From NCBI RefSeq assembly GCF_006716445.1, contig NZ_VFPA01000002.1, positions 1,116,001-1,180,000 of the forward strand: 64,000 nucleotides of DNA, written 5' to 3'. The notes below the pieces were generated by a model, which searched no databases, was not told the DNA's origin, and worked only from the letters and a program-made list of their open reading frames with translations. Source of the stretch: Pseudonocardia kunmingensis. Its GTDB lineage: Bacteria; Actinomycetota; Actinomycetes; Mycobacteriales; Pseudonocardiaceae. This document shows, one piece after another, positions 1-64,000 of the stretch (its first letter is position 1; each line of letters begins with the position of its first letter). Both the position numbers and the translations under genes were made by a program.

Positions 1-235
1 CGGACTCCGTCATCCCCGCGGCGTCCAGCTTCGCGAGCACCCGCGACACGCTCGCCTCGCTGAGCTCGCGCCCCGCCTCCTCGAGCAGTCGACGGGCGAC
101 GCGGGCCCCAATCGGCTCGTCGGCGCGATGGAGTACCAGCAACAACGCCTCGGCGTCACCGCCGAGCTCTGCCCCCGCAGTGGTCGGCTCCCCGTTCACG
201 GCGCTTCCCTGCCCTTCGACGTCATGGTTCATCAT
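1..235 (-). CDS. Winged-helix regulator, N-terminal part (cut by window edge)
   Basis: Reading leftward from an ATG-ATG pair at 235/232, the frame stays open to the window edge and gives about 78 residues starting MMNHDVEGQG. Residues ~28-78 (LLLVLHRADEPIGARVARRL then SVSRVLAKLDAAGM) look like a winged helix: a helix, a turn and a recognition helix with the SVSRVLAKL pattern seen in ribonuclease R-type or NrpR-like winged helices. The effector domain lies outside the window, so the family is not settled. The gene is divergent from the hydrolase operon at 362. A perfect inverted repeat (287-304) lies between the two, so I infer that this protein regulates that operon and probably itself. Confidence 0.6.
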   Translation of the reverse strand, partial: MMNHDVEGQGSAVNGEPTTAGAELGGDAEALLLVLHRADEPIGARVARRLLEEAGRELSEASVSRVLAKLDAAGMTES

Positions 236-286
236 CTTGCCCGACGCACGACCGATCTGGATTAACAGCGTCGCAACTGATAATAC

Positions 287-304
287 TTCCTCAAACCTGA
301 GGAA
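287..304. promoter_or_regulatory. Operator-like perfect inverted repeat in divergent promoter
   Basis: TTCCTCA (287-293), a 4-nt spacer, then TGAGGAA (298-304): seven-base arms with no mismatch. A -10-like GATAAT sits at 279-284 on the plus strand, so the repeat would cover the transcription start of the rightward operon. It is the only strong dyad I see between 236 and 361. Assigning it to the divergent winged-helix regulator is inference. Confidence 0.6.
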
Positions 305-361
305 CTTGCTACGGTCCTGGCGCCGAGCGGCACCAGGTCGTCATCAGCGGGAAGGACGTTC

Positions 362-1024
362 ATGCCAGCCGACTACCGTGCAGCGCACAGCCTCGACAAC
401 GAGGAGATGCGGCAGCTCTACCGCGAGGCCGGCTTCGCAGGCCGGTCCGGGTGGGGGACGAGGCCCGCCCTGCTCGTGATCGACCTCGCCGGAGCCTGGA
501 CGGCACCCGACGAGCAGCTCGGGTCCGACGTCGAGGCGGTCGTCGCGGCGACGACCGGCCTGCTCGAGGTGTTCCGGGCGAAGGAGCTCCCGATCGTCTT
601 CACGACGATGGCCTACGACCCCGGCCTGGTGGAAGCCGGTCCGGTGGTCACCAGCAAGACGCCCCACAGCACGCTGATGATCCGGGGCAGCGAGCGGGTG
701 CAGCTGCGCCCCGAGCTCGGCCGTCGCGACGACGAACCGCTCGTCGAGAAGCCGCGGGCGTCGGCGTTCTTCGGGACGAACGTGCTGTCGATGCTGATCG
801 GGCAGGGCGTCGACACCGCGGTCGTCGTCGGCGTCAGCACCAGCGGCTGCATCCGTTCGACCTGCGAGAGCGCCTTCAACCACAACATCCGTGTCGTGGT
901 GCCCCGCGAGGCCGTGGGGGACCGCAGCCACACCGGGCACCAGGCCGCGCTGCTGGACATCGACTCCCGGTTCGGCGACGTGATGGACCTCGAGCAGGTC
1001 GTGGCGGAGCTCAAGAGGTACTGA
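362..1024 (+). CDS. Isochorismatase-like cysteine hydrolase (N-carbamoylsarcosine amidase-like)
   Basis: 220 aa, normal for the isochorismatase/cysteine hydrolase superfamily. The expected catalytic triad is visible: Asp41 in ALLVIDLAGAW, Lys130 in VEKPRASAFFGT and Cys163 in GVSTSGCIRST, and the cis-peptide neighbourhood (GVSTSGC) is conserved. Members hydrolyse C-N bonds of carbamoyl or amide substrates such as N-carbamoylsarcosine, nicotinamide or ureidoacrylate. The CIRST context and overall length are closest to the N-carbamoylsarcosine amidase group, but the substrate cannot be fixed from sequence. It is the first gene of an operon with an SDR (3-bp gap) and an NCS1 nucleobase/allantoin-type permease, which suggests uptake and breakdown of a cyclic or carbamoylated nitrogen compound in the cytoplasm. 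Confidence 0.88.
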   Translation: MPADYRAAHSLDNEEMRQLYREAGFAGRSGWGTRPALLVIDLAGAWTAPDEQLGSDVEAVVAATTGLLEVFRAKELPIVFTTMAYDPGLVEAGPVVTSKTPHSTLMIRGSERVQLRPELGRRDDEPLVEKPRASAFFGTNVLSMLIGQGVDTAVVVGVSTSGCIRSTCESAFNHNIRVVVPREAVGDRSHTGHQAALLDIDSRFGDVMDLEQVVAELKRY

Positions 1025-1027
1025 TCG

Positions 1028-1819
1028 ATGACCGGGAACGAGCCACGGCCCGTCGGGTTCGGCCGCCTGGTCGGCCGATCGGTCGTCATCACCGGGAGCG
1101 GGGCGGGCGTCGGTCTGGGCCGTTCCCTGGCGATCGGGTTCGCCCGCGCGGGCGCCGACCTGACCCTGAACCACGTCGGCGAGGAGCCCGCGGTGTTCGA
1201 GGCCTTCCTGCAGGAGCTGCGTGCTCTGGGCGCCCGCGTGGGCACCGTCGAGGGCGACATTTCCCGCGAGGAGGTGGCCACGGCGCTCGTCGACAAGGCG
1301 GTCCGGGACCACGGCGGTGTCGACGTCCTGGTCAACAACGCCGCGGTCTCCGAGCCCGCTGTGACGGCGGCGATGTCGCTGGCCACCTGGCAGCGCACGA
1401 TCGACGTCAACCTCACCGGCGTCTTCCTTGCGACGAGGGCCGCCCTAGGGCCGATGCTGGTGCAGAGTCGCGGCCGAATCATCTCCGTCGCCTCCCAGAT
1501 CGCTCTCAAGGGCGGGCGGGAACACAGCCACTACGCGGCGGCCAAGGCCGGGATCATCGCCTTCACCAAGTCGGTGGCGCTCGAGGTGGCCCACCACGGG
1601 ATCACCGCGAACACCATCGCCCCGGGACCGCTGAACACCCGACTCATGGCGAACGTCAGTGAGCGGTGGCGCCGGGACAAGCTCGCCGAGCTCGTGATCC
1701 CCCGGTTCGGCGAACCGGAGGAAGTCGTGCCGACCGCGCTCCTGCTCGCGTCGGATCCCGCCGGGAACCTCTACACCGGACAGACATTGGGGCCCAACTG
1801 CGGCGACGTGATGCCCTGA
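1028..1819 (+). CDS. SDR-family NAD(P)-dependent oxidoreductase
   Basis: 263 aa classical short-chain dehydrogenase. The Rossmann glycine motif is ITGSGAGVGLGRS (~21-33), the NNAA structural motif is at ~103-106, and the active site is Ser155 (SVASQ), Tyr169 and Lys173 (YAAAK). The NTIAPGPLNT segment after the active site and the C-terminal GQTLGPNCGDV are typical of the 3-oxoacyl-ACP reductase-like subgroup. There is no aspartate clearly fixing NAD over NADP. It starts 3 bp after the hydrolase stop and is followed 28 bp later by the permease, so the three genes should be one transcript. The substrate is unknown; presumably it is a carbonyl or alcohol intermediate from the hydrolase step. Confidence 0.88.
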   Translation: MTGNEPRPVGFGRLVGRSVVITGSGAGVGLGRSLAIGFARAGADLTLNHVGEEPAVFEAFLQELRALGARVGTVEGDISREEVATALVDKAVRDHGGVDVLVNNAAVSEPAVTAAMSLATWQRTIDVNLTGVFLATRAALGPMLVQSRGRIISVASQIALKGGREHSHYAAAKAGIIAFTKSVALEVAHHGITANTIAPGPLNTRLMANVSERWRRDKLAELVIPRFGEPEEVVPTALLLASDPAGNLYTGQTLGPNCGDVMP

Positions 1820-1847
1820 TCCGTCCCTGACTGAAGCGGAAGCGTCC

Positions 1848-3407
1848 ATGAGCCACGACACCGTTGTCCCCACCTCCGCGAACGCCCGCAACAGGCTGGG
1901 GTTGCACAACCCCGACATGCGCCCGTTGCGGGCGGACGAACGGAACTGGACCTGGTGGAACTACTCCACGATCTGGATGGGGATCGTGCACAACATCGTC
2001 GCGTGGGAGGTCGCGGCGAACCTCATCGCGATCGGCATGAGCTTCTGGCAGGCGCTGGCCTGCGTGTGCTGCGCCTACGGGATCGCGTTCCTGGCGATCC
2101 TGGCCAACAGCGTCCTCGGTGCGAAGTACGGGCTCTCGTTCCCGGTGCTGATCCGCGCCGCCTTCGGGCGTAACGGTGCGCAGGTGCCCGTCGTGCTGCG
2201 CGCCTCGGTTGCGGTGTTCTGGTTCGCGGTGCACATCTACATCGGGAGCCAAGCCATCGCGGCCGTGGTCTCCTCCGCGGTGCCTGCCTATTCGAGCCTG
2301 CAGCAGTACCACGTTCTCGGGATGAACATCGACGTGCTGATCGCGTTCGTGGTCTGTTGGGCAGCGCACGCGTGGATCATGGGTCACGGCATCCAGAGCG
2401 TGCGCAGGCTGGAGGTCTGGGCGGGCCCGTCGATCATGGTGCTGGCAGTGGGACTGGTCATCTGGGCGGCCGTCGGCGTGGGTGGGATCGGTCCGCTGGT
2501 CGATGCGCCCGCGACCATCGCGCCGGCGCAGTTCTGGCCGACGTTCGTCGGCTCGATGACCGCGCTCCTGGGCACCGTGGCGACACTGATCCTCAACATC
2601 GCCGACCTGACGCGGTTCTCACGGTCGCAGAAGGACCAGGCCATCGGCCAGGGGATCGGCTTCCCGATCATGTTCTTCCTGTTCTCGGTGATGAGCCTGC
2701 TGGTCTCGGTCGGCACGGCGCGCATCTACGGCGAGGTCGTCACCAGCCCGATCGACATATTGGCCGGGTTCGACCAGCCGCTGGTCGCGATCTTCGGCGG
2801 TCTGTGCGTCCTGGTCGCGACCGCCTCGGTGAACGTGGCGACCAACGGTGTCTCCGCGGGGTTCGACCTGACCAACCTCTGGCCGAGCCGGCTGTCCTTC
2901 CGGCGGTCCGGGCTGATCGCCGTGGTCGCAGCCGTCGCCTTCTGCCCGTGGCTCTGGTATGAGGACGCGACCATCGTGACCGAGATCCTCGGGGTCATCG
3001 GCGCCACGATGGCGCCGATCTCCGGGATCATGCTCGTTGACTTCTACTACGTGCGGCGGCGCTCGCTCTCGGTCGCCGGGCTGTTCACCGAGTCGGCGAC
3101 CGGTCCATATGCCTACTCGAACGGATGGAACGTCCGCGCGATCGTGGCGCTCGCCGTGGGGATCCTCGCGGCGACCTGTGGGCTTATCGTCCCCGGGTGG
3201 GGCGGGCTCTACGCCTTCAACTGGTTCCTCGGGATCGCGGTGGGAGGCGGGTGCTACTTGCTGCTGATGACGCCCCACCGGGCTGCGGCCGGCTCCGGAA
3301 GCCGGGAGGGCGAGGAGTATCCGGACGTCGATTCCGTGCTCGTCCCGGGCGGGAGCCGAGACGCCGCAGCGGGGGAGGCACCGGTTCCCGGGCAGGACGC
3401 GCGGTAG
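1848..3407 (+). CDS. NCS1-family nucleobase/allantoin/hydantoin permease
   Basis: 519 aa polytopic membrane protein. The N-terminal NPDMRPLRADERNWTWWNYS is the hallmark entry sequence of the NCS1 (purine-cytosine permease/Mhp1) family, followed by about 12 hydrophobic segments; the cytoplasmic tail after ~480 is polar. NCS1 proteins import uracil, allantoin, cytosine or hydantoins with H+ or Na+. As the last gene of the hydrolase-SDR operon it probably brings in the substrate of the cysteine hydrolase. It ends 72 bp before the convergent GntR/FCD gene; I see no clear hairpin terminator in that gap. Confidence 0.92.
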   Translation: MSHDTVVPTSANARNRLGLHNPDMRPLRADERNWTWWNYSTIWMGIVHNIVAWEVAANLIAIGMSFWQALACVCCAYGIAFLAILANSVLGAKYGLSFPVLIRAAFGRNGAQVPVVLRASVAVFWFAVHIYIGSQAIAAVVSSAVPAYSSLQQYHVLGMNIDVLIAFVVCWAAHAWIMGHGIQSVRRLEVWAGPSIMVLAVGLVIWAAVGVGGIGPLVDAPATIAPAQFWPTFVGSMTALLGTVATLILNIADLTRFSRSQKDQAIGQGIGFPIMFFLFSVMSLLVSVGTARIYGEVVTSPIDILAGFDQPLVAIFGGLCVLVATASVNVATNGVSAGFDLTNLWPSRLSFRRSGLIAVVAAVAFCPWLWYEDATIVTEILGVIGATMAPISGIMLVDFYYVRRRSLSVAGLFTESATGPYAYSNGWNVRAIVALAVGILAATCGLIVPGWGGLYAFNWFLGIAVGGGCYLLLMTPHRAAAGSGSREGEEYPDVDSVLVPGGSRDAAAGEAPVPGQDAR

Positions 3408-3479
3408 GCGCGGCCTCCCCAGCAGCGTCTCCGCCCGGTCCCCGGGACGCCCGCACGGTCGGAGCTGACAGCGGTTGGC

Positions 3480-4148
3480 TCAGCCCACGGCCAGCCGGCG
3501 GAGGTAGGCGTCCCGCGACGGCTCGAGGTGCGCCACGCAGACCCGGACGAGCCGGTCCCGGTCGCCCTCCTGCAGCGCCCGGATCATCTCCCAGTGCTCG
3601 GCCTGGGCGCGCAGGAGGTACTGGTCGTCGGCGACGGTGAGGGAGCGGATGGACGACGTCATGCCGGCGTGGTGGCGCACGGCCTCGACGAGCGTCCTGT
3701 TGTCCGACAGGCCGAACAGGATCGCGTGGAAGGCCAGGTTGGCCCGGTGCGCGGCGCGCCGGTCCTGGGCGGCGACGGCGGCGTCGTGCGCCTGCTGGCA
3801 CTCCACCAGCGGGTCGAGCCGCTCGGGCGGCACCGGCACGGCGATGCTGCGCGCGCAGCTGGCCTCGAGCAGCGTGCGGACGTCGTAGAGGTCGCGGACC
3901 TCCTTCGCCGTGTAGGAGCGGACGAACGCCCCGACGTTGGCCCGGCGTTCGACCGCGCCGCGCGACTCCAGCGTGGCGAGCGCGCTGCGGACGACGTGGC
4001 GCTTCGCGCCGAACCGCTCCATGAGGTCGTCCTCGACGAGGCGCTCCCGCGGGTGCAGGAGACCGAGGGCGATCTCCTCCTCGAGCTCGGCGGCCAGTTC
4101 GGCGACGATCCCGGCGGCCCGCGTCCGCACCGCCCCGTCGCCACCCAT
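3480..4148 (-). CDS. GntR-family regulator with FCD effector domain
   Basis: About 222 aa from the chosen ATG at 4148, which has GAGGAGG eight bases upstream; an in-frame ATG at 4184 is a weaker alternative. Residues ~10-75 form the GntR winged helix (LHPRERLVEDDLMERFGAKR, then VRSALATLESRGAVERR). The rest is an all-helical FCD domain with the expected spaced metal ligands (Asp in DLYDVRTLLE and several His in AFHAILF, AVRHHAGM and AEHWEMI). FCD/FadR regulators respond to small carboxylates or related metabolites and usually repress. It is convergent with the NCS1 operon; its target is not evident. Confidence 0.9.
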   Translation of the reverse strand: MGGDGAVRTRAAGIVAELAAELEEEIALGLLHPRERLVEDDLMERFGAKRHVVRSALATLESRGAVERRANVGAFVRSYTAKEVRDLYDVRTLLEASCARSIAVPVPPERLDPLVECQQAHDAAVAAQDRRAAHRANLAFHAILFGLSDNRTLVEAVRHHAGMTSSIRSLTVADDQYLLRAQAEHWEMIRALQEGDRDRLVRVCVAHLEPSRDAYLRRLAVG

Positions 4149-4442
4149 CCGACCGGCCTCCTCGTCGTTCCCCGGGTCCTCCATGTTCGCACGGTGACCG
4201 TCCTCCTCCGGTGGAGAGACCGGCACGAGCACGTTCAGCCGCCGCGTCCGGTGCCGGCGGGGCCGTGCCGGCAACATCCGGGCTCGGGTTCTGGTCAGCG
4301 CGGCGGTGGCGATCCACCGGCGGACATCCGCGACCTGCGCACCCCAGCAGGAGCGGCAGTGCCCGGTGCCGTTGTCGGGGTGTCGGCGGTGGCCGGGGCC
4401 GTTCGGTGGTGGTCCCGCGCATGATCCGCGATATCGGGTGCA

Positions 4443-4464
4443 CATGGTTGCGATCACGACCATG
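4443..4464. promoter_or_regulatory. 22-bp imperfect palindrome upstream of the GntR gene
   Basis: CATGGTTGCGA faces TCACGACCATG with 9 of 11 pairs matching, about 295 bp upstream of the GntR start. The stretch 4149-4510 holds no convincing gene in any frame; this palindrome is the only structured element I can point to in it. It could be an operator, but its distance from a start codon makes that uncertain. Confidence 0.3.
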
Positions 4465-4510
4465 GACGACCGAAAGTTCGGATCATGCTTGCCGGGCGGG
4501 TCCCGGTTTT

Positions 4511-4576
4511 GCGGGTGAGCGGAACACCAGGGTTGTTCGATCTTGCATGGACAGCTCTGGTGTTCCGTTCACCTGC
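4511..4576. repeat. Large inverted repeat (26-nt arms, 14-nt loop)
   Basis: The left arm at 4511-4536 (GCGGGTGAGCGGAACACCAG then GGTTGT) pairs with the right arm at 4551-4576 (the reverse complement starts GCAGGTGAACGGAACACCAG); 22 of 26 positions agree. Weaker similarity continues outward for about 5 bases on each side. It lies just beyond the point where the XRE pseudogene stops resembling its family. It could be a miniature inverted-repeat element, an IS remnant or an unusually long terminator. No T-run follows either arm. Confidence 0.55.
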
Positions 4577-4599
4577 GAAAGGGGGCGGCTCGGCGCTGG

Positions 4600-5162
4600 T
4601 TCTCGTCGGAGTACCCGCAGCGGATCGGTGCCTGCGGCGGCGAGGGAGAGCGCCTCGCGCAGCGCCATGTGCGCCACGTCGGGGTAGCCGAGGTGCACGA
4701 GCGTGCACGCCGCGAGCTGGTGCAGCTGCGCGGCGACGTCGTGGGCGCCCGATCGCTCGTCGGCGCGCGCCTCCCGGACCATCGCCCTGGACTGTGTGAT
4801 CGCGCCGGGCAGCAGCTGCCCGAGCTCGTCGTAGCCGCCCGAGACGGTGAGCGGCTCCACGTCCGGGTCGTCGCCGATCAGGTCGTCGACGTAGGTGGGG
4901 CCTCGCGGATCGCGACCGCGCCGGAGTGCTCGGACGGATCCGGTAGCGGCGTCGTCCTCGACAGCAGGTGCCCTGCATCGACGTCGAGCGCGCGGGCGAT
5001 GCTGTGCAGGCTCGCGATCGACAGCGTGTGCCTGCTGCCCTGCTCGAGCTTCCGGATGAGGTCGACTGACACTCCGGCCGCGGTGGCCAGCTCCTGCTGT
5101 GTCCGGTCGCCGCGCAGCTGTGCGATGCGCTGCCCGACGGTCGGGCCGGTGCCGTGGTCCAC
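4600..5162 (-). pseudogene. XRE-family helix-turn-helix regulator, frameshifted and truncated
   Basis: From ATG 5162 the first 85 or so residues are a clean XRE helix-turn-helix: GQRIAQLRGDRTQQELATAA, GVSVDLIRKLEQGSRHTLSI and HSIARALDVDAGHLLS. The frame ends at 4878, but the next frame continues the family sequence (GPTYVDDLIGDDPDVEPL, later HQLAACTLVHLGYPDVAHMA and REALSLAAAGTDP). One indel near 4895-4910, next to a GGGGCC run, would restore it. Intact actinobacterial relatives run to about 400 aa; here similarity stops near 4610, next to the inverted repeat at 4511-4576. I read this as a pseudogene with a frameshift and a lost C-terminus. A sequencing error could explain the indel but not the truncation. 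Confidence 0.7.
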
Positions 5163-5198
5163 GTCCGAGACCGCCTCTCGGTCCGCACCCCCGACCCG

Positions 5199-6629
5199 TC
5201 AGCTCACGAACGGGCTCAGCAGGAGCACGACCGCGAACCCGGTGAGGCCGACCAGGGACTTCATGACGGTCCAGGACTTCAGCGTGTCGGCGACGTTCAT
5301 GCCGAAGTACCGGTTGGCCATCCAGAAGCCGGAGTCGTTGACGTGGGAGAACCCGGCGCCGCCGCAGGCGATCGCGATGCAGGTCAGGGCGACCGTGGTC
5401 GGGCTCGCGCCGAGCGACTCCGCCAGGGGTGCGCTGAACGTGGCGCCGGTGACCATGGCGACGAGGCCCGAGCCCTGCGAGATCCGCATGACCGCGGCGA
5501 CGACGAAGCCGAAGACGACGAGCGGGATGCTGGCGTCGCGCATCGCCGCGGACAGGGTGTCGCCGAGGCCGGACGACACCAGCACACCGCCGAACACGCC
5601 GCCGGCGCCGGTGACGAGGATGATGTTGCCCGCCGGGCCGAGCGCGGTGCCCGCGAGCCTGCCGAGCTCGGCGCGCCCGATCCCGCGGCGGACGCCGAAC
5701 ACCCACATGCTGAACAGCACGGTCAGCAGCAGCGCCATCACGGGGTTGCCGACGAAGGTCAACGTGGTGGCGACCGGCGACTCGCCGCCCATCAGGCGCC
5801 CGACCGTGCCGACGAGGATGAGCAGCAGGGGCATCAGCAGGGCGAGGACGACGGACCCGAAGGAGGGCAGGTCCCGCTCCGGCTCCGCCCGGACGTCAAC
5901 GGTGGACGTCGCGGTCGCCGGGGAGGAACCGTCGGTGCCGGTCGACGGCGTCGTGAGGGCGGGGGCCACGGGGTCGGCCGAGCCGACGATCGCCGCGGGC
6001 GGCACGACGTGGATGCGGCGCGCGATGAACCGCCCGAACAGCGGGCCCGCGACGGCGACGGCGGGGATCCCGCAGACGGCGCCGAAGAGCACCACGAGGC
6101 CGATGTCGGCGCCCATGATCCCGGAGGCCGCGAGCGGGCCGGGTGCGGGCGGCATGAACGTGTACGCCGCGCTCAGCCCGGCGCACAGCGGGATGCCGTA
6201 GTGGAGCAGCGACTTGCCCGTGCGCTGCGCGACCCCGTAGAGCATGGGGACGAGCACCACGATCGCCACGTCGATGTAGACCGAGGTCGCGACGAGGAAC
6301 CCGGCCAGCCCGAGGCCCCAGGAGATGGTGCGGTCGGAGAAGCGCTCGACGAGGGTGACGGCGATGCGCTCCGCCGCGCCGGCGTGCTGCAGGACCATCC
6401 CGAAGATCGCGCCGAGCGCGATCACGAGCGAGAGCTGGCCGAGCGAGTCGCCCATCTCGCCGACGACCAGGTCCATCAGCTCGGTCGGACCGTTCCCGAC
6501 GGCCAGGCCGAAGGCGAGGGTGGTGAGCAGGAGCGCGAGGAACTCCTGCACCTTCAACACGATGATCAGGGTGAGGAGGACGCCCACGGCCAGTACGGCG
6601 GCCATGACGACCCAAGCCTCGTAGGACAA
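5199..6629 (-). CDS. GntP-family gluconate/sugar-acid permease
   Basis: About 476 aa with roughly 12-14 membrane segments. The N-terminus (SYEAWVVMAAVLAVGVLLTL), the LQHAGAAERIA region and the VATSVYIDVAIVVLVPMLYG and YTFMPPAPGPLAAS signatures are diagnostic of the GntP gluconate:H+ symporter family. I chose the TTG at 6629 because AGGAG lies six bases upstream; a GTG at 6656 would add nine residues without a good ribosome site. It is the last gene of the leftward operon starting at 12328 and sits 77 bp after the IlvD/Edd dehydratase, which fits import of an aldonate or other hydroxy acid handled by that enzyme. Confidence 0.9.
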   Translation of the reverse strand: MSYEAWVVMAAVLAVGVLLTLIIVLKVQEFLALLLTTLAFGLAVGNGPTELMDLVVGEMGDSLGQLSLVIALGAIFGMVLQHAGAAERIAVTLVERFSDRTISWGLGLAGFLVATSVYIDVAIVVLVPMLYGVAQRTGKSLLHYGIPLCAGLSAAYTFMPPAPGPLAASGIMGADIGLVVLFGAVCGIPAVAVAGPLFGRFIARRIHVVPPAAIVGSADPVAPALTTPSTGTDGSSPATATSTVDVRAEPERDLPSFGSVVLALLMPLLLILVGTVGRLMGGESPVATTLTFVGNPVMALLLTVLFSMWVFGVRRGIGRAELGRLAGTALGPAGNIILVTGAGGVFGGVLVSSGLGDTLSAAMRDASIPLVVFGFVVAAVMRISQGSGLVAMVTGATFSAPLAESLGASPTTVALTCIAIACGGAGFSHVNDSGFWMANRYFGMNVADTLKSWTVMKSLVGLTGFAVVLLLSPFVS

Positions 6630-6706
6630 CAGTGTCTCCTGGAGTGGTGGATCCACGGGGTGGTGGACCCGACGGGGTCGGGACGGGGGTGGGGCGGGGG
6701 AGCGGG

Positions 6707-8443
6707 TCAGGCGGACCCGGCGCGCGACGGGACGCTCGCGCGGGTGTCGACGGCCTGCAGGAAGCGGAAGTCGCAGCCTTCCTCGGCCTGGGTCACCTCG
6801 TCGACGTAGAGCTTCGCGTAGCCGCGCTCGGGGCGCGGCCGGGGCGGCGCGGCGCCGGCGGCCCGGCGGGCGAGCTCGGCGTCGTCGACCTCGAGGACCA
6901 GCGAGCGGCGGCCGACCGACAGCGCGATCGTGTCGCCGGTGCGGACGAGGGCGAGCGGGCCGCCGACGGCCGCCTCGGGGGAGCTGTGCAGCACGATCGT
7001 GCCGGCCGCGGTGCCCGACATGCGGCCGTCGGAGATCCGGACGATGTCTTTGACACCGGCCTTCGCCAGCTTGCGCGGGATGGGGATGTAGCCCGCCTCG
7101 GGCATGCCGGGGAACCCGACGGGGCCGATGTTGCGCAGGACGAGCACGTCGGACGCGTCGACGTCGAGGTCGTCGCGGTCGATCCGCTCGGCGAGGTCGG
7201 CCGCGTCCTCGAACACGACGGCCCGGCCGCGGTGCTCCAGCAGCGCGGGCGTGGCGGCCGACTGCTTGATGATCGCGCCGCCCGGCGCCAGGTTCCCGTG
7301 CAGGACGGCGATGCTGCCGCCGTTGTGGATCGGGTTGTCACGGGGGCGGATGACGTCCTGCGCGAACGGCGCCGGGGCGTCGTCGAGCTCCTCGCCCAGG
7401 GTCCGCCCGGTGACGGTCAGCGCCGTCGGGTCGAGCTGGCCGCGCAGCTCCAGCATCAGCCGCGGGATTCCGCCGGCCCGGTGCAGGTCCTCCATGTAGT
7501 GGTCGCCGGAGGGCTTGAGGTCGACGAGCACGGGGGTCTCGCGGCCGAGCGCGTCGAAGGCGTCGAGGTCGAGGCGGTAGCCGCAGCGGCCCGCGACGGC
7601 GGCCAGGTGCACCAGCGCGTTGGTGGAACCGCCCATGGCGAGCAGGATCCGGAAGGCGTTGTCGAACGCGGCCGGTGTGAGGATCCGGTCGAGCGTGAGC
7701 CCCTCTTCGGCCAGGCCGACCGCGCGCGTGCCGGTCGCCTCGGCCACGCGCATCCGGTCGGCGGTGACGGCCGGCGGCGTGGCGCTGCCGGGCAGGGCGA
7801 CGCCGAGGGCCTCGCTCACCGCCGCCATCGTGCTGGCGGTGCCGGCGACCGAGCAGGTGCCGACGCTGCCGACCAGGCGCCCGTTGACCTCGGCGATCTC
7901 GTCGGCGTCGATCTCCTCGGCGCGGTAGCGGCCCCAGAACGCGCGGCAGTCGGTGCACGCGCCGACGGTGCGCCCGCGGTGCGACCCGGTGAGCATCGAG
8001 CCGGTGACGAGCTGGATGGCCGGCTTGCCCGCCGACGCGGCGCCCATGAGCTGTGCCGGGACGGTCTTGTCGCAGCCGCCGATGAGCACGACCGCGTCGA
8101 CCGGGAGCGCCTTCAGCATCTCCTCGGTGTCCATCGCCATCAGGTTCCGGAGGAACATGCTGGTGGGGTGGGCGAAGCTCTCGTGGATCGAGATCGTCGG
8201 GAACGACACGGGCAGGCCGCCGGCGAGCATCACGCCGCGCTCGATCGCCTGGATCAGCTGCGGGACGTTGCCGTGGCAGGGGTTGAAGCCGCTCTCGGTG
8301 TCGACGATGCCGATGACCGGGCGGTCCAGCGCGTCGTCGCCGTAGCCGGCGCCCTTGATGAACGCCTTGCGCAGGAACAGGGCGAACTCGGCGTCCCCGT
8401 AGCTGGTGAGGCTCCCCCGGAGGCCCTGGTGCTGCGACGGCAT
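6707..8443 (-). CDS. IlvD/Edd-family dehydratase (sugar-acid type)
   Basis: 578 aa from the ATG at 8443; AAGG lies nine bases upstream, while the two ATGs at 8452/8449 abut it. The Fe-S ligands expected in IlvD/Edd enzymes are Cys56 (NPCHGN), Cys124 (GGCDKT) and Cys197 (GTCSVAGTAS), and the C-terminal half carries DGRMSGT. These enzymes remove water from 2,3-dihydroxy acids: dihydroxyisovalerate, 6-phosphogluconate or pentonates. The catabolic neighbours (GntP permease, MFS, amino-acid deaminase-like enzyme) argue for a sugar- or hydroxy-acid dehydratase rather than the biosynthetic IlvD. Exact substrate not determinable. Confidence 0.88.
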   Translation of the reverse strand: MPSQHQGLRGSLTSYGDAEFALFLRKAFIKGAGYGDDALDRPVIGIVDTESGFNPCHGNVPQLIQAIERGVMLAGGLPVSFPTISIHESFAHPTSMFLRNLMAMDTEEMLKALPVDAVVLIGGCDKTVPAQLMGAASAGKPAIQLVTGSMLTGSHRGRTVGACTDCRAFWGRYRAEEIDADEIAEVNGRLVGSVGTCSVAGTASTMAAVSEALGVALPGSATPPAVTADRMRVAEATGTRAVGLAEEGLTLDRILTPAAFDNAFRILLAMGGSTNALVHLAAVAGRCGYRLDLDAFDALGRETPVLVDLKPSGDHYMEDLHRAGGIPRLMLELRGQLDPTALTVTGRTLGEELDDAPAPFAQDVIRPRDNPIHNGGSIAVLHGNLAPGGAIIKQSAATPALLEHRGRAVVFEDAADLAERIDRDDLDVDASDVLVLRNIGPVGFPGMPEAGYIPIPRKLAKAGVKDIVRISDGRMSGTAAGTIVLHSSPEAAVGGPLALVRTGDTIALSVGRRSLVLEVDDAELARRAAGAAPPRPRPERGYAKLYVDEVTQAEEGCDFRFLQAVDTRASVPSRAGSA

Positions 8444-8528
8444 CGTCATCATCCTTTTTATTGATAATCAGTGCTGCCGGATGAGACCACGCCCGGGCGG
8501 GCCGGCGCAAGTCCGCCGGCCCGCGGCC

Positions 8529-9848
8529 TCAGGCCGGCCGGGGTGTGCTGCGGACGTTGCCGAACAGCGCCAGCAGGAGCGCGCCCGCGAGGGCGACGGC
8601 GGCCGCGAACGCGAAGGTGCCCGTCCATCCCAGCGACGAGTCGACGAGGTAGCCGGTCAGGGCCGGGGCGATGATCGAGGCCGTGGTGGCGAACATCTGC
8701 ACCGCACCGGACACCGAGCCGTATGTCGGTCCGGGCACCGCCTCGCCGACGATCAGCCAGTACTGGGCGCCGGTGAAGTAGAGCAGGAACACCACGACGG
8801 TCATCAGTGCGACGGCGCCGACCGTGCTGGACACGAGCCCGATCCCGCCGAAGAGCAGGCCGGTCGCGGCGAGGCAGACGACCACCGTCCAGCGGCGCGG
8901 CCCCAGCGACCGGCCGGTGCGGCGGACCAGCAGGTCGGTGAACAGGCCGCCCAGTGCGAGGCCGATGCAGCCGCCGACCCACGGCACCGCACCTGCGACG
9001 GCGAGCTCGTCCAGGTCGATGCCGCGCTCGTTGACGAGGTAGGTGGGGAACCAGTTGAGGAAGGTCCAGAGGATCCAGGCGTAGCCGAAGTAGGCGACCG
9101 CCGTGGTCCACACGGCGGGCCGGGTCAGGTACTGCCACCAGGGCAGGTGGTCCGCGTGCTCCCCGTCGTCGCCGACGGTGGCGCCCGGCACCCGGTCCTC
9201 GCGGATGTGCGCCAGCTCGGCGGGGGAGACCCACCTGTGCTGCTCGGGGGTGTCGCGGACGACGACGAACCAGCCGATCGCGAACAGGACGCCCAGTGCG
9301 CCGAAGACGACGAACGGGATCCGCCAGTTGCCCTGGGTGGCTCCGAGGATCGCCACCACCACCGGGGTGCCGATGGCGCCCCCGAGCGGGGTGGCCGCGT
9401 TGGCGATGCCCACCGCCGTGCCGAGCTCCCGCTTCGGGAACCAGCTGTGCATGATCTTGGCCGTGACCGTGGCCTGCGGGCCCTCGCCCGCGCCGAAGAG
9501 CAGTCGGATGAGCAGCAGGCTGACGAACCCCACGCCCGCGGCGGTCAATGCGGTGAAGCAGGACCAGGCGATGGCCGCCCAGCCCATGACCTTCGCGGGG
9601 CCGTGCCGGTCGGCCAGCCACCCGCCGATGAACCCGAACGGCGAGTAGGTGAAGGCGAACGCGGCGAGGATCCAGCCGAACGCGGCGTTGGAGAACCCGA
9701 ACTCGGCGATGATCAACGGCGCCGCGACGCCGATGACGGCGCGGTCGGCGTAGTTCAGGGACAGGATCACGAAGTTCGAGGCGAGGACCGCGAACCGGAC
9801 CCTCGATCGCTTCGTGGACACGGATGCGGTGGTTCCGGGGACTGTCAC
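8529..9848 (-). CDS. MFS transporter, anion:cation symporter-like
   Basis: 439 aa with 12 predicted membrane segments. The start is GTG 9848 with AAGGA five bases upstream. The first helix region FVILSLNYADRAVIGVAAPL and the GGWLADRHGPAKVMG loop between helices 2 and 3 are typical of the ACS (anion:cation symporter) branch, which carries glucarate, tartrate, phthalate and related organic acids. It lies between the deaminase-like enzyme (33-bp gap) and the dehydratase (85 bp), so the operon encodes two different importers (MFS and GntP). That suggests either two related acids or uptake of a substrate plus re-uptake of a product. Confidence 0.9.
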   Translation of the reverse strand: MTVPGTTASVSTKRSRVRFAVLASNFVILSLNYADRAVIGVAAPLIIAEFGFSNAAFGWILAAFAFTYSPFGFIGGWLADRHGPAKVMGWAAIAWSCFTALTAAGVGFVSLLLIRLLFGAGEGPQATVTAKIMHSWFPKRELGTAVGIANAATPLGGAIGTPVVVAILGATQGNWRIPFVVFGALGVLFAIGWFVVVRDTPEQHRWVSPAELAHIREDRVPGATVGDDGEHADHLPWWQYLTRPAVWTTAVAYFGYAWILWTFLNWFPTYLVNERGIDLDELAVAGAVPWVGGCIGLALGGLFTDLLVRRTGRSLGPRRWTVVVCLAATGLLFGGIGLVSSTVGAVALMTVVVFLLYFTGAQYWLIVGEAVPGPTYGSVSGAVQMFATTASIIAPALTGYLVDSSLGWTGTFAFAAAVALAGALLLALFGNVRSTPRPA

Positions 9849-9881
9849 GGGGGTCCTTCTCCGGTCGGGCGGGGGCGGTCG

Positions 9882-11177
9882 TCAGAAGTAGCAGCGGGCC
9901 ACCGAGACGACGGTGTCGTCGTCGGCGGCCACGACGGCGGTGAGCCAGCGGTCGTGGATCGTGCAGGGGTGCGAGATGCCCAGCCGGACCAGGTCGGAGG
10001 GCCCCAGCCGGGCCTGCGGGGGAAGTCGCAGGTAGGCGTGCTGGTCGTCGAGCGCGTCGATCGTCCATCCCGCGGCGTCCCGGGCGTCGCGGCCGCGGTG
10101 GTCGCGGGCCTGGATCGGCGCCGGCAGGCCCTGGTCCCAGTTGAGATCGCGCCGGCCCGCGCCCAGGATCGCCAGCCCCGGTTCGGGCCTGCTGAGCACC
10201 GGTGCCCACACCTCGATCGCCGGGACGAGCCGGCTCACTCGCGCTGCTCCGGGTGCGCTGCCGTCCAGCGGGGACAGCGCGCGGTAAAGGCCGTGGTCGT
10301 GGGTGAGGTACGCGCCGGACCTGATGATCAACCGGACGTCCCGGTCGGCGGGCCAGTCACCGAGCTCGGCGGCCACCACGTCGAAGTAGAGGCTGCCGCC
10401 CGCCGAGACGACGTACTCGTCCAGCCGCGGGTCGGCGTGCGGCAGGACCAGCTCCATCGCGCGGCGCACCGAACGCAGGTAACCCGCGACGGCGGACAGG
10501 CCGTGCGCGTCGCGCGCGTGGCTGACCGAGCCCTCGTAGCCGGCGACCCCGGCGAGGGCCAGCCCGTCCACCGACCGCACCGCGTCGCGGACCGCGGCGA
10601 CGGCGTCGGAGTCCCGGCAGCCGCCCCGGCCGCCGTCGTGGCCGACCTCGATCAGCACGGGCAGCGGGCGGGGGGTCGCGACGCCGTCGAGGGCCGCGCG
10701 CAGCACCTCGACGCCCTCGCGGGAGTCGACGTAGCAGTAGAAGGCGCGCGCCTCGTCCTCGGCGAGCCAGCCGACCACCTCGCGGGCGAAGGCGCGGTCC
10801 ACGAGCTCGTTGGCCAGCAGGATGCGGGCGTGACCCGCCGCCATGAACACCCGCGCCTGGTACGGGGTGGCGAGGGTGACACCCCATGCGCCCGCGCGCA
10901 GGGCGTACTCCGCGAGCTCGGGCGAGGCGGTGGTCTTGAGGTGCGGGGCGATGGAGGCGCCGTGCTCGGTGCAGTAGCGCGCCATCAGCTCGGCGTTGTG
11001 CCGCAGCGCGGAGTCGCGCAGCACCAGCAGCGGCCAGCCGAAGCCGGCGTCGAAGAGCGACCTGCCCTCGGCGCCGAGGGCGGCGAGCGTGCCACCGGCG
11101 GCATCGGGGGGCAGGCCCTTGAAACGCCAGCCGATCGGCCCGTCGTCGATCAGGTGGGTCGCGGCGGTCGGCGTCAC
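9882..11177 (-). CDS. PLP-dependent D-serine dehydratase-like amino-acid deaminase
   Basis: 431 aa from GTG 11177, which overlaps the M20 stop in a GTGA. Residues ~40-260 form an alanine-racemase-type TIM barrel; the Schiff-base lysine is expected in APHLKTTASPEL (~83-94). The C-terminal D-ser_dehydrat-like domain ends with ISHPCTIHDRW and VARCYF, which supply the His and Cys zinc-ligand pattern of eukaryote-type D-serine dehydratase and D-threonine aldolase relatives. Such proteins convert D-hydroxy-amino acids to oxoacids or aldehydes. Tight coupling to an M20 deacylase suggests that an N-acylated or peptide-bound amino acid is hydrolysed first and then deaminated. Confidence 0.85.
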   Translation of the reverse strand: MTPTAATHLIDDGPIGWRFKGLPPDAAGGTLAALGAEGRSLFDAGFGWPLLVLRDSALRHNAELMARYCTEHGASIAPHLKTTASPELAEYALRAGAWGVTLATPYQARVFMAAGHARILLANELVDRAFAREVVGWLAEDEARAFYCYVDSREGVEVLRAALDGVATPRPLPVLIEVGHDGGRGGCRDSDAVAAVRDAVRSVDGLALAGVAGYEGSVSHARDAHGLSAVAGYLRSVRRAMELVLPHADPRLDEYVVSAGGSLYFDVVAAELGDWPADRDVRLIIRSGAYLTHDHGLYRALSPLDGSAPGAARVSRLVPAIEVWAPVLSRPEPGLAILGAGRRDLNWDQGLPAPIQARDHRGRDARDAAGWTIDALDDQHAYLRLPPQARLGPSDLVRLGISHPCTIHDRWLTAVVAADDDTVVSVARCYF

Positions 11178-12328
11178 GCCGGGGCTCCGGTGTGGATGCG
11201 TCGCCGGAGCAGGGCGTCCAGCACCCCGCGCGCGGCGTGGAGCTCGGCGAGGGGCACGAACTCGGCAGGCGTGTGGGCCTGTGCGATCGCACCCGGACCG
11301 AAGACGACGCAGGGCACCCCGTCCCACGCGATCTTGGACGCGTCGGTGCCGTGCCCGACGCCCTTCGGTTCGGGGTCGTGGCCCGCCTCCCGCAGCACGT
11401 CGCCGACGGCGCGGACGAACGGATCGCCGGGATCGGTCTCCAGGGCGTGGTCGACGATGTGCGGTTCGGCGACCTCGAGGTGCTCGGGCCAGCGGGTCAG
11501 CAGGTCGTGGCGGAGCTCGCTCCACACCGCGTGCGGGTCCTCGCCGGCGACGGTGCGGCGGTCGACGGTGATCGTGGCGCTCTCCGGCAGCACGTTCGGC
11601 CCGGTGCCGCCCTCGATCATCGTGACGGCCAGCGACGGTGGCCCGACGAGCGGGCGTGCCAGCGCCTCGAGCGCCGGTGCGTACTCCCCGGTCAGGTGGT
11701 CGACGACCTGGGCGAGCGTGGCGATCGGGTTGACCCGGCCCCACGGTTCCGAGGAGTGGCCGCCCGGCCCGCGCGCGGTGATCCGGCACCGCATGCAGCC
11801 CTTGTGCGCGGTGACCATGCGCAGCGAGGTCGGCTCGCCCACGACGGCACCGACCACCGGGCCGTTCCTGGTGACGCCCTGGTCGCGCAGGTGCAGCACG
11901 CCGCGGTAGACGTGCTCCTCGTCGACGACGCCGGCGAGGACGACGGTGTGCGGGCGGGGGCCGCGTCGTGCGAGGTCCGCCATCGCGGTGAGGAACACCG
12001 CGAGCGGGCCCTTGGCGTCGCAGGCGCCGCGCCCGTGGAGCCGGCCGTCGGCCACCGTCGGCGCGAACGGGGCGACCGTCATGCCCTCGGTCTCGACGGT
12101 GTCCAGGTGGGTCTCGAGCAGGATCGTCTCGGCGCTGTCGCCGGGCAGGGTGACCACGACGTTGCAGCGGCCGTCGACGACCTCGTGGAGGTCCGCCGCC
12201 ATGCCGTGGCCGCGCGCCCAGTCGGCGACGTACTCGGCCAGAGGGGTCTCCGCAGGCTCGGCCCGCCCCCTCGGGTTGATGCTGGGGATGCGGATCAGCT
12301 GCGCGAGCAGCTCCTCGACATCGGCCAC
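11174..12328 (-). CDS. M20-family metallopeptidase (ArgE/DapE-like)
   Basis: 384 aa from the GTG at 12328, chosen for AGGAGG five bases upstream; the open frame extends further to 12445 but those residues are not family-like. Metal and catalytic motifs are in order: LLETHLDTVE (metal His and general Asp), GRGACDAKGPLAV (bridging Asp) and VVDEEHVYRG (Glu base and metal Glu), with a dimerisation insert at ~180-290. The family cleaves N-acyl amino acids or dipeptides in the cytosol. It is the first gene of the five-gene leftward operon; the perfect IclR-type palindrome 12347-12367 lies 19 bp upstream of its start codon. Confidence 0.9.
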   Translation of the reverse strand: MADVEELLAQLIRIPSINPRGRAEPAETPLAEYVADWARGHGMAADLHEVVDGRCNVVVTLPGDSAETILLETHLDTVETEGMTVAPFAPTVADGRLHGRGACDAKGPLAVFLTAMADLARRGPRPHTVVLAGVVDEEHVYRGVLHLRDQGVTRNGPVVGAVVGEPTSLRMVTAHKGCMRCRITARGPGGHSSEPWGRVNPIATLAQVVDHLTGEYAPALEALARPLVGPPSLAVTMIEGGTGPNVLPESATITVDRRTVAGEDPHAVWSELRHDLLTRWPEHLEVAEPHIVDHALETDPGDPFVRAVGDVLREAGHDPEPKGVGHGTDASKIAWDGVPCVVFGPGAIAQAHTPAEFVPLAELHAARGVLDALLRRRIHTGAPA

Positions 12329-12346
12329 GTCCACCTCCTGATCGCT

Positions 12347-12367
12347 CCGTTGCGTGGAATGCAACGG
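12347..12367. promoter_or_regulatory. Palindromic operator in front of the M20 operon
   Basis: CCGTTGC-N7-GCAACGG, with seven-base arms and no mismatch. The same GTTGC-N7-GCAAC core recurs at 12435-12451 in front of the divergent IclR gene. Two copies with identical arms and spacer length in one divergent promoter are strong evidence for a shared operator. The IclR protein encoded at 12457 is the obvious ligand (inference). Confidence 0.75.
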
Positions 12368-12434
12368 TGCTTCCTGCGAGCTAGAGGGCTTCTTAGCAGT
12401 GGCATCTACAGGGGTCAACGCGGTCACAGCCGCG

Positions 12435-12451
12435 GTTGCATACACTGCAAC
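12435..12451. promoter_or_regulatory. Second copy of the operator, at the IclR start
   Basis: GTTGC-N7-GCAAC ends five bases before the ATG at 12457. The centre-to-centre distance to the first copy is 86 bp. Its position over the IclR ribosome-binding region suggests autorepression. Confidence 0.72.
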
Positions 12452-12456
12452 GCACC

Positions 12457-13164
12457 ATGAGTCAGAGCCTGGACCGCGGACTCCGCATCCTCGACGAGAT
12501 CGCCGCCGGACGGACCACGCTCTCGGACATCTCCGAGTCGCTCGGCGTCCACAAGTCGACCGTGCTCCGCCTGCTGGTCACGCTCCAGCAGCACCACTTC
12601 GTCCACCGCGCCGACGCCCACCACTACCGGCTCGGGCGGCGCCTGTTCGACCTGGCGTCGTTCGCGATCGAGTCGCGCGACGTCGCGTCGGTCGCGCGGC
12701 CCGCGATGGACCGGCTGCGGGACTCGACCGGTGGCTGGGTCCACCTGGCGACCCACGAGGAGGGGGAGGCGGTCGTCGTCGCCGTGGCAGCGGGGAGGGG
12801 ACCGCACGCCGGGCCCGCGCGGGTGGGGGAGGTGCTCCCGCTGCACGCGCCCGCGACCGCGGTGCTCGCCGCCGCGCTCCCGCAGGAGCAGATGGAGACC
12901 CTGCTGGGCCAGGCGGTGCCGCGCACCGAGATCGACGCGGTGCGCCAGGCGGGGTTCGCGGTCGGGCGGGCCGACCACCGGGACGAGCACCGGGCCGACG
13001 TCGCTACCGTGGCGGCACCGGTGCGGGACTCGACGGGGGCGGTGGTCGCGGCGATGACGCTCACGCTGCCGCGGTCGGGTGTCCCGACCCGGGTCCCGCC
13101 ATCCGGCACGCCACGCCTGCTCGAAGCGTGCGACGAGGTCTCCCGGGAGCTCGGGTGGACCTAG
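12457..13164 (+). CDS. IclR-family transcriptional regulator
   Basis: 235 aa from ATG 12457 (MSQSLDRGLRILDEIAAGRT). The winged helix occupies ~1-65 (LSDISESLGVHKSTVLRLLV) and is followed by an IclR effector domain (RPAMDRLRDSTGGWVHLATH through VAAPVRDSTGAVVAAMTLTL), which binds small metabolites such as pyruvate, glyoxylate or aromatic acids. An upstream in-frame ATG at 12436 would place the operator inside the coding region, so I prefer 12457. It is divergent from the M20-deaminase-MFS-dehydratase-GntP operon and overlaps the kinase gene downstream by about 10 bp. It very likely controls both directions through the two palindromes. Confidence 0.92.
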   Translation: MSQSLDRGLRILDEIAAGRTTLSDISESLGVHKSTVLRLLVTLQQHHFVHRADAHHYRLGRRLFDLASFAIESRDVASVARPAMDRLRDSTGGWVHLATHEEGEAVVVAVAAGRGPHAGPARVGEVLPLHAPATAVLAAALPQEQMETLLGQAVPRTEIDAVRQAGFAVGRADHRDEHRADVATVAAPVRDSTGAVVAAMTLTLPRSGVPTRVPPSGTPRLLEACDEVSRELGWT

Positions 13165-14165
13165 TGTCCCGGCTGTTCCTCGCCGTCGACGGCGGCACCT
13201 TCGAGACCGACACCGCCCTGCTCACGCCGGCCGGCGAGGTGCTCGCGCGGGTGCGGGCGGGCAGCACGTCGCCGCAGAGCGTCGGGGCGGTGCAGGCCGC
13301 GTCGGTGGTCGAGCGGCTGCGCGGTGAGGCCCTCGCCCGGGCCGGCCTGCCGGCGTCGACGCCGGTGGCGCGCGTCGTCGCCTTCGTGGCCGGGGTCGAC
13401 CTCCCCGAGGAACGCGAGGACGTGCGCGCCGCCCTCGCCGCGCACTTCGCGGGCACGGACCTCGTCGTGGAGAACGACATCCACGCCGTGCTCTGGGCGG
13501 GCATGCGCCGCCCCGCCGGGGTCGCGGTGAAGTTCGGCAGCGGTATCAACGCGTTGGCGCGCTCGGCCACCGGGAGGACGGCCGGCTACCTGGCCCTCGG
13601 CACGATCTCCGGTGACTGGGGCGGCGCGCTGACCCTCGGGTCCGAGGTACTGTTCGCCGCCAGCCGGGCCGAGGACGGGCGTGGCCCGCACACCTCCCTG
13701 CGGTACCGGGTGGCCGCGCACTTCGCCCGGCCGACCGTCCGGCAGGCCGTGGCCGACCTGCACCGGGGCCGGGCGGGCGCCCCCGCCCTCGCGGACCTGA
13801 CCCCCCTGCTACTCGACGCGGACGCCGACGGCGACCCGGTGGCGCGTCAGCTGGTGGACCGGCAGGCCCAGGAGGTCGTCACGATGGCGGCCGCCGCGAT
13901 GAACCGCGCCAACGTGCCGACGACCGGAAGCGACGTCGTGCTCGCCGGGAGCCTGCTCACCGCGGGCCACGAGCGGCTCGACCGGCTGGTCGACGACGGC
14001 GTCGCGCGCGCCCTGCCCGGTGCCGTGGTGCGGCGGATGTCGGTGCCCGCCGTCGTCGGCGCGGCACTGGCCTGCCTGGGCGCGGAGCGCGGCGGGCCGA
14101 TCGCCGACGAGCGCTACCTGCACCGGATCGCGGAGTCCCTGGAAGCGGCGACGCCGTCGAGGTGA
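13155..14165 (+). CDS. BadF/BadG/BcrA-type ATPase, N-acetylglucosamine kinase-like
   Basis: 336 aa. The start is GTG 13155 inside the IclR gene, with GGGAG just upstream. The ASKHA fold is recognisable from the phosphate-1 loop FLAVDGGTFETDTALL, the phosphate-2 region VKFGSGINALA, the LGTISGDWGGA segment and the adenosine loop VVLAGSLLTAG. BadF/BadG-type single-domain members include N-acetylglucosamine and other amino-sugar kinases. The canonical DGGGTKT motif reads DGGTFET here, so the substrate may differ. Coupling to IclR suggests it phosphorylates a sugar or hydroxy compound in the same pathway as the divergent operon. Confidence 0.82.
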   Translation: MDLVSRLFLAVDGGTFETDTALLTPAGEVLARVRAGSTSPQSVGAVQAASVVERLRGEALARAGLPASTPVARVVAFVAGVDLPEEREDVRAALAAHFAGTDLVVENDIHAVLWAGMRRPAGVAVKFGSGINALARSATGRTAGYLALGTISGDWGGALTLGSEVLFAASRAEDGRGPHTSLRYRVAAHFARPTVRQAVADLHRGRAGAPALADLTPLLLDADADGDPVARQLVDRQAQEVVTMAAAAMNRANVPTTGSDVVLAGSLLTAGHERLDRLVDDGVARALPGAVVRRMSVPAVVGAALACLGAERGGPIADERYLHRIAESLEAATPSR

Positions 14166-14186
14166 CCGGCGCCTCGGCACGGCGGC

Positions 14187-15722
14187 TCAGCAGGGCGGGG
14201 TGCCCGGCCGGCAGGGGCTGCCCGACGGCGAGCTGAGCTGCAGGAACTCGGCGGTGCCGTCCGGGAGCACCCCCATGATGGCCACCGCCTTGTCGACCGG
14301 GCTCCCGGTGGCGCTGAGCGAGATCCACCCGCTCGCCCCGGCCACGGCCTTCGGTCCGTGGAGCCGCTTGAACTCCTGGACCACCGCGTCGGGGGTGCTG
14401 ACCGAACCGTCGGGCTGCCGGATGGCGGTGACCGCGGTGAGCACGGCGTCGTAGCCCATGATCGCGTAGCTGTCGTCGAGGCCGTGGTCGGGGAAGTGCG
14501 TCGGGAAGCAGTCCGGGCACCCGCCGGTGAGGTAGTCGGCCGAGCCGGAGGCGAACAGCTCGGGGGAGGCCTGCCACGCGTCCGGGTTGGCGAGTGAGGT
14601 GTAGGCCACGGAGGCGTTCGCCTGCAACCCCTCGCGCAGCCCCGGCTCGCCGCGGGCCACCGCCTCGGCGAAGCTCGCTCCGTCGTCGCCGGTGACGACC
14701 CGCACCGGGTGGTCGAGGCAGGTCCGCTTGGGCAACGCCGCGACGAACGGTGCCAGCTCGGCCGCCCGGCCGGCGAAGAACACGACGTCCGGGCGTTGCT
14801 GGCAGACGTGGACCATGATGTCGTCCATGGCGTTCGCCGCGGAGGGCCCGCCCACGTAGGTTTCGACCGGTTCCACGATCGCGTGGCCCGCGGCGGTGTA
14901 GTGCTCCCGGAACGCGGAGCCGAGGCTCGCCGCGTACCGGTCGTTCTGGTCGCTGTTCTGCACGATCAGCGCTCGGCCGGTGGACGGGCGCAGGTAGGCG
15001 GCCAGTGCGGCGGACTCGTCGGACGTGGTGGGAGCGACCCGGGCGAGTGAGGTGTCGGCGGCGACGGGTGCGGACGTGACCTGCTCGGCGGTCAGGTGGG
15101 ACACGAGCACCGGCACCTCGGCGGCGACGAGCTCGTCGATCACGCCGATCATCGGGTCCAGGGACTTGCCGCTGACGGCGACGGCCATCAGCTTGTGGGT
15201 GGCGAAGTCGGGTCCGGCCATCGCGATCAGATCGTCCACGGGTTCCGGCGCGGGTGCCGCCGAGTCGCCGACGTTGGCCACCAGCAACCGGATCAGCGGG
15301 CGGTCGCCGAGGGTGGTGGTCCGGTTGGCCTGGCGCTGGGCGATGGCGGCCCCCATCACGTCGCCGCTGAGGCGGACCGCGTAGTCGTCCTCCACCCCCG
15401 GCGGTGGGATGGGCACGAGGTAGGCGATGCTGACGATCTCCTTGTCGCCCGGATCCGCGGCGATGCGGGCGTTCTCCTCACCGATGATCCGCAGCGCCTC
15501 CGCCGTCCCGGCCCCGAACACGGGGCCGTGCGAGCCGTCGGTGATCCCGACGCAGCCGCCGCCGTCGCCACGTGCGATGTCGGCTTCGCAGTACCGCCAG
15601 CGGTCGACGATCACCGTCACCGCATAGGTCAGCACCGCGACCAGCACGATCACGATCACGGCGCGCCACGCCCCGCGCAGATCACCCCACCAGCTGCCCA
15701 CCCGCCGGAGAACCCCGGGCAT
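14187..15722 (-). CDS. Membrane-anchored periplasmic-binding-protein-like protein
   Basis: 511 aa. One membrane helix at ~19-38 (WRAVIVIVLVAVLTYAVTVI) has a short cytoplasmic N-tail, so the rest should face outside. The body resembles type 1 periplasmic binding proteins (branched-chain amino-acid type): IVSIAYLVPIPPP, a hinge around LMAVAVSGKSLDPMI, ALIVQNSDQNDRYAASLGSA and VVFFAGRAAELAPFVAAL. No ABC permease or ATPase genes are adjacent. It lies 16 bp downstream of the NTPase-like gene, a pairing I recognise from other actinomycetes, which suggests a sensing or signalling unit rather than a transporter. Six or more cysteines, including CPDCFP, could form extracellular disulfides. Confidence 0.7.
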   Translation of the reverse strand: MPGVLRRVGSWWGDLRGAWRAVIVIVLVAVLTYAVTVIVDRWRYCEADIARGDGGGCVGITDGSHGPVFGAGTAEALRIIGEENARIAADPGDKEIVSIAYLVPIPPPGVEDDYAVRLSGDVMGAAIAQRQANRTTTLGDRPLIRLLVANVGDSAAPAPEPVDDLIAMAGPDFATHKLMAVAVSGKSLDPMIGVIDELVAAEVPVLVSHLTAEQVTSAPVAADTSLARVAPTTSDESAALAAYLRPSTGRALIVQNSDQNDRYAASLGSAFREHYTAAGHAIVEPVETYVGGPSAANAMDDIMVHVCQQRPDVVFFAGRAAELAPFVAALPKRTCLDHPVRVVTGDDGASFAEAVARGEPGLREGLQANASVAYTSLANPDAWQASPELFASGSADYLTGGCPDCFPTHFPDHGLDDSYAIMGYDAVLTAVTAIRQPDGSVSTPDAVVQEFKRLHGPKAVAGASGWISLSATGSPVDKAVAIMGVLPDGTAEFLQLSSPSGSPCRPGTPPC

Positions 15723-15738
15723 CAATTCCCCCTCAGCG

Positions 15739-17721
15739 TCAGTGCCAGCGCTTCCAGCAGCTGTCGAACTCGCTCTTCGCCTTCAGCAGGAACGCCTTGC
15801 CGGTGACCGCCTCGCCCGAGAGCCTGCCCAGCTCGTGGCCGACGATCCCGCACGTGTCGTGGAACGGGTCGGCGAGCGGATCGGTGTGCAGCTGCAGGGC
15901 GGCCACCAGGTCGGCGCTGACCGTCGTCTGCGAGTCGATCCCGGCGCACAGCTGCCCGAAGTGCGCGACCGCGTCGTCGTACCGCGCGGGCCGGGCGAGC
16001 GGCGCCCGGGCGACCTGCCGCAGCAGCGCGTACCAGTCACGGGGGTTCTCCGGGTCGAACAGCTCGCTGAGCTCCCACGCCACCTCGCCGATCCGGCCCA
16101 GCGCGAGGTCGTGGTACAGCTCGCCGACGCGGTCGGCGCGCGCTGTGGCAGCCGTGCGCAGGACCGTGTGGGCGGTCTCCCACTCCACCCCGGACACGCC
16201 GTCGTCACGACCCAGCCGGTGCGCGATGGCCCGGCGGGCGAAGGGGTGCATCCGCGGTGGTTCGGGCCCGTCCTCGGTCACGTGGTGGGTCACCCACAGG
16301 TCGCGTTCCCGGAACTCGGTGACCAGCAGGCCGATCTGCTCGTCCTCGGTGTCGAGGATCGGGTCGAAGCGCAGGTCGGACAGGTCGACCGCGATCCCCA
16401 TCAGCATCAGGGCCCGCCGCATCGTCTCGGTCCGGGAGCCGAGGACGAGGTCGAAGACCGTGTCGTCGAGCCGCTTCCCGGAGCGCCTCTCCTCCAGGCC
16501 GAACAGGCCGCGCAGGTCGTACCGCGCGGGGACGCTGCCGTGGCCCGGCACGCCGCCGATGCCCTCGAGGGCGCTGAAGACCATGTCCAGCCCGGCCGGG
16601 TGGGCCGCGGTCAGCCGGCGGGCGAACGCGACCGACGGGTGCTGCGCAGGACGCAGCCCGCGGCCGTGCGCGATCGCCTGCACGTCGGCGCCCGCGGGCT
16701 CGGTCGTCGCGGGCACGTCGTCGACGGGGTCGACCCACACCGGGTAGTACCGGCTCCCGCCGCGTCCGGGCCGTTGCGCGGACCACCGCTCCGGCGAGGC
16801 GTCCGGGAGGTCGTCCGGCTGCCAGCCCGCCGTGTCCTGGGCGGCGGCCTCGGGGAACCGCAGGTGGGAGGACGCCACCACGACCAGTGGACCGGAGGTT
16901 CCCGCCTGCGCCGTGAGCAGGTCGACGAAGCGGCTCGTCGGGGGCATGGCCACGTTGTCCAGCAGGACGAGGGCGCTCGTCCGCCGGACGAAGAACATGC
17001 CGGCCCCGCTCTCGTACTCGCCACGGAGGTCGGCCACGAAGGCCCGGCAGAGGACCTCGTCGACGAGGGCGCGGTTGCCGAGGAACTCCGCGACCGACAG
17101 CTCGACGAGGGCGTCCACCGGATCGGGGGAGTGGTGGCCGAGCCCGTCGCGGTACCACTGGACGCCGGCGCCGCGCAGCAGGGCGGCCGTGCGCGCGGCC
17201 TCGAGCGCGCCGTCCACGATCAGTCCGGCCGCGTTGTTCCAGTTGTCGCCCAGGCCCGCGAGGGCCGCGAGCGCCTGGGCCGACTCCCGCAACCACTGCC
17301 GTCCCTCGGGCCGGTTGCGCAGCTGCCGCCGGATCAGCTCCTTCCGCACCTGGGAGGCCGAGGCCACGTCGGGGTCGAGCGGCGCGCGCACCGCCTGCGC
17401 GCCGAGGAAGAAGCGTGGGAACCGGGCCCGGCCGAAACGTTCGACCTGCCGGCCGAGCTGGAACGCCAACCGGTTCGCCACGAGGTGCGGTCGCAGGTCG
17501 GTCGGCAGCTGCTCGCCGTCCAGGTGCGCCCGCGGCGCGTTCCACGTCCGCAGCCTGAGCAGGTCGGTCAGGAGGGCGGACGACTCCGAGCCGCGCGCTC
17601 CCCACAGCACGATGACCGGCAGGTCGTCGGGGTCGCGGTCGGGACGGTCACGTGCGGCGAACTCTGCGACGAGGCGGGTCAGAGTCGTCGACGCGTCGAA
17701 CACCGTCACCCCCGTGCGCAC
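15739..17721 (-). CDS. NTPase-like protein with degenerate Walker A
   Basis: About 660 aa from GTG 17721; GTG 17709 or 17703 are equally possible because none has a clear ribosome site. The nucleotide-binding strand reads VIVLWGARGSESSALLTDLL: the P-loop position keeps GxxGS but has Glu-Ser-Ser where GKT or GKS is expected, so the key lysine is missing. A Walker B-like strand follows (SALVLLDNVAMPP). The C-terminal half is helical. No enzymatic domain besides the NTPase fold is evident. It forms an operon with the downstream binding-protein-like gene. Without the lysine it may bind but not hydrolyse nucleotide, or act purely as a scaffold (inference). Confidence 0.65.
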   Translation of the reverse strand: MRTGVTVFDASTTLTRLVAEFAARDRPDRDPDDLPVIVLWGARGSESSALLTDLLRLRTWNAPRAHLDGEQLPTDLRPHLVANRLAFQLGRQVERFGRARFPRFFLGAQAVRAPLDPDVASASQVRKELIRRQLRNRPEGRQWLRESAQALAALAGLGDNWNNAAGLIVDGALEAARTAALLRGAGVQWYRDGLGHHSPDPVDALVELSVAEFLGNRALVDEVLCRAFVADLRGEYESGAGMFFVRRTSALVLLDNVAMPPTSRFVDLLTAQAGTSGPLVVVASSHLRFPEAAAQDTAGWQPDDLPDASPERWSAQRPGRGGSRYYPVWVDPVDDVPATTEPAGADVQAIAHGRGLRPAQHPSVAFARRLTAAHPAGLDMVFSALEGIGGVPGHGSVPARYDLRGLFGLEERRSGKRLDDTVFDLVLGSRTETMRRALMLMGIAVDLSDLRFDPILDTEDEQIGLLVTEFRERDLWVTHHVTEDGPEPPRMHPFARRAIAHRLGRDDGVSGVEWETAHTVLRTAATARADRVGELYHDLALGRIGEVAWELSELFDPENPRDWYALLRQVARAPLARPARYDDAVAHFGQLCAGIDSQTTVSADLVAALQLHTDPLADPFHDTCGIVGHELGRLSGEAVTGKAFLLKAKSEFDSCWKRWH

Positions 17722-17833
17722 ATGATCGGCGAAGAAGCGTCGAGAATACGCACGCAGAGCGACCGCGCCACTCCAACGGGGAGTATCCGATACATGATCG
17801 AGACGTGCCGGCCCTGCCGGCCCTCTGTGGCGA

Positions 17834-18508
17834 TCAGCCGTCCGAGGGCCCGGCGGCGTCCGCGGCGACGACGAGGACATGCAGGGTGCGCGGGCCGTGC
17901 ACACCCTCGACGCGGTCCAGCTCGATGTCGCTGGTCGCGCTCGGTCCGCTGATCCAGGTGCTCGGTCGGCGCGGGTCGAGCGCGGCCACCGCGTCCGGCA
18001 CCCCGGGCACGATCTGGTCGGTCCGCACCACGCAGACGTGCAGGTCCGGGACGAGCGTCGCCGCGCGGCGGCCCTGACCGTCGCCGTGGTCGAGCACGAT
18101 CGTCCCGGTCTCGGCGATGCCGAGCGCTGCGGTGGTCAGCACCCCGTCGCAGCGGTCCAGCTCGGCCACCGCGACGTCCGGGCCGTCGCGCACCACCTCG
18201 ATCCCGTCCGGGACCAGCGCGTCCGGGAAGCCGGGAGGCACGAGGACGCGCAACGGGCCGCTCGCCGACAGCGGGGTGCGGCCGCGCAGCGCGGCGGCGA
18301 CGAGGCCGGGGGCGGTGGCGGTGGTGGCCCGCTCGACGACCGCGCGGTAGTCCGCCACCTGCTCGGCGAACAGGTCCACGACCTGCTCGTGGGTGCGGTC
18401 CCGGGCCGGTTCGGGCCGGACCACGGGGACGTCGACGGCGGGGTCGACGTCGGGTACGTCGGCCAGTGCCCGCCGGGCCCGGCCGAGGATCGCCTCGCGC
18501 GCGTTCAC
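17834..18508 (-). CDS. lutC: LutC/YkgG-family lactate utilisation protein C
   Basis: 224 aa. Start GTG 18508 overlaps the lutB stop in a GTGA, with AGGAGG about ten bases upstream inside lutB. The LUD-domain features are clear: AILGRARRALADVP at the N-terminus and the core GIAETGTIVLDHGDGQGRRAATLVPDLHVCVV. LutC works with the iron-sulfur proteins LutA and LutB in the cytosolic oxidation of L-lactate to pyruvate. It is the last gene of lutABC; the unrelated NTPase-like gene starts 112 bp further on. Confidence 0.92.
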   Translation of the reverse strand: MNAREAILGRARRALADVPDVDPAVDVPVVRPEPARDRTHEQVVDLFAEQVADYRAVVERATTATAPGLVAAALRGRTPLSASGPLRVLVPPGFPDALVPDGIEVVRDGPDVAVAELDRCDGVLTTAALGIAETGTIVLDHGDGQGRRAATLVPDLHVCVVRTDQIVPGVPDAVAALDPRRPSTWISGPSATSDIELDRVEGVHGPRTLHVLVVAADAAGPSDG

Positions 18509-20004
18509 CGCGACTGCTCCTCCTCGCTGCGACCGCCGTCGGTGCGCGCCCACCACTGCCGGAACGACTCGCGGGCCGGGACCGGCACGTCGCGGGAGTC
18601 CGACCAGGCTCCCGCCGGTCCGGGGACCGCACCCAGCACCGAACGGCCGCCGGGTGCGGTGCGTCCCAGCTTCGCCGCGAGCCGCCCGCCCAGCCCGGCG
18701 GCCCGTTCCGCGGCGGCGGTGCGCGACGGTGTCGAGAACGCCCACGACGCCGCCTTCATCGCCATGTCCTGCACCGACGGCACCCGCGAGGCCCGCTTGT
18801 GCGCGTCCACGACCTGGGCGCGCAGGTGCACGAGCACCTCGGGGATGTCGATGCGCACCGGGCAGACCTCGAAGCACGCGCCGCACAGGCTGGAGGCGTA
18901 GGGCAGCGAGTCGGTCTGCGCGTCGTTGCCGACCCCGCGCAGCAGCGGGGTGAGGATCGCACCGATCGGGCCCGGGTAGACCGAGCCGTACGCGTGCCCG
19001 CCGGTGCGCTCGTAGACGGGGCAGACGTTCAGGCAGGCCGAGCAGCGGATGCAGCGCAGCGCCTGCCGCCCGGTCGGATCGGCCAGCACGTCGGTGCGGC
19101 CGTTGTCCAGCAGCACCACGTGCACCTCCTGCGGCCCGTCCCCGGGCGTGACGCCGGTCCAGGTGGAGGTGTAGGGGTTCATCCGCTCACCGGTGGACGA
19201 GCGCGGGAGCAGCTGCAGCATCACGTCCAGGTCCTGGTGGGTCGCCAGCACCTTCTCGATGCCGACCACCGACACCAGCACCTCCGGCAGGGTCAGGCAC
19301 ATCCGGCCGTTGCCCTCGGACTCGACCACGGCCAGCGTGCCGGTCTCGGCGACGGCGAAGTTCGCCCCGGACACGGCCACCCGCGCCCGCAGGAACTTCT
19401 CCCGGAGGTGGGCTCGTGCCGCCGCCGCCAGCCGGGCGGGCTCGTCGGTCAGGTCCGCGGGTGCCGGCCGGCCGGCCCGGCCCATCTCGCGCAGGAAGAT
19501 CTCCCGGATCTCCGCGCGGTTGCGGTGGATCGCGGGGACCAGGATGTGGCTGGGCAGGTCGTCGCCGAGCTGGACGATCAGCTCGGCCAGGTCCGTCTCC
19601 CACGCGCGGATCCCCGCGGCCTCCAGCGCGCCGTTCAGGTCGATCTCCTGGGTGGCCATCGACTTGACCTTGACGACCTCGTCCGCGCCGTGCCTGCGGG
19701 CGATGTCGACGACGATCGCGTTGGCCTCGGCGGCGTCGCGGGCCCAGTGCACGGTCGCGCCCGCCGCGGTCAGCGAGCGCTCCAGCTGCTCGAGGTAGTC
19801 CGGCAGGTGCCGCAGCACCCGGTTCTTGATCGCCTCGCCCGCCAGCCGCAGCTGCTCCCACTCGTCGACCTCGCCGACCACCCTCGCCCGCTTGGTGCGG
19901 ATCGTGCCGGTGGCGTGCGCCAGGTTCCGGCGCAGCTGGGAGTCCTCCAGCGCGGCCTTCGCCGCGGTGGGGAACGCGGGCGTGCCGAGGAAGGTGCCAC
20001 TCAC
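18505..20004 (-). CDS. lutB: LutB iron-sulfur lactate utilisation protein
   Basis: 499 aa from GTG 20004, overlapping the lutA stop by four bases. The N-terminal LUD domain (ETGTLAVVESEGNGR at ~220-234) is followed by a ferredoxin-like segment with two clusters: Cys318-Cys321-Cys324-Cys328 (CIRCSACLNVCPVY) and Cys374-Cys377-Cys381 (CGACFEVCPVRI). A DUF3390-type tail follows. This matches LutB/YkgF in length and order. It transfers electrons in the LutABC lactate dehydrogenase complex. The GTGA overlaps on both sides imply fixed stoichiometry by translational coupling. Confidence 0.95.
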   Translation of the reverse strand: MSGTFLGTPAFPTAAKAALEDSQLRRNLAHATGTIRTKRARVVGEVDEWEQLRLAGEAIKNRVLRHLPDYLEQLERSLTAAGATVHWARDAAEANAIVVDIARRHGADEVVKVKSMATQEIDLNGALEAAGIRAWETDLAELIVQLGDDLPSHILVPAIHRNRAEIREIFLREMGRAGRPAPADLTDEPARLAAAARAHLREKFLRARVAVSGANFAVAETGTLAVVESEGNGRMCLTLPEVLVSVVGIEKVLATHQDLDVMLQLLPRSSTGERMNPYTSTWTGVTPGDGPQEVHVVLLDNGRTDVLADPTGRQALRCIRCSACLNVCPVYERTGGHAYGSVYPGPIGAILTPLLRGVGNDAQTDSLPYASSLCGACFEVCPVRIDIPEVLVHLRAQVVDAHKRASRVPSVQDMAMKAASWAFSTPSRTAAAERAAGLGGRLAAKLGRTAPGGRSVLGAVPGPAGAWSDSRDVPVPARESFRQWWARTDGGRSEEEQSR

Positions 20005-20810
20005 CTCGCCACCTCCCGCCCCTGCGGCAGGTCGGTCCCCGGGCTCCGCTCGTCCGCCGCCCGGCCCGCCGAGGAGATCACCGGCTCCGTCTGGGCCAGC
20101 ACCTCGGCCAGGTGCATCACCCGCACGCCCGACCGCTGCCGGGACAGCAGCCCGCCGACGTGCATCAGGCAGGAGTTGTCCCCGGCGACGAGCACCTCGG
20201 CCCCGGTCTCCCGGACGTGGCGGGCCTTGTCGTTGCCCATCGCGATCGAGGTCTCGGCGTTCTTCATCGCGAACGTGCCGCCGAACCCGCAGCACTCCGC
20301 GGCACCGGGCAGCTCGGCAAGCGTCAGCCCGCGGACCGCGCGCAGGAGCCGGGTCGGCCGGTCGCCGACGCCGAGCATCCGCAGCGAGTGGCAGGTCGGG
20401 TGGTAGGTGACCCGGTGCGGGAAGTACGCGCCGACGTCCACCGTCTCGAGCACGTCGACCAGGTACTCGGAGAGCTCGTACACCGGCGGTGCCGCGGCCA
20501 CCGCGCGGACCAGGCCCGGGTCGCCGGAGCGCTGCGCGACCAGGCCGTGCTGGTGGCGCACCGAGCCCGCGCAGGACCCGGACGGGGCGATGATCGCCTC
20601 GCACCCGGCGAACGCGTCGAGGTGGTTGCGCACCAGCGGGACCGCCTCGTCCAGGTAGCCGGTGTTCACCATCGGCTGCCCGCAGCAGGTCTGCGCGGCC
20701 GGGAACTCGACGTCCACCCCGAGCCTGCGCAGCACGGTGACGACGGCCTTGCCGGTGTCCGGGAACAGGGCGTCGTTGATGCACGTGATCATCAGACCGA
20801 CCCGCGTCAT
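20001..20810 (-). CDS. lutA: LutA-type cysteine-rich (CCG) protein
   Basis: 269 aa, ATG 20810 with GGAGG four bases upstream. Two CCG domains are visible: TCCGQPMVNTGY near 42-53 and ECCGFGGTFAMK in the second half, plus HPTCHSLRML. CCG domains hold non-cubane iron-sulfur clusters, as in LutA/YkgE, GlpC and heterodisulfide reductase. It is the first gene of lutABC. No lactate permease or FadR-type LldR gene lies next to it; the nearest regulators belong to other cassettes. A short FadR-like dyad at 20849-20857 lies upstream. Confidence 0.95.
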   Translation of the reverse strand: MTRVGLMITCINDALFPDTGKAVVTVLRRLGVDVEFPAAQTCCGQPMVNTGYLDEAVPLVRNHLDAFAGCEAIIAPSGSCAGSVRHQHGLVAQRSGDPGLVRAVAAAPPVYELSEYLVDVLETVDVGAYFPHRVTYHPTCHSLRMLGVGDRPTRLLRAVRGLTLAELPGAAECCGFGGTFAMKNAETSIAMGNDKARHVRETGAEVLVAGDNSCLMHVGGLLSRQRSGVRVMHLAEVLAQTEPVISSAGRAADERSPGTDLPQGREVAR

Positions 20811-20848
20811 GCCGCCTCCGCGACGAGCTGTGGTGGGTGGAGGAGCTC

Positions 20849-20857
20849 GGTCCGACC
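20849..20857. promoter_or_regulatory. Possible FadR/LldR-type half-dyad upstream of lutA
   Basis: On the minus strand the segment reads TGGTCGGACCGA, close to the TNGTNNNACNA pattern bound by FCD/FadR regulators such as LldR. The core GGTC-N-GACC is a perfect nine-base dyad, 39 bp upstream of the lutA start. It is short enough to arise by chance. Confidence 0.3.
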
Positions 20858-20905
20858 ACGGTAGCCATCGATCAGGACGCGGGACGCAGGAGGTCCGCGA
20901 GCTGG

Positions 20906-22720
20906 TCATCCGTCCTGAGGAGGAGCGGGGGACCGGCCCGCAGCCGTCGGCGTCCCCGCAGCCGCCCGCGTCGCGTCCTGCGACCAGGCCGCCCACAGGT
21001 GCGCGTACCGGCCACCGGCCGCGACGAGCTCGTCGTGGGTGCCCCGCTCGACCACCCGGCCCGCCTCGAGGACGACGACCAGGTCCGCGGCGGCCGCCTG
21101 CGTGAGCCGGTGCGCGATCACCAGCCCGGTCCGGCCCTCGAGCGCGACGGCGGCGGCCCGTTCGAGCTGCCGCGCGCCGGAGCTGCCCGCCTCCGCGGTG
21201 GCCTCGTCCAGCACCGCCACCGGCCGGTCGGCCAGCACGAGCCGCGCCAACGCGAGCTGCTGGGCCTGCTCGACGGTGAGGCCGGTGCCGCCGGCCCCCA
21301 CCACCGTCGACAGGCCGGACGGGAGTCCCTCGGCCCAGCCGAGCGCACCGACGGCGTCGAGGGCGGCGCGCAGGTCGTCGTCGGTGGCGTCCGGGCGGGC
21401 GAGCCGCAGGTCGTCGGCGAGCGGCCCGGCGAAGACGTGGACCTCCTGGGTGATCAGCGCGACGGTCTCGCGGATGCCGTCGGCCCCGAGCTCGGGCAGG
21501 GGCGCGTCCCCGATCCGCACGGTTCCGGCACGGGGCGCGTGCACGCCGGCCACCAGCTTCGCCAGCGTCGTCTTGCCCGCACCGCTCGAGCCCACCAGCG
21601 CGACCGTGGTGCCGGGGTCGACCTCGAGGTCGACGTCGTCGAGCACGAGGTGCCCGTCGACGTAGCCGAAGGACACGCCCTTGACCGTGATCCCGGTGTC
21701 GGCCGGGCGCGCGGCACGCGCCGGCGCCGGTGCCTGCGGGAGGTCGGCGACGCCGACGATCCGGGCGAGGCCGGCACCCGCCGACTGCACGGTGTCCAGC
21801 AGGAACAGCACCTGGTTGACGGGCGTGAACAGGTTGATGAAGTACAGCGCGGCCGCCGTGGCGGTGCCGATCGTGGCCGTGCCGCCGCGCACCAGCAGGA
21901 AGCCCGTCGTCAGCACGGCGGCGGCCCCGACCAGCTCGGCGCCGTTGAGCCGCCCGAAGAACCGGGTCTGGAAGCGCACCACCTCCATCGCAAGGTGCAC
22001 CACCTCGGCGGAGCGGGCGCGGACCAGCCGGGTGTGCTGCGCGGCGAGCCCGAACGCCCGCACGGTCTCGACGCCGCCCACGGTCTCGAGCAGCTGCTGC
22101 TGCTGGGCGCCGCCTGCGCGGCGCTGCGCGGCGTAGAACGGGCCCGACCGGCGCAGGAACCAGCGCGCCGTCGCGGCCTGGATCGGCACCGCGAGCAGGG
22201 CCGCGAGCAGGAACCGCCAGTCGAGCACGGCGAGGCCGACCAGCGTCAGCAGGATCATCAGGGCGGCGCGGGCGAAGTCGGGCACCGCGTGGCGCACCGC
22301 GTCGCCGACCAGGGCGATGTCGGTGCTCACCCGCGATGTCAGGTCGCCCGAGCCGGCGGCTTCGATCTGCTCCAGAGGCAGCCGCAGCGCGCGGTCGACG
22401 AACCGCTCGCGCAGCGCGGCGAGCATGCCCTCGCCCACCCGTGCCACCAGGCCCACCCCGACCACGGCCAGCGCGCCCTCGACCACCGCGACGGCCACCA
22501 GCGCGAGCACCGGGCCCGTGACCGCGTCCGCGCCCTGCCCGGTGGCCGCGATGTCGACGACCCGGCCGAGCAGCGGCGCGGTGAGCAGCGCGCTCGCCGC
22601 CGCGGCGACCAGCGCCACCAGCGCGGCGAGCGCCCGTGCCCGGTGCGGGTGCAGCAGCTCGCCGAGCACGGCGAGCACCCGGGCGCCGGAGGTGACCGGC
22701 AGGAGCGTCCGCTCGTTCAC
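20906..22720 (-). CDS. ABC exporter half-transporter (catalytic Walker motifs, degenerate signature)
   Basis: 604 aa, GTG 22720 overlapping the upstream ABC stop (GTGA). The N-terminal ~310 residues form a six-helix exporter membrane domain; the nucleotide-binding domain starts at ~345. Walker A is canonical (LVGSSGAGKTTLAKLVAG) and Walker B plus the catalytic Glu are canonical (VAVLDEATAEAG), but the signature loop reads TGLTVEQAQQLALARL instead of LSGGQ. The partner encoded at 22717 has exactly the opposite defects. Together they form a heterodimeric type IV ABC exporter with one working ATP site. The substrate is unknown; an iron-box-like sequence at the operon start makes siderophore traffic one option. 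Confidence 0.92.
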   Translation of the reverse strand: MNERTLLPVTSGARVLAVLGELLHPHRARALAALVALVAAAASALLTAPLLGRVVDIAATGQGADAVTGPVLALVAVAVVEGALAVVGVGLVARVGEGMLAALRERFVDRALRLPLEQIEAAGSGDLTSRVSTDIALVGDAVRHAVPDFARAALMILLTLVGLAVLDWRFLLAALLAVPIQAATARWFLRRSGPFYAAQRRAGGAQQQQLLETVGGVETVRAFGLAAQHTRLVRARSAEVVHLAMEVVRFQTRFFGRLNGAELVGAAAVLTTGFLLVRGGTATIGTATAAALYFINLFTPVNQVLFLLDTVQSAGAGLARIVGVADLPQAPAPARAARPADTGITVKGVSFGYVDGHLVLDDVDLEVDPGTTVALVGSSGAGKTTLAKLVAGVHAPRAGTVRIGDAPLPELGADGIRETVALITQEVHVFAGPLADDLRLARPDATDDDLRAALDAVGALGWAEGLPSGLSTVVGAGGTGLTVEQAQQLALARLVLADRPVAVLDEATAEAGSSGARQLERAAAVALEGRTGLVIAHRLTQAAAADLVVVLEAGRVVERGTHDELVAAGGRYAHLWAAWSQDATRAAAGTPTAAGRSPAPPQDG

Positions 22721-24318
22721 GCCAGCTCCACCACCCGGTCCGCGGCACCGAGCAGCGCGGGGCTCGAGGTCACCACGATCGTCGTGCGGCCGTCCCGCAT
22801 GCGCCGCAGGCCGGCTGCGATCTCGGCCTCCGTGACGGCGTCGACCGCGGTGGTCGGGTCGTGCAGCACGAGGACGATGGCGTCCGCGGCCAGTGCGCGG
22901 GCCAGCGCGATGCGTTGCCGTTGCCCACCGGACAGGGCGCTGCCGTGCTCGGCGACCTGGGTGGCGTCGCCGTCCGGGAGCACGTCGCTGACCTGGTCGG
23001 CGCGAGCGGCCCGCATCGCCTGCTCGACCCGTTGCCCACCGGCGGCGACGTTCTCGCGCACGGTGCCGGCGAACAGCCGGGCGTCGTGCGTCGCGACCAG
23101 CACCCGTGCCCGTGCCGCGCCGAGTTCGGCGGCGGCGAGGTCCACGCCGTCGAGCTCGATCGACCCGGACGCGGGCTCGACCTGCCTGCCGAGGCACGCG
23201 AGCAGGGTGGTCGCCGCCGCCGGATCGCGCGACCGCACCCCGAGCAGCTCACCGGGCGCGACGTCCAGGTCGACCCCGTGGAGCGGCCCGCAGTGCAGCC
23301 CCCGGACCGTCAGCCGCCCTGGCCCGTCCGGCAGCTCACCGCCGCCGCCGTGCACCGCGGCGGGAGCGGACAGCAACTCGGCGATCCGGGTCGCCGATGC
23401 CCTGGCCTGCGCGAACCGCGCGCTGACGCGGCCGAACACCTGCAGCGGGCCGAGCAGGAACTGCGCGAGCCCGACGGCGGCGACCAGGCCGCCGATCGAG
23501 ATCGCACCGTCCGCGGCGAGCCGGCCGCCGACCAGCGCCACCAGCGCGAGGAACAGCCCGTTGGCGATCAGCACCGCTCCGGAGTACTGCGCCTGCGCGC
23601 CGGTGGCCCGGAGGGTGGCCGCCAACGCGTCCTGGCTGGTGGTGGCGTAGCGGGAGACGGCGGCCGGTTCGGCGCCGATCCCCTTCAGCACGCGGATGCC
23701 GGCGACGAGGTCGGCGGCCACCCCGGAGGCGCGGGCCGCCCGTTCCTGCTCCGGGGCGCTGCGCCGCTCGAGGGGCCGGCCCAGCAGGTGCACGAGGTAG
23801 AGCAGCGGCGGGGTGCCCAGCAGGACCAGCAGCCCGAGCGGCACCGACGTCCGCAGCAGCGAGATCGCCGCGACGACCAGCGCCGCGACCGCCGCGAGAC
23901 CCATCGGGAGGGCGAACAGGGAGACCCCCACCCGCTTCGCGTCGGCCACGGCGACGGCGGTGAGCTCGCCCGGGAGCCGCCCGTTGTCGGCCCCACCGGT
24001 GGGATCGAGCACCCGGTCGGCCACCAGGTGGCGCAACCGCTGGTCGGTCCGCACGTCGGCGAGCCAGGCGTAGCGCGCCCCGAACCGGTAGCAGGTCGAC
24101 AGGAACGCGAAGTCCACGGCGAGCACCGCGAGCCACAGCACGAGCGCGCCGACGTCGCCGGTGCCCACGGCGCGGTCGATCACGACCCCCACCAGGACGG
24201 GGACCAGCGCCTCGCCCACCTGGTGGCCGCAGAGCAACAGGGTTGCGGCAGCGATCGCACGACGCTGGTCGCGGAAGGAGCCCGCCACCACCGCACGACC
24301 AGCGAGCACTTCCGGCAC
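22717..24318 (-). CDS. ABC exporter half-transporter (degenerate Walker A/B, intact LSGGQ)
   Basis: 533 aa from GTG 24318. Six hydrophobic helices (~15-290) precede a nucleotide-binding domain in which Walker A reads GVRSRDPAAATTLLACLG with no GK[ST], and the Walker B catalytic glutamate position is Pro (LVLHDPTTAVD). The signature ALSGGQRQRIALARA is perfect. It therefore donates LSGGQ to the partner's ATP site but cannot hydrolyse ATP at its own. It lies only 26 bp downstream of the Old Yellow Enzyme stop, so read-through is possible, but an iron-box-like element overlaps its start. The true start may be one of the next in-frame GTGs. Confidence 0.9.
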   Translation of the reverse strand: MPEVLAGRAVVAGSFRDQRRAIAAATLLLCGHQVGEALVPVLVGVVIDRAVGTGDVGALVLWLAVLAVDFAFLSTCYRFGARYAWLADVRTDQRLRHLVADRVLDPTGGADNGRLPGELTAVAVADAKRVGVSLFALPMGLAAVAALVVAAISLLRTSVPLGLLVLLGTPPLLYLVHLLGRPLERRSAPEQERAARASGVAADLVAGIRVLKGIGAEPAAVSRYATTSQDALAATLRATGAQAQYSGAVLIANGLFLALVALVGGRLAADGAISIGGLVAAVGLAQFLLGPLQVFGRVSARFAQARASATRIAELLSAPAAVHGGGGELPDGPGRLTVRGLHCGPLHGVDLDVAPGELLGVRSRDPAAATTLLACLGRQVEPASGSIELDGVDLAAAELGAARARVLVATHDARLFAGTVRENVAAGGQRVEQAMRAARADQVSDVLPDGDATQVAEHGSALSGGQRQRIALARALAADAIVLVLHDPTTAVDAVTEAEIAAGLRRMRDGRTTIVVTSSPALLGAADRVVELA

Positions 24319-24336
24319 CCGGTGAGGCTACCCTCA
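24318..24336. promoter_or_regulatory. Weak IdeR/DmdR iron-box-like sequence
   Basis: CCCGGTGAGGCTACCCTCA matches 13 of 19 positions of the IdeR consensus TWAGGTWAGSCTWACCTWA. It is also part of an 18-bp dyad, GGTGAGG-N4-CCTCACC (24321-24338). It overlaps the start of the ABC exporter operon. The match is weaker than the one at 61423. Confidence 0.35.
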
Positions 24337-24344
24337 CCTGCCCG

Positions 24345-25418
24345 TCAGGCGGCGTGCCGGTAGGCCGGGTAGTCGAGGTAGCCGGCGTCGCCGCCCTGGT
24401 ACCACCTCGCCTGGTCGTCCGCGGCGATCGGCAGGTCCGCGCGGAGCCGCTCCACCAGGTCCGGGTTGCTGATGAAGGCCCGGCCGAAGCTGATCAGGTC
24501 GGCGCCGAGGCCGAGCCAGCGGTCGGCGGACGTGCGGTCGGTGCGGTCGGTCCCCATCGGGAACGCGGGGTTGACGATCAGCGTGCCGTCCCAGACCTTG
24601 CGCAGGCCGACGAGCGTGTCCTCGTCGGTGGTCGCCTCGAGGTGGACGTAGGCCAGGTCGAAGCGGGCGAGCTCGGTCAGCAGGGCGGTGTAGAGCTCGG
24701 GCACCTCGGTGTCAACGGCTCCCCACAGCCCGGCGCCCGGCGAGAGCCGGATACCGGTACGCCGGGCGCCGACGGCGTCGACCGTGGCCTCGACGGCCTC
24801 GACGGCGAACCGGATGCGGTTCCCGATTCCTCCGCCGTACCGGTCGGCGCGCAGGTTGGCGTTGGAGGACAGGAACTGCGCGATCAGGTAGCCGTTCGCG
24901 CCGTGGAGCTCGACCCCGTCGAAGCCCGCCTCGACCGCGTGGCGGGCCGCGGAGGCGAAGGAACGGGCCTGCTCGGGCACTTCGGCGGTGTCCAGGGCGC
25001 GCGGGACCGGCGCCGGCTGCGGGCCGGTCGGGGTGAACACCTCGCCGACCGCCGCGACGGCCGACGGCCCGACGGGCTGCAGGCCGGTGGTGTCGGGGTG
25101 CGACACCCGGCCGCCGTGCATCAGCTGGGCGACGATCCGGCCACCGTTGACGTGCACGGCGTCGGTGACCGGGCGCCACGCGGCGGCCTGCTCCGCGTTC
25201 ACGAGCCCCGGGGTACCGGGGTTGGACTGGCCGACCCGGTTGGGCTGCACGCCCTCGGAGACGATGAGACCGGCGCTGGCGCGCTGCGCGTAGTAGGTCG
25301 CCATCGACGACGTCGCCCGGCCGTCGGCAGTGGCGCGGACCCGGCTCATCGGGGCCATCACCACCCGGTTGGGCAGCGCCATGTCGGCGAGCTGGTAGCG
25401 GTCGAACAGGGTGGTCAC
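24345..25418 (-). CDS. Old Yellow Enzyme-family alkene reductase (NemA-like)
   Basis: 357 aa from GTG 25418, with GAGGAGGAG about eight bases upstream. FMN-barrel motifs are in place: LPNRVVMAPMSRVRAT, AQLMHGGRVSH, the substrate-binding pair in GFDGVELHGANGYLIAQFL (His and Asn) and FGRAFISNPDLVERL at the C-terminus. OYEs reduce activated C=C bonds of enones, maleimides or nitroesters with NADPH in the cytosol. It is transcribed from a MerR-type promoter (25469-25499) divergent from the MerR gene, which suggests induction by electrophiles. Confidence 0.93.
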   Translation of the reverse strand: MTTLFDRYQLADMALPNRVVMAPMSRVRATADGRATSSMATYYAQRASAGLIVSEGVQPNRVGQSNPGTPGLVNAEQAAAWRPVTDAVHVNGGRIVAQLMHGGRVSHPDTTGLQPVGPSAVAAVGEVFTPTGPQPAPVPRALDTAEVPEQARSFASAARHAVEAGFDGVELHGANGYLIAQFLSSNANLRADRYGGGIGNRIRFAVEAVEATVDAVGARRTGIRLSPGAGLWGAVDTEVPELYTALLTELARFDLAYVHLEATTDEDTLVGLRKVWDGTLIVNPAFPMGTDRTDRTSADRWLGLGADLISFGRAFISNPDLVERLRADLPIAADDQARWYQGGDAGYLDYPAYRHAA

Positions 25419-25468
25419 GGGACTGCTCCTCCTCGGTGTGCGCACCCGAACCCCCGGGTGCTCCGCTA

Positions 25469-25499
25469 CGCTAAAACCTCACACCGACGTCAGAGGCAA
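25469..25499 (-). promoter_or_regulatory. MerR-type promoter/operator for the alkene reductase
   Basis: On the minus strand: -35 TTGCCT (25499-25494), a 19-nt spacer, then -10 TTAGCG (25474-25469). The dyad CCTC-N12-GAGG (25477-25496) lies in the overlong spacer, which is the classic arrangement that MerR proteins untwist to activate. The MerR gene starts 36 bp away on the other strand. Confidence 0.65.
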
Positions 25500-25534
25500 T
25501 GTCGTATGCCGCAGATCACGGGAGGAGTCCGCCG

Positions 25535-25897
25535 GTGCGGATCGGAGAGCTCGCGGACCGGGCCGGGGTGAGCGTGCGGTCGCTGCGCTACTACGAGGAA
25601 CAGGCGCTGCTCACCAGCTCCCGCAGCCCGAGCGGGCAACGCCACTACTCCGAGGACGCGGTGGAACGCGTGCGGTTCCTGCAGCGCCTCTACGCGGCCG
25701 GGCTGTCCAGTCGCACCATCGCCGAGCTCCTGCCCTGCGTCGACGCTCCCAGCACGGACACCACCGACGCCGCCTTCGACCGGATGGTGCAGGAGCGCGA
25801 CCACCTCACGGCCCACATCGAGGACCTGGCCCGCACCCGCGACGCGCTCGACGAGCTGATCGCGGCCAACCGCAACCACCGGGCTGCGCTGGCCTGA
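25535..25897 (+). CDS. MerR-family transcriptional regulator
   Basis: 120 aa from GTG 25535, with GGAGGAG eight or nine bases upstream; an in-frame ATG at 25499 would put 12 unrelated residues in front and overlap the promoter dyad. The winged helix RIGELADRAGVSVRSLRYYE, the wing GQRHYSEDAVERVRFLQRL and the long dimerisation helix QERDHLTAHIEDLARTRDAL are all present. There is one cysteine (LLPCVDAP) and no C-terminal metal-binding cysteine pair, so it is more likely of the organic-electrophile or oxidative type than a metal sensor. It is divergent from the alkene reductase and probably activates it. Confidence 0.92.
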   Translation: MRIGELADRAGVSVRSLRYYEEQALLTSSRSPSGQRHYSEDAVERVRFLQRLYAAGLSSRTIAELLPCVDAPSTDTTDAAFDRMVQERDHLTAHIEDLARTRDALDELIAANRNHRAALA

Positions 25898-25923
25898 CCG
25901 AGGTGTCGAGCCGGCTCAGGCCG

Positions 25924-27687
25924 TCACGGGGTCGTCATGCCCCCGCCCGCGATGGCCGTGGCCGCGACCGCGCGCATGCGGCGCAGCAGCCGCGACGTCA
26001 CCGGCCGCACCAGCGGGTGCTGGCCGCCGTTCGCGGCCGCCGCCTCCCGCCACGCGGCCGCGCGCGCCTCGAACGTGGCGGCGTCGCCGAGCTCGACGCA
26101 GTCGAGGGTGTCGTCGTCGAGGTCGATGACGATCGTGTCGCCGTCCTCGATCAGCGCGATCGGGCCGCCCAGCGCGGCCTCCGGGCCGACGTGGCCGATC
26201 ACCAGGCCGACCGAGCCGCCGGAGAAGCGGGCGTCGGTCATCAGGGCGATCGAGATGCCCTTCTGCCGGCACAGCGCGGTGATCCGGGACGTCGGGTCGA
26301 GCATCTCCGGCATGCCCGGCGCGCCGCGCGGCCCCTCGTAGCGGATCACGACCATGTCCTGGTCGGCGAACACGTCCGGGGTCTCGATGAGGGCGCGCAG
26401 CAGGTCCTGCTCGCTGTCGAACACCCGCGCCCGGCCGACGAACCGGTTGTCGACGATCCCGGTCTCCACACCGGCCAGCTTGATCACCGCGCCGCCCTCG
26501 GGCGCCACGTTCCCCGACAGCAGGCGCAGCCCGCCGGTCGGCTTGAACGGCGTCGACACCGGGTGGACGATCTCGCCGTCGGGCGCGGGCGGGTCGATCC
26601 GGGCGACCTGCTCGGCCAGCGTCTCGCCCGTGCACGTCATCGGCGAGCCGTCGAGCACGCCGGCGTCCAGCAGTTCCTTGACGATCACGGGCAGACCGCC
26701 GACGGCGTCGATGTCGACCATGCTGTACTTCCCGAACGGGCGGGCGTTGACCAGCACCGGCACCGTGCGGGAGAGCTGGTTGAACTCCTTCTGGGACATC
26801 ACCTGGTTCCAGAAGTCGATGCCCGCGGCGCGCGCGATCTCCGGCGCGTGCAGCACCACGTTGGTCGAGCCGCCCACCGCGATGGCGACGATCGTGGCGT
26901 TGCGGAACGCGGTGGGGGTGGCGATGTCGCGGGGGGTGATCCCGCGCTGCGTCATGATCTCCAGGCAGTCGACGACCTGCTCGGGGAACACCTCGGTGCG
27001 CCGCGGGTCCTCGGACGCGGGAGACACCATGTGCAGCGGCTCGAGCCCCAGCAGGGCGATGAACGACTGCATCGTGTTGTAGGTGAAGATGCCGCCGCAG
27101 CTGCCGTAGCCGGGGCAGGCGTTGCGCGCCCAGCGCTCGCGCTTCGCCAGGTCCGGGTCACCCGCCACCTGGAAGCAGCTCACCAGGTCGATCGTCTCGC
27201 CGGTGAGCGGGTCGGTGCCGGGGCGGATCGAGCCGTCCGACAGCACCACCGCGGGCACGTTGCGCTCCATGATCGCGGCCGTGGCCCCGACCGGCGGCTT
27301 GTCGCACGCGACGACGGCGACCACGCCGCGGATGTCGCTGCCCTCGAAGTGCAGGGAAAGGCCGTCGTTCGTGGTCTCGCGACCGATGAGCGAGTACCGC
27401 ATCTGCGGCGTGCCGTTGCGCTGGCCGTCGGAGATGCCGCCCGAGTAGTTGGGGGCCAGCAGGCGCACCGGCAGGTCGCGCTCGGAGATCCGGCGCCCCA
27501 TCGCCGCGTGCACGGCCTCGACCTTCTCGTTCACGCCCACGTAGCAGATGCTGTCGCCCAGCGTGCCGACCACACCCCACGGCGCCCCGTGGATCCGGTC
27601 GACGTCCTGCCCCAGGGCCTTCGCGGTGGCCACGGCCTGGCAGTCCTGACCCGGCTGCCAGACGTCCTGGCCGTTCGCCTCACTCAT
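25924..27687 (-). CDS. IlvD/Edd-family dehydratase (second, diverged paralogue)
   Basis: 587 aa from ATG 27687. Likely Fe-S ligands are Cys48 (GDSICYVGVN), Cys128 (VACDKPPVGA) and Cys197 (GYGSCGGIFTYN); the C-terminal TDARFSGGSVGLVIGHVGPEAALGGPI is the strongly conserved family block. It differs clearly from the dehydratase at 6707: the first Cys is not in an NPCHGN motif, and there is an extra Cys191. It probably dehydrates a sugar acid or other dihydroxy acid rather than serving branched-chain synthesis. It is divergent from the cupin dioxygenase operon; two GGACRTGTCC palindromes lie in the 285-bp intergenic stretch. Confidence 0.87.
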   Translation of the reverse strand: MSEANGQDVWQPGQDCQAVATAKALGQDVDRIHGAPWGVVGTLGDSICYVGVNEKVEAVHAAMGRRISERDLPVRLLAPNYSGGISDGQRNGTPQMRYSLIGRETTNDGLSLHFEGSDIRGVVAVVACDKPPVGATAAIMERNVPAVVLSDGSIRPGTDPLTGETIDLVSCFQVAGDPDLAKRERWARNACPGYGSCGGIFTYNTMQSFIALLGLEPLHMVSPASEDPRRTEVFPEQVVDCLEIMTQRGITPRDIATPTAFRNATIVAIAVGGSTNVVLHAPEIARAAGIDFWNQVMSQKEFNQLSRTVPVLVNARPFGKYSMVDIDAVGGLPVIVKELLDAGVLDGSPMTCTGETLAEQVARIDPPAPDGEIVHPVSTPFKPTGGLRLLSGNVAPEGGAVIKLAGVETGIVDNRFVGRARVFDSEQDLLRALIETPDVFADQDMVVIRYEGPRGAPGMPEMLDPTSRITALCRQKGISIALMTDARFSGGSVGLVIGHVGPEAALGGPIALIEDGDTIVIDLDDDTLDCVELGDAATFEARAAAWREAAAANGGQHPLVRPVTSRLLRRMRAVAATAIAGGGMTTP

Positions 27688-27848
27688 GGGTCCATTCTCC
27701 CGGTTCAGCGGGACCGGCGGACGCCGACCCCCGCTTCTACCCGGTGTCGGGCGAGGAGTCGGGCCCGAGCCACGGGGCCTCGACGATGCCGGCCCCGATG
27801 GCCGCCGCAACGCGCCGGATCCGCTCCGGCCGCCAGGTGGGGTACCGC

Positions 27849-27883
27849 CCGGACATGTCCGGAACAGGCAAGGGACGTGTCCG
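27849..27883. promoter_or_regulatory. Pair of GGACRTGTCC palindromes in divergent promoter
   Basis: CCGGACATGTCCGG (27849-27862) is a perfect 14-bp palindrome. A second, near-perfect copy of the core, GGACGTGTCC, occupies 27873-27882. Centres are 22 bp apart, about two helical turns, so two dimers could bind on the same face. They lie between the dehydratase at 27687 and the dioxygenase at 27973. The cognate regulator is unknown; the AraC gene at 30971 is the closest candidate, but symmetric sites are not typical for AraC. Confidence 0.55.
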
Positions 27884-27972
27884 ACGCAGGAAAGACCCGC
27901 CGCCCGCCTTCGCCTTGACTCTCCTGCGACGCCACGACGCCGTGGCGCAGCGCACTCGCAGAGGAGCAGCCC

Positions 27973-28521
27973 ATGTCGAAGGAACCGGGCACGAAGGAAC
28001 CGGGCACCGAGTTCTGGCGCGATCTGAAGCCGATCGCCAACGCGTTGAAGCCCGACGCGCAGCCCGAGGTCTTCCACCAGTCCGCGCCGATCGACGACGA
28101 GCGGTACTACGTGCCGCTGACCGAGACCGTCGGTTCCCGGCCGTTGTGGATCTCACCACGGGACAACCGGTGGGCCGACGTCCTGTGGGCGAGGTCGGCG
28201 GGGCTGGTGAACCGGCACTACCACCCGCACGAGGTGTTCGCCTACACGATCAGCGGCACCTGGGGGTACCTGGAGCAGCCGTGGACGGCGACGCAGGGCT
28301 CCTTCGTCTACGAGACGCCGGGGGAGGGGCACACGCTCGTGGCGTACGAGTCCGACGAGCCGATGCGCTGTTTCTTCGTGGTCAAGGGCCCGCTGATCTG
28401 GCTGGACGAGAACGGCGACAGCGCCGGGCACTTCGACGTGCACGACTACCTCGCGCTGTGCCGCGAGCACTACGAGAAGGTCGGGATCGGCGCGGACTTC
28501 GTCGAGACGCTGATCCGCTGA
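27973..28521 (+). CDS. Cupin protein, 2,4'-dihydroxyacetophenone dioxygenase-like
   Basis: 182 aa from ATG 27973 with GAGGAG seven bases upstream. The cupin core reads NRHYHPHEVFAYTISGTWGY, followed by GSFVYETPGEGHTLV. The His-X-His and the later Glu/His give the metal-ligand pattern of the 2,4'-dihydroxyacetophenone dioxygenase (DAD) family, which cleaves aromatic hydroxyketones using non-heme iron. The substrate of this member is not known. The N-terminus contains a tandem 15-bp duplication (27979-28008) that encodes KEPGT twice. It is the first gene of an operon with an MFS carrier and a zinc dehydrogenase. Confidence 0.82.
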   Translation: MSKEPGTKEPGTEFWRDLKPIANALKPDAQPEVFHQSAPIDDERYYVPLTETVGSRPLWISPRDNRWADVLWARSAGLVNRHYHPHEVFAYTISGTWGYLEQPWTATQGSFVYETPGEGHTLVAYESDEPMRCFFVVKGPLIWLDENGDSAGHFDVHDYLALCREHYEKVGIGADFVETLIR

Positions 28522-28522
28522 C

Positions 28523-29794
28523 ATGGACCAGTCGGTTTCCGCCCCTGCCGGCTACCGCCCGCCGGCCCGCGGCGGCCGCTACGAGAACGTCCTGCTCGCG
28601 GTGCTGTTCAGCACGTTCGGGTTCGTCTTCTTCGACCGGCTGGCGCTGAACTTCCTCACGCCGTTCTTCAAGGACGAGCTCGGCCTGACCAACGCCCACA
28701 TCGGCCTGCTCGGCGGCATCCCGGCGCTGACCTGGGCGGTCGCCGGGATCTGCGTCGGCTTCCTGTCCGACCGGCTGGACCGGCGCAAGCCGCTGCTCGT
28801 CGCGGCGATCGTGACGTTCACGCTGTTCTCGGCGCTGTCGGGGTTCGTGGGCGGGCTGGCGAGCCTGCTGCTGTTCCGGGCGCTCATGGGCGCGGCCGAG
28901 GGGGCGGTGCTGCCGCTCGCCCAGCCGATGATGCTGCACTCGTCCACGCCGCGGCGGCGTGGGCTGAACATGGGGCTGCTGCAAGGCTCGTCGGCCGGTC
29001 TGCTCGGCGGGATCCTCGGGCCGATCGTGACGGTGTGGCTCGCGGAGTCGTTCGGCTGGCGCGCCGCGTTCTACGCGACGGTGGTGCCGGGGCTGATCAT
29101 GGCCGCCCTGGTGCTCACGCTGGTCCGGGACCTGCGGCTGCGGCACCCGGCGACCGTGGCGATGGACGCCGACGTGCCCGACGTCCCCAGCGCGGGCGGG
29201 CCACGCGCGGCGCTGCGCAGCCGCAACGTCGTCGTCTGCCTGGTGATCGCGATCTTCTACCTGACCTGGTTCACCACGACCCAGACGTTCACGCCGCTGT
29301 ACCTGGCGGAGGTGAAGGGCTTCGACCCCGGTCAGCTGGGCTTCGTACTGAGCGGCATCGGGGTGGCCTGGGTGCTCTGGGGCGCGGTCGTGCCCGGCAT
29401 CTCCGACCGCATCGGTCGCAAACCCGCCATGGTCGGGTTCTCGGCGCTGGCCGCCCTGTCCCCGCTGGCGATCATCGGGATCGACGCCCCCGGCCTGCTG
29501 TTCGCCGCGCTCGTGCTCACCTACACCGGCCTGGGCTGCTTCACGCTGTTCATGGCCACCATCCCGGCGGAGACGGTGCCGCGGGCGGTCATGGCCACGG
29601 CGCTCGGTCTGATCATGGGCGTCGGCGAGGTCGTGGGCGGGTTCGTCGCACCGGCGCTGGCCGGTCGACTGTCGGACGCCTTCGGGCTCGACGCGTCGAT
29701 GCTCATCTCGTCGGGCGCGGCGGTCGTCGTGGTGCTGCTGAGCCTCGCGCTGGTCGAGACTGCGCCGGCGCGGAGACGGGGAACGGCCGGATGA
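28523..29794 (+). CDS. MFS transporter
   Basis: 423 aa with 12 membrane segments, ATG 28523 one base after the dioxygenase stop. The helix 2-3 loop GFLSDRLDRRKPLLV and the N-terminal FGFVFFDRLALNFLTPFFKD mark an MFS carrier, probably of the ACS or related organic-acid branch. It overlaps the next gene by four bases (ATGA). It presumably imports the aromatic or hydroxyketone compound processed by the flanking enzymes. Confidence 0.9.
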   Translation: MDQSVSAPAGYRPPARGGRYENVLLAVLFSTFGFVFFDRLALNFLTPFFKDELGLTNAHIGLLGGIPALTWAVAGICVGFLSDRLDRRKPLLVAAIVTFTLFSALSGFVGGLASLLLFRALMGAAEGAVLPLAQPMMLHSSTPRRRGLNMGLLQGSSAGLLGGILGPIVTVWLAESFGWRAAFYATVVPGLIMAALVLTLVRDLRLRHPATVAMDADVPDVPSAGGPRAALRSRNVVVCLVIAIFYLTWFTTTQTFTPLYLAEVKGFDPGQLGFVLSGIGVAWVLWGAVVPGISDRIGRKPAMVGFSALAALSPLAIIGIDAPGLLFAALVLTYTGLGCFTLFMATIPAETVPRAVMATALGLIMGVGEVVGGFVAPALAGRLSDAFGLDASMLISSGAAVVVVLLSLALVETAPARRRGTAG

Positions 29795-30849
29795 GGGCGG
29801 TGCGCTGGCACGCTGCAGGCGACGTCCGGCTCGAGACCGTGGAGCTGCCCCCGCCCGGACCCGGCGAGGTGCTGGTGGCCGTCGCCTACTGCGGCATCTG
29901 CGGCAGCGACCTGCACGAGGTGGCGGACGGCCCGCACGCGATCCCGGTCGGGCCGCCGCACCCGCTGTCCGGGGCGGTGGCCCCGCTGACGCTGGGACAC
30001 GAGTTCTCCGGCACCGTCGCGGCGCTCGGGCGAGGCGTCGACGGGCCGGCCGTGGGTGCGCTCGTCGCCGTCGAGCCCAACTACCGCTGCGGCCGGTGCA
30101 CCGCCTGCCGGGATGGTCGCTACGAGGTCTGCGCCGGGTTCGGCTTCGCGGGGCTCATGGGCGACGGCGGGCTGGCCGAGTACGCGCTCGTCCCGGCGTA
30201 CATGGTGCGGGCGCTGCCCGCGGGTTTCGACCTCGCCGCGGCGGCGGTGCTGGAGCCCGCCGCGGTGGCGTTGCACGGCATCCGCCGCTCGACGTTCGCG
30301 GCGGGGCAGGCCGCGCTCGTCGTGGGGCTCGGGCCGGTGGGCCTGCTCGTCTGCGCGCTGCTGCGCGAGGCCGGCGCGGCCGTCGTCGTCGGGGTCGATC
30401 CGGTGCCCGCGCGGCGCGACCTCGCGGCCCGGCTCGGCGCCACGGCAGTCCTGGCGCCGGACGAGGACGTCCTCGCCGTCGTCCGGGAGCTCACCGGCGG
30501 CGACGGCGCGCACGTGGCGTTCGAGGTCGTCGGCGCGCAGGCCACCGTGGACGCCGCGCTGGCCGGCCTGCGGACCGGCGGCGAACTGCTGCTGCTCGGC
30601 CTCGTCGACCGGTTGACGCTGCCCGCGTTCGACATGGTCAACGCCGAGCAGCGGCTCACCACGAGCGTCGGCTACCGCGACTGCCACGACGAGCTGATCG
30701 CCCTCGTGTCCGCCGGGCGGCTCGACCTGGCCGCGCTCGTCACCGACGTCGTCGCGCTGGAGGACGCCGCCGCGGCGCTGCGGGCGATGGCGACCGGTGG
30801 CAGCGACGGGGTCAAGACGCTCGTCCGGTGCGGGAAGGAGGCCGGATGA
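29791..30849 (+). CDS. Zinc-dependent 2,3-butanediol/sorbitol-type dehydrogenase
   Basis: 352 aa medium-chain dehydrogenase. Catalytic zinc ligands: Cys in AYCGICGSDLHE, and His-Glu in LTLGHEFSG. Structural zinc cysteines are in YRCGRCTACRDGRYEVCAG. The Rossmann fold reads ALVVGLGPVGLLVCALL. Residues and spacing fit the 2,3-butanediol dehydrogenase / L-iditol dehydrogenase group, which oxidises secondary alcohols or polyols with NAD. Start ATG 29791 overlaps the MFS stop (ATGA), and its own stop overlaps the start of the SDR remnant. It likely oxidises an alcohol intermediate in the dioxygenase pathway. Confidence 0.9.
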   Translation: MRAVRWHAAGDVRLETVELPPPGPGEVLVAVAYCGICGSDLHEVADGPHAIPVGPPHPLSGAVAPLTLGHEFSGTVAALGRGVDGPAVGALVAVEPNYRCGRCTACRDGRYEVCAGFGFAGLMGDGGLAEYALVPAYMVRALPAGFDLAAAAVLEPAAVALHGIRRSTFAAGQAALVVGLGPVGLLVCALLREAGAAVVVGVDPVPARRDLAARLGATAVLAPDEDVLAVVRELTGGDGAHVAFEVVGAQATVDAALAGLRTGGELLLLGLVDRLTLPAFDMVNAEQRLTTSVGYRDCHDELIALVSAGRLDLAALVTDVVALEDAAAALRAMATGGSDGVKTLVRCGKEAG

Positions 30850-30923
30850 CCTGGCCTGCCGGGCAGGGCACCGGAGTGCTCGCCGCCGTGCTGCCCGTGG
30901 ACGGGGGCTACCTCACGGCGTGA
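30846..30923 (+). pseudogene. SDR fossil: start codon plus C-terminal tail only
   Basis: An ATGA overlap couples this 25-codon frame to the dehydrogenase gene. Its last residues, LPVDGGYLTA, are the characteristic C-terminus of classical SDR enzymes (…VDGG…), but the Rossmann fold and active site are absent. The simplest reading is an in-frame internal deletion that removed about 230 codons of a former SDR gene and kept its start and its end. A newly evolved micropeptide is possible but less likely. Confidence 0.6.
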
Positions 30924-30970
30924 GCGCCAGGTACCGTCGGCCGCCGCGAAGCCCGGCCACCGGAGGTCCC

Positions 30971-31924
30971 GTGCCCGCTGCGACAGTGCTGTCCTCGGTC
31001 TCGACCACGGCCGTCGACGCCCCCGACCGGCTGGCCTTCTGGGAGCACTACAACGCCGAGGCGCTGGTGGGGTTGACCTGCTCCACCTATGCGATGGAGG
31101 GGTTGGTCGCGCGCCAGCTCAACCTCGACCTCGGTGGGTTCCGGGTGGCCGACATCGCGGGCAACCGGCACGTGATCGAGCGCGCGCCCGCGTTGGTGCG
31201 CGCCCGCCCGAAGGACGCCACGTTCGTGACGCTGCTGCTGGAGGGCGAGGCGTTCTTCTACCACGCGGACGGCTGCCTCACGCTCGGCGCGGGCGACGTC
31301 ATCGTGTACGAGACCGACCGCCCCTACCTGTTCGGCTTCGGTTCGGCGATGCGGCAGCTGCTGGTCGACGTGCCCCGGCCACTGTTCCTCGAGTGGTGCG
31401 GCCCGGGCATCGACCGGCCGCTCACGGTCCCGGGCGACGGACCGGGCCCGGCGAGCCTCACCGCGCGGGCTCTGCGGGAGACGCTGCTCGGGCTGGTCGA
31501 CGACCCGGCAGTGTCCCCGGACACCGTCCGAGACCAGCTGCTCGACCTGCTGCAGACGATGACCACCGGCCGGGGTACCCCGAGCGGCACCTCCCGGCTG
31601 CTGGCCGCCAAGGCCCACATCGCCGAGCACCTCGCCGAGCCGAGTCTGTGCGCCGACTCGGTGGCCAGGGCCGTCGGTGTGACGCCCCGCCACCTCAACC
31701 GCGCGTTCGCGACCGAGGGCACCACCGTGGCGCAGTACGTGCAGGGCAGGCGGCTGGACAGCGCCCGGGTCGACCTCACGGCGTCGTCGACGGCGCACTA
31801 CCGCATCGCCGACATCGCCTGCCGGTGGGGCTTCGCCTCGCAAGCGCACTTCACCAGGCTCTTCCGGGCGCGCTTCGGCTGCACGCCCTCCGACGTGCGG
31901 CGCGGCGCGGCCGAGCGGGGCTGA
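30971..31924 (+). CDS. AraC-family transcriptional regulator
   Basis: 317 aa from GTG 30971, with GGAGG about five bases upstream. Residues ~1-190 resemble the AraC-binding-like/cupin domain of XylS/FeaR-type activators (FVTLLLEGEAFFYHADGCLT, GAGDVIVYETDRPYLFGF). The C-terminal ~100 residues hold two helix-turn-helix units: LCADSVARAVGVTPRHLNRA and RIADIACRWGFASQAHFTRL. FeaR/XylS relatives activate aromatic or amine catabolism. It follows the dioxygenase-MFS-dehydrogenase operon on the same strand, so it probably governs it. Confidence 0.92.
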   Translation: MPAATVLSSVSTTAVDAPDRLAFWEHYNAEALVGLTCSTYAMEGLVARQLNLDLGGFRVADIAGNRHVIERAPALVRARPKDATFVTLLLEGEAFFYHADGCLTLGAGDVIVYETDRPYLFGFGSAMRQLLVDVPRPLFLEWCGPGIDRPLTVPGDGPGPASLTARALRETLLGLVDDPAVSPDTVRDQLLDLLQTMTTGRGTPSGTSRLLAAKAHIAEHLAEPSLCADSVARAVGVTPRHLNRAFATEGTTVAQYVQGRRLDSARVDLTASSTAHYRIADIACRWGFASQAHFTRLFRARFGCTPSDVRRGAAERG

Positions 31925-32059
31925 GCGACGCAGACCACCTCGGAGCATTGCTGCACTGCGGCCTGGTATCTCACCTTCCGTCGCCGGCGGTTGAGCTTTT
32001 CGGTGAGCCGTTGATCCGGGGCGCGACCTGGCTCGGGACCGGACCGGAATTGTCAGGGG

Positions 32060-32075
32060 TCGAACATGAGTTCGA
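32060..32075. promoter_or_regulatory. LexA/SOS box
   Basis: TCGAACATGAGTTCGA is a perfect match to the actinobacterial LexA box TCGAAC-N4-GTTCGA. It ends four bases before the start codon of the 13E12/DUF222 remnant at 32079. LexA control of 13E12-type genes is known from mycobacteria, so the regulatory site has outlived the gene. Confidence 0.82.
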
Positions 32076-32078
32076 GAC

Positions 32079-32360
32079 ATGACCAGCGTGGCAGACCTCG
32101 TGGACCGGGCAGTGGCACTGCCGCCGGGTCCTGGGTTGGCTGCTGCGCTCGGCGAGTTGGCGTGGGAGTCGGTCCCGAACGCGCGGCTGGTCGAGGTCGT
32201 GCAGGCCCGGTCGCGGCAGTTGGCGCATGACCAGGCGGAGCTGCTGGCGGGGCTGGTGGAGATCGCGCACGCGGTCGCGGTGGCCGACCTGCCCCGCACG
32301 CGGTCCGCCGCTCGGGCCGGTGGCCGGGCCGCTGCGGAGGACGCACCACCACCACGGACG
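32079..32360 (+). pseudogene. 13E12/DUF222 HNH-endonuclease family gene, N-terminal remnant
   Basis: The first ~75 residues (LPPGPGLAAALGELAWESVP, NARLVEVVQARSRQLAHDQA and ELLAGLVEIAHAVAVADLPR) match the N-terminus of actinobacterial DUF222/13E12 repeat proteins, which normally run to 400-550 aa and end in an HNH nuclease domain. After about residue 80 the frame becomes low-complexity Arg/Ala/Pro and runs into the antisense of the alcohol dehydrogenase gene. The DUF222 core and HNH motif are missing. Start ATG 32079 has the SOS box immediately upstream. 31925-32059 shows no other feature. Confidence 0.75.
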
Positions 32361-32373
32361 AGACCCCCGAACG

Positions 32374-33432
32374 TCACAGGTCGACGAGCCCCCGTTCTGA
32401 TTCGTCCACGTCCAGGACGAACCGGTAGCGCACGTCGTTGCGGCGCAGGCGCTGCATCGCCTCGTTGACCTGCGACAGCGGAACGGTCTCCACGTCGGCG
32501 GTGATGCCGTGGCGCGCGCAGAAGTCGAGCATGTCCTGGGTGCCGGGGGTCCCCGCGCTCCCGGCGGAGGCGAGGCTCTTGCGGCCCACGAGCAGGCTCA
32601 TCGGGTCGACCGACCACGTGGCGGGGATGCCGAGGACGCAGAGGGTGGCGTCCATCCGCAGCGCGCGCAGGTACGGCGAGGGGTCGTGGTCGGCGGATGC
32701 GGTGTCGAGGATGAAGGAGAAGCGGTCGTTCTGGGCGGCCATGGCCGTGGCGTCCGTGGAGACGATCACCTCGTCGGCGCCGAGGGCGAGGGCCGCGTCC
32801 TCCTTGCCGGGGGACGTGGTGAACACCGCGACGCGGGCGCCGAGCGCCTTCGCGAACTTCACGGCGAGATGCCCCAGTCCGCCGAGACCCACGACGCCCA
32901 CGGTGGAGCCGGGACCGACCTCCCACCGGCGCAGCGGCTCCCAGACGGTGGCGCCCGCGCACATCAGCGGCGCCGTTCCCGCGGGGTCGAGGCTCTCCGG
33001 GAGGTGGTAGACGAACCTCTCCCCGGCGACGTACTCGCCCGAGTACGCACCGCGGGTGGGGGTTCCGTCGTGGCGGTCGGTGCCGCCGTAGGTGGTGGTC
33101 GGGAACCGCGCGCAGTAGTTCTCCTGCCCCGCCCGGCAGGAGCCGCACTCCCCGCACGAGTCGACGATGTTGCCGACCGCCACCGCGTCCCCCACGGCGA
33201 AGCGGGTCACCTCGTGGCCGATCTCGCTGACGGTGCCGACGAACTCGTGGCCGGGAACGAGTGGCGCGTCGCCGGCGTGGAACGCGTCGACGGCGTGGAT
33301 GTCGCTGTGGCACAGGCCGCAGTGGGTCACGGCGATGGCCACGTCGTCGGGCCGCAGGTCGCGGCGGTCGAACTTCCAGGGAGCCAGGTCCTGACCGGGT
33401 ACCTGCAGGGCGTAGCCCCAGGTCGAGCGCAT
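32374..33432 (-). CDS. Zinc-dependent alcohol dehydrogenase (YahK/cinnamyl-alcohol type)
   Basis: 352 aa. Catalytic zinc site: Cys in THCGLCHSDIHAVD, His-Glu in VPGHEFVGTV and a later Cys in PLMCAGATVWEP. Structural zinc: CGECGSCRAGQENYC. The NADP-type Rossmann motif GVVGLGGLGHLAVKFAKALG is that of the cinnamyl alcohol dehydrogenase/YahK group of broad-range aldehyde reductases. Start ATG 33432. It lies 38 bp downstream of the MmyB-type regulator on the same strand, so the two are probably cotranscribed. Confidence 0.92.
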   Translation of the reverse strand: MRSTWGYALQVPGQDLAPWKFDRRDLRPDDVAIAVTHCGLCHSDIHAVDAFHAGDAPLVPGHEFVGTVSEIGHEVTRFAVGDAVAVGNIVDSCGECGSCRAGQENYCARFPTTTYGGTDRHDGTPTRGAYSGEYVAGERFVYHLPESLDPAGTAPLMCAGATVWEPLRRWEVGPGSTVGVVGLGGLGHLAVKFAKALGARVAVFTTSPGKEDAALALGADEVIVSTDATAMAAQNDRFSFILDTASADHDPSPYLRALRMDATLCVLGIPATWSVDPMSLLVGRKSLASAGSAGTPGTQDMLDFCARHGITADVETVPLSQVNEAMQRLRRNDVRYRFVLDVDESERGLVDL

Positions 33433-33470
33433 GGGAACGGGCCTCGGTTCTGTCTCGGGGGGCGGGTCGG

Positions 33471-34349
33471 TCAGCGCTGTGCGCGTGACGGGGAGGAGGG
33501 CGCCGCGGTGGCCGGGGAGCCGGTGCGGTCGTGGGCGAGCGCGGAGAGCAGGGTGAGCGCCTCGTGGTCCTGGCTACCGGGGGCGGCCGTGTAGACGATC
33601 ATGGTCTGTCCCGTGGAGCCGCCGACGTCGAAGGAGTCGTAGGTGAGGGTGAGGTCGCCCACGAGCGGGTTGCGGAACCGCTTGGTACCCGCCCGGCAGT
33701 GGCGCACGTCCTGGCGGGCCCACATCTGTCCGAACGCGCGGCTCTTCAGGGAGAGCTCGCCGACGAGGTCGGTGAGGAACGGGTCGTCGACGTCGGTGCC
33801 GGCGAACGCGCGCAGTCCGGCGACCGTCTCGCGCCGCACGGCCTCGAGCTCGGGGTAGGCGTCGGCGGTCCCGGGATCGAGGAAGACGTCGCGCAGCAGG
33901 TTGCGCCCGGTGGCCAGCCCGGAGTGCAGGCACTGCGCGAGGGGGTTGGCCGTGAGCACGGTGAGGTAGCGGTCGACGACTGCGGCGGGGGTCTGCGTCA
34001 TCGCGTGCACGAGCACCTCGACCGATGGCCGGACCGTCGCGCGGTGCGTCGGTCGGCGGCGCCGCCGGGCCGGCCGGGTGAGCGCCTGCATGTGCCGGAC
34101 CGCGTCCTCGTCGAGCTGCAGGACCCGGGCGAGCGCCTCCAGGACCTCCCGCGACGGGTGGCGGTCGCGGCCCTGTTCCAGCCGGACGTAGTAGTCGGTG
34201 CTGATGCCGGCCAGCAGCGCGAGCTCCTCGCGGCGCAGCCCCTGCACCCGCCGCGGGCCACCCGCCTCGAGCCCGACGTCGGCGGGGCCGACCTGCGCTC
34301 GCCGGGCGCGGAGGAACCCTCCCAGGCCGGCGTCGTCCGTGGTGCTCAT
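33471..34349 (-). CDS. XRE regulator with MmyB-like ligand domain
   Basis: 292 aa. An XRE helix-turn-helix lies at ~7-75 (GLRREELALLAGISTDYYVR, LEQGRDRHPSREVLEALARV). The remainder is the MmyB-like C-terminal domain (VEVLVHAMTQTPAAVVDRYL, TVLTANPLAQCLH, and GDLTLTYDSFDV near the end), thought to bind a fatty acid or similar ligand. Such pairs with a downstream oxidoreductase are common in actinomycetes. It precedes the YahK-type dehydrogenase by 38 bp and may autoregulate the pair. Confidence 0.9.
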   Translation of the reverse strand: MSTTDDAGLGGFLRARRAQVGPADVGLEAGGPRRVQGLRREELALLAGISTDYYVRLEQGRDRHPSREVLEALARVLQLDEDAVRHMQALTRPARRRRRPTHRATVRPSVEVLVHAMTQTPAAVVDRYLTVLTANPLAQCLHSGLATGRNLLRDVFLDPGTADAYPELEAVRRETVAGLRAFAGTDVDDPFLTDLVGELSLKSRAFGQMWARQDVRHCRAGTKRFRNPLVGDLTLTYDSFDVGGSTGQTMIVYTAAPGSQDHEALTLLSALAHDRTGSPATAAPSSPSRAQR

Positions 34350-34419
34350 GCATTCACCGTAAGCGGCGACCGGGACGTGAAGGTGGCCCTGCGACCCCCA
34401 GGTACGACCGGGAGCGCGG

Positions 34420-34626
34420 TCAGGAGCGCGCGTCGTCCCGGACGGTGATCGCCGCTGCCGGGCAGCCTGCTGCCGCGTTGCGGGCGGCCTGCCGGCTCGG
34501 CGCCGGCGGCGCGGGATCCAGCAGCTCGACGATCGCGTCGTCGTCGCGCTGGTCGAACACGTCGGGGGCGGTGAGCACGCACTGCCCCGAGCCGACGCAC
34601 GTGTCCTGGTCGACCTCGATCTCCAT
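34420..34626 (-). CDS. 3Fe-4S-type ferredoxin
   Basis: 68 aa from ATG 34626 with GGAGGG five bases upstream. Three cluster cysteines are visible: DTCVGSGQCVLTAPDVFDQ and AAAGCPAAAI. The position of the second cysteine in the usual CxxCxxC is Gly-Ser, so a [3Fe-4S] cluster is expected, as in most actinobacterial P450-partner ferredoxins. It lies 29 bp downstream of the P450 gene on the same strand, so it is the likely electron donor; no ferredoxin reductase is adjacent. Confidence 0.93.
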   Translation of the reverse strand: MEIEVDQDTCVGSGQCVLTAPDVFDQRDDDAIVELLDPAPPAPSRQAARNAAAGCPAAAITVRDDARS

Positions 34627-34655
34627 CGGTCCCTCCTGCGGTCGGTGGTGGTGCG

Positions 34656-35867
34656 TCACCAGGTGACGGGCAGGCTGCGCACGCCGCCGGTGAGGTGGTC
34701 GGTGCGGACGTCGAGCGCGTCCAACCCGACCGCGAGGCGCAGCCGGGGCAGCCGCCGGGCGAGGGTGGCGAACACCGCGCGCAGCTCGGTACGGGCGAGG
34801 CTGGCGCCGATGCAGAAGTGCGGCCCGTGGCCGAAGCCGACGTGGCCGCGCTCGGTGCGGTCCGGGTCGAAGGTCTCGGCGTCGGCGAAGACCGCGTCGT
34901 CCCGGTTCGCCGAGTTGATGGACAGGATCAGCGCGTCGCCGCGGCGGATGGTGACACCCGACACCTCGACGTCGGTGTGGGCGTAGCGCAGCAGCCCGAG
35001 ATCGCCCGGGGCGCCCAGCCGCATGATCTCCTCGATCACGGCGTCGATGCGGCCGTCCGGGTCCTCGGCCAGCGCGTCCCACTGCTCGGGGCGGGTCAGC
35101 AGGAACAGCGTGCCCAGGCCGATCCGGTTGACCGTGGTCTCGTGCCCGGCGAACAGCAGGCCGACGCAGAGGCGGACCATCTCCGGGTAGCCGAAGCTCT
35201 CGTCCTCGGCCTGCGCGCGCACCAGGTCGGTGATGACGTCCTCGCCCGGCTCGGCGCGCTTGCCCTCGGCCAGGCCCGCCATGTAGCGGCCGAACTCGGT
35301 GCGGGCCTCGTTCGCGTCCTCACCGGAGAAGGTGGCCATCCGGTCCGACAGCGATCGGAAGAGCTCGCCGTCCGCCTCCGGCATCCCGAGCAGCCGGCAG
35401 ATCACCGCCACCGGCAGCGGGAAGGCCAGCTGCGCGTGCAGGTCGACCCGTCCGTCGGGGGACGCGGCGTGGGCGGCGACCATCTGGTCGACGTAGCCGT
35501 CGACGAGCTCCTGGACGTGCCCGGAGAGCAGGCGCATCCGCTTGGCGGAGAAGGCGGGGGTCAGCAGCCGGCGCATGCGCCGGTGGTCGGACTCCTCGGA
35601 CTCGTAGTCGCCGGTCGGGCCCTCCTGCACCGCGGCCGTGCTGATCCGCGACGCACGCTCGGGCTCGGGGTGCGAGCGGCCGAACCGCGGATCGCCGAGC
35701 AGCTCGCGGACCTCGGCGAACCGGGTCACGAGCCACGCCGGGTCGCCCGCGGGCGTGATCACCGGCGCGATCGGCGCCTCGCGGCGCAGCACCTCGTAGA
35801 ACGGCGCGAGGTCGAGGAGGTTGGGGCGGGTGAACGGGAGCTGCGGGCGTTCGGCGGCGAGGGTCAT
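34656..35867 (-). CDS. Cytochrome P450
   Basis: 403 aa soluble bacterial P450. The I-helix oxygen-activation motif is FAGHETTVNRIG, the K-helix ExxR is present (EIMRLGAP region), and the heme-cysteine loop is FGHGPHFCIGASLARTEL. No membrane anchor. With the ferredoxin downstream it forms a two-gene operon, reading away from the TetR gene. Substrate unknown; nothing nearby is obviously biosynthetic, so detoxification or catabolism of a hydrophobic compound is as likely as natural-product tailoring. Confidence 0.95.
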   Translation of the reverse strand: MTLAAERPQLPFTRPNLLDLAPFYEVLRREAPIAPVITPAGDPAWLVTRFAEVRELLGDPRFGRSHPEPERASRISTAAVQEGPTGDYESEESDHRRMRRLLTPAFSAKRMRLLSGHVQELVDGYVDQMVAAHAASPDGRVDLHAQLAFPLPVAVICRLLGMPEADGELFRSLSDRMATFSGEDANEARTEFGRYMAGLAEGKRAEPGEDVITDLVRAQAEDESFGYPEMVRLCVGLLFAGHETTVNRIGLGTLFLLTRPEQWDALAEDPDGRIDAVIEEIMRLGAPGDLGLLRYAHTDVEVSGVTIRRGDALILSINSANRDDAVFADAETFDPDRTERGHVGFGHGPHFCIGASLARTELRAVFATLARRLPRLRLAVGLDALDVRTDHLTGGVRSLPVTW

Positions 35868-35911
35868 CGATCGTCCTCCTGGGGGTCGGATGACCCCACG
35901 GTACGATTAAT

Positions 35912-35926
35912 TGGCAGTAGCTGCCA
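35912..35926. promoter_or_regulatory. TetR-type operator palindrome
   Basis: TGGCAG-TAG-CTGCCA is a perfect palindrome with six-base arms, placed between the P450 start (35867) and the TetR start (35946), about 20 bp from the latter. Its size and place fit a TetR-family operator that represses both divergent genes. Confidence 0.65.
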
Positions 35927-35945
35927 CAAAGTCTGACCGATTAGG

Positions 35946-36605
35946 GTGCCTGCCGTGGCGCAGCAGGGCGGTACGCGACGAGGGCGTCCGCCGCTCGGTG
36001 AGCAGGGGCGCCGCCGGCAGCGCCTGGAGATCTCCCGGGAGGCGGTGCGGCTGTTCCGCGTGCACGGCGTGGGCGGCACGTCCGGGGTGCGGATCGCGGA
36101 GGTCGCGGGCGTGTCCGAACGGACCCTGTGGCGGCTGTTCCGCACCAAGGAGAGCTGCGTGGAGCCGCTGCTCACCGAGGCGCTCGACGGGTTCTGCGCG
36201 GTGCTGCGCTCCTGGCCGATCGGCGTCGAGCTCGCCGAGCACCTGCGGGTCGCCTACACGTTCGTCCCGTCGCGACCGGAGGTCGACACGGACACCGACG
36301 CGGTGCTCGCGGTGGTGCGGATGACCCGCGACGTCCCGGCCCTGCGCGCGGTCTGGTTGGTGCTGCAGGAACGCGCCGAACCGACCCTGGCCGAGGTGCT
36401 CGCCCCGCGGGCGGGCCTGCCCGTGGACGCACCCGAGGTGCGCGTGCTCGCCGCGACGGTGAACGCGGCGCTGCGCGTGGTCACCGACGACTTCGCGCAC
36501 GCGGCGGCGGACGGCGTGACCCCGTCCGACGTCGACGGGCACCGGCAGCGGCTGGCCGAGACGCTGCGCGCGGCGACCCGCGTGCTCGCGCCGGATGAGG
36601 CGTAG
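35946..36605 (+). CDS. TetR-family transcriptional regulator
   Basis: 219 aa from GTG 35946; GTG 35955 is also possible. The N-terminal helix-turn-helix reads RRQRLEISREAVRLFRVHGV and VRIAEVAGVSERTLWRLFRT. The C-terminal ~150 residues are a variable helical ligand domain. A Gly/Arg-rich leader (QQGGTRRGRPPLGEQGRRR) is typical for TetR proteins. It is divergent from the P450-ferredoxin operon with a perfect palindrome in between, so it presumably represses the P450 until a ligand binds. Confidence 0.92.
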   Translation: MPAVAQQGGTRRGRPPLGEQGRRRQRLEISREAVRLFRVHGVGGTSGVRIAEVAGVSERTLWRLFRTKESCVEPLLTEALDGFCAVLRSWPIGVELAEHLRVAYTFVPSRPEVDTDTDAVLAVVRMTRDVPALRAVWLVLQERAEPTLAEVLAPRAGLPVDAPEVRVLAATVNAALRVVTDDFAHAAADGVTPSDVDGHRQRLAETLRAATRVLAPDEA

Positions 36606-36633
36606 ATCGCGCGGAATGTCCGGAAGGGGAGGT

Positions 36634-36661
36634 TTGCACCGCCGGCCCGAGCCGCTACAGT
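36634..36661 (+). promoter_or_regulatory. Promoter for the riboswitch-TerC transcript
   Basis: TTGCAC (36634-36639) and TACAGT (36656-36661) are separated by 16 bases. Transcription would start near 36668, immediately in front of the riboswitch consensus. Confidence 0.5.
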
Positions 36662-36670
36662 GGCGGCGCG

Positions 36671-36806
36671 AAGGGGAGTAGTCCTCCGCGGCGGTGCCGT
36701 CAGTACGGGTCAGGACGAGCTGGCCCCGGTGCCGTCGGTCCGGATCATCAGCCCATCAGGGGCTCCGGGCGGACGAGACTTTCAGCACTCGATGCTGTGC
36801 TGAAAG
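36671..36806 (+). ncRNA. yybP-ykoY (Mn2+) riboswitch leader
   Basis: The leader carries both conserved ends of the yybP-ykoY aptamer: AAGGGGAGTAG at 36671 and GGACGAGACTTTC ending at 36783. GAAGG (36670-36674) can pair with CTTTC (36779-36783) as helix P1. The same CTTTC also starts a perfect 10-bp hairpin, CTTTCAGCAC (36779-36788) with GTGCTGAAAG (36797-36806), which buries most of the AAAGGG ribosome site (36803-36808) of the TerC gene. The two structures exclude each other, giving a simple translational switch: metal-bound P1 frees the ribosome site. The aptamer class is established; the switching model is inferred from the pairing. Confidence 0.85.
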
Positions 36807-36814
36807 GGATCGTC

Positions 36815-37840
36815 ATGAACGTGCCCATCTGGGTCTGGCTTGCCACCATCGCCCTGGTCATCGGGATGATCGTGTTCGACTTCGTCGGGCACGTCCGCAA
36901 GCCGCACGAACCGACGCTGCGCGAGTCGACGGTGTGGTCGGTCGGCTACATCGCGTTCGCCCTGGTGTTCGGCGTGGGCGTCGGCGTGTTCTCCGGCTGG
37001 ACCTACGGCGGCGAGTACGTCGCCGGCTGGCTCACCGAGAAGGCGCTGTCGGTCGACAACCTCTTCGTCTTCCTGCTGATCATGACCAGCTTCGCGGTGC
37101 CGAAGATCTACCAGCAGAAGGTCCTGCTGATCGGCATCGCGATGGCGATCGTGATGCGCGGCATCTTCATCGCGGTCGGTGCCGTCGTCATCGAGCAGTT
37201 CTCCTGGGTCTTCTACCTGTTCGGCGCCGTGCTGTTCGTGCTGGCCTACAAGCAGATCACCGAGGCCGTGTCCGACGAGGACGAGCACGGCGACCAGGGC
37301 GACAGCCGGCTCATCCGGACGGTGCGCCGGATCATCCCCACCAGCTCCGAGTACGACGGCGACAAGCTGCGCACCCGCGTCGACGGGCGGGCGATGTTCA
37401 CCCCGATGTTCCTGGTGATCGTCGCGATCGGGCTGACCGACCTGCTGTTCGCGTTCGACTCCATCCCGGCGATCTTCGGGCTCACGCAGGAGCCGTACCT
37501 GGTGTTCACGGCCAACGCGTTCGCGCTCCTCGGCCTGCGCCAGCTGTACTTCCTCATCGGCGGGCTGCTGGAGCGGCTGATCTACCTCGCGCACGGGCTG
37601 TCGGTCATCCTCGCGTTCATCGGCGTGAAGCTCGTCCTGCACGCGCTGCACGAGAACAACCTGCCGTTCCTCAACGGCGGCCAGCCGGTGCCGGTCTGGA
37701 CCATCCCGACGTGGCTGTCGCTGCTGGTGATCTCGGGCACGATCGCGGTGGCCGCGGTGGCCAGCCTGATCACCTCCCGCCGCCGCGCCGCCGCGGCCGA
37801 CGCGCCTGCGGCGGAGCTCCCGGCGCCCGCGCGCGACTGA
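36815..37840 (+). CDS. TerC-family membrane protein (probable Mn2+ exporter)
   Basis: 341 aa from ATG 36815; the upstream in-frame GTG 36797 lies in the regulatory hairpin. About 8-9 membrane helices. Acidic residues typical of TerC occur in the membrane: EKALSVDNLFVFLLIM and GLTDLLFAFDSIPAIFG, each with an Asp flanked by hydrophobic stretches. TerC/Alx-type proteins act in manganese efflux or metalation of exported proteins. The Mn2+ riboswitch directly upstream supports manganese export as the physiological role. Monocistronic: the next gene starts 117 bp later with its own -10-like sequence. Confidence 0.93.
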   Translation: MNVPIWVWLATIALVIGMIVFDFVGHVRKPHEPTLRESTVWSVGYIAFALVFGVGVGVFSGWTYGGEYVAGWLTEKALSVDNLFVFLLIMTSFAVPKIYQQKVLLIGIAMAIVMRGIFIAVGAVVIEQFSWVFYLFGAVLFVLAYKQITEAVSDEDEHGDQGDSRLIRTVRRIIPTSSEYDGDKLRTRVDGRAMFTPMFLVIVAIGLTDLLFAFDSIPAIFGLTQEPYLVFTANAFALLGLRQLYFLIGGLLERLIYLAHGLSVILAFIGVKLVLHALHENNLPFLNGGQPVPVWTIPTWLSLLVISGTIAVAAVASLITSRRRAAAADAPAAELPAPARD

Positions 37841-39280
<1,440 letters not shown>

Positions 39281-39344
39281 CGGAGGGCGAGGCCCGCTAT
39301 ACGGTGGCGGTCGACCGCGATGAGCTGACTGGGGGCAAATCGTC

Positions 39345-40160
39345 GTGACAGGAGCTGGACGTGTTCCGGACGATCTGAGGGACCGGATCAACCCGACCGT
39401 GCCCCATTCGGCCAGGATCTGGAACTACTGGCTGGGTGGTAAGGACTATTACGCCGCCGACCGGGAAGCCGGCGACAAGGTGCTCGCCACCTATCCCGGG
39501 ATCAGGGAGGACGCTCGCCAAGCGCGCGACTTCCTCGCTCGCGCCGTCACCCACCTCGCCGCCGAGTGCGGGGTCAACCAGTTCCTCGACATCGGCACCG
39601 GGCTGCCCACGTCGAACAACACCCACGAGGTCGCCCAGGCCATCGATCCCAGCGCTCGGATCGTGTACGTGGACAACGACCCGATCGTCCTCGTCCATGC
39701 GAGAGCGCTGCTCACCTCGACGAAGGAAGGCGCGTGCGCGTACATCGACGCCGACGCTCGCACGCCCGAACACATCGTCGAGCAGGCCGGCCGCACGTTG
39801 GACTTCACCAGGCCGGTCGGGTTGATGATGCTCGGTGTCCTCGGCAACGTCGCGGACTACTCCCAAGCCAGGTCGATAGTCGGGCAGCTGGTCGGCGCGA
39901 TCCCCTCGGGGAGCTTCCTCGTGCTCGAGGACGGCGCCGCCACCAGCGAGGAACGGCTGCAGGCCACGGCGGAACACAACGAGGGCGGGCACGCGGTGTA
40001 CGTGAACCGGCGGCCCGAGGAGATCGCCGGCTTCTTCGAGGGGCTCGAGCTGCTCGATCCGGGTGTGGTCCCGGTGTCGCGGTGGCGCCCGAGCTCCGTG
40101 TGGAGCGACCGGGAGCCGCCGGCGGTGAACGCGTACTGCGGCGTCGCGCGCAAGCCGTGA
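39345..40160 (+). CDS. DUF574 S-adenosylmethionine methyltransferase, copy 1
   Basis: 271 aa. DUF574/Methyltransf_19 hallmarks: HSARIWNYWLGGKDYYAADR, the SAM-binding loop QFLDIGTGLPTSNNTHEVAQ, RIVYVDNDPIVLVHARALL, and the PVGLMMLGVLGNVAD strand. These enzymes are abundant in actinomycetes and most lack known substrates. Start GTG 39345 with GGGGG nine bases upstream. The stop overlaps the start of copy 2 (GTGA), and the two proteins share nearly every one of these motifs, so this is a tandem duplication. Confidence 0.92.
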   Translation: MTGAGRVPDDLRDRINPTVPHSARIWNYWLGGKDYYAADREAGDKVLATYPGIREDARQARDFLARAVTHLAAECGVNQFLDIGTGLPTSNNTHEVAQAIDPSARIVYVDNDPIVLVHARALLTSTKEGACAYIDADARTPEHIVEQAGRTLDFTRPVGLMMLGVLGNVADYSQARSIVGQLVGAIPSGSFLVLEDGAATSEERLQATAEHNEGGHAVYVNRRPEEIAGFFEGLELLDPGVVPVSRWRPSSVWSDREPPAVNAYCGVARKP

Positions 40161-40945
40161 CGCTCGATCCGGCCGTGGCCTCCTCCGCCCGGGTGTGGAC
40201 CTACTGGCTCGGCGGCCGGGACCACTACGCCGTGGACCGGGCCGTCGGTGACATGGTCACGGCGATGTTGCCGAGCATCGTCGACGTCGCGACGCAGTCC
40301 CGGGCCTTCCACGGGCGCGTCGTGCGCCATCTGGTCGAGGACGCGGGCGTGCGCCAGTTCCTCGACGTGGGGATCGGGTTGCCGTCCTCCGACAGCACCC
40401 ATGAGCTCGCCCAGAGCGCGGACCCGTCGTGCCGGGTGGTGTACGTCGACAACGATCCGTTGGTCCTGGTGCGGGCCCGGGCCCTCCTGACCAGCACCCC
40501 CCAAGGGGCGTGCGGCTACGTCGACGCAGATGTGCGCGAGCCGGAGGTGATCCTCGCCGAGGCTGCGAAGACCTTGGATCTGCAGCGGCCGGTGGCGCTG
40601 CTGATGCTGGGCGTCCTCGGGAGCATCGCCGACCACACCCGAGCGCGACGTGTGGTGCAGCGGCTGCTCGACGCCCTGCCCCCGGGCAGCTATCTCGCCC
40701 TCAACGACGGCACCCACGACCTCCGGCCCGAGGCGTCCGTGGCAGCCGCACGGCTGCGGACCGACGCCGGGGCGCCGTACCACCTGCGGACCCGCGCGGA
40801 GATCGCCGACTTCTTCGACGGCCTGCAGTTGCTGAGCCCCGGCGTGGTCTCCCCGTCCCGGTGGCGTGCCGCTGCGGACGGTGTCGACGGCGCCGGCCTG
40901 CCGGAGGCCGTCGACGCCTTCTGCGGTGTGGCGCGCAAGCCGTAG
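40157..40945 (+). CDS. DUF574 S-adenosylmethionine methyltransferase, copy 2
   Basis: 262 aa from GTG 40157, coupled to copy 1. The same motifs recur with small changes: SARVWTYWLGGRDHYAVDRA, QFLDVGIGLPSSDSTHELAQ, RVVYVDNDPLVLVRARALLT and PVALLMLGVLGSIAD; both proteins end in CGVARKP. Divergence elsewhere (e.g. the segment before the last 40 residues) suggests an old duplication with retained fold rather than a recent copy. The pair may form a heterodimer or methylate different small molecules. Confidence 0.92.
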   Translation: MTLDPAVASSARVWTYWLGGRDHYAVDRAVGDMVTAMLPSIVDVATQSRAFHGRVVRHLVEDAGVRQFLDVGIGLPSSDSTHELAQSADPSCRVVYVDNDPLVLVRARALLTSTPQGACGYVDADVREPEVILAEAAKTLDLQRPVALLMLGVLGSIADHTRARRVVQRLLDALPPGSYLALNDGTHDLRPEASVAAARLRTDAGAPYHLRTRAEIADFFDGLQLLSPGVVSPSRWRAAADGVDGAGLPEAVDAFCGVARKP

Positions 40946-40970
40946 TGCCGAGCTGATCGGCAATCCCCGC

Positions 40971-42005
40971 GTGCCCGCCGACCCGGCCGACCTCGACGCC
41001 ATCGGGCGAGCCTGCGCAGAGCAGGCGCGGCGCGCCACCGACGGTACCGATGACATCGCCGCGTACTGCGCCGCGCAGGTCGGCGACGCCGATCACCGGG
41101 AGGTCATCGGGCCCCAACTGCCTGGCGCCGGTCCCAGCGGCGTGGTGGTGCTCGACGGCTCGCGCGTCGCCGAATGGGGCGACCCCACCCGTCCGGAGAT
41201 GGCGTTCAGCGCCACCAAGTCGATCGCGTCGCTGGTCGCGGGCCTCGCCTTCGACGACGGGTTGCTCGGGCTCGACACGCGCGTCCGGGAGGCGGTCGAC
41301 CTCCCACAGTTCACCGCAGCCCCTTCGGACCGGATCACCTGGCGCCACCTGCTCGAGCAGACCAGCGGCTGGGACGGGTGGCTGTGGGGCAAACCCGCTT
41401 CGGTCGACGCCCAGAGCCGGCGCCGCGGCAGCGCAGCGGCCGGCACCCCACCGGGGGAGGGCTGGGCCTACAACGATGTCCGCGTCAACCTGCTCTGCCT
41501 GGCCCTCACCGCCCTGCTGCGCCGCCCCCTCCCCGAGGTGCTCGCCGAACGCGTCATGGCGCCGATCGGTGCCTCGCACAACTGGACCTGGCATGGCTAC
41601 CGCAACTCCACCCTGCCCCTGGACGGACGGGGCCTGCCGGTGGTCAGCGGCGGCGCCCACTGGGGTGGTGGCCTCTGGATCAGCGCGTCCGACCTCGCGC
41701 TCGTCGGCGAGCTCTACCGGCGGCGCGGTCGCTGGGACGGCCGTCAGGTGATCAGCAGTACCTGGATCGACCTGAGTTGGACACCGAGCACCGCGAACCC
41801 GGAATACGGCCTGCTCTGGTGGCTCAACGACCACCGGACCGTGTTCCCGACGGCGCCCGCGACGGGCCGCGCCGCGCGCGGCAACCTCGGTCGCCACCTG
41901 CTCTGGGTCGACCCGGCCCGGGATCTGGTGATCGTGTCGCGCTGGGGTGAGCAGGTCGAGACCCTGCTCCGAGCGGTCTCGGAGTGCGTGCCTGTGCCGC
42001 GCTGA
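40971..42005 (+). CDS. Serine beta-lactamase-like hydrolase
   Basis: About 344 aa from GTG 40971; the start is uncertain (GTG 40926 is in frame but overlaps copy 2 of the methyltransferase). Active-site motifs of the class C beta-lactamase/esterase superfamily are present: Ser-X-X-Lys in MAFSATKSIASLVAGLA, and Tyr-X-Asn-like YND in GWAYNDVRVNLL. There is no signal peptide, so it is probably cytosolic. Family members are esterases, peptidases or amidases; a beta-lactam resistance role is not supported. Confidence 0.85.
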   Translation: MPADPADLDAIGRACAEQARRATDGTDDIAAYCAAQVGDADHREVIGPQLPGAGPSGVVVLDGSRVAEWGDPTRPEMAFSATKSIASLVAGLAFDDGLLGLDTRVREAVDLPQFTAAPSDRITWRHLLEQTSGWDGWLWGKPASVDAQSRRRGSAAAGTPPGEGWAYNDVRVNLLCLALTALLRRPLPEVLAERVMAPIGASHNWTWHGYRNSTLPLDGRGLPVVSGGAHWGGGLWISASDLALVGELYRRRGRWDGRQVISSTWIDLSWTPSTANPEYGLLWWLNDHRTVFPTAPATGRAARGNLGRHLLWVDPARDLVIVSRWGEQVETLLRAVSECVPVPR

Positions 42006-42166
42006 GCACCAGGAGACCCGCGGGGTGAGGTGATCCATCCGAGTGGTGCGGTGCCCCATCTGCTGCGACCGGCCTGACGCGCCGGCGACCGATGGGCTGC
42101 GTCGGCCGGGACGGCAGACGTATCGGGCCTGTTCCCAACGGACGACCGGCCCGATAATCGTCGACT

Positions 42167-44767
42167 GTGGAGCTCGCGGAGCGGGACGAGCTGCTGGGGG
42201 AGTTGGCCGAGCACCTGGACGGTGCCGCAGCCGGCCGCGGGCGGCTGGTGCTGTTGTGTGGGGAGGCGGGAATCGGCAAGACCGCGGTCGTGCACCGGTT
42301 CGCACAGCTGGTCGGTCCCCGTGCGCGGATCTTGACCGGGGCCTGCGACCCGTTGAGCACGCCGAGCCCGCTGGGGCCGCTGGCCGACTGCGCCGCCGGC
42401 CTCGGACCGTCGCTACGCCGCGCCCTGGACGTGGCCTTGGACGGCGTCGGCGGGTCCGGCCCCGTATTCCGCGAACTGCTCACCGAACTCGGGGCGAAGG
42501 ACCGACCGACCGTCCTGGTCGTCGAGGACGTGCACTGGGCCGACGCGGCGACATTGGATCTGTTGCGCTTCCTGGCACGCCGGATCGAGAGCACGACGAC
42601 GCTGGTGCTGACCACGTACCGGGACGACGAGGTCTCCCCCGAGCACCCGCTCGCGGTGGTTCTGGGCGACCTCGCGGGGAGTGCCGCAACCTGCCGTCAC
42701 GAGGTGCAGCCGCTGAGCCGGGCGGCGGTGGCCGCAATGGCGGCCGAGCCCGGCGTCGACAGGGCTGTCGACGCCGAGACCCTGTACCAGCGCACCCGGG
42801 GTAACCCGTTCTTCGTGACCGAGGTGCTCGCCGCACCCGCGGGATCGGTCCCGCTGTCGGTCCGCGATGCGGTGCTCGGCCGGATGGCGCGATGCGCACC
42901 GGGGGTCCGGGCCGTGGTGGAGGCTGTGGCGGTGATCGGCTCGCCTGCCCCGGTGCAGCTGGTGGACTCGGTGCTCGCGGACGTTCAGGGAGTGCTGCGC
43001 GACGGGCTCGCCCGCGGCCTGCTGCAGGCGCGCGGGCACATCGTCGAATTCCGGCACGAGCTCGCCCGCGCTGCGGTGCTCGACGCCATTCCCGCCTATC
43101 GGCGGGCCGAGCTGCATCGCCGGGTGCTCGCCCAGCTGCGTGCCGATGGCTCAGCGGACGACCTGCCCCGCCTCGCGCACCATGCCGAGCAGGCGGGCGA
43201 CGCGCGCGCCGTGCTGGAGTTCGCACCCCGCGCCGGGGACAGCGCTGCGGCGGTCGGGGCACACCGGGAAGCGGCGGCGCAGTACGGACGCGCCCTGCGA
43301 CACGCGGTGGGCGCCGCACCAGACCACCGCGCGGGGCTGCTGGAGCGGCGTGCCTACTCGCTCTACCTGACCGGTGTGGCGGGCGACGCGGTCGCCGCGT
43401 GGCGGGACGCCGCCGAACTCCGCGCACGCGCGGGCGACCGGCTGCGCGAGGGCCACGACCTGTGCTGGGCGTCCTACATCCTATGGCTGCTCGGTAGCAA
43501 CGCCGAGGCCCGTGAGCTGGGCCTGCGGGCGGTGCGGGTACTCGAGGTCGTGCCGCCCGGTGTGGAGCGTGCCCTGGCATACCTGAACCTGGCCGAGCAG
43601 GCGAGCTTCGACTACGACCCGCGGACCGCGATCGAGTACGCGCAGCGCGCGGCCCGGCTGGGCGAGGAACTCGAGCACCTCGTCGTCACGGTGCGCGCGC
43701 GGTTCGCGGTCGCGATCGCCCGCGTGTTCCGGTGCGACGAGGGCTGGGACGAGCTCGACGAGATCTGGAACACCGTGGCCACGCACGGCACGGTGGAACT
43801 CGCCGGCATGTTCCCCGTGATGTCGGCCGCCGCGGTGGTGCATCGGCACTTCGCCCGCGCGCGGAGGTTCGACGAACACGCGGTGGCCTACTGCCGGGAG
43901 CGGGACCTCGACATGTTCCTGGGTCACCTGGGTGGGGCACGGGCCTTCGCCCTGCTGTTCCAGGACCGTTGGGAGGAGGCCACCCAGGAGGCTGCCTCGG
44001 TACTGCGATACACCGCGCTACCCCCGCTCAGCCGGTTGTTCCCGCTGGTCACCCTCGGGTTGGTCCGCGCGAGACGCGGTGACCCGGACAGCTGGCCGCT
44101 GCTCGAGGAAGCGGCCGGGTCGGGCTCATGGGAGTACATGGTCCGGCTCGGCGCGGTGTACCAGGCGCGCGCCGAGGCGCACTGGCTGGCCGGCGACGAC
44201 GAGGCGGCGCTCGCCGAGGTGCGTCGCGGCCTCGCAGCCGTCACCGAGGACAGCGACCCGTGGATGGTCGGTGCGTTGGCCCGCTGGGCCCGGCTCGCGG
44301 GCGGAGACGCACCGGCCGTGCCGGCCGCCGGACCGTTCGCCCTCGAGCTGGCCGGCGACTGGCGGGAGGCCGCTCGGGCGTGGGAGGCGCTCGGCTGCCG
44401 CTACGACGCCGCGCTGGCCCGCCTGGCCGGCGACGCGGCCGCCCTGGGCCAGGCGCTGGAAGCCTTCGAGTCGCTGGGAGCACGACCCGCCGCCGCCCGC
44501 GCCCGGCAGCGGCTGCGGCACCTGGGGGTGCGCTACGGCCACCGCGGTCCGCGGGCGGCGACCCGGGCCAACCCGCATGGGCTGACCACCCGGCAGCTGG
44601 AGATCCTCCAACTGGTGGCCGAGGGGCTGACCGGGCCGGAGATCGCCGCGCGCCTGCACCTGTCGCCCAAGACCGTCGGCCACCACGTTGCCGCCACGCT
44701 CGCCACGCTCGGCGTGCACAGCCGCGCGGACGCAGTGCGCACCGTGTTCGGCGGCAGTGATCATTGA
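42167..44767 (+). CDS. LuxR-family regulator with AAA/NB-ARC-like ATPase (LAL type)
   Basis: 866 aa. Walker A GEAGIGKTAVVHRFAQL near residues 28-44, Walker B VLVVEDVHWADAATLDLLRF, sensor-like LVLTTYRDDEV, a long helical TPR-like middle, and a C-terminal LuxR helix-turn-helix (LTTRQLEILQLVAEGLTGPE then IAARLHLSPKTVGHHVAATL). Large ATP-binding LuxR regulators control secondary metabolism or carbon use in actinomycetes. Upstream 42006-42166 holds no gene. Targets are unknown; the hydrolase before it and the lectin region after it are candidates by position only. Confidence 0.93.
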   Translation: MELAERDELLGELAEHLDGAAAGRGRLVLLCGEAGIGKTAVVHRFAQLVGPRARILTGACDPLSTPSPLGPLADCAAGLGPSLRRALDVALDGVGGSGPVFRELLTELGAKDRPTVLVVEDVHWADAATLDLLRFLARRIESTTTLVLTTYRDDEVSPEHPLAVVLGDLAGSAATCRHEVQPLSRAAVAAMAAEPGVDRAVDAETLYQRTRGNPFFVTEVLAAPAGSVPLSVRDAVLGRMARCAPGVRAVVEAVAVIGSPAPVQLVDSVLADVQGVLRDGLARGLLQARGHIVEFRHELARAAVLDAIPAYRRAELHRRVLAQLRADGSADDLPRLAHHAEQAGDARAVLEFAPRAGDSAAAVGAHREAAAQYGRALRHAVGAAPDHRAGLLERRAYSLYLTGVAGDAVAAWRDAAELRARAGDRLREGHDLCWASYILWLLGSNAEARELGLRAVRVLEVVPPGVERALAYLNLAEQASFDYDPRTAIEYAQRAARLGEELEHLVVTVRARFAVAIARVFRCDEGWDELDEIWNTVATHGTVELAGMFPVMSAAAVVHRHFARARRFDEHAVAYCRERDLDMFLGHLGGARAFALLFQDRWEEATQEAASVLRYTALPPLSRLFPLVTLGLVRARRGDPDSWPLLEEAAGSGSWEYMVRLGAVYQARAEAHWLAGDDEAALAEVRRGLAAVTEDSDPWMVGALARWARLAGGDAPAVPAAGPFALELAGDWREAARAWEALGCRYDAALARLAGDAAALGQALEAFESLGARPAAARARQRLRHLGVRYGHRGPRAATRANPHGLTTRQLEILQLVAEGLTGPEIAARLHLSPKTVGHHVAATLATLGVHSRADAVRTVFGGSDH

Positions 44768-44911
44768 GCGGGAGCGTCATAGGACAACCGGCCGATCACG
44801 CCGCGTAATTGGGGTCCGAGCCCACTGAAAGTAGGGTGTCGCGCCCGATGAGTCCGCACCAGAGCGCTTCCAACGTCTCCACACGACATTCGCGGGAGCG
44901 GGGAGGGCCCA

Positions 44912-45259
44912 GTGCCTCGGTACTCGATCGAACGCGCGCTCCCGGAGGACCTCGGCGCCTTCCTCGTCGAGCGTCCGGTGTCGGAGATCGTCCTGGCCAA
45001 CACCGAGCTCGGGGTGGCCTGGCTGTGCTGCTTTGTGAACTCCGGAGACAAGCGCCTCTTCTGCATGTACGAGCCGGCGAACCCGGAGGCGATCCGCAAG
45101 GCCGGCCGCCGGACGGGACTGCCGATCGAGGTGATCCACCGGGTCACCGTCCTCGAGCCGCACGCGTTCGCCGACCGGGGCGCATGGCGCGACCCGACGA
45201 CGGCACAGGAAGAGCCACCGACGGCCGCCGCCGCGGCGGGATGGTCCGGTGCCCACTGA
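44912..45259 (+). CDS. DUF4242 (SCO4226-like) small ferredoxin-fold protein
   Basis: 115 aa from GTG 44912 (VPRYSIERALPEDLGAFL). The pattern LGVAWLCCFVNSGDKRLFCM, YEPANPEAIRKAGRRTGLPI and VIHRVTVLEP matches DUF4242, typified by the nickel-binding SCO4226 of Streptomyces. A Pro/Ala-rich tail (~90-115) is extra. Two adjacent cysteines (CC) and one further Cys in the core are noteworthy for a metal-binding family. It precedes the lectin gene by 55 bp and may be cotranscribed with it. Confidence 0.78.
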   Translation: MPRYSIERALPEDLGAFLVERPVSEIVLANTELGVAWLCCFVNSGDKRLFCMYEPANPEAIRKAGRRTGLPIEVIHRVTVLEPHAFADRGAWRDPTTAQEEPPTAAAAAGWSGAH

Positions 45260-45314
45260 ACTCTTCCGGCAGAGGGATATCAGCGAGCGGATTGAACCTG
45301 AGAGAGGCAATGAC

Positions 45315-46532
45315 ATGGCAATAACGCACGCCACGGTAACCATCAACAAGATCCACGTGATCGACTCGAGCGTGAACACCACGGCTGAGCCTGGATCGTC
45401 TGCGGAATGGTACATGAAGTTCATCGTCAACGGCCAGCAGCAGACATGGGGTCACGACGGGGTCCGGGACAATACTGACTACGCACTCAACCTCACCTTT
45501 CCGAATGTTTCACTCGCTCCGAACGGCACGATCACGATCGCGGCTAGTGGGTACGAACATGACGACACTTCGGCAAATGACGTACTTCCCAGGCTCGAGA
45601 AGACTGTTCATCCGGCGCAAGACTTCGAACTAGGCGCCACGGAATGGGCGTTCAGTCCGGATTCGCCGGAGGGCAGTTACAAGATCGAATACAGTATCAA
45701 GGCCGCGCAACAGCAGCAGCCGCTCGGCGTCGGTCGAGCTGTCGGGTTCGCCGTCTACGGGATTAAGCCCAATGGTGACCTGCATTGGTATCGCCACGAC
45801 GGGTGGAAGGAGGGGACGGCGCATTGGACTGCTGGTGCGGGTGGGGTCAGGATCAGTGGCGGCTGGGGCATCTACGCCAACGTGTTCAGTGGCGGCGACG
45901 GGGTGATCTACGGGATCAAGCCGAATGGTGACCTGCATTGGTATCGCCACGACGGGTGGAAGGAGGGGACGGCGCATTGGACTGCTGGTGCGGGTGGGGT
46001 CAGGATCAGTGGCGGCTGGGGCATCTACGCCAACGTGTTCAGTGGCGGCGACGGGGTGATCTACGGGATCAAGCCGAATGGTGACCTGCATTGGTATCGC
46101 CACGACGGGTGGAAGGAGGGGACGGCGCATTGGACTGCTGGTGCGGGTGGGGTCAGGATCAGTGGCGGCTGGGGCATCTACGCCAACGTGTTCAGTGGCG
46201 GCGACGGGGTGATCTACGGGATCAAGCCGAATGGTGACCTGCATTGGTATCGCCACGACGGGTGGAAGGAGGGGACGGCGCATTGGACTGCTGGTGCGGG
46301 TGGGGTCAGGATCAGCGGCGGCTGGGGCATCTACGCCAACGTGTTCAGTGGCGGCGACGGGGTGATCTACGGGATCAAGCCGAATGGTGACCTGCATTGG
46401 TATCGCCACGACGGGTGGAAGCAGGGGACGGCGCATTGGACTGCCGGTGCGGGTGGGGTCAGGATCAGCGGCGGCTGGGACATCTACGCAGGTGTCTTCG
46501 GCGGCGATACATACATCGAGCCTGCCGGGTGA
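45315..46532 (+). CDS. Tachylectin-like five-bladed beta-propeller lectin
   Basis: 405 aa from ATG 45315 (GAGAGG eight bases upstream). Residues ~1-130 form an all-beta N-terminal domain of lower GC (MAITHATVTINKIHVIDSSV and following), ending in a QQQQ linker. Residues ~145-399 are five repeats of 51 aa with the pattern YGIKPNGDLHWYRHDGWKEG, TAHWTAGAGGVRISGGWGIY and ANVFSGGD. Five Trp/His-rich blades are the architecture of tachylectin-2, which binds GlcNAc/GalNAc. Units 2-4 are identical in protein; units 1 and 5 carry boundary variants. There is no signal peptide, so export would need another route. Confidence 0.82.
   Translation: MAITHATVTINKIHVIDSSVNTTAEPGSSAEWYMKFIVNGQQQTWGHDGVRDNTDYALNLTFPNVSLAPNGTITIAASGYEHDDTSANDVLPRLEKTVHPAQDFELGATEWAFSPDSPEGSYKIEYSIKAAQQQQPLGVGRAVGFAVYGIKPNGDLHWYRHDGWKEGTAHWTAGAGGVRISGGWGIYANVFSGGDGVIYGIKPNGDLHWYRHDGWKEGTAHWTAGAGGVRISGGWGIYANVFSGGDGVIYGIKPNGDLHWYRHDGWKEGTAHWTAGAGGVRISGGWGIYANVFSGGDGVIYGIKPNGDLHWYRHDGWKEGTAHWTAGAGGVRISGGWGIYANVFSGGDGVIYGIKPNGDLHWYRHDGWKQGTAHWTAGAGGVRISGGWDIYAGVFGGDTYIEPAG
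45747..46511 (+). repeat. Five tandem 153-bp repeats encoding propeller blades
   Basis: The unit is exactly 153 bp (51 codons), with starts at 45747, 45900, 46053, 46206 and 46359. Units 2, 3 and 4 are virtually identical at the DNA level; unit 1 differs mainly in its first ~35 bases and unit 5 in its last ~50. Identity at synonymous positions indicates recent amplification or gene conversion. Short-read assemblies may miscount such units. Confidence 0.95.
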
Positions 46533-47226
46533 ACTCGTCGCCCTGGTGGGCCTCGTTGCGCCCATCTGACCACGTCGGGATTTTCGGTGCACCGTGCTCG
46601 GTGGCCGCCCCCGCCGACCGGGTGGCACTGCGCTCGGCGCGGTCACGGGCCGCGCTCCTGGTCGTCGGGTGCGGCGAGGTGGCGCTCATGCTCGCCCAGC
46701 CGGACGGGTCCGCGGTCGTCGTCGCCCCGCCTGCCGCGCGCCGGCGGCGATCCCGCCGGTGCCGGAGGCCGTGCCGCCCGCGGACACCCCGTCCGGTGAC
46801 GCCGGGTCGGGTGGGACCGGCGGGCCGCCGCCCGACGAGGGGTCGGAGGGGGCCTCGAACGGCGGCGGCTCGCCGGGGCCGGCGGTGAGCGGGCGGAGAA
46901 GGCTCCGTATCGCATTGCCGCCGTCGCCTCCCTGTGGGCCCTCACGAACCGGGAGCTCCTCTGGGTTCTGATCGCCGTTGCCGTGCTGACCGAGACCACC
47001 AGTGCGGTGGTACGTCACGGCCGTGGTGAGGCGACAGGGACGGCGGTCACGAGTTCGCGTCCACCCGGTCGAGATTGCGGCGGTCCAGCCGATAGGCGAG
47101 GGCGATCGAGACGAGGGCCGCGGCGACGAAGCACAGGAACGATCGGGCTCTGCGGCATCGTCATCGGGAGATCGCAACCGGCACGATCTACTGCTGTCGT
47201 GCCGGGGCGGGAACGACGCGCGGGCG
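46533..47226. other. Coding debris between lectin and Rieske oxygenase genes
   Basis: No intact gene is visible in these 694 bases. Plus-strand pieces in different frames look protein-like in series: a valine-rich piece (ALLVVGCGEVALMLAQPDGS, ~46650-46730), a Pro/Gly/Ser-rich linker (~46745-46890), then a hydrophobic piece (RIAAVASLWALTNRELLWVL, ~46905-46990). They could derive from one membrane protein with two frameshifts. On the minus strand a short hydrophobic run (FVAAALVSIALAYRLDRRNL, ~47060-47130) has no start codon. I treat the whole as degraded sequence. Confidence 0.35.
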
Positions 47227-48537
47227 TCACGGGTCCGGGAACATCCGGGTCATCGTGGCCTCGTCGCCCCCTGGGACCCGGTCGATGCCGAGCAGCCTGT
47301 CGATGACCATGTTCTGGAAGCGGTGCAGCGGCTCCTCGAACCGGAAGCACATGCGCCCGCCGCGGTACGCCGGGTTCTCGATGCCCTCCTGGACGCGCTC
47401 GACGATCTCGAGGTCCTGGCGGTTGACGAGGTCCCAGAACCGCTCGAGCTGGTCGAGGCCCGCTTCCGCGCCCGGGTCGTCCAGGGACTCGGGGTGGGTG
47501 AGCAGGACCGCGGTCTCCACCGTGCGGGTCGCGCTCACCGGGCGGTTGAGCAGCACGAAGGCGTGGTTGGGCAGCACGACGAGCGCGGTGCTGGGGAAGA
47601 GCCAGACGAACCGCCCGCTCTCGGCGTCCTGGGCGCCGAGCGAGCTCAGCGGCCGCAGGCCGTCCCAGCCGCCGGCGTCGGTGTTGCGCGACACCGGTGT
47701 CGTGCACATGCCCGTGTACATGCCCGGCCCCTGCCAGCGGTAGTGGTCGGAGAACCTGGAGACCTTGTTCAGCTCCGGGTGGACCCAGGGCAGGTGGTAG
47801 TACTCCATGAAGTTCTCGCCGACGAGCTTGTAGTTCGCGGCGACGTCGTAGGTGCGGCGGCGCTGCGGCACCCACTGCTCGAGCCGGTGGTCGGCGAAGC
47901 GCCGGGGGAGGTCGCCGAGCTGGGTTGCCAGCGGGGCGGGGTCGGCGGCGAGGTTGACGAACAGGAAGAAGCCCCAGGTGTCGACGGCCACCGGGAGCAG
48001 GCCGTAGTCGGCGCGGTCGAAGCCCTTCGCCACCGAGGTGTCGAAGACGGGCTCCTCGCCCGCCGGGACGTCGGAGCCTTCGAACAGCGGTGTGCCGAGG
48101 CAGCGGCCGTCGGTGTCGTAGGTCCAGCTGTGGTACGGGCAGCGGATGTGCCCGCGGCGGCCCACCTCGCGGACGTCCGCGTCGAGCAGCCGCGTGGCGC
48201 GGTGGCGGCAGACGTTGTGGAACGCCCGCAGCCGGCCCTCGCGGTTGCGGGTGACGATGACCGAGCGGCCCGCGACCTCGACCACCACGCACGCGCCGGG
48301 ACGGTCGACGTCACCGGCGAACCCGACCGCGACCCACCCGGTGGTGAAGACCCGCTCCTGCTCGAGGGCGAAGAACTCGGGGGAGCAGTAGGCGTCGGGG
48401 ATCAGGGTCGAGGCCAGCTCCACCGGCAGCCGGGTGTGGCGGTAGGTGCTCTCCTCGGTGAACCGCGCCGGGTCGACCGGGCGCGCCGGCAGCGCGGCAT
48501 GGGGATCGACGGGCCGGGTCGTCGCGTCGGTCGTCAT
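47227..48537 (-). CDS. Rieske non-heme iron oxygenase, alpha subunit
   Basis: 436 aa. The Rieske [2Fe-2S] ligands are Cys110-X-His112 (NVCRHRATRL) and Cys133-XX-His136 (IRCPYHSWTYD). The catalytic domain has the mononuclear-iron motif NYKLVGENFMEYYHLPWVHP. Length and the VENF/ENFMEYYH pattern fit the quaternary-amine group (glycine betaine or choline-type monooxygenases) better than aromatic dioxygenases with beta subunits; none is adjacent. It lies 21 bp downstream of the sarcosine oxidase-like gene, so the pair probably removes N-methyl groups stepwise. A reductase partner must be elsewhere. Confidence 0.88.
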   Translation of the reverse strand: MTTDATTRPVDPHAALPARPVDPARFTEESTYRHTRLPVELASTLIPDAYCSPEFFALEQERVFTTGWVAVGFAGDVDRPGACVVVEVAGRSVIVTRNREGRLRAFHNVCRHRATRLLDADVREVGRRGHIRCPYHSWTYDTDGRCLGTPLFEGSDVPAGEEPVFDTSVAKGFDRADYGLLPVAVDTWGFFLFVNLAADPAPLATQLGDLPRRFADHRLEQWVPQRRRTYDVAANYKLVGENFMEYYHLPWVHPELNKVSRFSDHYRWQGPGMYTGMCTTPVSRNTDAGGWDGLRPLSSLGAQDAESGRFVWLFPSTALVVLPNHAFVLLNRPVSATRTVETAVLLTHPESLDDPGAEAGLDQLERFWDLVNRQDLEIVERVQEGIENPAYRGGRMCFRFEEPLHRFQNMVIDRLLGIDRVPGGDEATMTRMFPDP

Positions 48538-48558
48538 CGCGGGGGTCTCCCTTCGTGT

Positions 48559-49743
48559 TCAGACGTGGAAGCTGCGCGGGAACGACGGGTCGGTCAGCGC
48601 CGGGCGGGTGATCGAGAAGGCGTCGATCGGGTGGCACGGCTCCCGGTCGAGGGCGAGGTCAGCGAGCAGCCGCCCGATGAGCGCGGCGAACTTGAACGCG
48701 TGCCCGGCGCCGATCGCGACGGCGATCTGGGGGTGCTCGGGCAGGGTGTCGAGCACGAAGTCCTGGTCCGGGGGCACGGTGTACAGGCAGGTCTTCGAGT
48801 ACAGCTCGGGCCCGCCGAAGCGGGGGATGTGCCGGGCGACGAACTCGGCGTAGCGCTCGCGGCGCACGGGGTCGGGGTCGAAGCTGCGGGTGTCGGCCGT
48901 GGTCTCGGGCCCGCCCATGTGCTGGCCGAGCTTCGTGGCGACCTCGCCGTAGACCGGGAACCCGTAGAAGTTGTGGCGGCCGTGCCACATGAACACCGGG
49001 AACCGGGCGGGGGAGAACTCCGCGAGGTGCGGGGTGGCGTAGTAGGTGACCTGCTCCTGCAGCACGGTCAGGGGCAGCGCCACCCCCGTCTCGGCGAGCA
49101 GTTGGTTGGTCCAGGCGTCACAGGCCACGACGACGCGGTCGGCGCGCAGCGTGCCCCCGTTGGTGACGACGGCGACGCCCGCGCCGTCGGGGCGTACCGC
49201 GTGGACGCGGGTGTGGGGCCGCACCTCGGCGCCGTGGGCCCTGGCCAGCGCGACGTGCACCGCGTTCGCCCGCGCGGCGTCGACGATGCCGGACTCGGGC
49301 TGGTAGAGGGCCTGCTCGCCGCCACCCGGCCGGAACTGGGGCCACCGGTCGACGAGGTCGTCGGCGTCGAGGAGCTCGTAGTCCACCCCGAAGCGGTCGA
49401 ACATCGCGGTGTAGCCCTCGATGTTGCGGGTGCCCGTGGCGGTGTTCTGCCGGGCCGGCCGGTCCTCGACGACCAGGCCTCCGGTGCGGGTGACGATCTG
49501 CTGCCCGGACTCGGCCTCGACCTCGTGCCACGCCGCGTAGGCGGGCGCGGCCAGCGCGGCGTAGGGCGCCTGGTGCTGCGCGAGCCTGATGATCCGGGAG
49601 TGGTCCTGGGACGCGCCGCGGTGGTGGCCGAGCTCGAACTGCTCGATCCCCAGGACGCCCGCGCCGAGCTCCGCGGCGAGCCGGTGCAGCGCTGCGGAAC
49701 CCAGCCCGCCGAGACCGACGACGATCGCACGATGACCCGTCAT
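48559..49743 (-). CDS. Monomeric sarcosine oxidase / N-methyl amino-acid oxidase
   Basis: 394 aa from ATG 49743. FAD-binding fold at the N-terminus: IVVGLGGLGSAALHRLA. MSOX-type signatures include HHRGASQDHSRIIRLAQH, the oxygen-activating Lys271 (EVATKLGQHMGG) and Cys319 (SKTCLYTVPPDQDFVLDTLP), which corresponds to the covalent 8-alpha-S-cysteinyl-FAD site. It oxidises N-methyl amino acids to the amine, formaldehyde and H2O2. It is the first gene of a two-gene operon with the Rieske oxygenase, divergent from a LysR gene whose operator-like site lies 60 bp upstream. Confidence 0.92.
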   Translation of the reverse strand: MTGHRAIVVGLGGLGSAALHRLAAELGAGVLGIEQFELGHHRGASQDHSRIIRLAQHQAPYAALAAPAYAAWHEVEAESGQQIVTRTGGLVVEDRPARQNTATGTRNIEGYTAMFDRFGVDYELLDADDLVDRWPQFRPGGGEQALYQPESGIVDAARANAVHVALARAHGAEVRPHTRVHAVRPDGAGVAVVTNGGTLRADRVVVACDAWTNQLLAETGVALPLTVLQEQVTYYATPHLAEFSPARFPVFMWHGRHNFYGFPVYGEVATKLGQHMGGPETTADTRSFDPDPVRRERYAEFVARHIPRFGGPELYSKTCLYTVPPDQDFVLDTLPEHPQIAVAIGAGHAFKFAALIGRLLADLALDREPCHPIDAFSITRPALTDPSFPRSFHV

Positions 49744-49802
49744 GACGGGAGTGTCGGTGCCGCCGACCGTCCGCGTCCATCGAAGAATCGAACCCAGGAT
49801 CT

Positions 49803-49817
49803 TGTACGTTCCATACA
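49803..49817. promoter_or_regulatory. LysR-type box between sarcosine oxidase and LysR genes
   Basis: TGTACG-TTC-CATACA: interrupted dyad with 5 of 6 arm positions matching, containing a T-N11-A pattern. It touches the ATG of the LysR gene at 49817 and lies 60 bp from the divergent oxidase start. This placement is usual for autoregulating LysR activators. Confidence 0.5.
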
Positions 49818-50800
49818 TGATTGACCGGCGGCTGCGGGTGCTCCAGGCGATCGCGCGGCACGGCACGGTGACCGCCGCCGCGGAGGTGTGCCGGCTGACG
49901 CCGTCCGCGGCCTCGCACCAGATCCAGGCACTGGCCCGCGAGCTCGGCGTCGCCCTGCTCGAACCGGTCGGGCGGGGGGTGCGGCTCACGCCCGCCGCGC
50001 GGACCCTGCTCGCCCACGGCAAGTCCCTGACCGCGGCGTGGGAGCGCGCCCAGGCGGATCTGGCCGCGCACCGCGCCGGCGACGTGGGTGGCGTGCTGCG
50101 CTTCTGCGGGTTCTCCAGCGCCGCCGCGGCAGTGGTCCCGCGGGCGCTGGAGCACCTGCGCCGCGAGCACCCCGCGCTGCGCGTGCAGCTGCGGGAGGGC
50201 GAGCCTGCCCGCGCGTTCGACCTGCTGGCCTCCGACGACGCCGACATCGCGGTGGTCGTCGCGACACCGGACATCCCACCCGTGACCGACCCCGCGTTCG
50301 ACCAGGACGCCCTCTACGACGAGCCGCTGGACGTCCTGGTGGGGCCCGATCACCCGCTGGTCGGTGCGGCCGACGTCGCCCTGAGCGACCTCGCGGGCGA
50401 CCCCTGGATCTGCAGCAACCCGGGGCGGGCCTACCACCAGCTGGTGACGCTGGCCTGTGCCAGCGCCGGGTTCGCTCCCGACATCGCCCACTACGCCGAC
50501 GAGTGGGACACCGGCGCCGCCCTGGTCGCCCGCGGCTTCGGCGTGGCCATGGTCCCGCGCCTGGCCGACCTGCCCACCCGGCACGACACGCGCCGGATCC
50601 CGATCAGCACGCCGCCGGTGCCGATCCGGCACGTGATCACCGCCGTCCGTGCGGGGTCGCAGGGCAGGCCCACCATCGCCGCCGGGCTCGAGGCCCTGCG
50701 CCACGTCACCGCCGCGGCCCCGCTGGGCCTCGACCCCGAGGGCTCGGAGGCGCTCAGCTCCCGAGACCGGGGAGCGCAGGACGATCCAGCCACGCGGTGA
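49817..50800 (+). CDS. LysR-family transcriptional regulator
   Basis: 327 aa from ATG 49817 (MIDRRLRVLQAIARHGTVTA); an upstream frame to 49742 is open but crosses the operator. The N-terminal helix-turn-helix is AAAEVCRLTPSAASHQIQAL and the remainder is the periplasmic-binding-like effector domain. The last ~45 residues overlap the 3' end of the convergent M1 peptidase gene by 47 bp. It is divergent from the sarcosine oxidase/Rieske operon and probably activates it in response to the N-methylated substrate. Confidence 0.92.
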   Translation: MIDRRLRVLQAIARHGTVTAAAEVCRLTPSAASHQIQALARELGVALLEPVGRGVRLTPAARTLLAHGKSLTAAWERAQADLAAHRAGDVGGVLRFCGFSSAAAAVVPRALEHLRREHPALRVQLREGEPARAFDLLASDDADIAVVVATPDIPPVTDPAFDQDALYDEPLDVLVGPDHPLVGAADVALSDLAGDPWICSNPGRAYHQLVTLACASAGFAPDIAHYADEWDTGAALVARGFGVAMVPRLADLPTRHDTRRIPISTPPVPIRHVITAVRAGSQGRPTIAAGLEALRHVTAAAPLGLDPEGSEALSSRDRGAQDDPATR

Positions 50801-52073
50801 AGAACGTGGAGAGGTCCGCGTCGGCATGTCGCCCGGCCAGCTCGACGAACTGCGCGGTGGTCACCGTCGCGTGCCGGTGCCGCGCCGTCCAGTCCCGCAG
50901 CAGCGCGAAGAACGGCTCGTCGCCGATCCGGCCGCGCAACGCGTGCAGCACCAGCGCCCCGCGCTTGTAGACCCGCTCGTCGAACATCCGCGCGGGCCCC
51001 GGGTCGGCGAGCACGAGGTCGGCAGGCTGCGCCGCCACCCGCGCGTGCCACTCCCGGGCGTGCGCCGCGGCGGCGCGGCCGCCCGCCGCCTCCGACCACA
51101 GCCACTCCGCGTACGTCGCGAAGCCTTCGTTGAGCCAGATGTGGCGCCAGTCGGCGATCGTGAGGCTGTTGCCGAACCACTGGTGCGCGAGCTCGTGCAC
51201 GACGAGCCGCTCGTGGGTGCGCCGCCCGTCGAGGTGGTTCGCACCGAAGATCGACATGCCCTGGGCCTCGATCGGGTCCTCCAGCTCGTCGTCGGTGACG
51301 ACGAGCTGGTAGTCGGCGAACGGGTAGGGCCCGAAGAAGCGCGCGAGCGTCGTCATGATCGCGGGGTGTCGGCCGAGGTCGCGCGCGGCGACCTTGCGCA
51401 GCCGGGCGGGGACCAGCGCCACCTGCGGCACCGGGTCCTCGCTGAGCACGATCTCCTCGTAGCGCCCGATCTGGACGCTGACGAGGTACGACGGTGTGGG
51501 CTCCGTCCGCTCGAACACCCACGTGCGCGCGCCGGCCGAGCGGCGCCGCGCGGAGAGCACACCGGTGGCCGCGACCGTGTAGGGCGCGGCGGTGGTCACC
51601 GCGATCCGGTAGGTGGCCTTGTCCGAGGGGTGGTCGTTGCACGGGAACCATGACGGCGCGCCGACGGGCTGGCTCGCGACGAGCGCGCCGTCGGCCAGCT
51701 CGTCCCAGCCGACGTCGCCCCACCGGCTGGAGACCGGGGTGGGGTTGCCGGTGTAGCGCACCTCGACGGTGAACCGGCCCGCGACCGGGCGGTCCGGGGT
51801 GACGTGCAGCTTGCCGTCGCGATGGCGGAACTTCGCAGCCCGGCCGTCGACGAGGACCCGCGGCACGCGGAACGTCGCGAGGTCGAGGCTGAACCGGGAC
51901 AGCGGCGCGTCGGCGACGGCGGTGAGCACCGCCCGCCCGGTGAGCCGGTTGGCGGCGAGCCTGTAGTCGATCTCCAGATCGTAGTGCTCGACCCGGTACC
52001 CGCCGTTGCCGTGGGTGGGGAGGTAGGGGTCGTCCGACCGGGCCGCGCCGGCCGCCGGCCCGCTCAGCCCCAC
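50754..52073 (-). CDS. M1-family metallopeptidase (short aminopeptidase N-like)
   Basis: 439 aa from GTG 52073. Zinc site: His293-Glu294-X-X-His297 in VVHELAHQWFGNSLT and Glu316 in LNEGFATYAEWLW, with the expected 18-residue gap. The substrate-side GAMEN motif is replaced by EAQGMSIFGANH, as in many short actinobacterial M1 members. It lacks the C-terminal ARM domain of full-length aminopeptidase N. No signal peptide is evident. It overlaps the end of the Pls/PosA-type gene by 10 bp, so the two are translationally coupled. Confidence 0.92.
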   Translation of the reverse strand: MGLSGPAAGAARSDDPYLPTHGNGGYRVEHYDLEIDYRLAANRLTGRAVLTAVADAPLSRFSLDLATFRVPRVLVDGRAAKFRHRDGKLHVTPDRPVAGRFTVEVRYTGNPTPVSSRWGDVGWDELADGALVASQPVGAPSWFPCNDHPSDKATYRIAVTTAAPYTVAATGVLSARRRSAGARTWVFERTEPTPSYLVSVQIGRYEEIVLSEDPVPQVALVPARLRKVAARDLGRHPAIMTTLARFFGPYPFADYQLVVTDDELEDPIEAQGMSIFGANHLDGRRTHERLVVHELAHQWFGNSLTIADWRHIWLNEGFATYAEWLWSEAAGGRAAAAHAREWHARVAAQPADLVLADPGPARMFDERVYKRGALVLHALRGRIGDEPFFALLRDWTARHRHATVTTAQFVELAGRHADADLSTFFTAWLDRPALPGLGS

Positions 52074-55000
52074 GTGGTGATCGGGTTGCCCAGCCAGCGG
52101 GTCGCCGCCGGGACGGTGTCACCGCGCGTGACCAGCGAGCCCGGCCCGACGGTCGTCCCCGCGCCGATGCCCGCGCCCGGGAGGATGATCCCGTTGGGCC
52201 CGAGCGTCGCGCCCTCGTCGATGCGCACCTCGTCCATGCTCATGATCCGATCATGGAACAGGTGGGTCTGCACGACACAGCCCCGGTTGACGGTGGCGCC
52301 GTCGCCCAGGCGCACGAGGTCGGACTCGGGCAGCCAGTACGTCTCCAACCAGACGCCGCGCCCGATGCTCGCGCCCATCGTCTCCAGCCACGCCGTGAGC
52401 ACCGGGGTGCCGCTCGCCGGCCCGACCAGCCACGGCACCGCCAGCACCTCGACGAACGTGTCGGCCAGCTCGTTGCGCCACACGAACGAGCTCCACAGCG
52501 GGTGCTCCACCGGCCGGAACCGGCCCACGAGCAGCCACTTCGCCGCCGTCGTCACGCCGGCGGCCGTGATGCCGGCACCGAGCAGCAGCGGGCCGGCGAG
52601 CACCGCCGCCACCAGGAACCCGCTGCCGGCGTGGATCGCCACCAGCTGTCCGACGACGAGCACGGCGAGCGCGGCGGAGCACATCACCGGCACCACCCGG
52701 CACAGCTCGATCAGCCCGCGCGCGATCTTGAGCCGGCGCGGCGGGTGGAACGTGCGGCTGGTGTCGCCCTGCTCGACGGCCCTGCGCAGCGGCATGGGCG
52801 GCAGGCCGAGCCACGACGAGCCCTTCTTCGCCTTGCGCGGTGTCGCCGACAGCACGCCGACGAGCCCGCGGTTGGGCACCGACCGACCCGGCGCGGTCAT
52901 CCCGGAGTTGCCCAGGAACGCCTGCTTGCCGACGCGCGAGGGCGCCACGTGCATCCAGCCGCCGGCGAGCTCGTACGTGCCGACCATGGTGTCGTCGGCG
53001 AGGAACGCGCCGTCCGCGACCGTGGTCATCTTCGGCAGCGCGATCACCGTCGACGCCTCCACGTCGCGGCCGACCTCCGCGCCGAGCAGCCGCAGCCATG
53101 CGGCCGTGAACTGGCTGGCGTACAGCGGGAACAGGCCGGTGCGGGCCATGCCCATCAGCCGCTCGGTGGTCCAGACCTGCCAGCCGGCGCGGCTGTGCAC
53201 CGGGTGGAAGCCCTCGGCCATGCCGATGCCGAGCAGGCGCACCCCGGCCGCGACGAGCGCCGCGTACGCCAGCAGGTACGCGGCGGCCGCGGGGGCGATC
53301 ACGAGCAGCGCCGCGACCGTCGCGTCCGCGGGGGAGGACGTGCCGGCGACCCCGACCGCGATGATCACGAGTGCCGGCAGCGCCGCCACCGCGGGGAGCA
53401 GCCCGAGCAGCAGCGACGTGGCGCCGTAGGCGAGCGCCCACGAGCGCGAGCGGGCCGGCCGCGACGACGGCCAGTGCACGGCGCTCCTCCCGGTGCGCCC
53501 CGCGGGCGAACCCGCCCAGCGCTGACCGGCGGGCACCGCGCCGCGCACGGTCGACCCCGCGGCGATCTCGGCGCCCTTGCCGATCCGCGTGCCCGGCAGC
53601 AGCGTGCTGCGCGAGCCGACGGTGGCGCCTGCGCCGATGCGGATCTTGCCGATGTGCACGACGTCGCCGTCGACCCAGTAGCCGCCGAGGTCGACCTCCG
53701 GCTCCACGGCCGCGCCGCGCCCCACCTTGAGCAGGCCGGTCACGGGAGGGGCGGAGTGCAGGTCGACGTCGTTGCCGATCCTCGCGCCGAGCGCGCGGGC
53801 GTAGCGGGTGGTCCACGACGCGCCGGTGACGCCGGTCGCGCCGGACAGCTCGGCGAGGCGGGTGGCGGCCCACAGCCGCACGTGCACCGAGCCGCCGCGC
53901 GGATAGCTGCCCGGCCGCACGCCGCGCAGCAGCAGCCGCGCGCCGCCCGCGGCGATCCCGATCCGCCCGGCCGGGCTGAACAGCACGAGCCAGGCCACCG
54001 CGAGCGACCACCACGGGACGGTGGGCGCCCAGGGGACCGCGACCGCGGCGACCGTCGAGAGCGCGGCGGCGACGCTCGCCCAGCGCAGGCCGACCAGTGC
54101 CAGCATCGGGACCATGAGCAGCGCCTGCGCGAGTGCCGCCCGCCGCGGCGTCGGCGCGACGTCGCGCTGGGTGGTCCTGGTCGCGCTCAGCGCGTCCAGG
54201 CGGGCCGCGAGCGACCCCAGCCGCGGGTGCAGGTACAGGTCGTTGACCGACACCTGGGGGTGCCGGGTCCGGATCCGTGCCACCAGCTGCGCCGCGGTGA
54301 GGCTGCCGCCGCCGTGGGTGAAGAAGTCGGCCTTCGGGTCGGTCACCCCAACGCCGAGGATCTCCGCCCAGCCCTCGGCGAGCCAGCCCTCGGTGGGGGT
54401 CAGCAGGCCCGCCGCGACCGGGTCGGCCCCGCTCGCCGCCGGGAGCGGCCACGGCAGCGCGTCCCGGTCGACCTTGCCCGACGTGCGCGTCGGCAGGTCG
54501 TCCACCGCCGCGAGCAGCGGGACGAGCGCCGCGGGGAGCCGCTCGCGCAGGGCGAGCGCCGCGGCGTCGGTGTCCAGCTCGCCGTCGGGCACCACGTACC
54601 CGACCAGCACCTGGTTGCCGGCCCGGGTGCGCCGCACGGCCGCCGCGGCGCCGCGGACACCGGGCAGCGCGAGCAGCGCGGCGTCGACCTCGCCCAGCTC
54701 GATGCGCCGCCCGCCCAGCTTCACCTGCTCGTCGGCGCGTCCGAGGAACACCAGCCCGGCCTCGTCGGCGCGGACGACGTCGCCGCTGCGATAGGCGCGC
54801 TCCCAACCGAGGGAGGGCAACGGTGCGAACTTCGCGGCGTCCTTCTCCGTGTCGAGGTAGCGGGCGAGCCCGACCCCGCCGATCACCAGCTCGCCGCGCT
54901 CGCCCATGGCGACCGGGTCGCCCGCGTGGTCGACGACGGCGAGCGCCCACCCGTCGAGCGGCAGCCCGATCCGCACCGGCCCGTCGCCGGTGAGCTGCGC

Positions 55001-55975
55001 GGCGCACGCGACGACGGTGGCCTCGGTGGGCCCGTAGGTGTTCCACACCTCGCGACCCTCGACCGCGACGCGCTCGGCGAGCTCGGGCGGGCACGCCTCC
55101 CCGCCGAAGATCAGCAGGCGCACGTCCTCGAGGGCCTCCGGCGGCCACAGCGCGGCGAGCGTCGGGACGGTGGAGACGATCGTGATCCGCTGCGCCTGGA
55201 GCCACGGCCCGAGGTCGACCCCGGTGCGCACCAGCGCCCGGGGCGCCGGGACCAGGCACGCGCCGTGGCGCCACGCGAGCCACATCTCCTCGCAGGAGGC
55301 GTCGAATGCGACCGACAACCCGGCCAGCACGCGGTCACCGGGACCGATCGGCTCGTCGACGAGGAACAAGCGGGCCTCGGCGTCGACGAACGCCGCGGCG
55401 GAGCCGTGGCTGACCGCGACGCCCTTCGGCGTGCCCGTCGAGCCGGATGTGAAGATGATCCACGCGTCGTCGCCGGGGCCCGGGCCGCCCGGCGTGCCGA
55501 TCGGGGCCCCGTGCGTCGTCATCGCCCCGTCGTCGCCGAGGACGGCGCACACCCCGGCCTCGCCGAACACCTGCTCGGCCCGTTCCCCGGGGTCGTCGGC
55601 GTCGACGGGGACGTACGCGGCGCCCGCGGCGAGGACGCCGAGGATCGCGACGTACAGCTCGGCGGTGCCGGAGGAGATCCGGACCCCGACCCGGTCCCCG
55701 ACGCCGACGCCGGCCTCGGCGAGGCGCCGCCGGACCACGTCGATCTCCTCGGCCAGCCTGCGGTAGGTGAGCACCGTGCCGCCGGCGTCGAGCGCGGCCT
55801 CGTTGGGGTGCTCCTCGGCGGTCTCGGCGAGCACGTCGAGCAGGGTGCGGCGGGCCGGTGCGGGCACGGCGGGGTAGAGCGCGGGGGTGCTGGGCAGTGC
55901 GAGTGTCACCGGGCACCGGCCGGCGTGTTCCGGGCACGGGGACGGCAGCGTGCAGCGCGCGAGCGCATGTCTCAC
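52064..55975 (-). CDS. Pls/PosA-type NRPS-like protein (adenylation-carrier-membrane-LbH)
   Basis: Up to 1303 aa. ATG 55975 has an AAGGTGAG upstream; GTG 55909 is an alternative, giving 1281 aa. Order of parts: adenylation domain (WIIFTSGSTGTPKGVAVSHG, VWNTYGPTEATVVACAA, YRSGDVVRADEAGLVFLGRA, TRTSGKVDRDALP), a carrier protein with phosphopantetheine Ser in FFTHGGGSLTAAQLV (~550), then about six membrane helices interleaved with left-handed beta-helix hexapeptide repeats (IGAGATVGSRSTLLPGTRIG; EGATLGPNGIILPGAGIGAG). This is the layout of the epsilon-poly-L-lysine synthetase-like Pls/PosA family. It may polymerise or N-acylate an amino acid at the membrane; the amino acid is not predictable here. 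Confidence 0.88.
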   Translation of the reverse strand: MRHALARCTLPSPCPEHAGRCPVTLALPSTPALYPAVPAPARRTLLDVLAETAEEHPNEAALDAGGTVLTYRRLAEEIDVVRRRLAEAGVGVGDRVGVRISSGTAELYVAILGVLAAGAAYVPVDADDPGERAEQVFGEAGVCAVLGDDGAMTTHGAPIGTPGGPGPGDDAWIIFTSGSTGTPKGVAVSHGSAAAFVDAEARLFLVDEPIGPGDRVLAGLSVAFDASCEEMWLAWRHGACLVPAPRALVRTGVDLGPWLQAQRITIVSTVPTLAALWPPEALEDVRLLIFGGEACPPELAERVAVEGREVWNTYGPTEATVVACAAQLTGDGPVRIGLPLDGWALAVVDHAGDPVAMGERGELVIGGVGLARYLDTEKDAAKFAPLPSLGWERAYRSGDVVRADEAGLVFLGRADEQVKLGGRRIELGEVDAALLALPGVRGAAAAVRRTRAGNQVLVGYVVPDGELDTDAAALALRERLPAALVPLLAAVDDLPTRTSGKVDRDALPWPLPAASGADPVAAGLLTPTEGWLAEGWAEILGVGVTDPKADFFTHGGGSLTAAQLVARIRTRHPQVSVNDLYLHPRLGSLAARLDALSATRTTQRDVAPTPRRAALAQALLMVPMLALVGLRWASVAAALSTVAAVAVPWAPTVPWWSLAVAWLVLFSPAGRIGIAAGGARLLLRGVRPGSYPRGGSVHVRLWAATRLAELSGATGVTGASWTTRYARALGARIGNDVDLHSAPPVTGLLKVGRGAAVEPEVDLGGYWVDGDVVHIGKIRIGAGATVGSRSTLLPGTRIGKGAEIAAGSTVRGAVPAGQRWAGSPAGRTGRSAVHWPSSRPARSRSWALAYGATSLLLGLLPAVAALPALVIIAVGVAGTSSPADATVAALLVIAPAAAAYLLAYAALVAAGVRLLGIGMAEGFHPVHSRAGWQVWTTERLMGMARTGLFPLYASQFTAAWLRLLGAEVGRDVEASTVIALPKMTTVADGAFLADDTMVGTYELAGGWMHVAPSRVGKQAFLGNSGMTAPGRSVPNRGLVGVLSATPRKAKKGSSWLGLPPMPLRRAVEQGDTSRTFHPPRRLKIARGLIELCRVVPVMCSAALAVLVVGQLVAIHAGSGFLVAAVLAGPLLLGAGITAAGVTTAAKWLLVGRFRPVEHPLWSSFVWRNELADTFVEVLAVPWLVGPASGTPVLTAWLETMGASIGRGVWLETYWLPESDLVRLGDGATVNRGCVVQTHLFHDRIMSMDEVRIDEGATLGPNGIILPGAGIGAGTTVGPGSLVTRGDTVPAATRWLGNPITTWG

Positions 55976-56240
55976 CTTCCGGGTGAACGTGCTGTGTCGA
56001 CAGCCGGGTCGAGGCTGGATGCGGCACAGGCGGCACCACCCGGGGCACAGCGATCTCGGGAACCGAGGGTAACGGTCGGTGTCGCCGCGGTCTCCGAAAC
56101 GTGTGTGAGTTCACGGTGCGTACACGGTGGGACGCCGGACCTGACGATCGGCTTGCGGAACGGCCGGCGGGGGCGCCGGAGGCCCACGACGTGCGCGGAA
56201 TCGGCCAGGATCGGGGTGGGACACGGCGAGCGGAGGAACG

Positions 56241-56450
56241 ATGCAGGTACTGCCGGGCGCGGGGCGCCGCGATGCGGTCACCCGGAGGCTGTCCGCCGAG
56301 TTCGACGGCGTCCTCCCGTGTGTCATCGTGGAGGCCGAGGTCGCGGCGGCGGAGGCGGAGCTGCGCGGTCAGGTCCCGCCCGGTTCGCTCGACGAGATGC
56401 TCCACCGCCTGGCCGGGTACCGGCTGCGGCAGCGCGCGGGTGCCCACTGA
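56241..56450 (+). CDS. Small three-helix bundle protein
   Basis: 69 aa from ATG 56241 with GGAGG five bases upstream. The pattern RDAVTRRLSAEFDGVLPCVI, VEAEVAAAEAELRG and LDEMLHRLAGYRLRQRA predicts three helices and resembles the small three-helix dimerisation proteins common in actinomycetes. It lies 24 bp upstream of a response regulator, so it may belong to that operon. The 265-bp gap before it contains the divergent promoter with the Pls/PosA-type gene; no clear operator was found there. Function unknown. Confidence 0.7.
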   Translation: MQVLPGAGRRDAVTRRLSAEFDGVLPCVIVEAEVAAAEAELRGQVPPGSLDEMLHRLAGYRLRQRAGAH

Positions 56451-56474
56451 CCACCCGCGCGGCGAGGAGGATGC

Positions 56475-57149
56475 ATGGAGGCCCGGCTGCTGCTGGTGGA
56501 GGACGACGAGCGGATCCGCCAGGCCCTCGGGCTCGCGCTCGCCGACGAGGGCTGCGACGTCGTGGAGGCCGCGTCCGGGGAGCAGGCCCTCGACCTGCTC
56601 GACACGACGACGGTGGACGTCGTCCTGCTCGACCTCATGCTGCCCGGCGTGGACGGGCTCGACGTGTGCCGGACCCTCCGTTCCCGGGGGGACCTGCCGA
56701 TCATCATCATCTCCGCCAGGACGGACTCGGCCGACGTGGTCGACGGGTTGGAGGCGGGCGCGGACGACTACGTCACCAAGCCCCTGGTGGCGAGCGAGCT
56801 CTCGGCGCGCATCCGGGCGCTCCTGCGCAGGCGCCACCCCGCGGAACCGCGGCGCGCCCTGCGGGTCGGCGACGTCGAGATCCTCCCCGACGAGGACGTG
56901 GTCCGCCGGGCCGGCACCGACGTGCACCTCACGCGCACCGAGTTCCGCCTGCTCGCCGAGCTCGCCGCCGCGGGTGGGCGCGTCGTGACGCGGGAGGAGC
57001 TGCTGAAGCGGGTGTGGGGCTACGACTACTTCGGCGACACCCGTCTCCTCGACGTGCACATCCGGCGGTTGCGCCGCAAGATCGAACGTGACCCGGACGA
57101 GCCCGAACGCGTGCTCACCGTGCGCGGGCGCGGCTACAAGGCCGGCTGA
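56475..57149 (+). CDS. OmpR/PhoB-family response regulator
   Basis: 224 aa. Receiver domain: acidic pair Glu9-Asp10-Asp11 (LLLVEDDERIRQAL), phospho-acceptor Asp53 (DVVLLDLMLPGVDGLDV), and the conserved Lys in YVTKPLVASELSAR. The C-terminal winged helix has VHLTRTEFRLLAELAAAGGR and DTRLLDVHIRRLRRKIERDP, ending GRGYKAG. It is followed 25 bp later by its sensor kinase. Regulated genes unknown. Confidence 0.95.
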   Translation: MEARLLLVEDDERIRQALGLALADEGCDVVEAASGEQALDLLDTTTVDVVLLDLMLPGVDGLDVCRTLRSRGDLPIIIISARTDSADVVDGLEAGADDYVTKPLVASELSARIRALLRRRHPAEPRRALRVGDVEILPDEDVVRRAGTDVHLTRTEFRLLAELAAAGGRVVTREELLKRVWGYDYFGDTRLLDVHIRRLRRKIERDPDEPERVLTVRGRGYKAG

Positions 57150-57174
57150 GCCGCCGGACGGGACGGGACCTCGC

Positions 57175-58542
57175 GTGCCGATCATGCGGCTCACGCTGCG
57201 CTGGCGGATAGGGACGGCCTTCGGCGCGGCGTGGCTCCTGCTCACCGGCGTGCTCGCCATCGCGACCTGGAACCTGGCCGCCGACTACATGGTGCGGCAG
57301 CGTGAGATGAGCGCGGTCCGCCAGGCCGAGGTCAACGTCCGGCTCGTCGACAGCTCGCTGCGCTCGGGCGCGGAGGGGCTCGACGACCTGCTCGCCGGCC
57401 TGACCTCCGACTCCGACTCCACCGTGTTCCTGTCCCGCCCGGAGGGCTGGATCACCGCCGGTCGCCGGGTCGACCCCGCGGTCCTGCCCGAGCCGCTGCT
57501 GGCGCTCGCGCGCAGCGGTGTCGCCGACACCCGGCGGCTCACCGTGGAGCGCATCCCGGTGATCGCCGTGGCCCTGCCGGTCGGCGCCGGGGCGGGGGTC
57601 TTCGTCGAGCTCTTCCCGCTCGTGGAGCTGGAGCGGACGCTCCGCTTCCTCGGCCTCGTCCTCGTCTGCGGTGTCGCCGCGGGCGGGCTGCTGGGGTTCG
57701 CGCTCGGTGCGTGGGCGAGCAAGCGCGCGCTGCGACCCCTGACCGAGCTGACCGGCGCGGCGTCCCGCATGGCGAGCGGGGACCTGCGGACCCGGCTGCC
57801 CGAGCACACCGACCGGGACCTGTCCGCGCTGGCGGCGGCGTTCAACGACACCGCGGAGGCGCTGGAGGCGCGGGTGCTGCGGGATGCGCGGTTCGCCGGC
57901 GACGTGAGCCACGAGCTGCGCTCCCCGCTCACGACGATGGCGAACGCGGCCGCCGTGCTGCGGCGCAGGCGCGGCGAGCTCGCCGGAACGGCAGGCAGGG
58001 CGCTGGACCTGTTGCTCTCGGAGGTGGACCGGTTCGAGCGGATGGTCGTGGACCTGCTCGAGATCTCGCGGGCCGACCAGGAGCCCGGCGACCCGCCCGG
58101 CGAGCTCGTGGACCTCGGGGAGCTGGTGCGCAACGTCCTCGAGGTGCGCGCGGAGCCGGTGCCCGCGGTGGAGATCGAGACGCCGCCACCGCTGGTCCAG
58201 GGCGACCGGCGCCGGCTCGACCGGATCGTCGCCAACCTCCTCGACAACGCGGACCGGTACGCGGGCGGAGCGGTGCGGGTGGCGGTGCGACGGCGCGACG
58301 GTCGCGCCCGCATCGAGGTCGACGACGCCGGGCCGGGTGTACCGGGGGAGCTGCGGGAGCGGGTGTTCGAGCGCTTCGCCCGCGGCGCCCAGGCCGGGCA
58401 GCGGGGGCAGGACGGGGGGAGCGGGCTCGGGCTCGCGCTGGTCGCCCAGCACGCCCGCCGGCACGGTGGATCCGTCCGGATCGAGGACCGCCCGGGTGGT
58501 GGAGCGCGGTTCGTCGTGGAGCTCCCGGAAGCCGAGCGGTGA
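57175..58542 (+). CDS. HAMP-domain sensor histidine kinase
   Basis: 455 aa from GTG 57175 (ATG 57184 also possible). Two membrane helices (~10-32 and ~155-180) flank an extracytoplasmic sensor of ~120 residues, then HAMP (RPLTELTGAASRMASGDLRT), the H-box FAGDVSHELRSPLTTMANAA with phospho-accepting His246, the N-box NLLDNADRYAGGAVRVAV, and the G boxes DAGPGVPGE and GGSGLGLALVAQHARRHGG. A standard class I kinase paired with the response regulator upstream. The signal is unknown; the sensor segment has no named domain I can recognise. Confidence 0.94.
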   Translation: MPIMRLTLRWRIGTAFGAAWLLLTGVLAIATWNLAADYMVRQREMSAVRQAEVNVRLVDSSLRSGAEGLDDLLAGLTSDSDSTVFLSRPEGWITAGRRVDPAVLPEPLLALARSGVADTRRLTVERIPVIAVALPVGAGAGVFVELFPLVELERTLRFLGLVLVCGVAAGGLLGFALGAWASKRALRPLTELTGAASRMASGDLRTRLPEHTDRDLSALAAAFNDTAEALEARVLRDARFAGDVSHELRSPLTTMANAAAVLRRRRGELAGTAGRALDLLLSEVDRFERMVVDLLEISRADQEPGDPPGELVDLGELVRNVLEVRAEPVPAVEIETPPPLVQGDRRRLDRIVANLLDNADRYAGGAVRVAVRRRDGRARIEVDDAGPGVPGELRERVFERFARGAQAGQRGQDGGSGLGLALVAQHARRHGGSVRIEDRPGGGARFVVELPEAER

Positions 58543-58781
58543 GCGGTCGCGTTTTCGTCAGCTGATCGTCAGGTTCGTCGCGGGCCGCCGCAACGCCCGT
58601 GGCGACGGCTCGAGCCGGGCCCGGCGCACTGCCGCTGATCCGCTGTCGTAGCTGGTCAGAGGCCTGCAGCGGGAACAGCCGAGCCGTCGCCCCGACGGTG
58701 CGCCGGGGGCGCGTCGACGCGCCGGAGCGGCACTACCGTGCCAGGCGCCCGGAAGAGAGCGAGTAGTGCAGGAATGACCGT

Positions 58782-60119
58782 GTGATGCAGCCTTGGAAGA
58801 TCCGCACCGTCGCCGGCGCGCTGGCGCTGCTCGTGGGCGGGTGCGCGACGCCGACGCCGGAGCTGCTCCCGCGCCACGACGTCCCCGCTCGTGGGGTCGT
58901 CGACCCGGCCGCCCCGTGCTCGCGCCCGGCCCCGGCGGCACCGGCCGCGCCGCCGGCCGCCCGCACGGAGGCGGCGGACGTCGACGCCCGGTTCGACCTC
59001 GCCACCCGCACGATCACCCTGTCCGGCGGGGAGAACGTCTCCCTGCCGGCGTTGAGCGAGGAGATCGCGGACCCGGACGCGCTGCGCGAGGTCGGGCCGG
59101 GCGAGTGGCTGCTCGGCGCCGACCTGGTCGTGCGCGACGGCGCGTCGCTGCGGATCAGCGCCCCGGAGGTGCGCTGGCTCAAGATGGCCAGCGGTGAGGG
59201 CGTGGTCACCGCGATCCGGGCGTTCGGCGGCGGCGTCGACATCGCCGGTTCGTGCCTCACGTCGTGGGACCACAGCGCCGGGACCGTCGACGAGGAGTAC
59301 CGCGACGGGCGCAGCTTCATCCTCGCCCGCGACGGCGCGCGGCTGACGATCGACGCGGCCGAGATCCGCTACCTCGGCTCCGGCGACGTCGAGTCCTACG
59401 GGCTGTCCTGGCGCACCGAGGGGACCACCGGGAGCATCACCGGCAGCGTGGTCTCCCACCTCTACTACGGCCTCTACTCCTACGAGGTCACGGGCCTGCA
59501 GGTGCTCGACAACGAGTTCCACGACAACGTCCTCTACGGCATCGACCCGCACACGCACTCCACCGAGCTGGTGATCGAGCGGAACGTCGTGCACCACAAC
59601 GGGAAGCACGGGATCATCCTCGCCGAGCACTGCACCGACAGCGTGGTCCGCGACAACATCGTCTACGCCAACCAGCACCACGGCATCGTGATGTACCTCG
59701 GGTCCGACCGGAACCTCATCGAGGGCAACGAGTCGTTCGGCAACGCCGCGCAGGGCATCAACATCAACGAGTCGAACGAGAACACCATCCGCGGCAACCA
59801 GGTGTACGACAACACCGAGTCGGGCGTCGGGCTCACCCAGACCTCGCGGCAGAACCTGATCGAGGCCAACCACCTGCGCGGCAACGAGAAGGACGGGATC
59901 CGCATCGTCAGCCTCGCCGCCGCGTCCACGGTGCGCGGCAACACGATCGGCGGGAACGGGCGCTACGGGATCTACGTCGACACCGAGGGCCCGTTCGACC
60001 TCGTCGACAACGTCGTGTTCGGCAGCAAGGCCGGGCTGATGGTGCGGGGGCGGGAAGAGGTGGACGAGGACGACAACGAGTGGTTCGGCAACACCGAGGA
60101 CGACATCGTGTCCAGCTGA
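58782..60119 (+). CDS. Right-handed beta-helix lipoprotein (carbohydrate epimerase/lyase-like)
   Basis: 445 aa. The N-terminus has a lipoprotein signal with lipobox LLVGGC (~16-21), so it should be anchored outside. After a Pro/Ala-rich linker (~45-63) the body is a beta-helix: at least ten turns follow the PbH1 pattern, e.g. LVIERNVVHHNGKHGIILAE, SVVRDNIVYANQHHGIVMYL, RNLIEGNESFGNAAQGINI and NTIRGNQVYDNTESGVGL. The PDPDALREVGPGEWLLGADL entry and the turns resemble the alginate C5-epimerase (AlgG/mannuronan) group. It probably acts on an acidic exopolysaccharide. It is convergent with the SGNH hydrolase gene; 58543-58781 shows no gene. Confidence 0.8.
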   Translation: MMQPWKIRTVAGALALLVGGCATPTPELLPRHDVPARGVVDPAAPCSRPAPAAPAAPPAARTEAADVDARFDLATRTITLSGGENVSLPALSEEIADPDALREVGPGEWLLGADLVVRDGASLRISAPEVRWLKMASGEGVVTAIRAFGGGVDIAGSCLTSWDHSAGTVDEEYRDGRSFILARDGARLTIDAAEIRYLGSGDVESYGLSWRTEGTTGSITGSVVSHLYYGLYSYEVTGLQVLDNEFHDNVLYGIDPHTHSTELVIERNVVHHNGKHGIILAEHCTDSVVRDNIVYANQHHGIVMYLGSDRNLIEGNESFGNAAQGININESNENTIRGNQVYDNTESGVGLTQTSRQNLIEANHLRGNEKDGIRIVSLAAASTVRGNTIGGNGRYGIYVDTEGPFDLVDNVVFGSKAGLMVRGREEVDEDDNEWFGNTEDDIVSS

Positions 60120-60144
60120 TCCGCTCCTCCGCGGCGGGCGCTCG

Positions 60145-61323
60145 TCATGCGAATCCTCCTCCGGTGCCGAAGGCGAACTCCGCGAAGCGCTCGGCGATGC
60201 GCCGGTGGCTCGCGGGGTCCGGGTGCAGGGCGTCCGGGAGCGGGAGCTCGGCGGCGTCCGCCTCGCCGTAGAGCTCGCGGCCGTCGAGGTGGTGCAGGTG
60301 CGGGTCGGCGGCCGAGCGCTGCCCCACGATGCGGGCGAGCTCCTCGCGCACCACGGTGAGCGTCAGCTTCCCCGCGGCGCGCTCCGCCGGATCGCCGGTG
60401 GCGCGGAACCGCAGCGTGCCGGTCGAGAAGTCCACGGCGCCGGGACCGGGCGTCTCCTCGTGGATCGCGCAGTGGATGGCCGAGACCACCAGCAGCGGCG
60501 TGTCCGGGTGCCCCTCGCGGATGGTGTCGAGGAACCCGTGCACGGCCGGGCCGAAGGCGCGGCGCCGCATCACGTCCCCGTTCACGACGTTGATGCCGAT
60601 CTTGACGCTGATCAGGTCCGCGTGGGTGTCGCGCAGGACGCGGGCGGTGAACGGGTCGAGCATCGCGCTGCCGCCGAAGCCGAGGTTGACCAGCTCGACG
60701 CCGCCGCGGGCGGCCGCCAGGGCGGGCCACGTGGTCGAGGGGCTCGCCGCGTTCGACCCCTGGCTGATCGAGCTGCCGTGGTGCAGCCACACCCGGCGGT
60801 CCCCCCGCGGGCGGGCCTCGACGGGGGCGTCGGTGCGCAGCGCGACCAGCTCGGTGATCTCGGTGTGCGGCAGCCAGATCTCGACGTCCTTCAGACGATC
60901 GGGCAGGCCGGTGTAGCGCACCGTGCCGACGGGGCCGGGCTGCGTCTCCGCCGTCCCGGTCGCCATGTCCAGCAGGAGCACCTTCCCGCCGGTGGTCGCG
61001 GCCTGGCCGGCGAGCTCCCCGTCGACGAGCAGGTCGTAGACGCCGTCCGGGCGGGGCGGGATGTCGCGGTAGCCCACCCTCGTGCGGAGGGTGTCGAGCT
61101 CGACGGCCGTGGCGCGGGTGCGGAAGGCGAGCCGCACCCCGGAGGGCTGGGCCTCGGCCATCGCCAGCTGCGCGTCACCCTGCGCGCGAGCCCACGCGGG
61201 CAGGCGGTGCGGCAGCACCCCGTGCTCCGTGCGCTCGAGCTCGAGGGCGCCCCGCACGAGGCTCTCGTCGAGAGGGGTGGTGATCCAACGGGTGTCCTCG
61301 GAGGAACCGGCCTGCGCGTGCAC
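60145..61323 (-). CDS. SGNH/GDSL-type hydrolase
   Basis: 392 aa from GTG 61323, with GGGAGAG about eight bases upstream. An N-terminal beta-rich domain (~20-165) is followed by an SGNH fold: block I Ser in LHHGSSISQGSNAASPSTTW, the Gly/Asn blocks VELVNLGFGGSAM and SVKIGINVVNGDV, and the C-terminal Asp-X-X-His in LPDALHPDPASH. Related proteins are esterases that deacylate small molecules or polysaccharides. It is divergent from the siderophore genes; the iron box at 61423-61441 lies in the shared promoter region, so it may also respond to iron and could hydrolyse siderophore esters (speculative). Confidence 0.85.
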   Translation of the reverse strand: MHAQAGSSEDTRWITTPLDESLVRGALELERTEHGVLPHRLPAWARAQGDAQLAMAEAQPSGVRLAFRTRATAVELDTLRTRVGYRDIPPRPDGVYDLLVDGELAGQAATTGGKVLLLDMATGTAETQPGPVGTVRYTGLPDRLKDVEIWLPHTEITELVALRTDAPVEARPRGDRRVWLHHGSSISQGSNAASPSTTWPALAAARGGVELVNLGFGGSAMLDPFTARVLRDTHADLISVKIGINVVNGDVMRRRAFGPAVHGFLDTIREGHPDTPLLVVSAIHCAIHEETPGPGAVDFSTGTLRFRATGDPAERAAGKLTLTVVREELARIVGQRSAADPHLHHLDGRELYGEADAAELPLPDALHPDPASHRRIAERFAEFAFGTGGGFA

Positions 61324-61422
61324 GCCCGCACTCTCCCAGGCGGGCCCCGGGCCGGCACAGCCGATTCGGTCCCGATCGCTGATCGCGTCCCAGGTCACGT
61401 TTCCCGGGAGACGCACGGCACC

Positions 61423-61441
61423 TATGGTTAGCCTGCCTTTA
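61423..61441. promoter_or_regulatory. IdeR/DmdR iron box
   Basis: TATGGTTAGCCTGCCTTTA matches the IdeR/DmdR consensus TWAGGTWAGSCTWACCTWA at 15 of 19 positions, with an uninterrupted GGTTAGCCT core. It lies 29 bp upstream of the formyltransferase start. Iron-dependent repression of the cluster follows from established IdeR/DmdR biology in actinomycetes. Confidence 0.7.
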
Positions 61442-61470
61442 CCAACGACAGTCGAGGGGGCTGGACCGGG

Positions 61471-62409
61471 ATGCGGGTCGTCGCGTTCGGATACATGACC
61501 TGGGGGCGGCGGACGATCGAGGCGGTGCTCGACGCCGGTCACGAGGTCCCCCTGATCGTCACCCACGCCGACAGCGACAACCCCTACGAGAAGATCTTCA
61601 ACGAGTCGGTGGCGGAGCTGGCCGCCGACCGCGGCATCCCGCTGCTGGTGCGCGAGCGCGCCGACGACGCCGAGGTGCGCGAGGCGATCACGGCCGCGGC
61701 CGCGGACGTCATGGTGGTGTCGAACTGGCGCACCTGGCTCGCCCCGGAGGTCTACTCGATCCCCCGGCTGGGCACGGTCAACGTGCACGACGCGCTGCTG
61801 CCCGCCTATGCCGGGTTCGCCCCGCTGAACTGGGCGCTGATCAACGACGAGCCCGAGGTCGGGGTCACCGCGCACCTGATGAACGCGGAGTTCGACGCGG
61901 GCGACATCCTGCTGCAGCGCTCCACCCCGGTCACCGACGACGACACCGTGGTCGACCTCTTCGACCGCACGCTCGCGATGTTCGGCCCGATCACGGTCGA
62001 CGCGCTCGAGCTGGTGGCGTCCGGGCGGGCGGTGCCGACCCCGCAGGACCGGAGGGCGGCGTCCTACTTCCACCGCCGCAGCGACGAGGAGAACCGCATC
62101 GACTTCTCGTGGCCGGCGCGCGACCTGTTCAACCTGGTGCGCGCGCAGGTCGACCCGTATCCGAACGCCTACTGCTACCACCGCGGCGAGCGGCTGCGCG
62201 TCCTCGCGGCGTCGGTCACCGACGACGTGATCGGCGGGACGCCCGGCCGGGTCGTCATCCGGCGCGGGCGCGGCGTGGTGGTCGTCGCGGGCGCCGACGC
62301 GCGGCGCGGCCGCAACCGCGGCCTGGTGCTGGAGCGGGTGCGCACCGACGACGGGCGCGAGCTGGACGCCGCCGACCACTTCACGCGCATGGGGGAGTAC
62401 CTGACATGA
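61471..62409 (+). CDS. Formyltransferase for N5-hydroxyornithine-type siderophore
   Basis: 312 aa, related to methionyl-tRNA formyltransferase. Catalytic triad Asn104-X-His106 (GTVNVHDALLPAYAG) and Asp142 (MNAEFDAGDILLQR), with the same 38-residue Asn-Asp spacing as the E. coli enzyme. Housekeeping Fmt genes normally sit next to def or rsmB; this one sits in front of an iron-siderophore binding protein and an NRPS, as in coelichelin- and erythrochelin-like clusters, where it formylates N5-hydroxyornithine. It is the first gene after the iron box and overlaps the next gene by four bases. Confidence 0.85.
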   Translation: MRVVAFGYMTWGRRTIEAVLDAGHEVPLIVTHADSDNPYEKIFNESVAELAADRGIPLLVRERADDAEVREAITAAAADVMVVSNWRTWLAPEVYSIPRLGTVNVHDALLPAYAGFAPLNWALINDEPEVGVTAHLMNAEFDAGDILLQRSTPVTDDDTVVDLFDRTLAMFGPITVDALELVASGRAVPTPQDRRAASYFHRRSDEENRIDFSWPARDLFNLVRAQVDPYPNAYCYHRGERLRVLAASVTDDVIGGTPGRVVIRRGRGVVVVAGADARRGRNRGLVLERVRTDDGRELDAADHFTRMGEYLT

Positions 62410-63413
62410 GGCTGCAGCTCCCGTCGCGCCTGGTCGCCGCCTGCGCGGCCGCGCTCGCACTCGTCGCGGCCGGCTGCGGCTCGTCCGCGGACGCCCCGGC
62501 GCCGGCCGCGGCGGCGCCGACGCGGGTCTTCGCCGCCGACAACGGCGAGATCACGATCCCGGTGGCCCCGCAGCGCATCGTCGCCACCGGGTACGCGGTG
62601 CCCGCGCTGATCGAGACGGGTGCCCCGCTCGTCGGCATCTCGACGTGGCAGCGGGGCATCCCGCTGATGAGCCCCGAGGACAAGGCCACCTACGACGGGC
62701 TGGAGAAGGTCGCGGGCGAGCTGGCCGCGGAGACCGACTACGAGGCGATCGCCCGGGTCGACCCCGACCTGATCGTGATCGGGGTGCCCGCACCGATCCT
62801 CACCGACGTCGACGTGGAGCTGCTGGAGTCGGTGGCGCCGGTCGTGGCGATCGGTCCGACGATCCCGTCGAAGTGGCGCGAGGTGTCGCAGCGGCAGGCC
62901 GACGCGGCGGGCGTGCTGCCCGCCTTCGACGCACTGCGCACCGAGTACGAGGCGAAGGCCGCCGGGCTGGAGGAGAAGTACGCCCCCGTGGTCGGGCCCC
63001 TGCGGTTCGGCCACGTCGGCGCGTACGGCGAGGTCGCGCGCGGCACGTTCCAGCGGGAGTTCGACGGCTCGTGGGGCACCAACGTCCTCAACGACCTCGG
63101 CGTCACCTACTACGGCCAGGTGCAGGAGCCGGGGCCGGGATCGCGGGCGGTGAGCGAGTACCCCTCGATGGAGGAGCTCCCGGCGAGCCTCGGCGAGGCC
63201 GACGTGATCACCTACAGCGCCGAGCCCGACGGGTCGGTCCGGGAGGGCGTGCAGCAGGTCCTCGACTCGCCGCTGTGGCCGCTGCTGCCCGCCGTGGAGG
63301 CGGGCCGCACGATCCCGATCCGCTACACGGAGGCGGCCACCTACAAGGCCGCCCTGACGGCGCTGGACGCGGCCGACGAGGCGCTCGCACCGCTGCTGTC
63401 GCCTCCCGCGTGA
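62406..63413 (+). CDS. Iron-siderophore ABC transporter substrate-binding lipoprotein
   Basis: 335 aa from ATG 62406 (ATGA overlap). A lipoprotein signal ends ALVAAGC (~18-24), followed by a linker and a FhuD/BtuF-type type 3 binding fold: ITIPVAPQRIVATGYAVPAL at the start, IARVDPDLIVIG and a single long helix region around YEAKAAGLEEKY. It captures the ferri-siderophore outside the cell. The matching permease and ATPase genes are not in the window and should follow downstream or lie elsewhere. Its position between formyltransferase and NRPS is typical. Confidence 0.92.
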   Translation: MRLQLPSRLVAACAAALALVAAGCGSSADAPAPAAAAPTRVFAADNGEITIPVAPQRIVATGYAVPALIETGAPLVGISTWQRGIPLMSPEDKATYDGLEKVAGELAAETDYEAIARVDPDLIVIGVPAPILTDVDVELLESVAPVVAIGPTIPSKWREVSQRQADAAGVLPAFDALRTEYEAKAAGLEEKYAPVVGPLRFGHVGAYGEVARGTFQREFDGSWGTNVLNDLGVTYYGQVQEPGPGSRAVSEYPSMEELPASLGEADVITYSAEPDGSVREGVQQVLDSPLWPLLPAVEAGRTIPIRYTEAATYKAALTALDAADEALAPLLSPPA

Positions 63414-63450
63414 CCGTCGTCCCCTGATCTCCGACAGACGAGGAGTGCGC

Positions 63451-64000
63451 GTGACCACCGGTGTCCAGGCCCCCGTGACGTTCGACCTGACCACCGCGCA
63501 GCTGGGGATCTGGAACGCACAACGGCTCGACCCGGACTCGCCGTACTACCTCGTCGGTGACGTCCTCGAGGTCTCCGGCCCGGACCCCGTCGACGCCGGC
63601 CTCCTCGCCGAGGCCGTCCGGATCACCACCGACGACGCCGAGACGCTGCGGGTGCGGGTGCTCGACCCGCCCGGAGGCCCGCGGCAGCTCGTCGACGACA
63701 CGCCGGCGGCGGCCCCGCGGATCGTCGACCTGCGCGGCGAGCCCGACCCCGTCGCGGCAGGCAACGCGTTCGTCTCGGCCGAGCGGTTCCGGGCGGCCGC
63801 GGCGCTGTCCGGCATGACCGAACGCGACCTGGCCGTGCAGGTGGTCCTGCGGATCACCGACCGCGACGTCTGGTGCGTGCTGCTTTACCACCACCTGGTG
63901 ATCGACGGCTACTCCCAGTCGATGCTCTGCCGGCGCATCGCCGCGGTCTACACCGCGCTGGCCACGGGCGAGCCGGTGCCGCCGTCGCCGTTCCGGCCGT
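63451..64000 (+). CDS. Non-ribosomal peptide synthetase, N-terminus (cut by window edge)
   Basis: 183 residues are visible from GTG 63451 (GAGGAG about six bases upstream). They form the first half of a condensation domain: FDLTTAQLGIWNAQRLDPDS (C1) and the catalytic HHxxxDG as His147-His148-X-X-X-Asp152-Gly153 in LLYHHLVIDGYSQSML. An NRPS that begins with a condensation domain often acylates or loads its first unit in a special way, or accepts from another subunit. Given the formyltransferase and binding protein upstream, this is presumably the siderophore synthetase. Domain count and product cannot be read from here. Confidence 0.9.
   Translation, partial: MTTGVQAPVTFDLTTAQLGIWNAQRLDPDSPYYLVGDVLEVSGPDPVDAGLLAEAVRITTDDAETLRVRVLDPPGGPRQLVDDTPAAAPRIVDLRGEPDPVAAGNAFVSAERFRAAAALSGMTERDLAVQVVLRITDRDVWCVLLYHHLVIDGYSQSMLCRRIAAVYTALATGEPVPPSPFRP

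Follow-up and report, generated by a model that had tools for sequence, protein, structure and literature searches.

A putative tachylectin-type lectin gene of Pseudonocardia kunmingensis with near-identical propeller blades behind an unusual N-terminal domain

The blades of tachylectin-2 are 47 residues long. Tachylectin-2 has five blades (PMC6805158), and in the tachylectins as described in PMC8023676, the GW of loop DA' and the W of loop CD form the sugar pocket, where the loop-CD W also anchors a short helix. Recently amplified, highly repetitive tachylectin-like propellers, defined by a median blade identity above 60%, are reported in Actinobacteria and Cnidaria (Pereira and Lupas 2022, PMC9218822), and three papers appear to describe concerted evolution among the propeller repeats of fungal genes for non-self recognition (PMC1805685, PMC2873952, and PMC12222747). 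Near-identical tachylectin-like propellers in Actinobacteria are already known, and the gene presented here is a clean new example with an unusual extra domain. Its blades have a median identity of 97.8% over their first 46 residues (nucleotide median 97.5%), and compared to the propellers described in PMC9218822, the array is fused to an N-terminal domain and has distinct outer edges. Among the open-licence matches listed, we found no paper on the architecture of this N-terminal domain fused to a tachylectin propeller. The UmbA lectins described in PMC13274773 also come from actinobacteria and have lectin domains that are five-bladed propellers, as predicted for the lectin presented here, but they carry a trypsin-like domain and act in particles, whereas the present lectin has no trypsin-like domain.

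The window is a stretch of 64,000 nt from Pseudonocardia kunmingensis (contig NZ_VFPA01000002.1, positions 1,116,001 to 1,180,000, forward strand), and the features of the lectin locus within it are collected in Table 1. The lectin ORF starts with ATG, and a longer form is possible from GTG at 45249. Tandem Repeats Finder detects a sole array here, at 45754-46489, whose 4.8 copies of period 153 match at 98% and contain no indels (score 1423). The preliminary description had given five 51-residue blades encoded by 153-bp units; all five blades are indeed 153 nt (51 codons) long, and blade 5 is followed by four extra residues and the stop codon. The same description had counted three blades as practically identical in DNA; the near-identity holds, but it extends over four blades (1-4) instead of three. 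The GC content is 56.9% in the N-terminal domain and 64.2% in the propeller, compared to 73.2% in the window and 71.0 and 74.5% in the two upstream genes. These two genes match AAA_16 plus GerE and PF14026, in agreement with the LuxR-AAA regulator and the DUF4242 gene noted before; PF14026 now has the name SCO4226-like and was formerly DUF4242.

Table 1. Features of the lectin locus. Positions are those of the window, and differences between blades are given in nucleotides per 153-nt unit.
Feature	Position	Strand	Remarks
AAA_16/LuxR-type regulator (AAA_16 + GerE), 866 aa	42167..44767	+	PF13191, 82 bits; PF00196, 53.7 bits
SCO4226-like protein, 115 aa	44912..45259	+	PF14026, 40.5 bits (cut-off 28.5); ends 55 nt before the lectin ORF
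Candidate ribosome-binding site GAGAGAGG	45300..45307	+	Putative, read directly from the DNA; 7 nt 5' of the ATG
Lectin ORF, 405 aa; N-terminal beta domain and five-bladed tachylectin-type propeller (predicted)	45315..46532	+	Pfam
N-terminal domain (residues 1-140); weak prediction of an all-beta, C2-like sandwich	45315..45734	+	AlphaFold, Foldseek, VIA-align
Blade 1	45753..45905	+	3 from blade 2, all within the first 18 nt; 4 from blade 4; 24 from blade 5
Blade 2	45906..46058	+	Identical to blade 3 (0)
Blade 3	46059..46211	+	Identical to blade 2 (0)
Blade 4	46212..46364	+	1 from blades 2 and 3, at unit position 105; 20 from blade 5
Blade 5	46365..46517	+	21 from blade 2, of which 18 lie at unit position 116 or beyond (last 38 nt)
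Near-uniform array core	45771..46421	+	Starts at nt 19 of blade 1 and ends at nt 57 of blade 5; single variable nt, in blade 4
79-nt stretch	46918..46996	+	91% identical to one other site in the genome, downstream of a LuxR/SCO4226-like pair

The lectin scores 141.2 bits with the Pfam family Tachylectin (PF14517), whose cut-off is 29.8 (E 5.8e-41), and a profile made from nine propellers finds 1TL2 (tachylectin-2) in the PDB at E 1.2e-8, with designed and other propellers alongside. From an input of seven sequences, the best of five AlphaFold models shows five four-strand repeats, and all five GGW sites carry a short helical turn. This model supports the propeller predicted in the preliminary description in that VIA-align, a re-examination of Foldseek's best 1000 chains, superimposes it on 225 of the 235 residues of 1TL2 (Z 16.0, 4.1 A) and on 5c2m (Z 16.2), with the next row at Z 12.6, but its confidence is low, with a pLDDT of only 60 (37-45 for the other four models). 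A plain, full-length Foldseek search leads to propellers of a generic kind, at query TM-scores of 0.22-0.30, and 1TL2 is not among the 50 rows listed. A five-bladed tachylectin-type ring is very likely, and we infer its closure from the low-confidence model. The GGW motif is present in all five blades and aligns with the GGW of 1TL2. An AHW motif, also present in all five blades, aligns with the NW of 1TL2, which we assign to the loop-CD W, and it is probably the second pocket motif. Family and motifs together suggest sugar binding. Tachylectin-2 (1TL2) and the symmetrical 5c2m belong to the same Pfam family and have five blades and the GGW motif, as in the window lectin, but they are eukaryotic and only 15-16% identical to the window propeller in the structural alignment, and their chains of 235-237 residues leave no space for an N-terminal domain.

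As stated in the preliminary description, no signal peptide or hydrophobic N-terminal stretch is visible in residues 1-40 of the lectin, where the highest 15-residue Kyte-Doolittle mean is 0.94. In this it differs from the bacterial tachylectin-like sequences that PMC8023676 places in secreted proteins, although it may leave the cell by another route. Both points would suit a cytoplasmic protein-binding propeller that is not a lectin at all; we consider this quite unlikely, because GGW and AHW are retained in 5/5 blades and the match to the Tachylectin family is specific.

Residues 1-140 are modelled by AlphaFold as eight beta strands (pLDDT 60). The top rows of a Foldseek search with this domain are mostly C2 domains, all weak (best E 2e-3; TM-scores of 0.27-0.45 by domain length), and VIA-align gives a best Z of only 5.8 with other folds mixed among the rows; a C2 fold is our best guess from these models. 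No Pfam family, C2 included, matches residues 1-140 above its cut-off, and the domain profile has no sequence match in the PDB up to E 10. GDSL-lipase-like scraps appear in Pfam below the cut-off (E 0.0066) and in the PDB with the uncharacterised protein 4nrd (E 0.029). Besides two Streptomyces relatives, the domain has one further match, in a congener (G039, 34% over 80 residues), whose protein (L012, 976-1833, minus strand) joins the relative of the N-terminal domain to a different C-terminal part with no Pfam match above cut-off. In 396 sampled genomes of the phylum, the domain alignment matches only the window's own genome (1/396 at E 0.001). Because the domain is missing in the Nocardia relatives and stands on another C-terminus in the congener, it appears to be a separate module. 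Compared to Streptomyces, it has a dN of 0.13 and a dS of 1.6-2.3, values by which it is under purifying selection, and it looks like a rare module that is older than the blade copying. The preliminary description had proposed a lower-GC beta domain of different origin. The lower GC and the behaviour as a separate module stand, but the GC contrast is no proof of a recent fusion, and a recent fusion as its source was rejected, since the Streptomyces relatives show much the same contrast (58% and 64-66% compared to 70.5% for the whole locus).

The nearest proteins are two from Streptomyces with the N-terminal domain (77-79% identity) and four from Nocardia without it. Of 25 candidate stretches in genome contigs, seven loci (L002-L008) encode relatives, and the comparison uses six of them, with the partly masked L008 left out. 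The gene of Streptomyces sp. CB02980 (L002) is complete and encodes the N-terminal domain and four blades, and that of S. aureus NRRL B-2808 (L003) encodes the N-terminal domain and ends within blade 4 at the end of the contig. Both resemble the window gene in an N-terminal domain that is 80-81% identical, in the propeller behind it, in showing no signal peptide by eye, and in a GC content (58-66%) below that of their locus. However, their blades are less alike (median nucleotide identity of 94-95%), and the gene adjoins a peptidase M11-like gene, with no LuxR/SCO4226 pair in the flank ORF lists. The peptidase M11-like gene is divergent from the lectin gene (2787-4772 in L002 and 3592-5436 in L003, both on the minus strand; Pfam identifies that of L002, and that of L003 is 87.5% identical), and its product has an N-terminal repeat of its own, with three copies in L002 and two in L003 when counted by eye. 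The Nocardia relatives (L004-L007, of which L004 is Nocardia lijiangensis) have five blades of 51-52 residues and are 70-75% identical to the window propeller. Their blades are nearer to those of the window in DNA than the Streptomyces blades are, but unlike the window blades, they are mostly diverged (median of 75-80% over 46 aa), and their position marks persist across species, save for blade 4 of L004.

An assembly artefact, with a true array that is shorter or longer, is very improbable. The copy number does depend on read length, as blades 2 and 3 are identical, L003 breaks off within blade 4 at a contig end, and the same doubt applies to the four blades of L002. However, the window gene lies within a contig of a 10-contig, 9.1-Mb assembly, the edge variants and the single variant of blade 4 fix the order of the blades, and five blades are also found in Nocardia and reported for tachylectin-2 (PMC6805158).

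In a tree of 27 blades (five from the window; L006 and the incomplete unit of L003 excluded), the five window blades form one clade with a local support of 0.99, and this clade groups in DNA with the Nocardia blades (0.95), not with the Streptomyces blades. Five nucleotide states are common to all five window blades and occur in none of the 27 full-length blades of the six relatives L002-L007. The dS is 0-0.11 among window blades 1-4 and 0.19-0.32 between these and blade 5, compared to 0.58 between blade 2 and blade 3 of L004 and 1.3 between blade 5 and blade 3 of L003; from blade 2 to each of three Streptomyces blades, it is 1.8-2.2. The contrast between the dS within blades 1-4 and the dS of 0.58-2.2 to the relatives clearly indicates that the near-identity of the blades is recent and younger than the gene. 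Since the relatives have four or five blades, and two of these relatives also carry the N-terminal domain, the fusion and the multi-blade ring look old, and the fusion and probably the complete ring would have come before the near-identity. The preliminary description had likened the protein to a lectin caught while it evolves through blade amplification; the recent near-identity agrees with this, but the propeller is probably not a new one, as the relatives already have four to five blades. The N-terminal domain and the blades may have separate histories, because the blades group with Nocardia, where the domain is missing, and the domain is shared with Streptomyces.

We therefore weigh two accounts of how the blades became alike. 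The account that we prefer, and hold to have somewhat better than an even chance, is that of an accessory, probably horizontally acquired tachylectin-type lectin, tethered and multivalent, in which an old ring has recently homogenised inner blades. The ancestor would already have carried the N-terminal domain and several blades, the inner blades would recently have been made alike in the window lineage via unequal crossing-over or gene conversion, and the outer edges of blade 1 (the N-terminal junction) and blade 5 (the C-terminal end) would have stayed distinct; the tethering, the recombination route and its direction are the conjectural parts of this account. The recent event was probably a homogenisation or re-amplification of the inner blades, and we lean somewhat towards homogenisation in a ring that already existed, rather than a new ring from one blade. 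Amplification of internal blades is reported for VCBS propellers (PMC9218822). A case at constant blade number is provided by L004 (ORF 5995-6798), where 1 of 138 core positions separates blade 3 from blade 4. The core of its blade 4 has 16-18 differences to blade 3 and 24-25 to blade 4 of the other Nocardia, while the blade 4 loop (positions 145, 146, and 152) retains blade-4 states and the blade number is still five. The core of blade 4 thus looks overwritten by blade 3, which would be a conversion-like tract in a five-bladed propeller.

In the other account, which follows the general proposal for highly repetitive propellers, the propeller was newly amplified from one blade in the window lineage, and those of Streptomyces and Nocardia arose through amplifications of their own. 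The five private nucleotide states and the single clade of the window blades favour it, PMC9218822 explains the same pattern in the Nostoc WRAP propellers by independent amplification, with a first strand that is likewise unlike the amplified region, and the ambiguous direction of change within the array is compatible with it. Nevertheless, Streptomyces joins the same N-terminal domain to a multi-blade propeller, and the edges of blades 1 and 5 are distinct, which by our reasoning a 153-nt duplication that starts mid-unit would produce only with a second blade already there. In addition, L004 shows overwriting at a constant blade number. We regard this account as unlikely, though it deserves serious consideration.

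The direction of blade copying is ambiguous. Within the first 138 nt, blade 5 differs from blade 2 at 11 sites, and the commonest Streptomyces state agrees with blade 5 at seven of them, with blade 2 at three and with neither at one, whereas the Nocardia reference agrees with blade 5 at three, with blade 2 at six and with neither at two. Because the two references disagree, the blades with the old states cannot be named, and the proposal of an ancestral blade 5 with derived blades 1-4, which holds by Streptomyces (7/11) and fails by Nocardia (3/11), was rejected. At the edge of blade 1, one of three sites looks old, by the Streptomyces reference only. Strong concerted evolution within the Streptomyces pair was also dropped, as their blades 1-3 show only one fixed difference, along with two shared position marks. 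The gene lends itself to the question of whether a near-identical propeller is a ring newly grown from a single blade or an older ring homogenised by recombination: its N-terminal domain and distinct edges are fixed reference points, and the four-blade and diverged five-blade relatives permit a direct test.

The genomic setting suggests an accessory gene. Full-length matches of the lectin are absent from the other 61 genomes of the genus examined; among all 62, three have a distant propeller only (35-36%) and one has the N-terminal domain only. In the family sample, 67 of 297 genomes match at E 1e-3, including the window's own, and the best other match is 48% identical. Four of 394 genomes match at 1e-15 in the class sample, and three of 392 at 1e-20 in the sample of Streptomyces, the genus of L002, where the only close match is that of L002 itself. 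The best-matching congener (G036, 92% DNA identity, among 60) aligns with the window at 35669-39243 and 47041-51053, and nothing between these two segments matches at that place. Elsewhere in G036, there are matches to parts of the window at 39.4-42.0 kb, and the segment 42.0-47.0 kb, which holds the lectin gene and the two genes upstream of it, has no match in G036 at E 1e-30. Because there is no full-length match in the genus, the GC is low, the nearest proteins are in Streptomyces and Nocardia, and the locus is missing in G036, we conclude from sequence comparison that the lectin gene is accessory, and it was probably acquired horizontally. Between the points that match window 47178 and 47222, G036 has about 8.9 kb (L066, G036:C4:12000-31000, 6304-15167). 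Window 47041-47178 (138 nt) matches the end of a 496-codon ORF in G036, of which the window may hold a remnant.

A second LuxR/SCO4226-like pair is present on contig C1 of the window's genome (L065, G000:C1:634000-646000, about 3635-9463), with 79% identity over window 44168-45165, and its SCO4226-like copy has one stop within the match. At that site, a DUF6777 gene occupies the place of the lectin gene after the pair, and the 79-nt stretch lies downstream of the DUF6777 gene. In the simplest reading of the two copies, 45166-46917, including the low-GC part, would have been placed into a copy of the LuxR/SCO4226-like module. Phage origin was considered and rejected: the search of 50,697 phage records gave no match at E 1e-5, the viral contigs gave 4 and 130 pattern stretches, none of them relatives, and the PHROG matches are scraps of 20-24 residues, none of which passes alone. 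Plasmid cargo was rejected as well. Four plasmid records match the lectin, the best with 33.5% identity over residues 132-382, and none matches the N-terminal domain; six records match window 26000-50900 and cover at most 6% of it. Rfam reports no RNA element up to E 1 in 44700-47300, the folding of 46905-47010 is no better than that of shuffled sequences (z 0.44), and the searches for promoter and terminator signals in 44700-46800 give 0 and 1 site, which is the chance level.

With regard to function, our best guess is a lectin that has several equal pockets for a repetitive glycan and is tethered through its N-terminal domain; the LuxR-type neighbour may or may not regulate it. Five 51-residue blades would close a single ring, in which as many as five equivalent pockets could take up sugar, the ring would bind repetitive glycans through avidity, the N-terminal beta-sandwich would tether the lectin to the membrane or a partner, and the lectin would be made without a classical export signal. 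The wall polymers of competitors are plausible targets, because the beta-propeller lectin domains of UmbA are described as binding such polymers (PMC13274773). Fungal or self glycans and a toxin-like role, which the preliminary description had named, are further candidates. The analogy can be taken further, to a targeting lectin for inter-bacterial competition like the five-bladed UmbA lectin domains of umbrella toxin particles. PMC13274773 reports that the UmbA-type proteins include 12 families of five-bladed propellers and that UmbA5 of S. coelicolor has a lectin domain with five blades. In addition, two genomes of the window's bacterial family (L031 and L032) encode proteins with trypsin plus Tachylectin, an architecture like that of the UmbA lectins. 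However, no trypsin family is among the six Pfam families listed up to E 1 for the lectin, no signal peptide is visible on it, and the five neighbours tested with Pfam are the LuxR regulator, the SCO4226-like protein, a Rieske oxygenase, a LysR regulator and a beta-lactamase-fold protein, so that we consider an UmbA-like role improbable. A role as a defence gene was rejected, as the lectin has no PADLOC match at E 0.01.

A broader and speculative proposal, to which we give only a small chance, is that filamentous actinobacteria share a mobile lectin family that lacks export signals, with a C2-like tether, concerted blades and a blade number that varies by strain (four in one Streptomyces, five here), which would tune the avidity for a wall glycan of the cell itself or its neighbours. 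If true, it would be a bacterial counterpart to the homogenised propeller repeats of the fungal non-self recognition genes. The lectin is also an almost symmetrical five-site candidate for glycan-array and folding work. Another genome of the same family (L013, G212:C1:9714631-9717657) shows three consecutive tachylectin-like matches in about 3 kb, with a SpoIID domain before one of the propellers.
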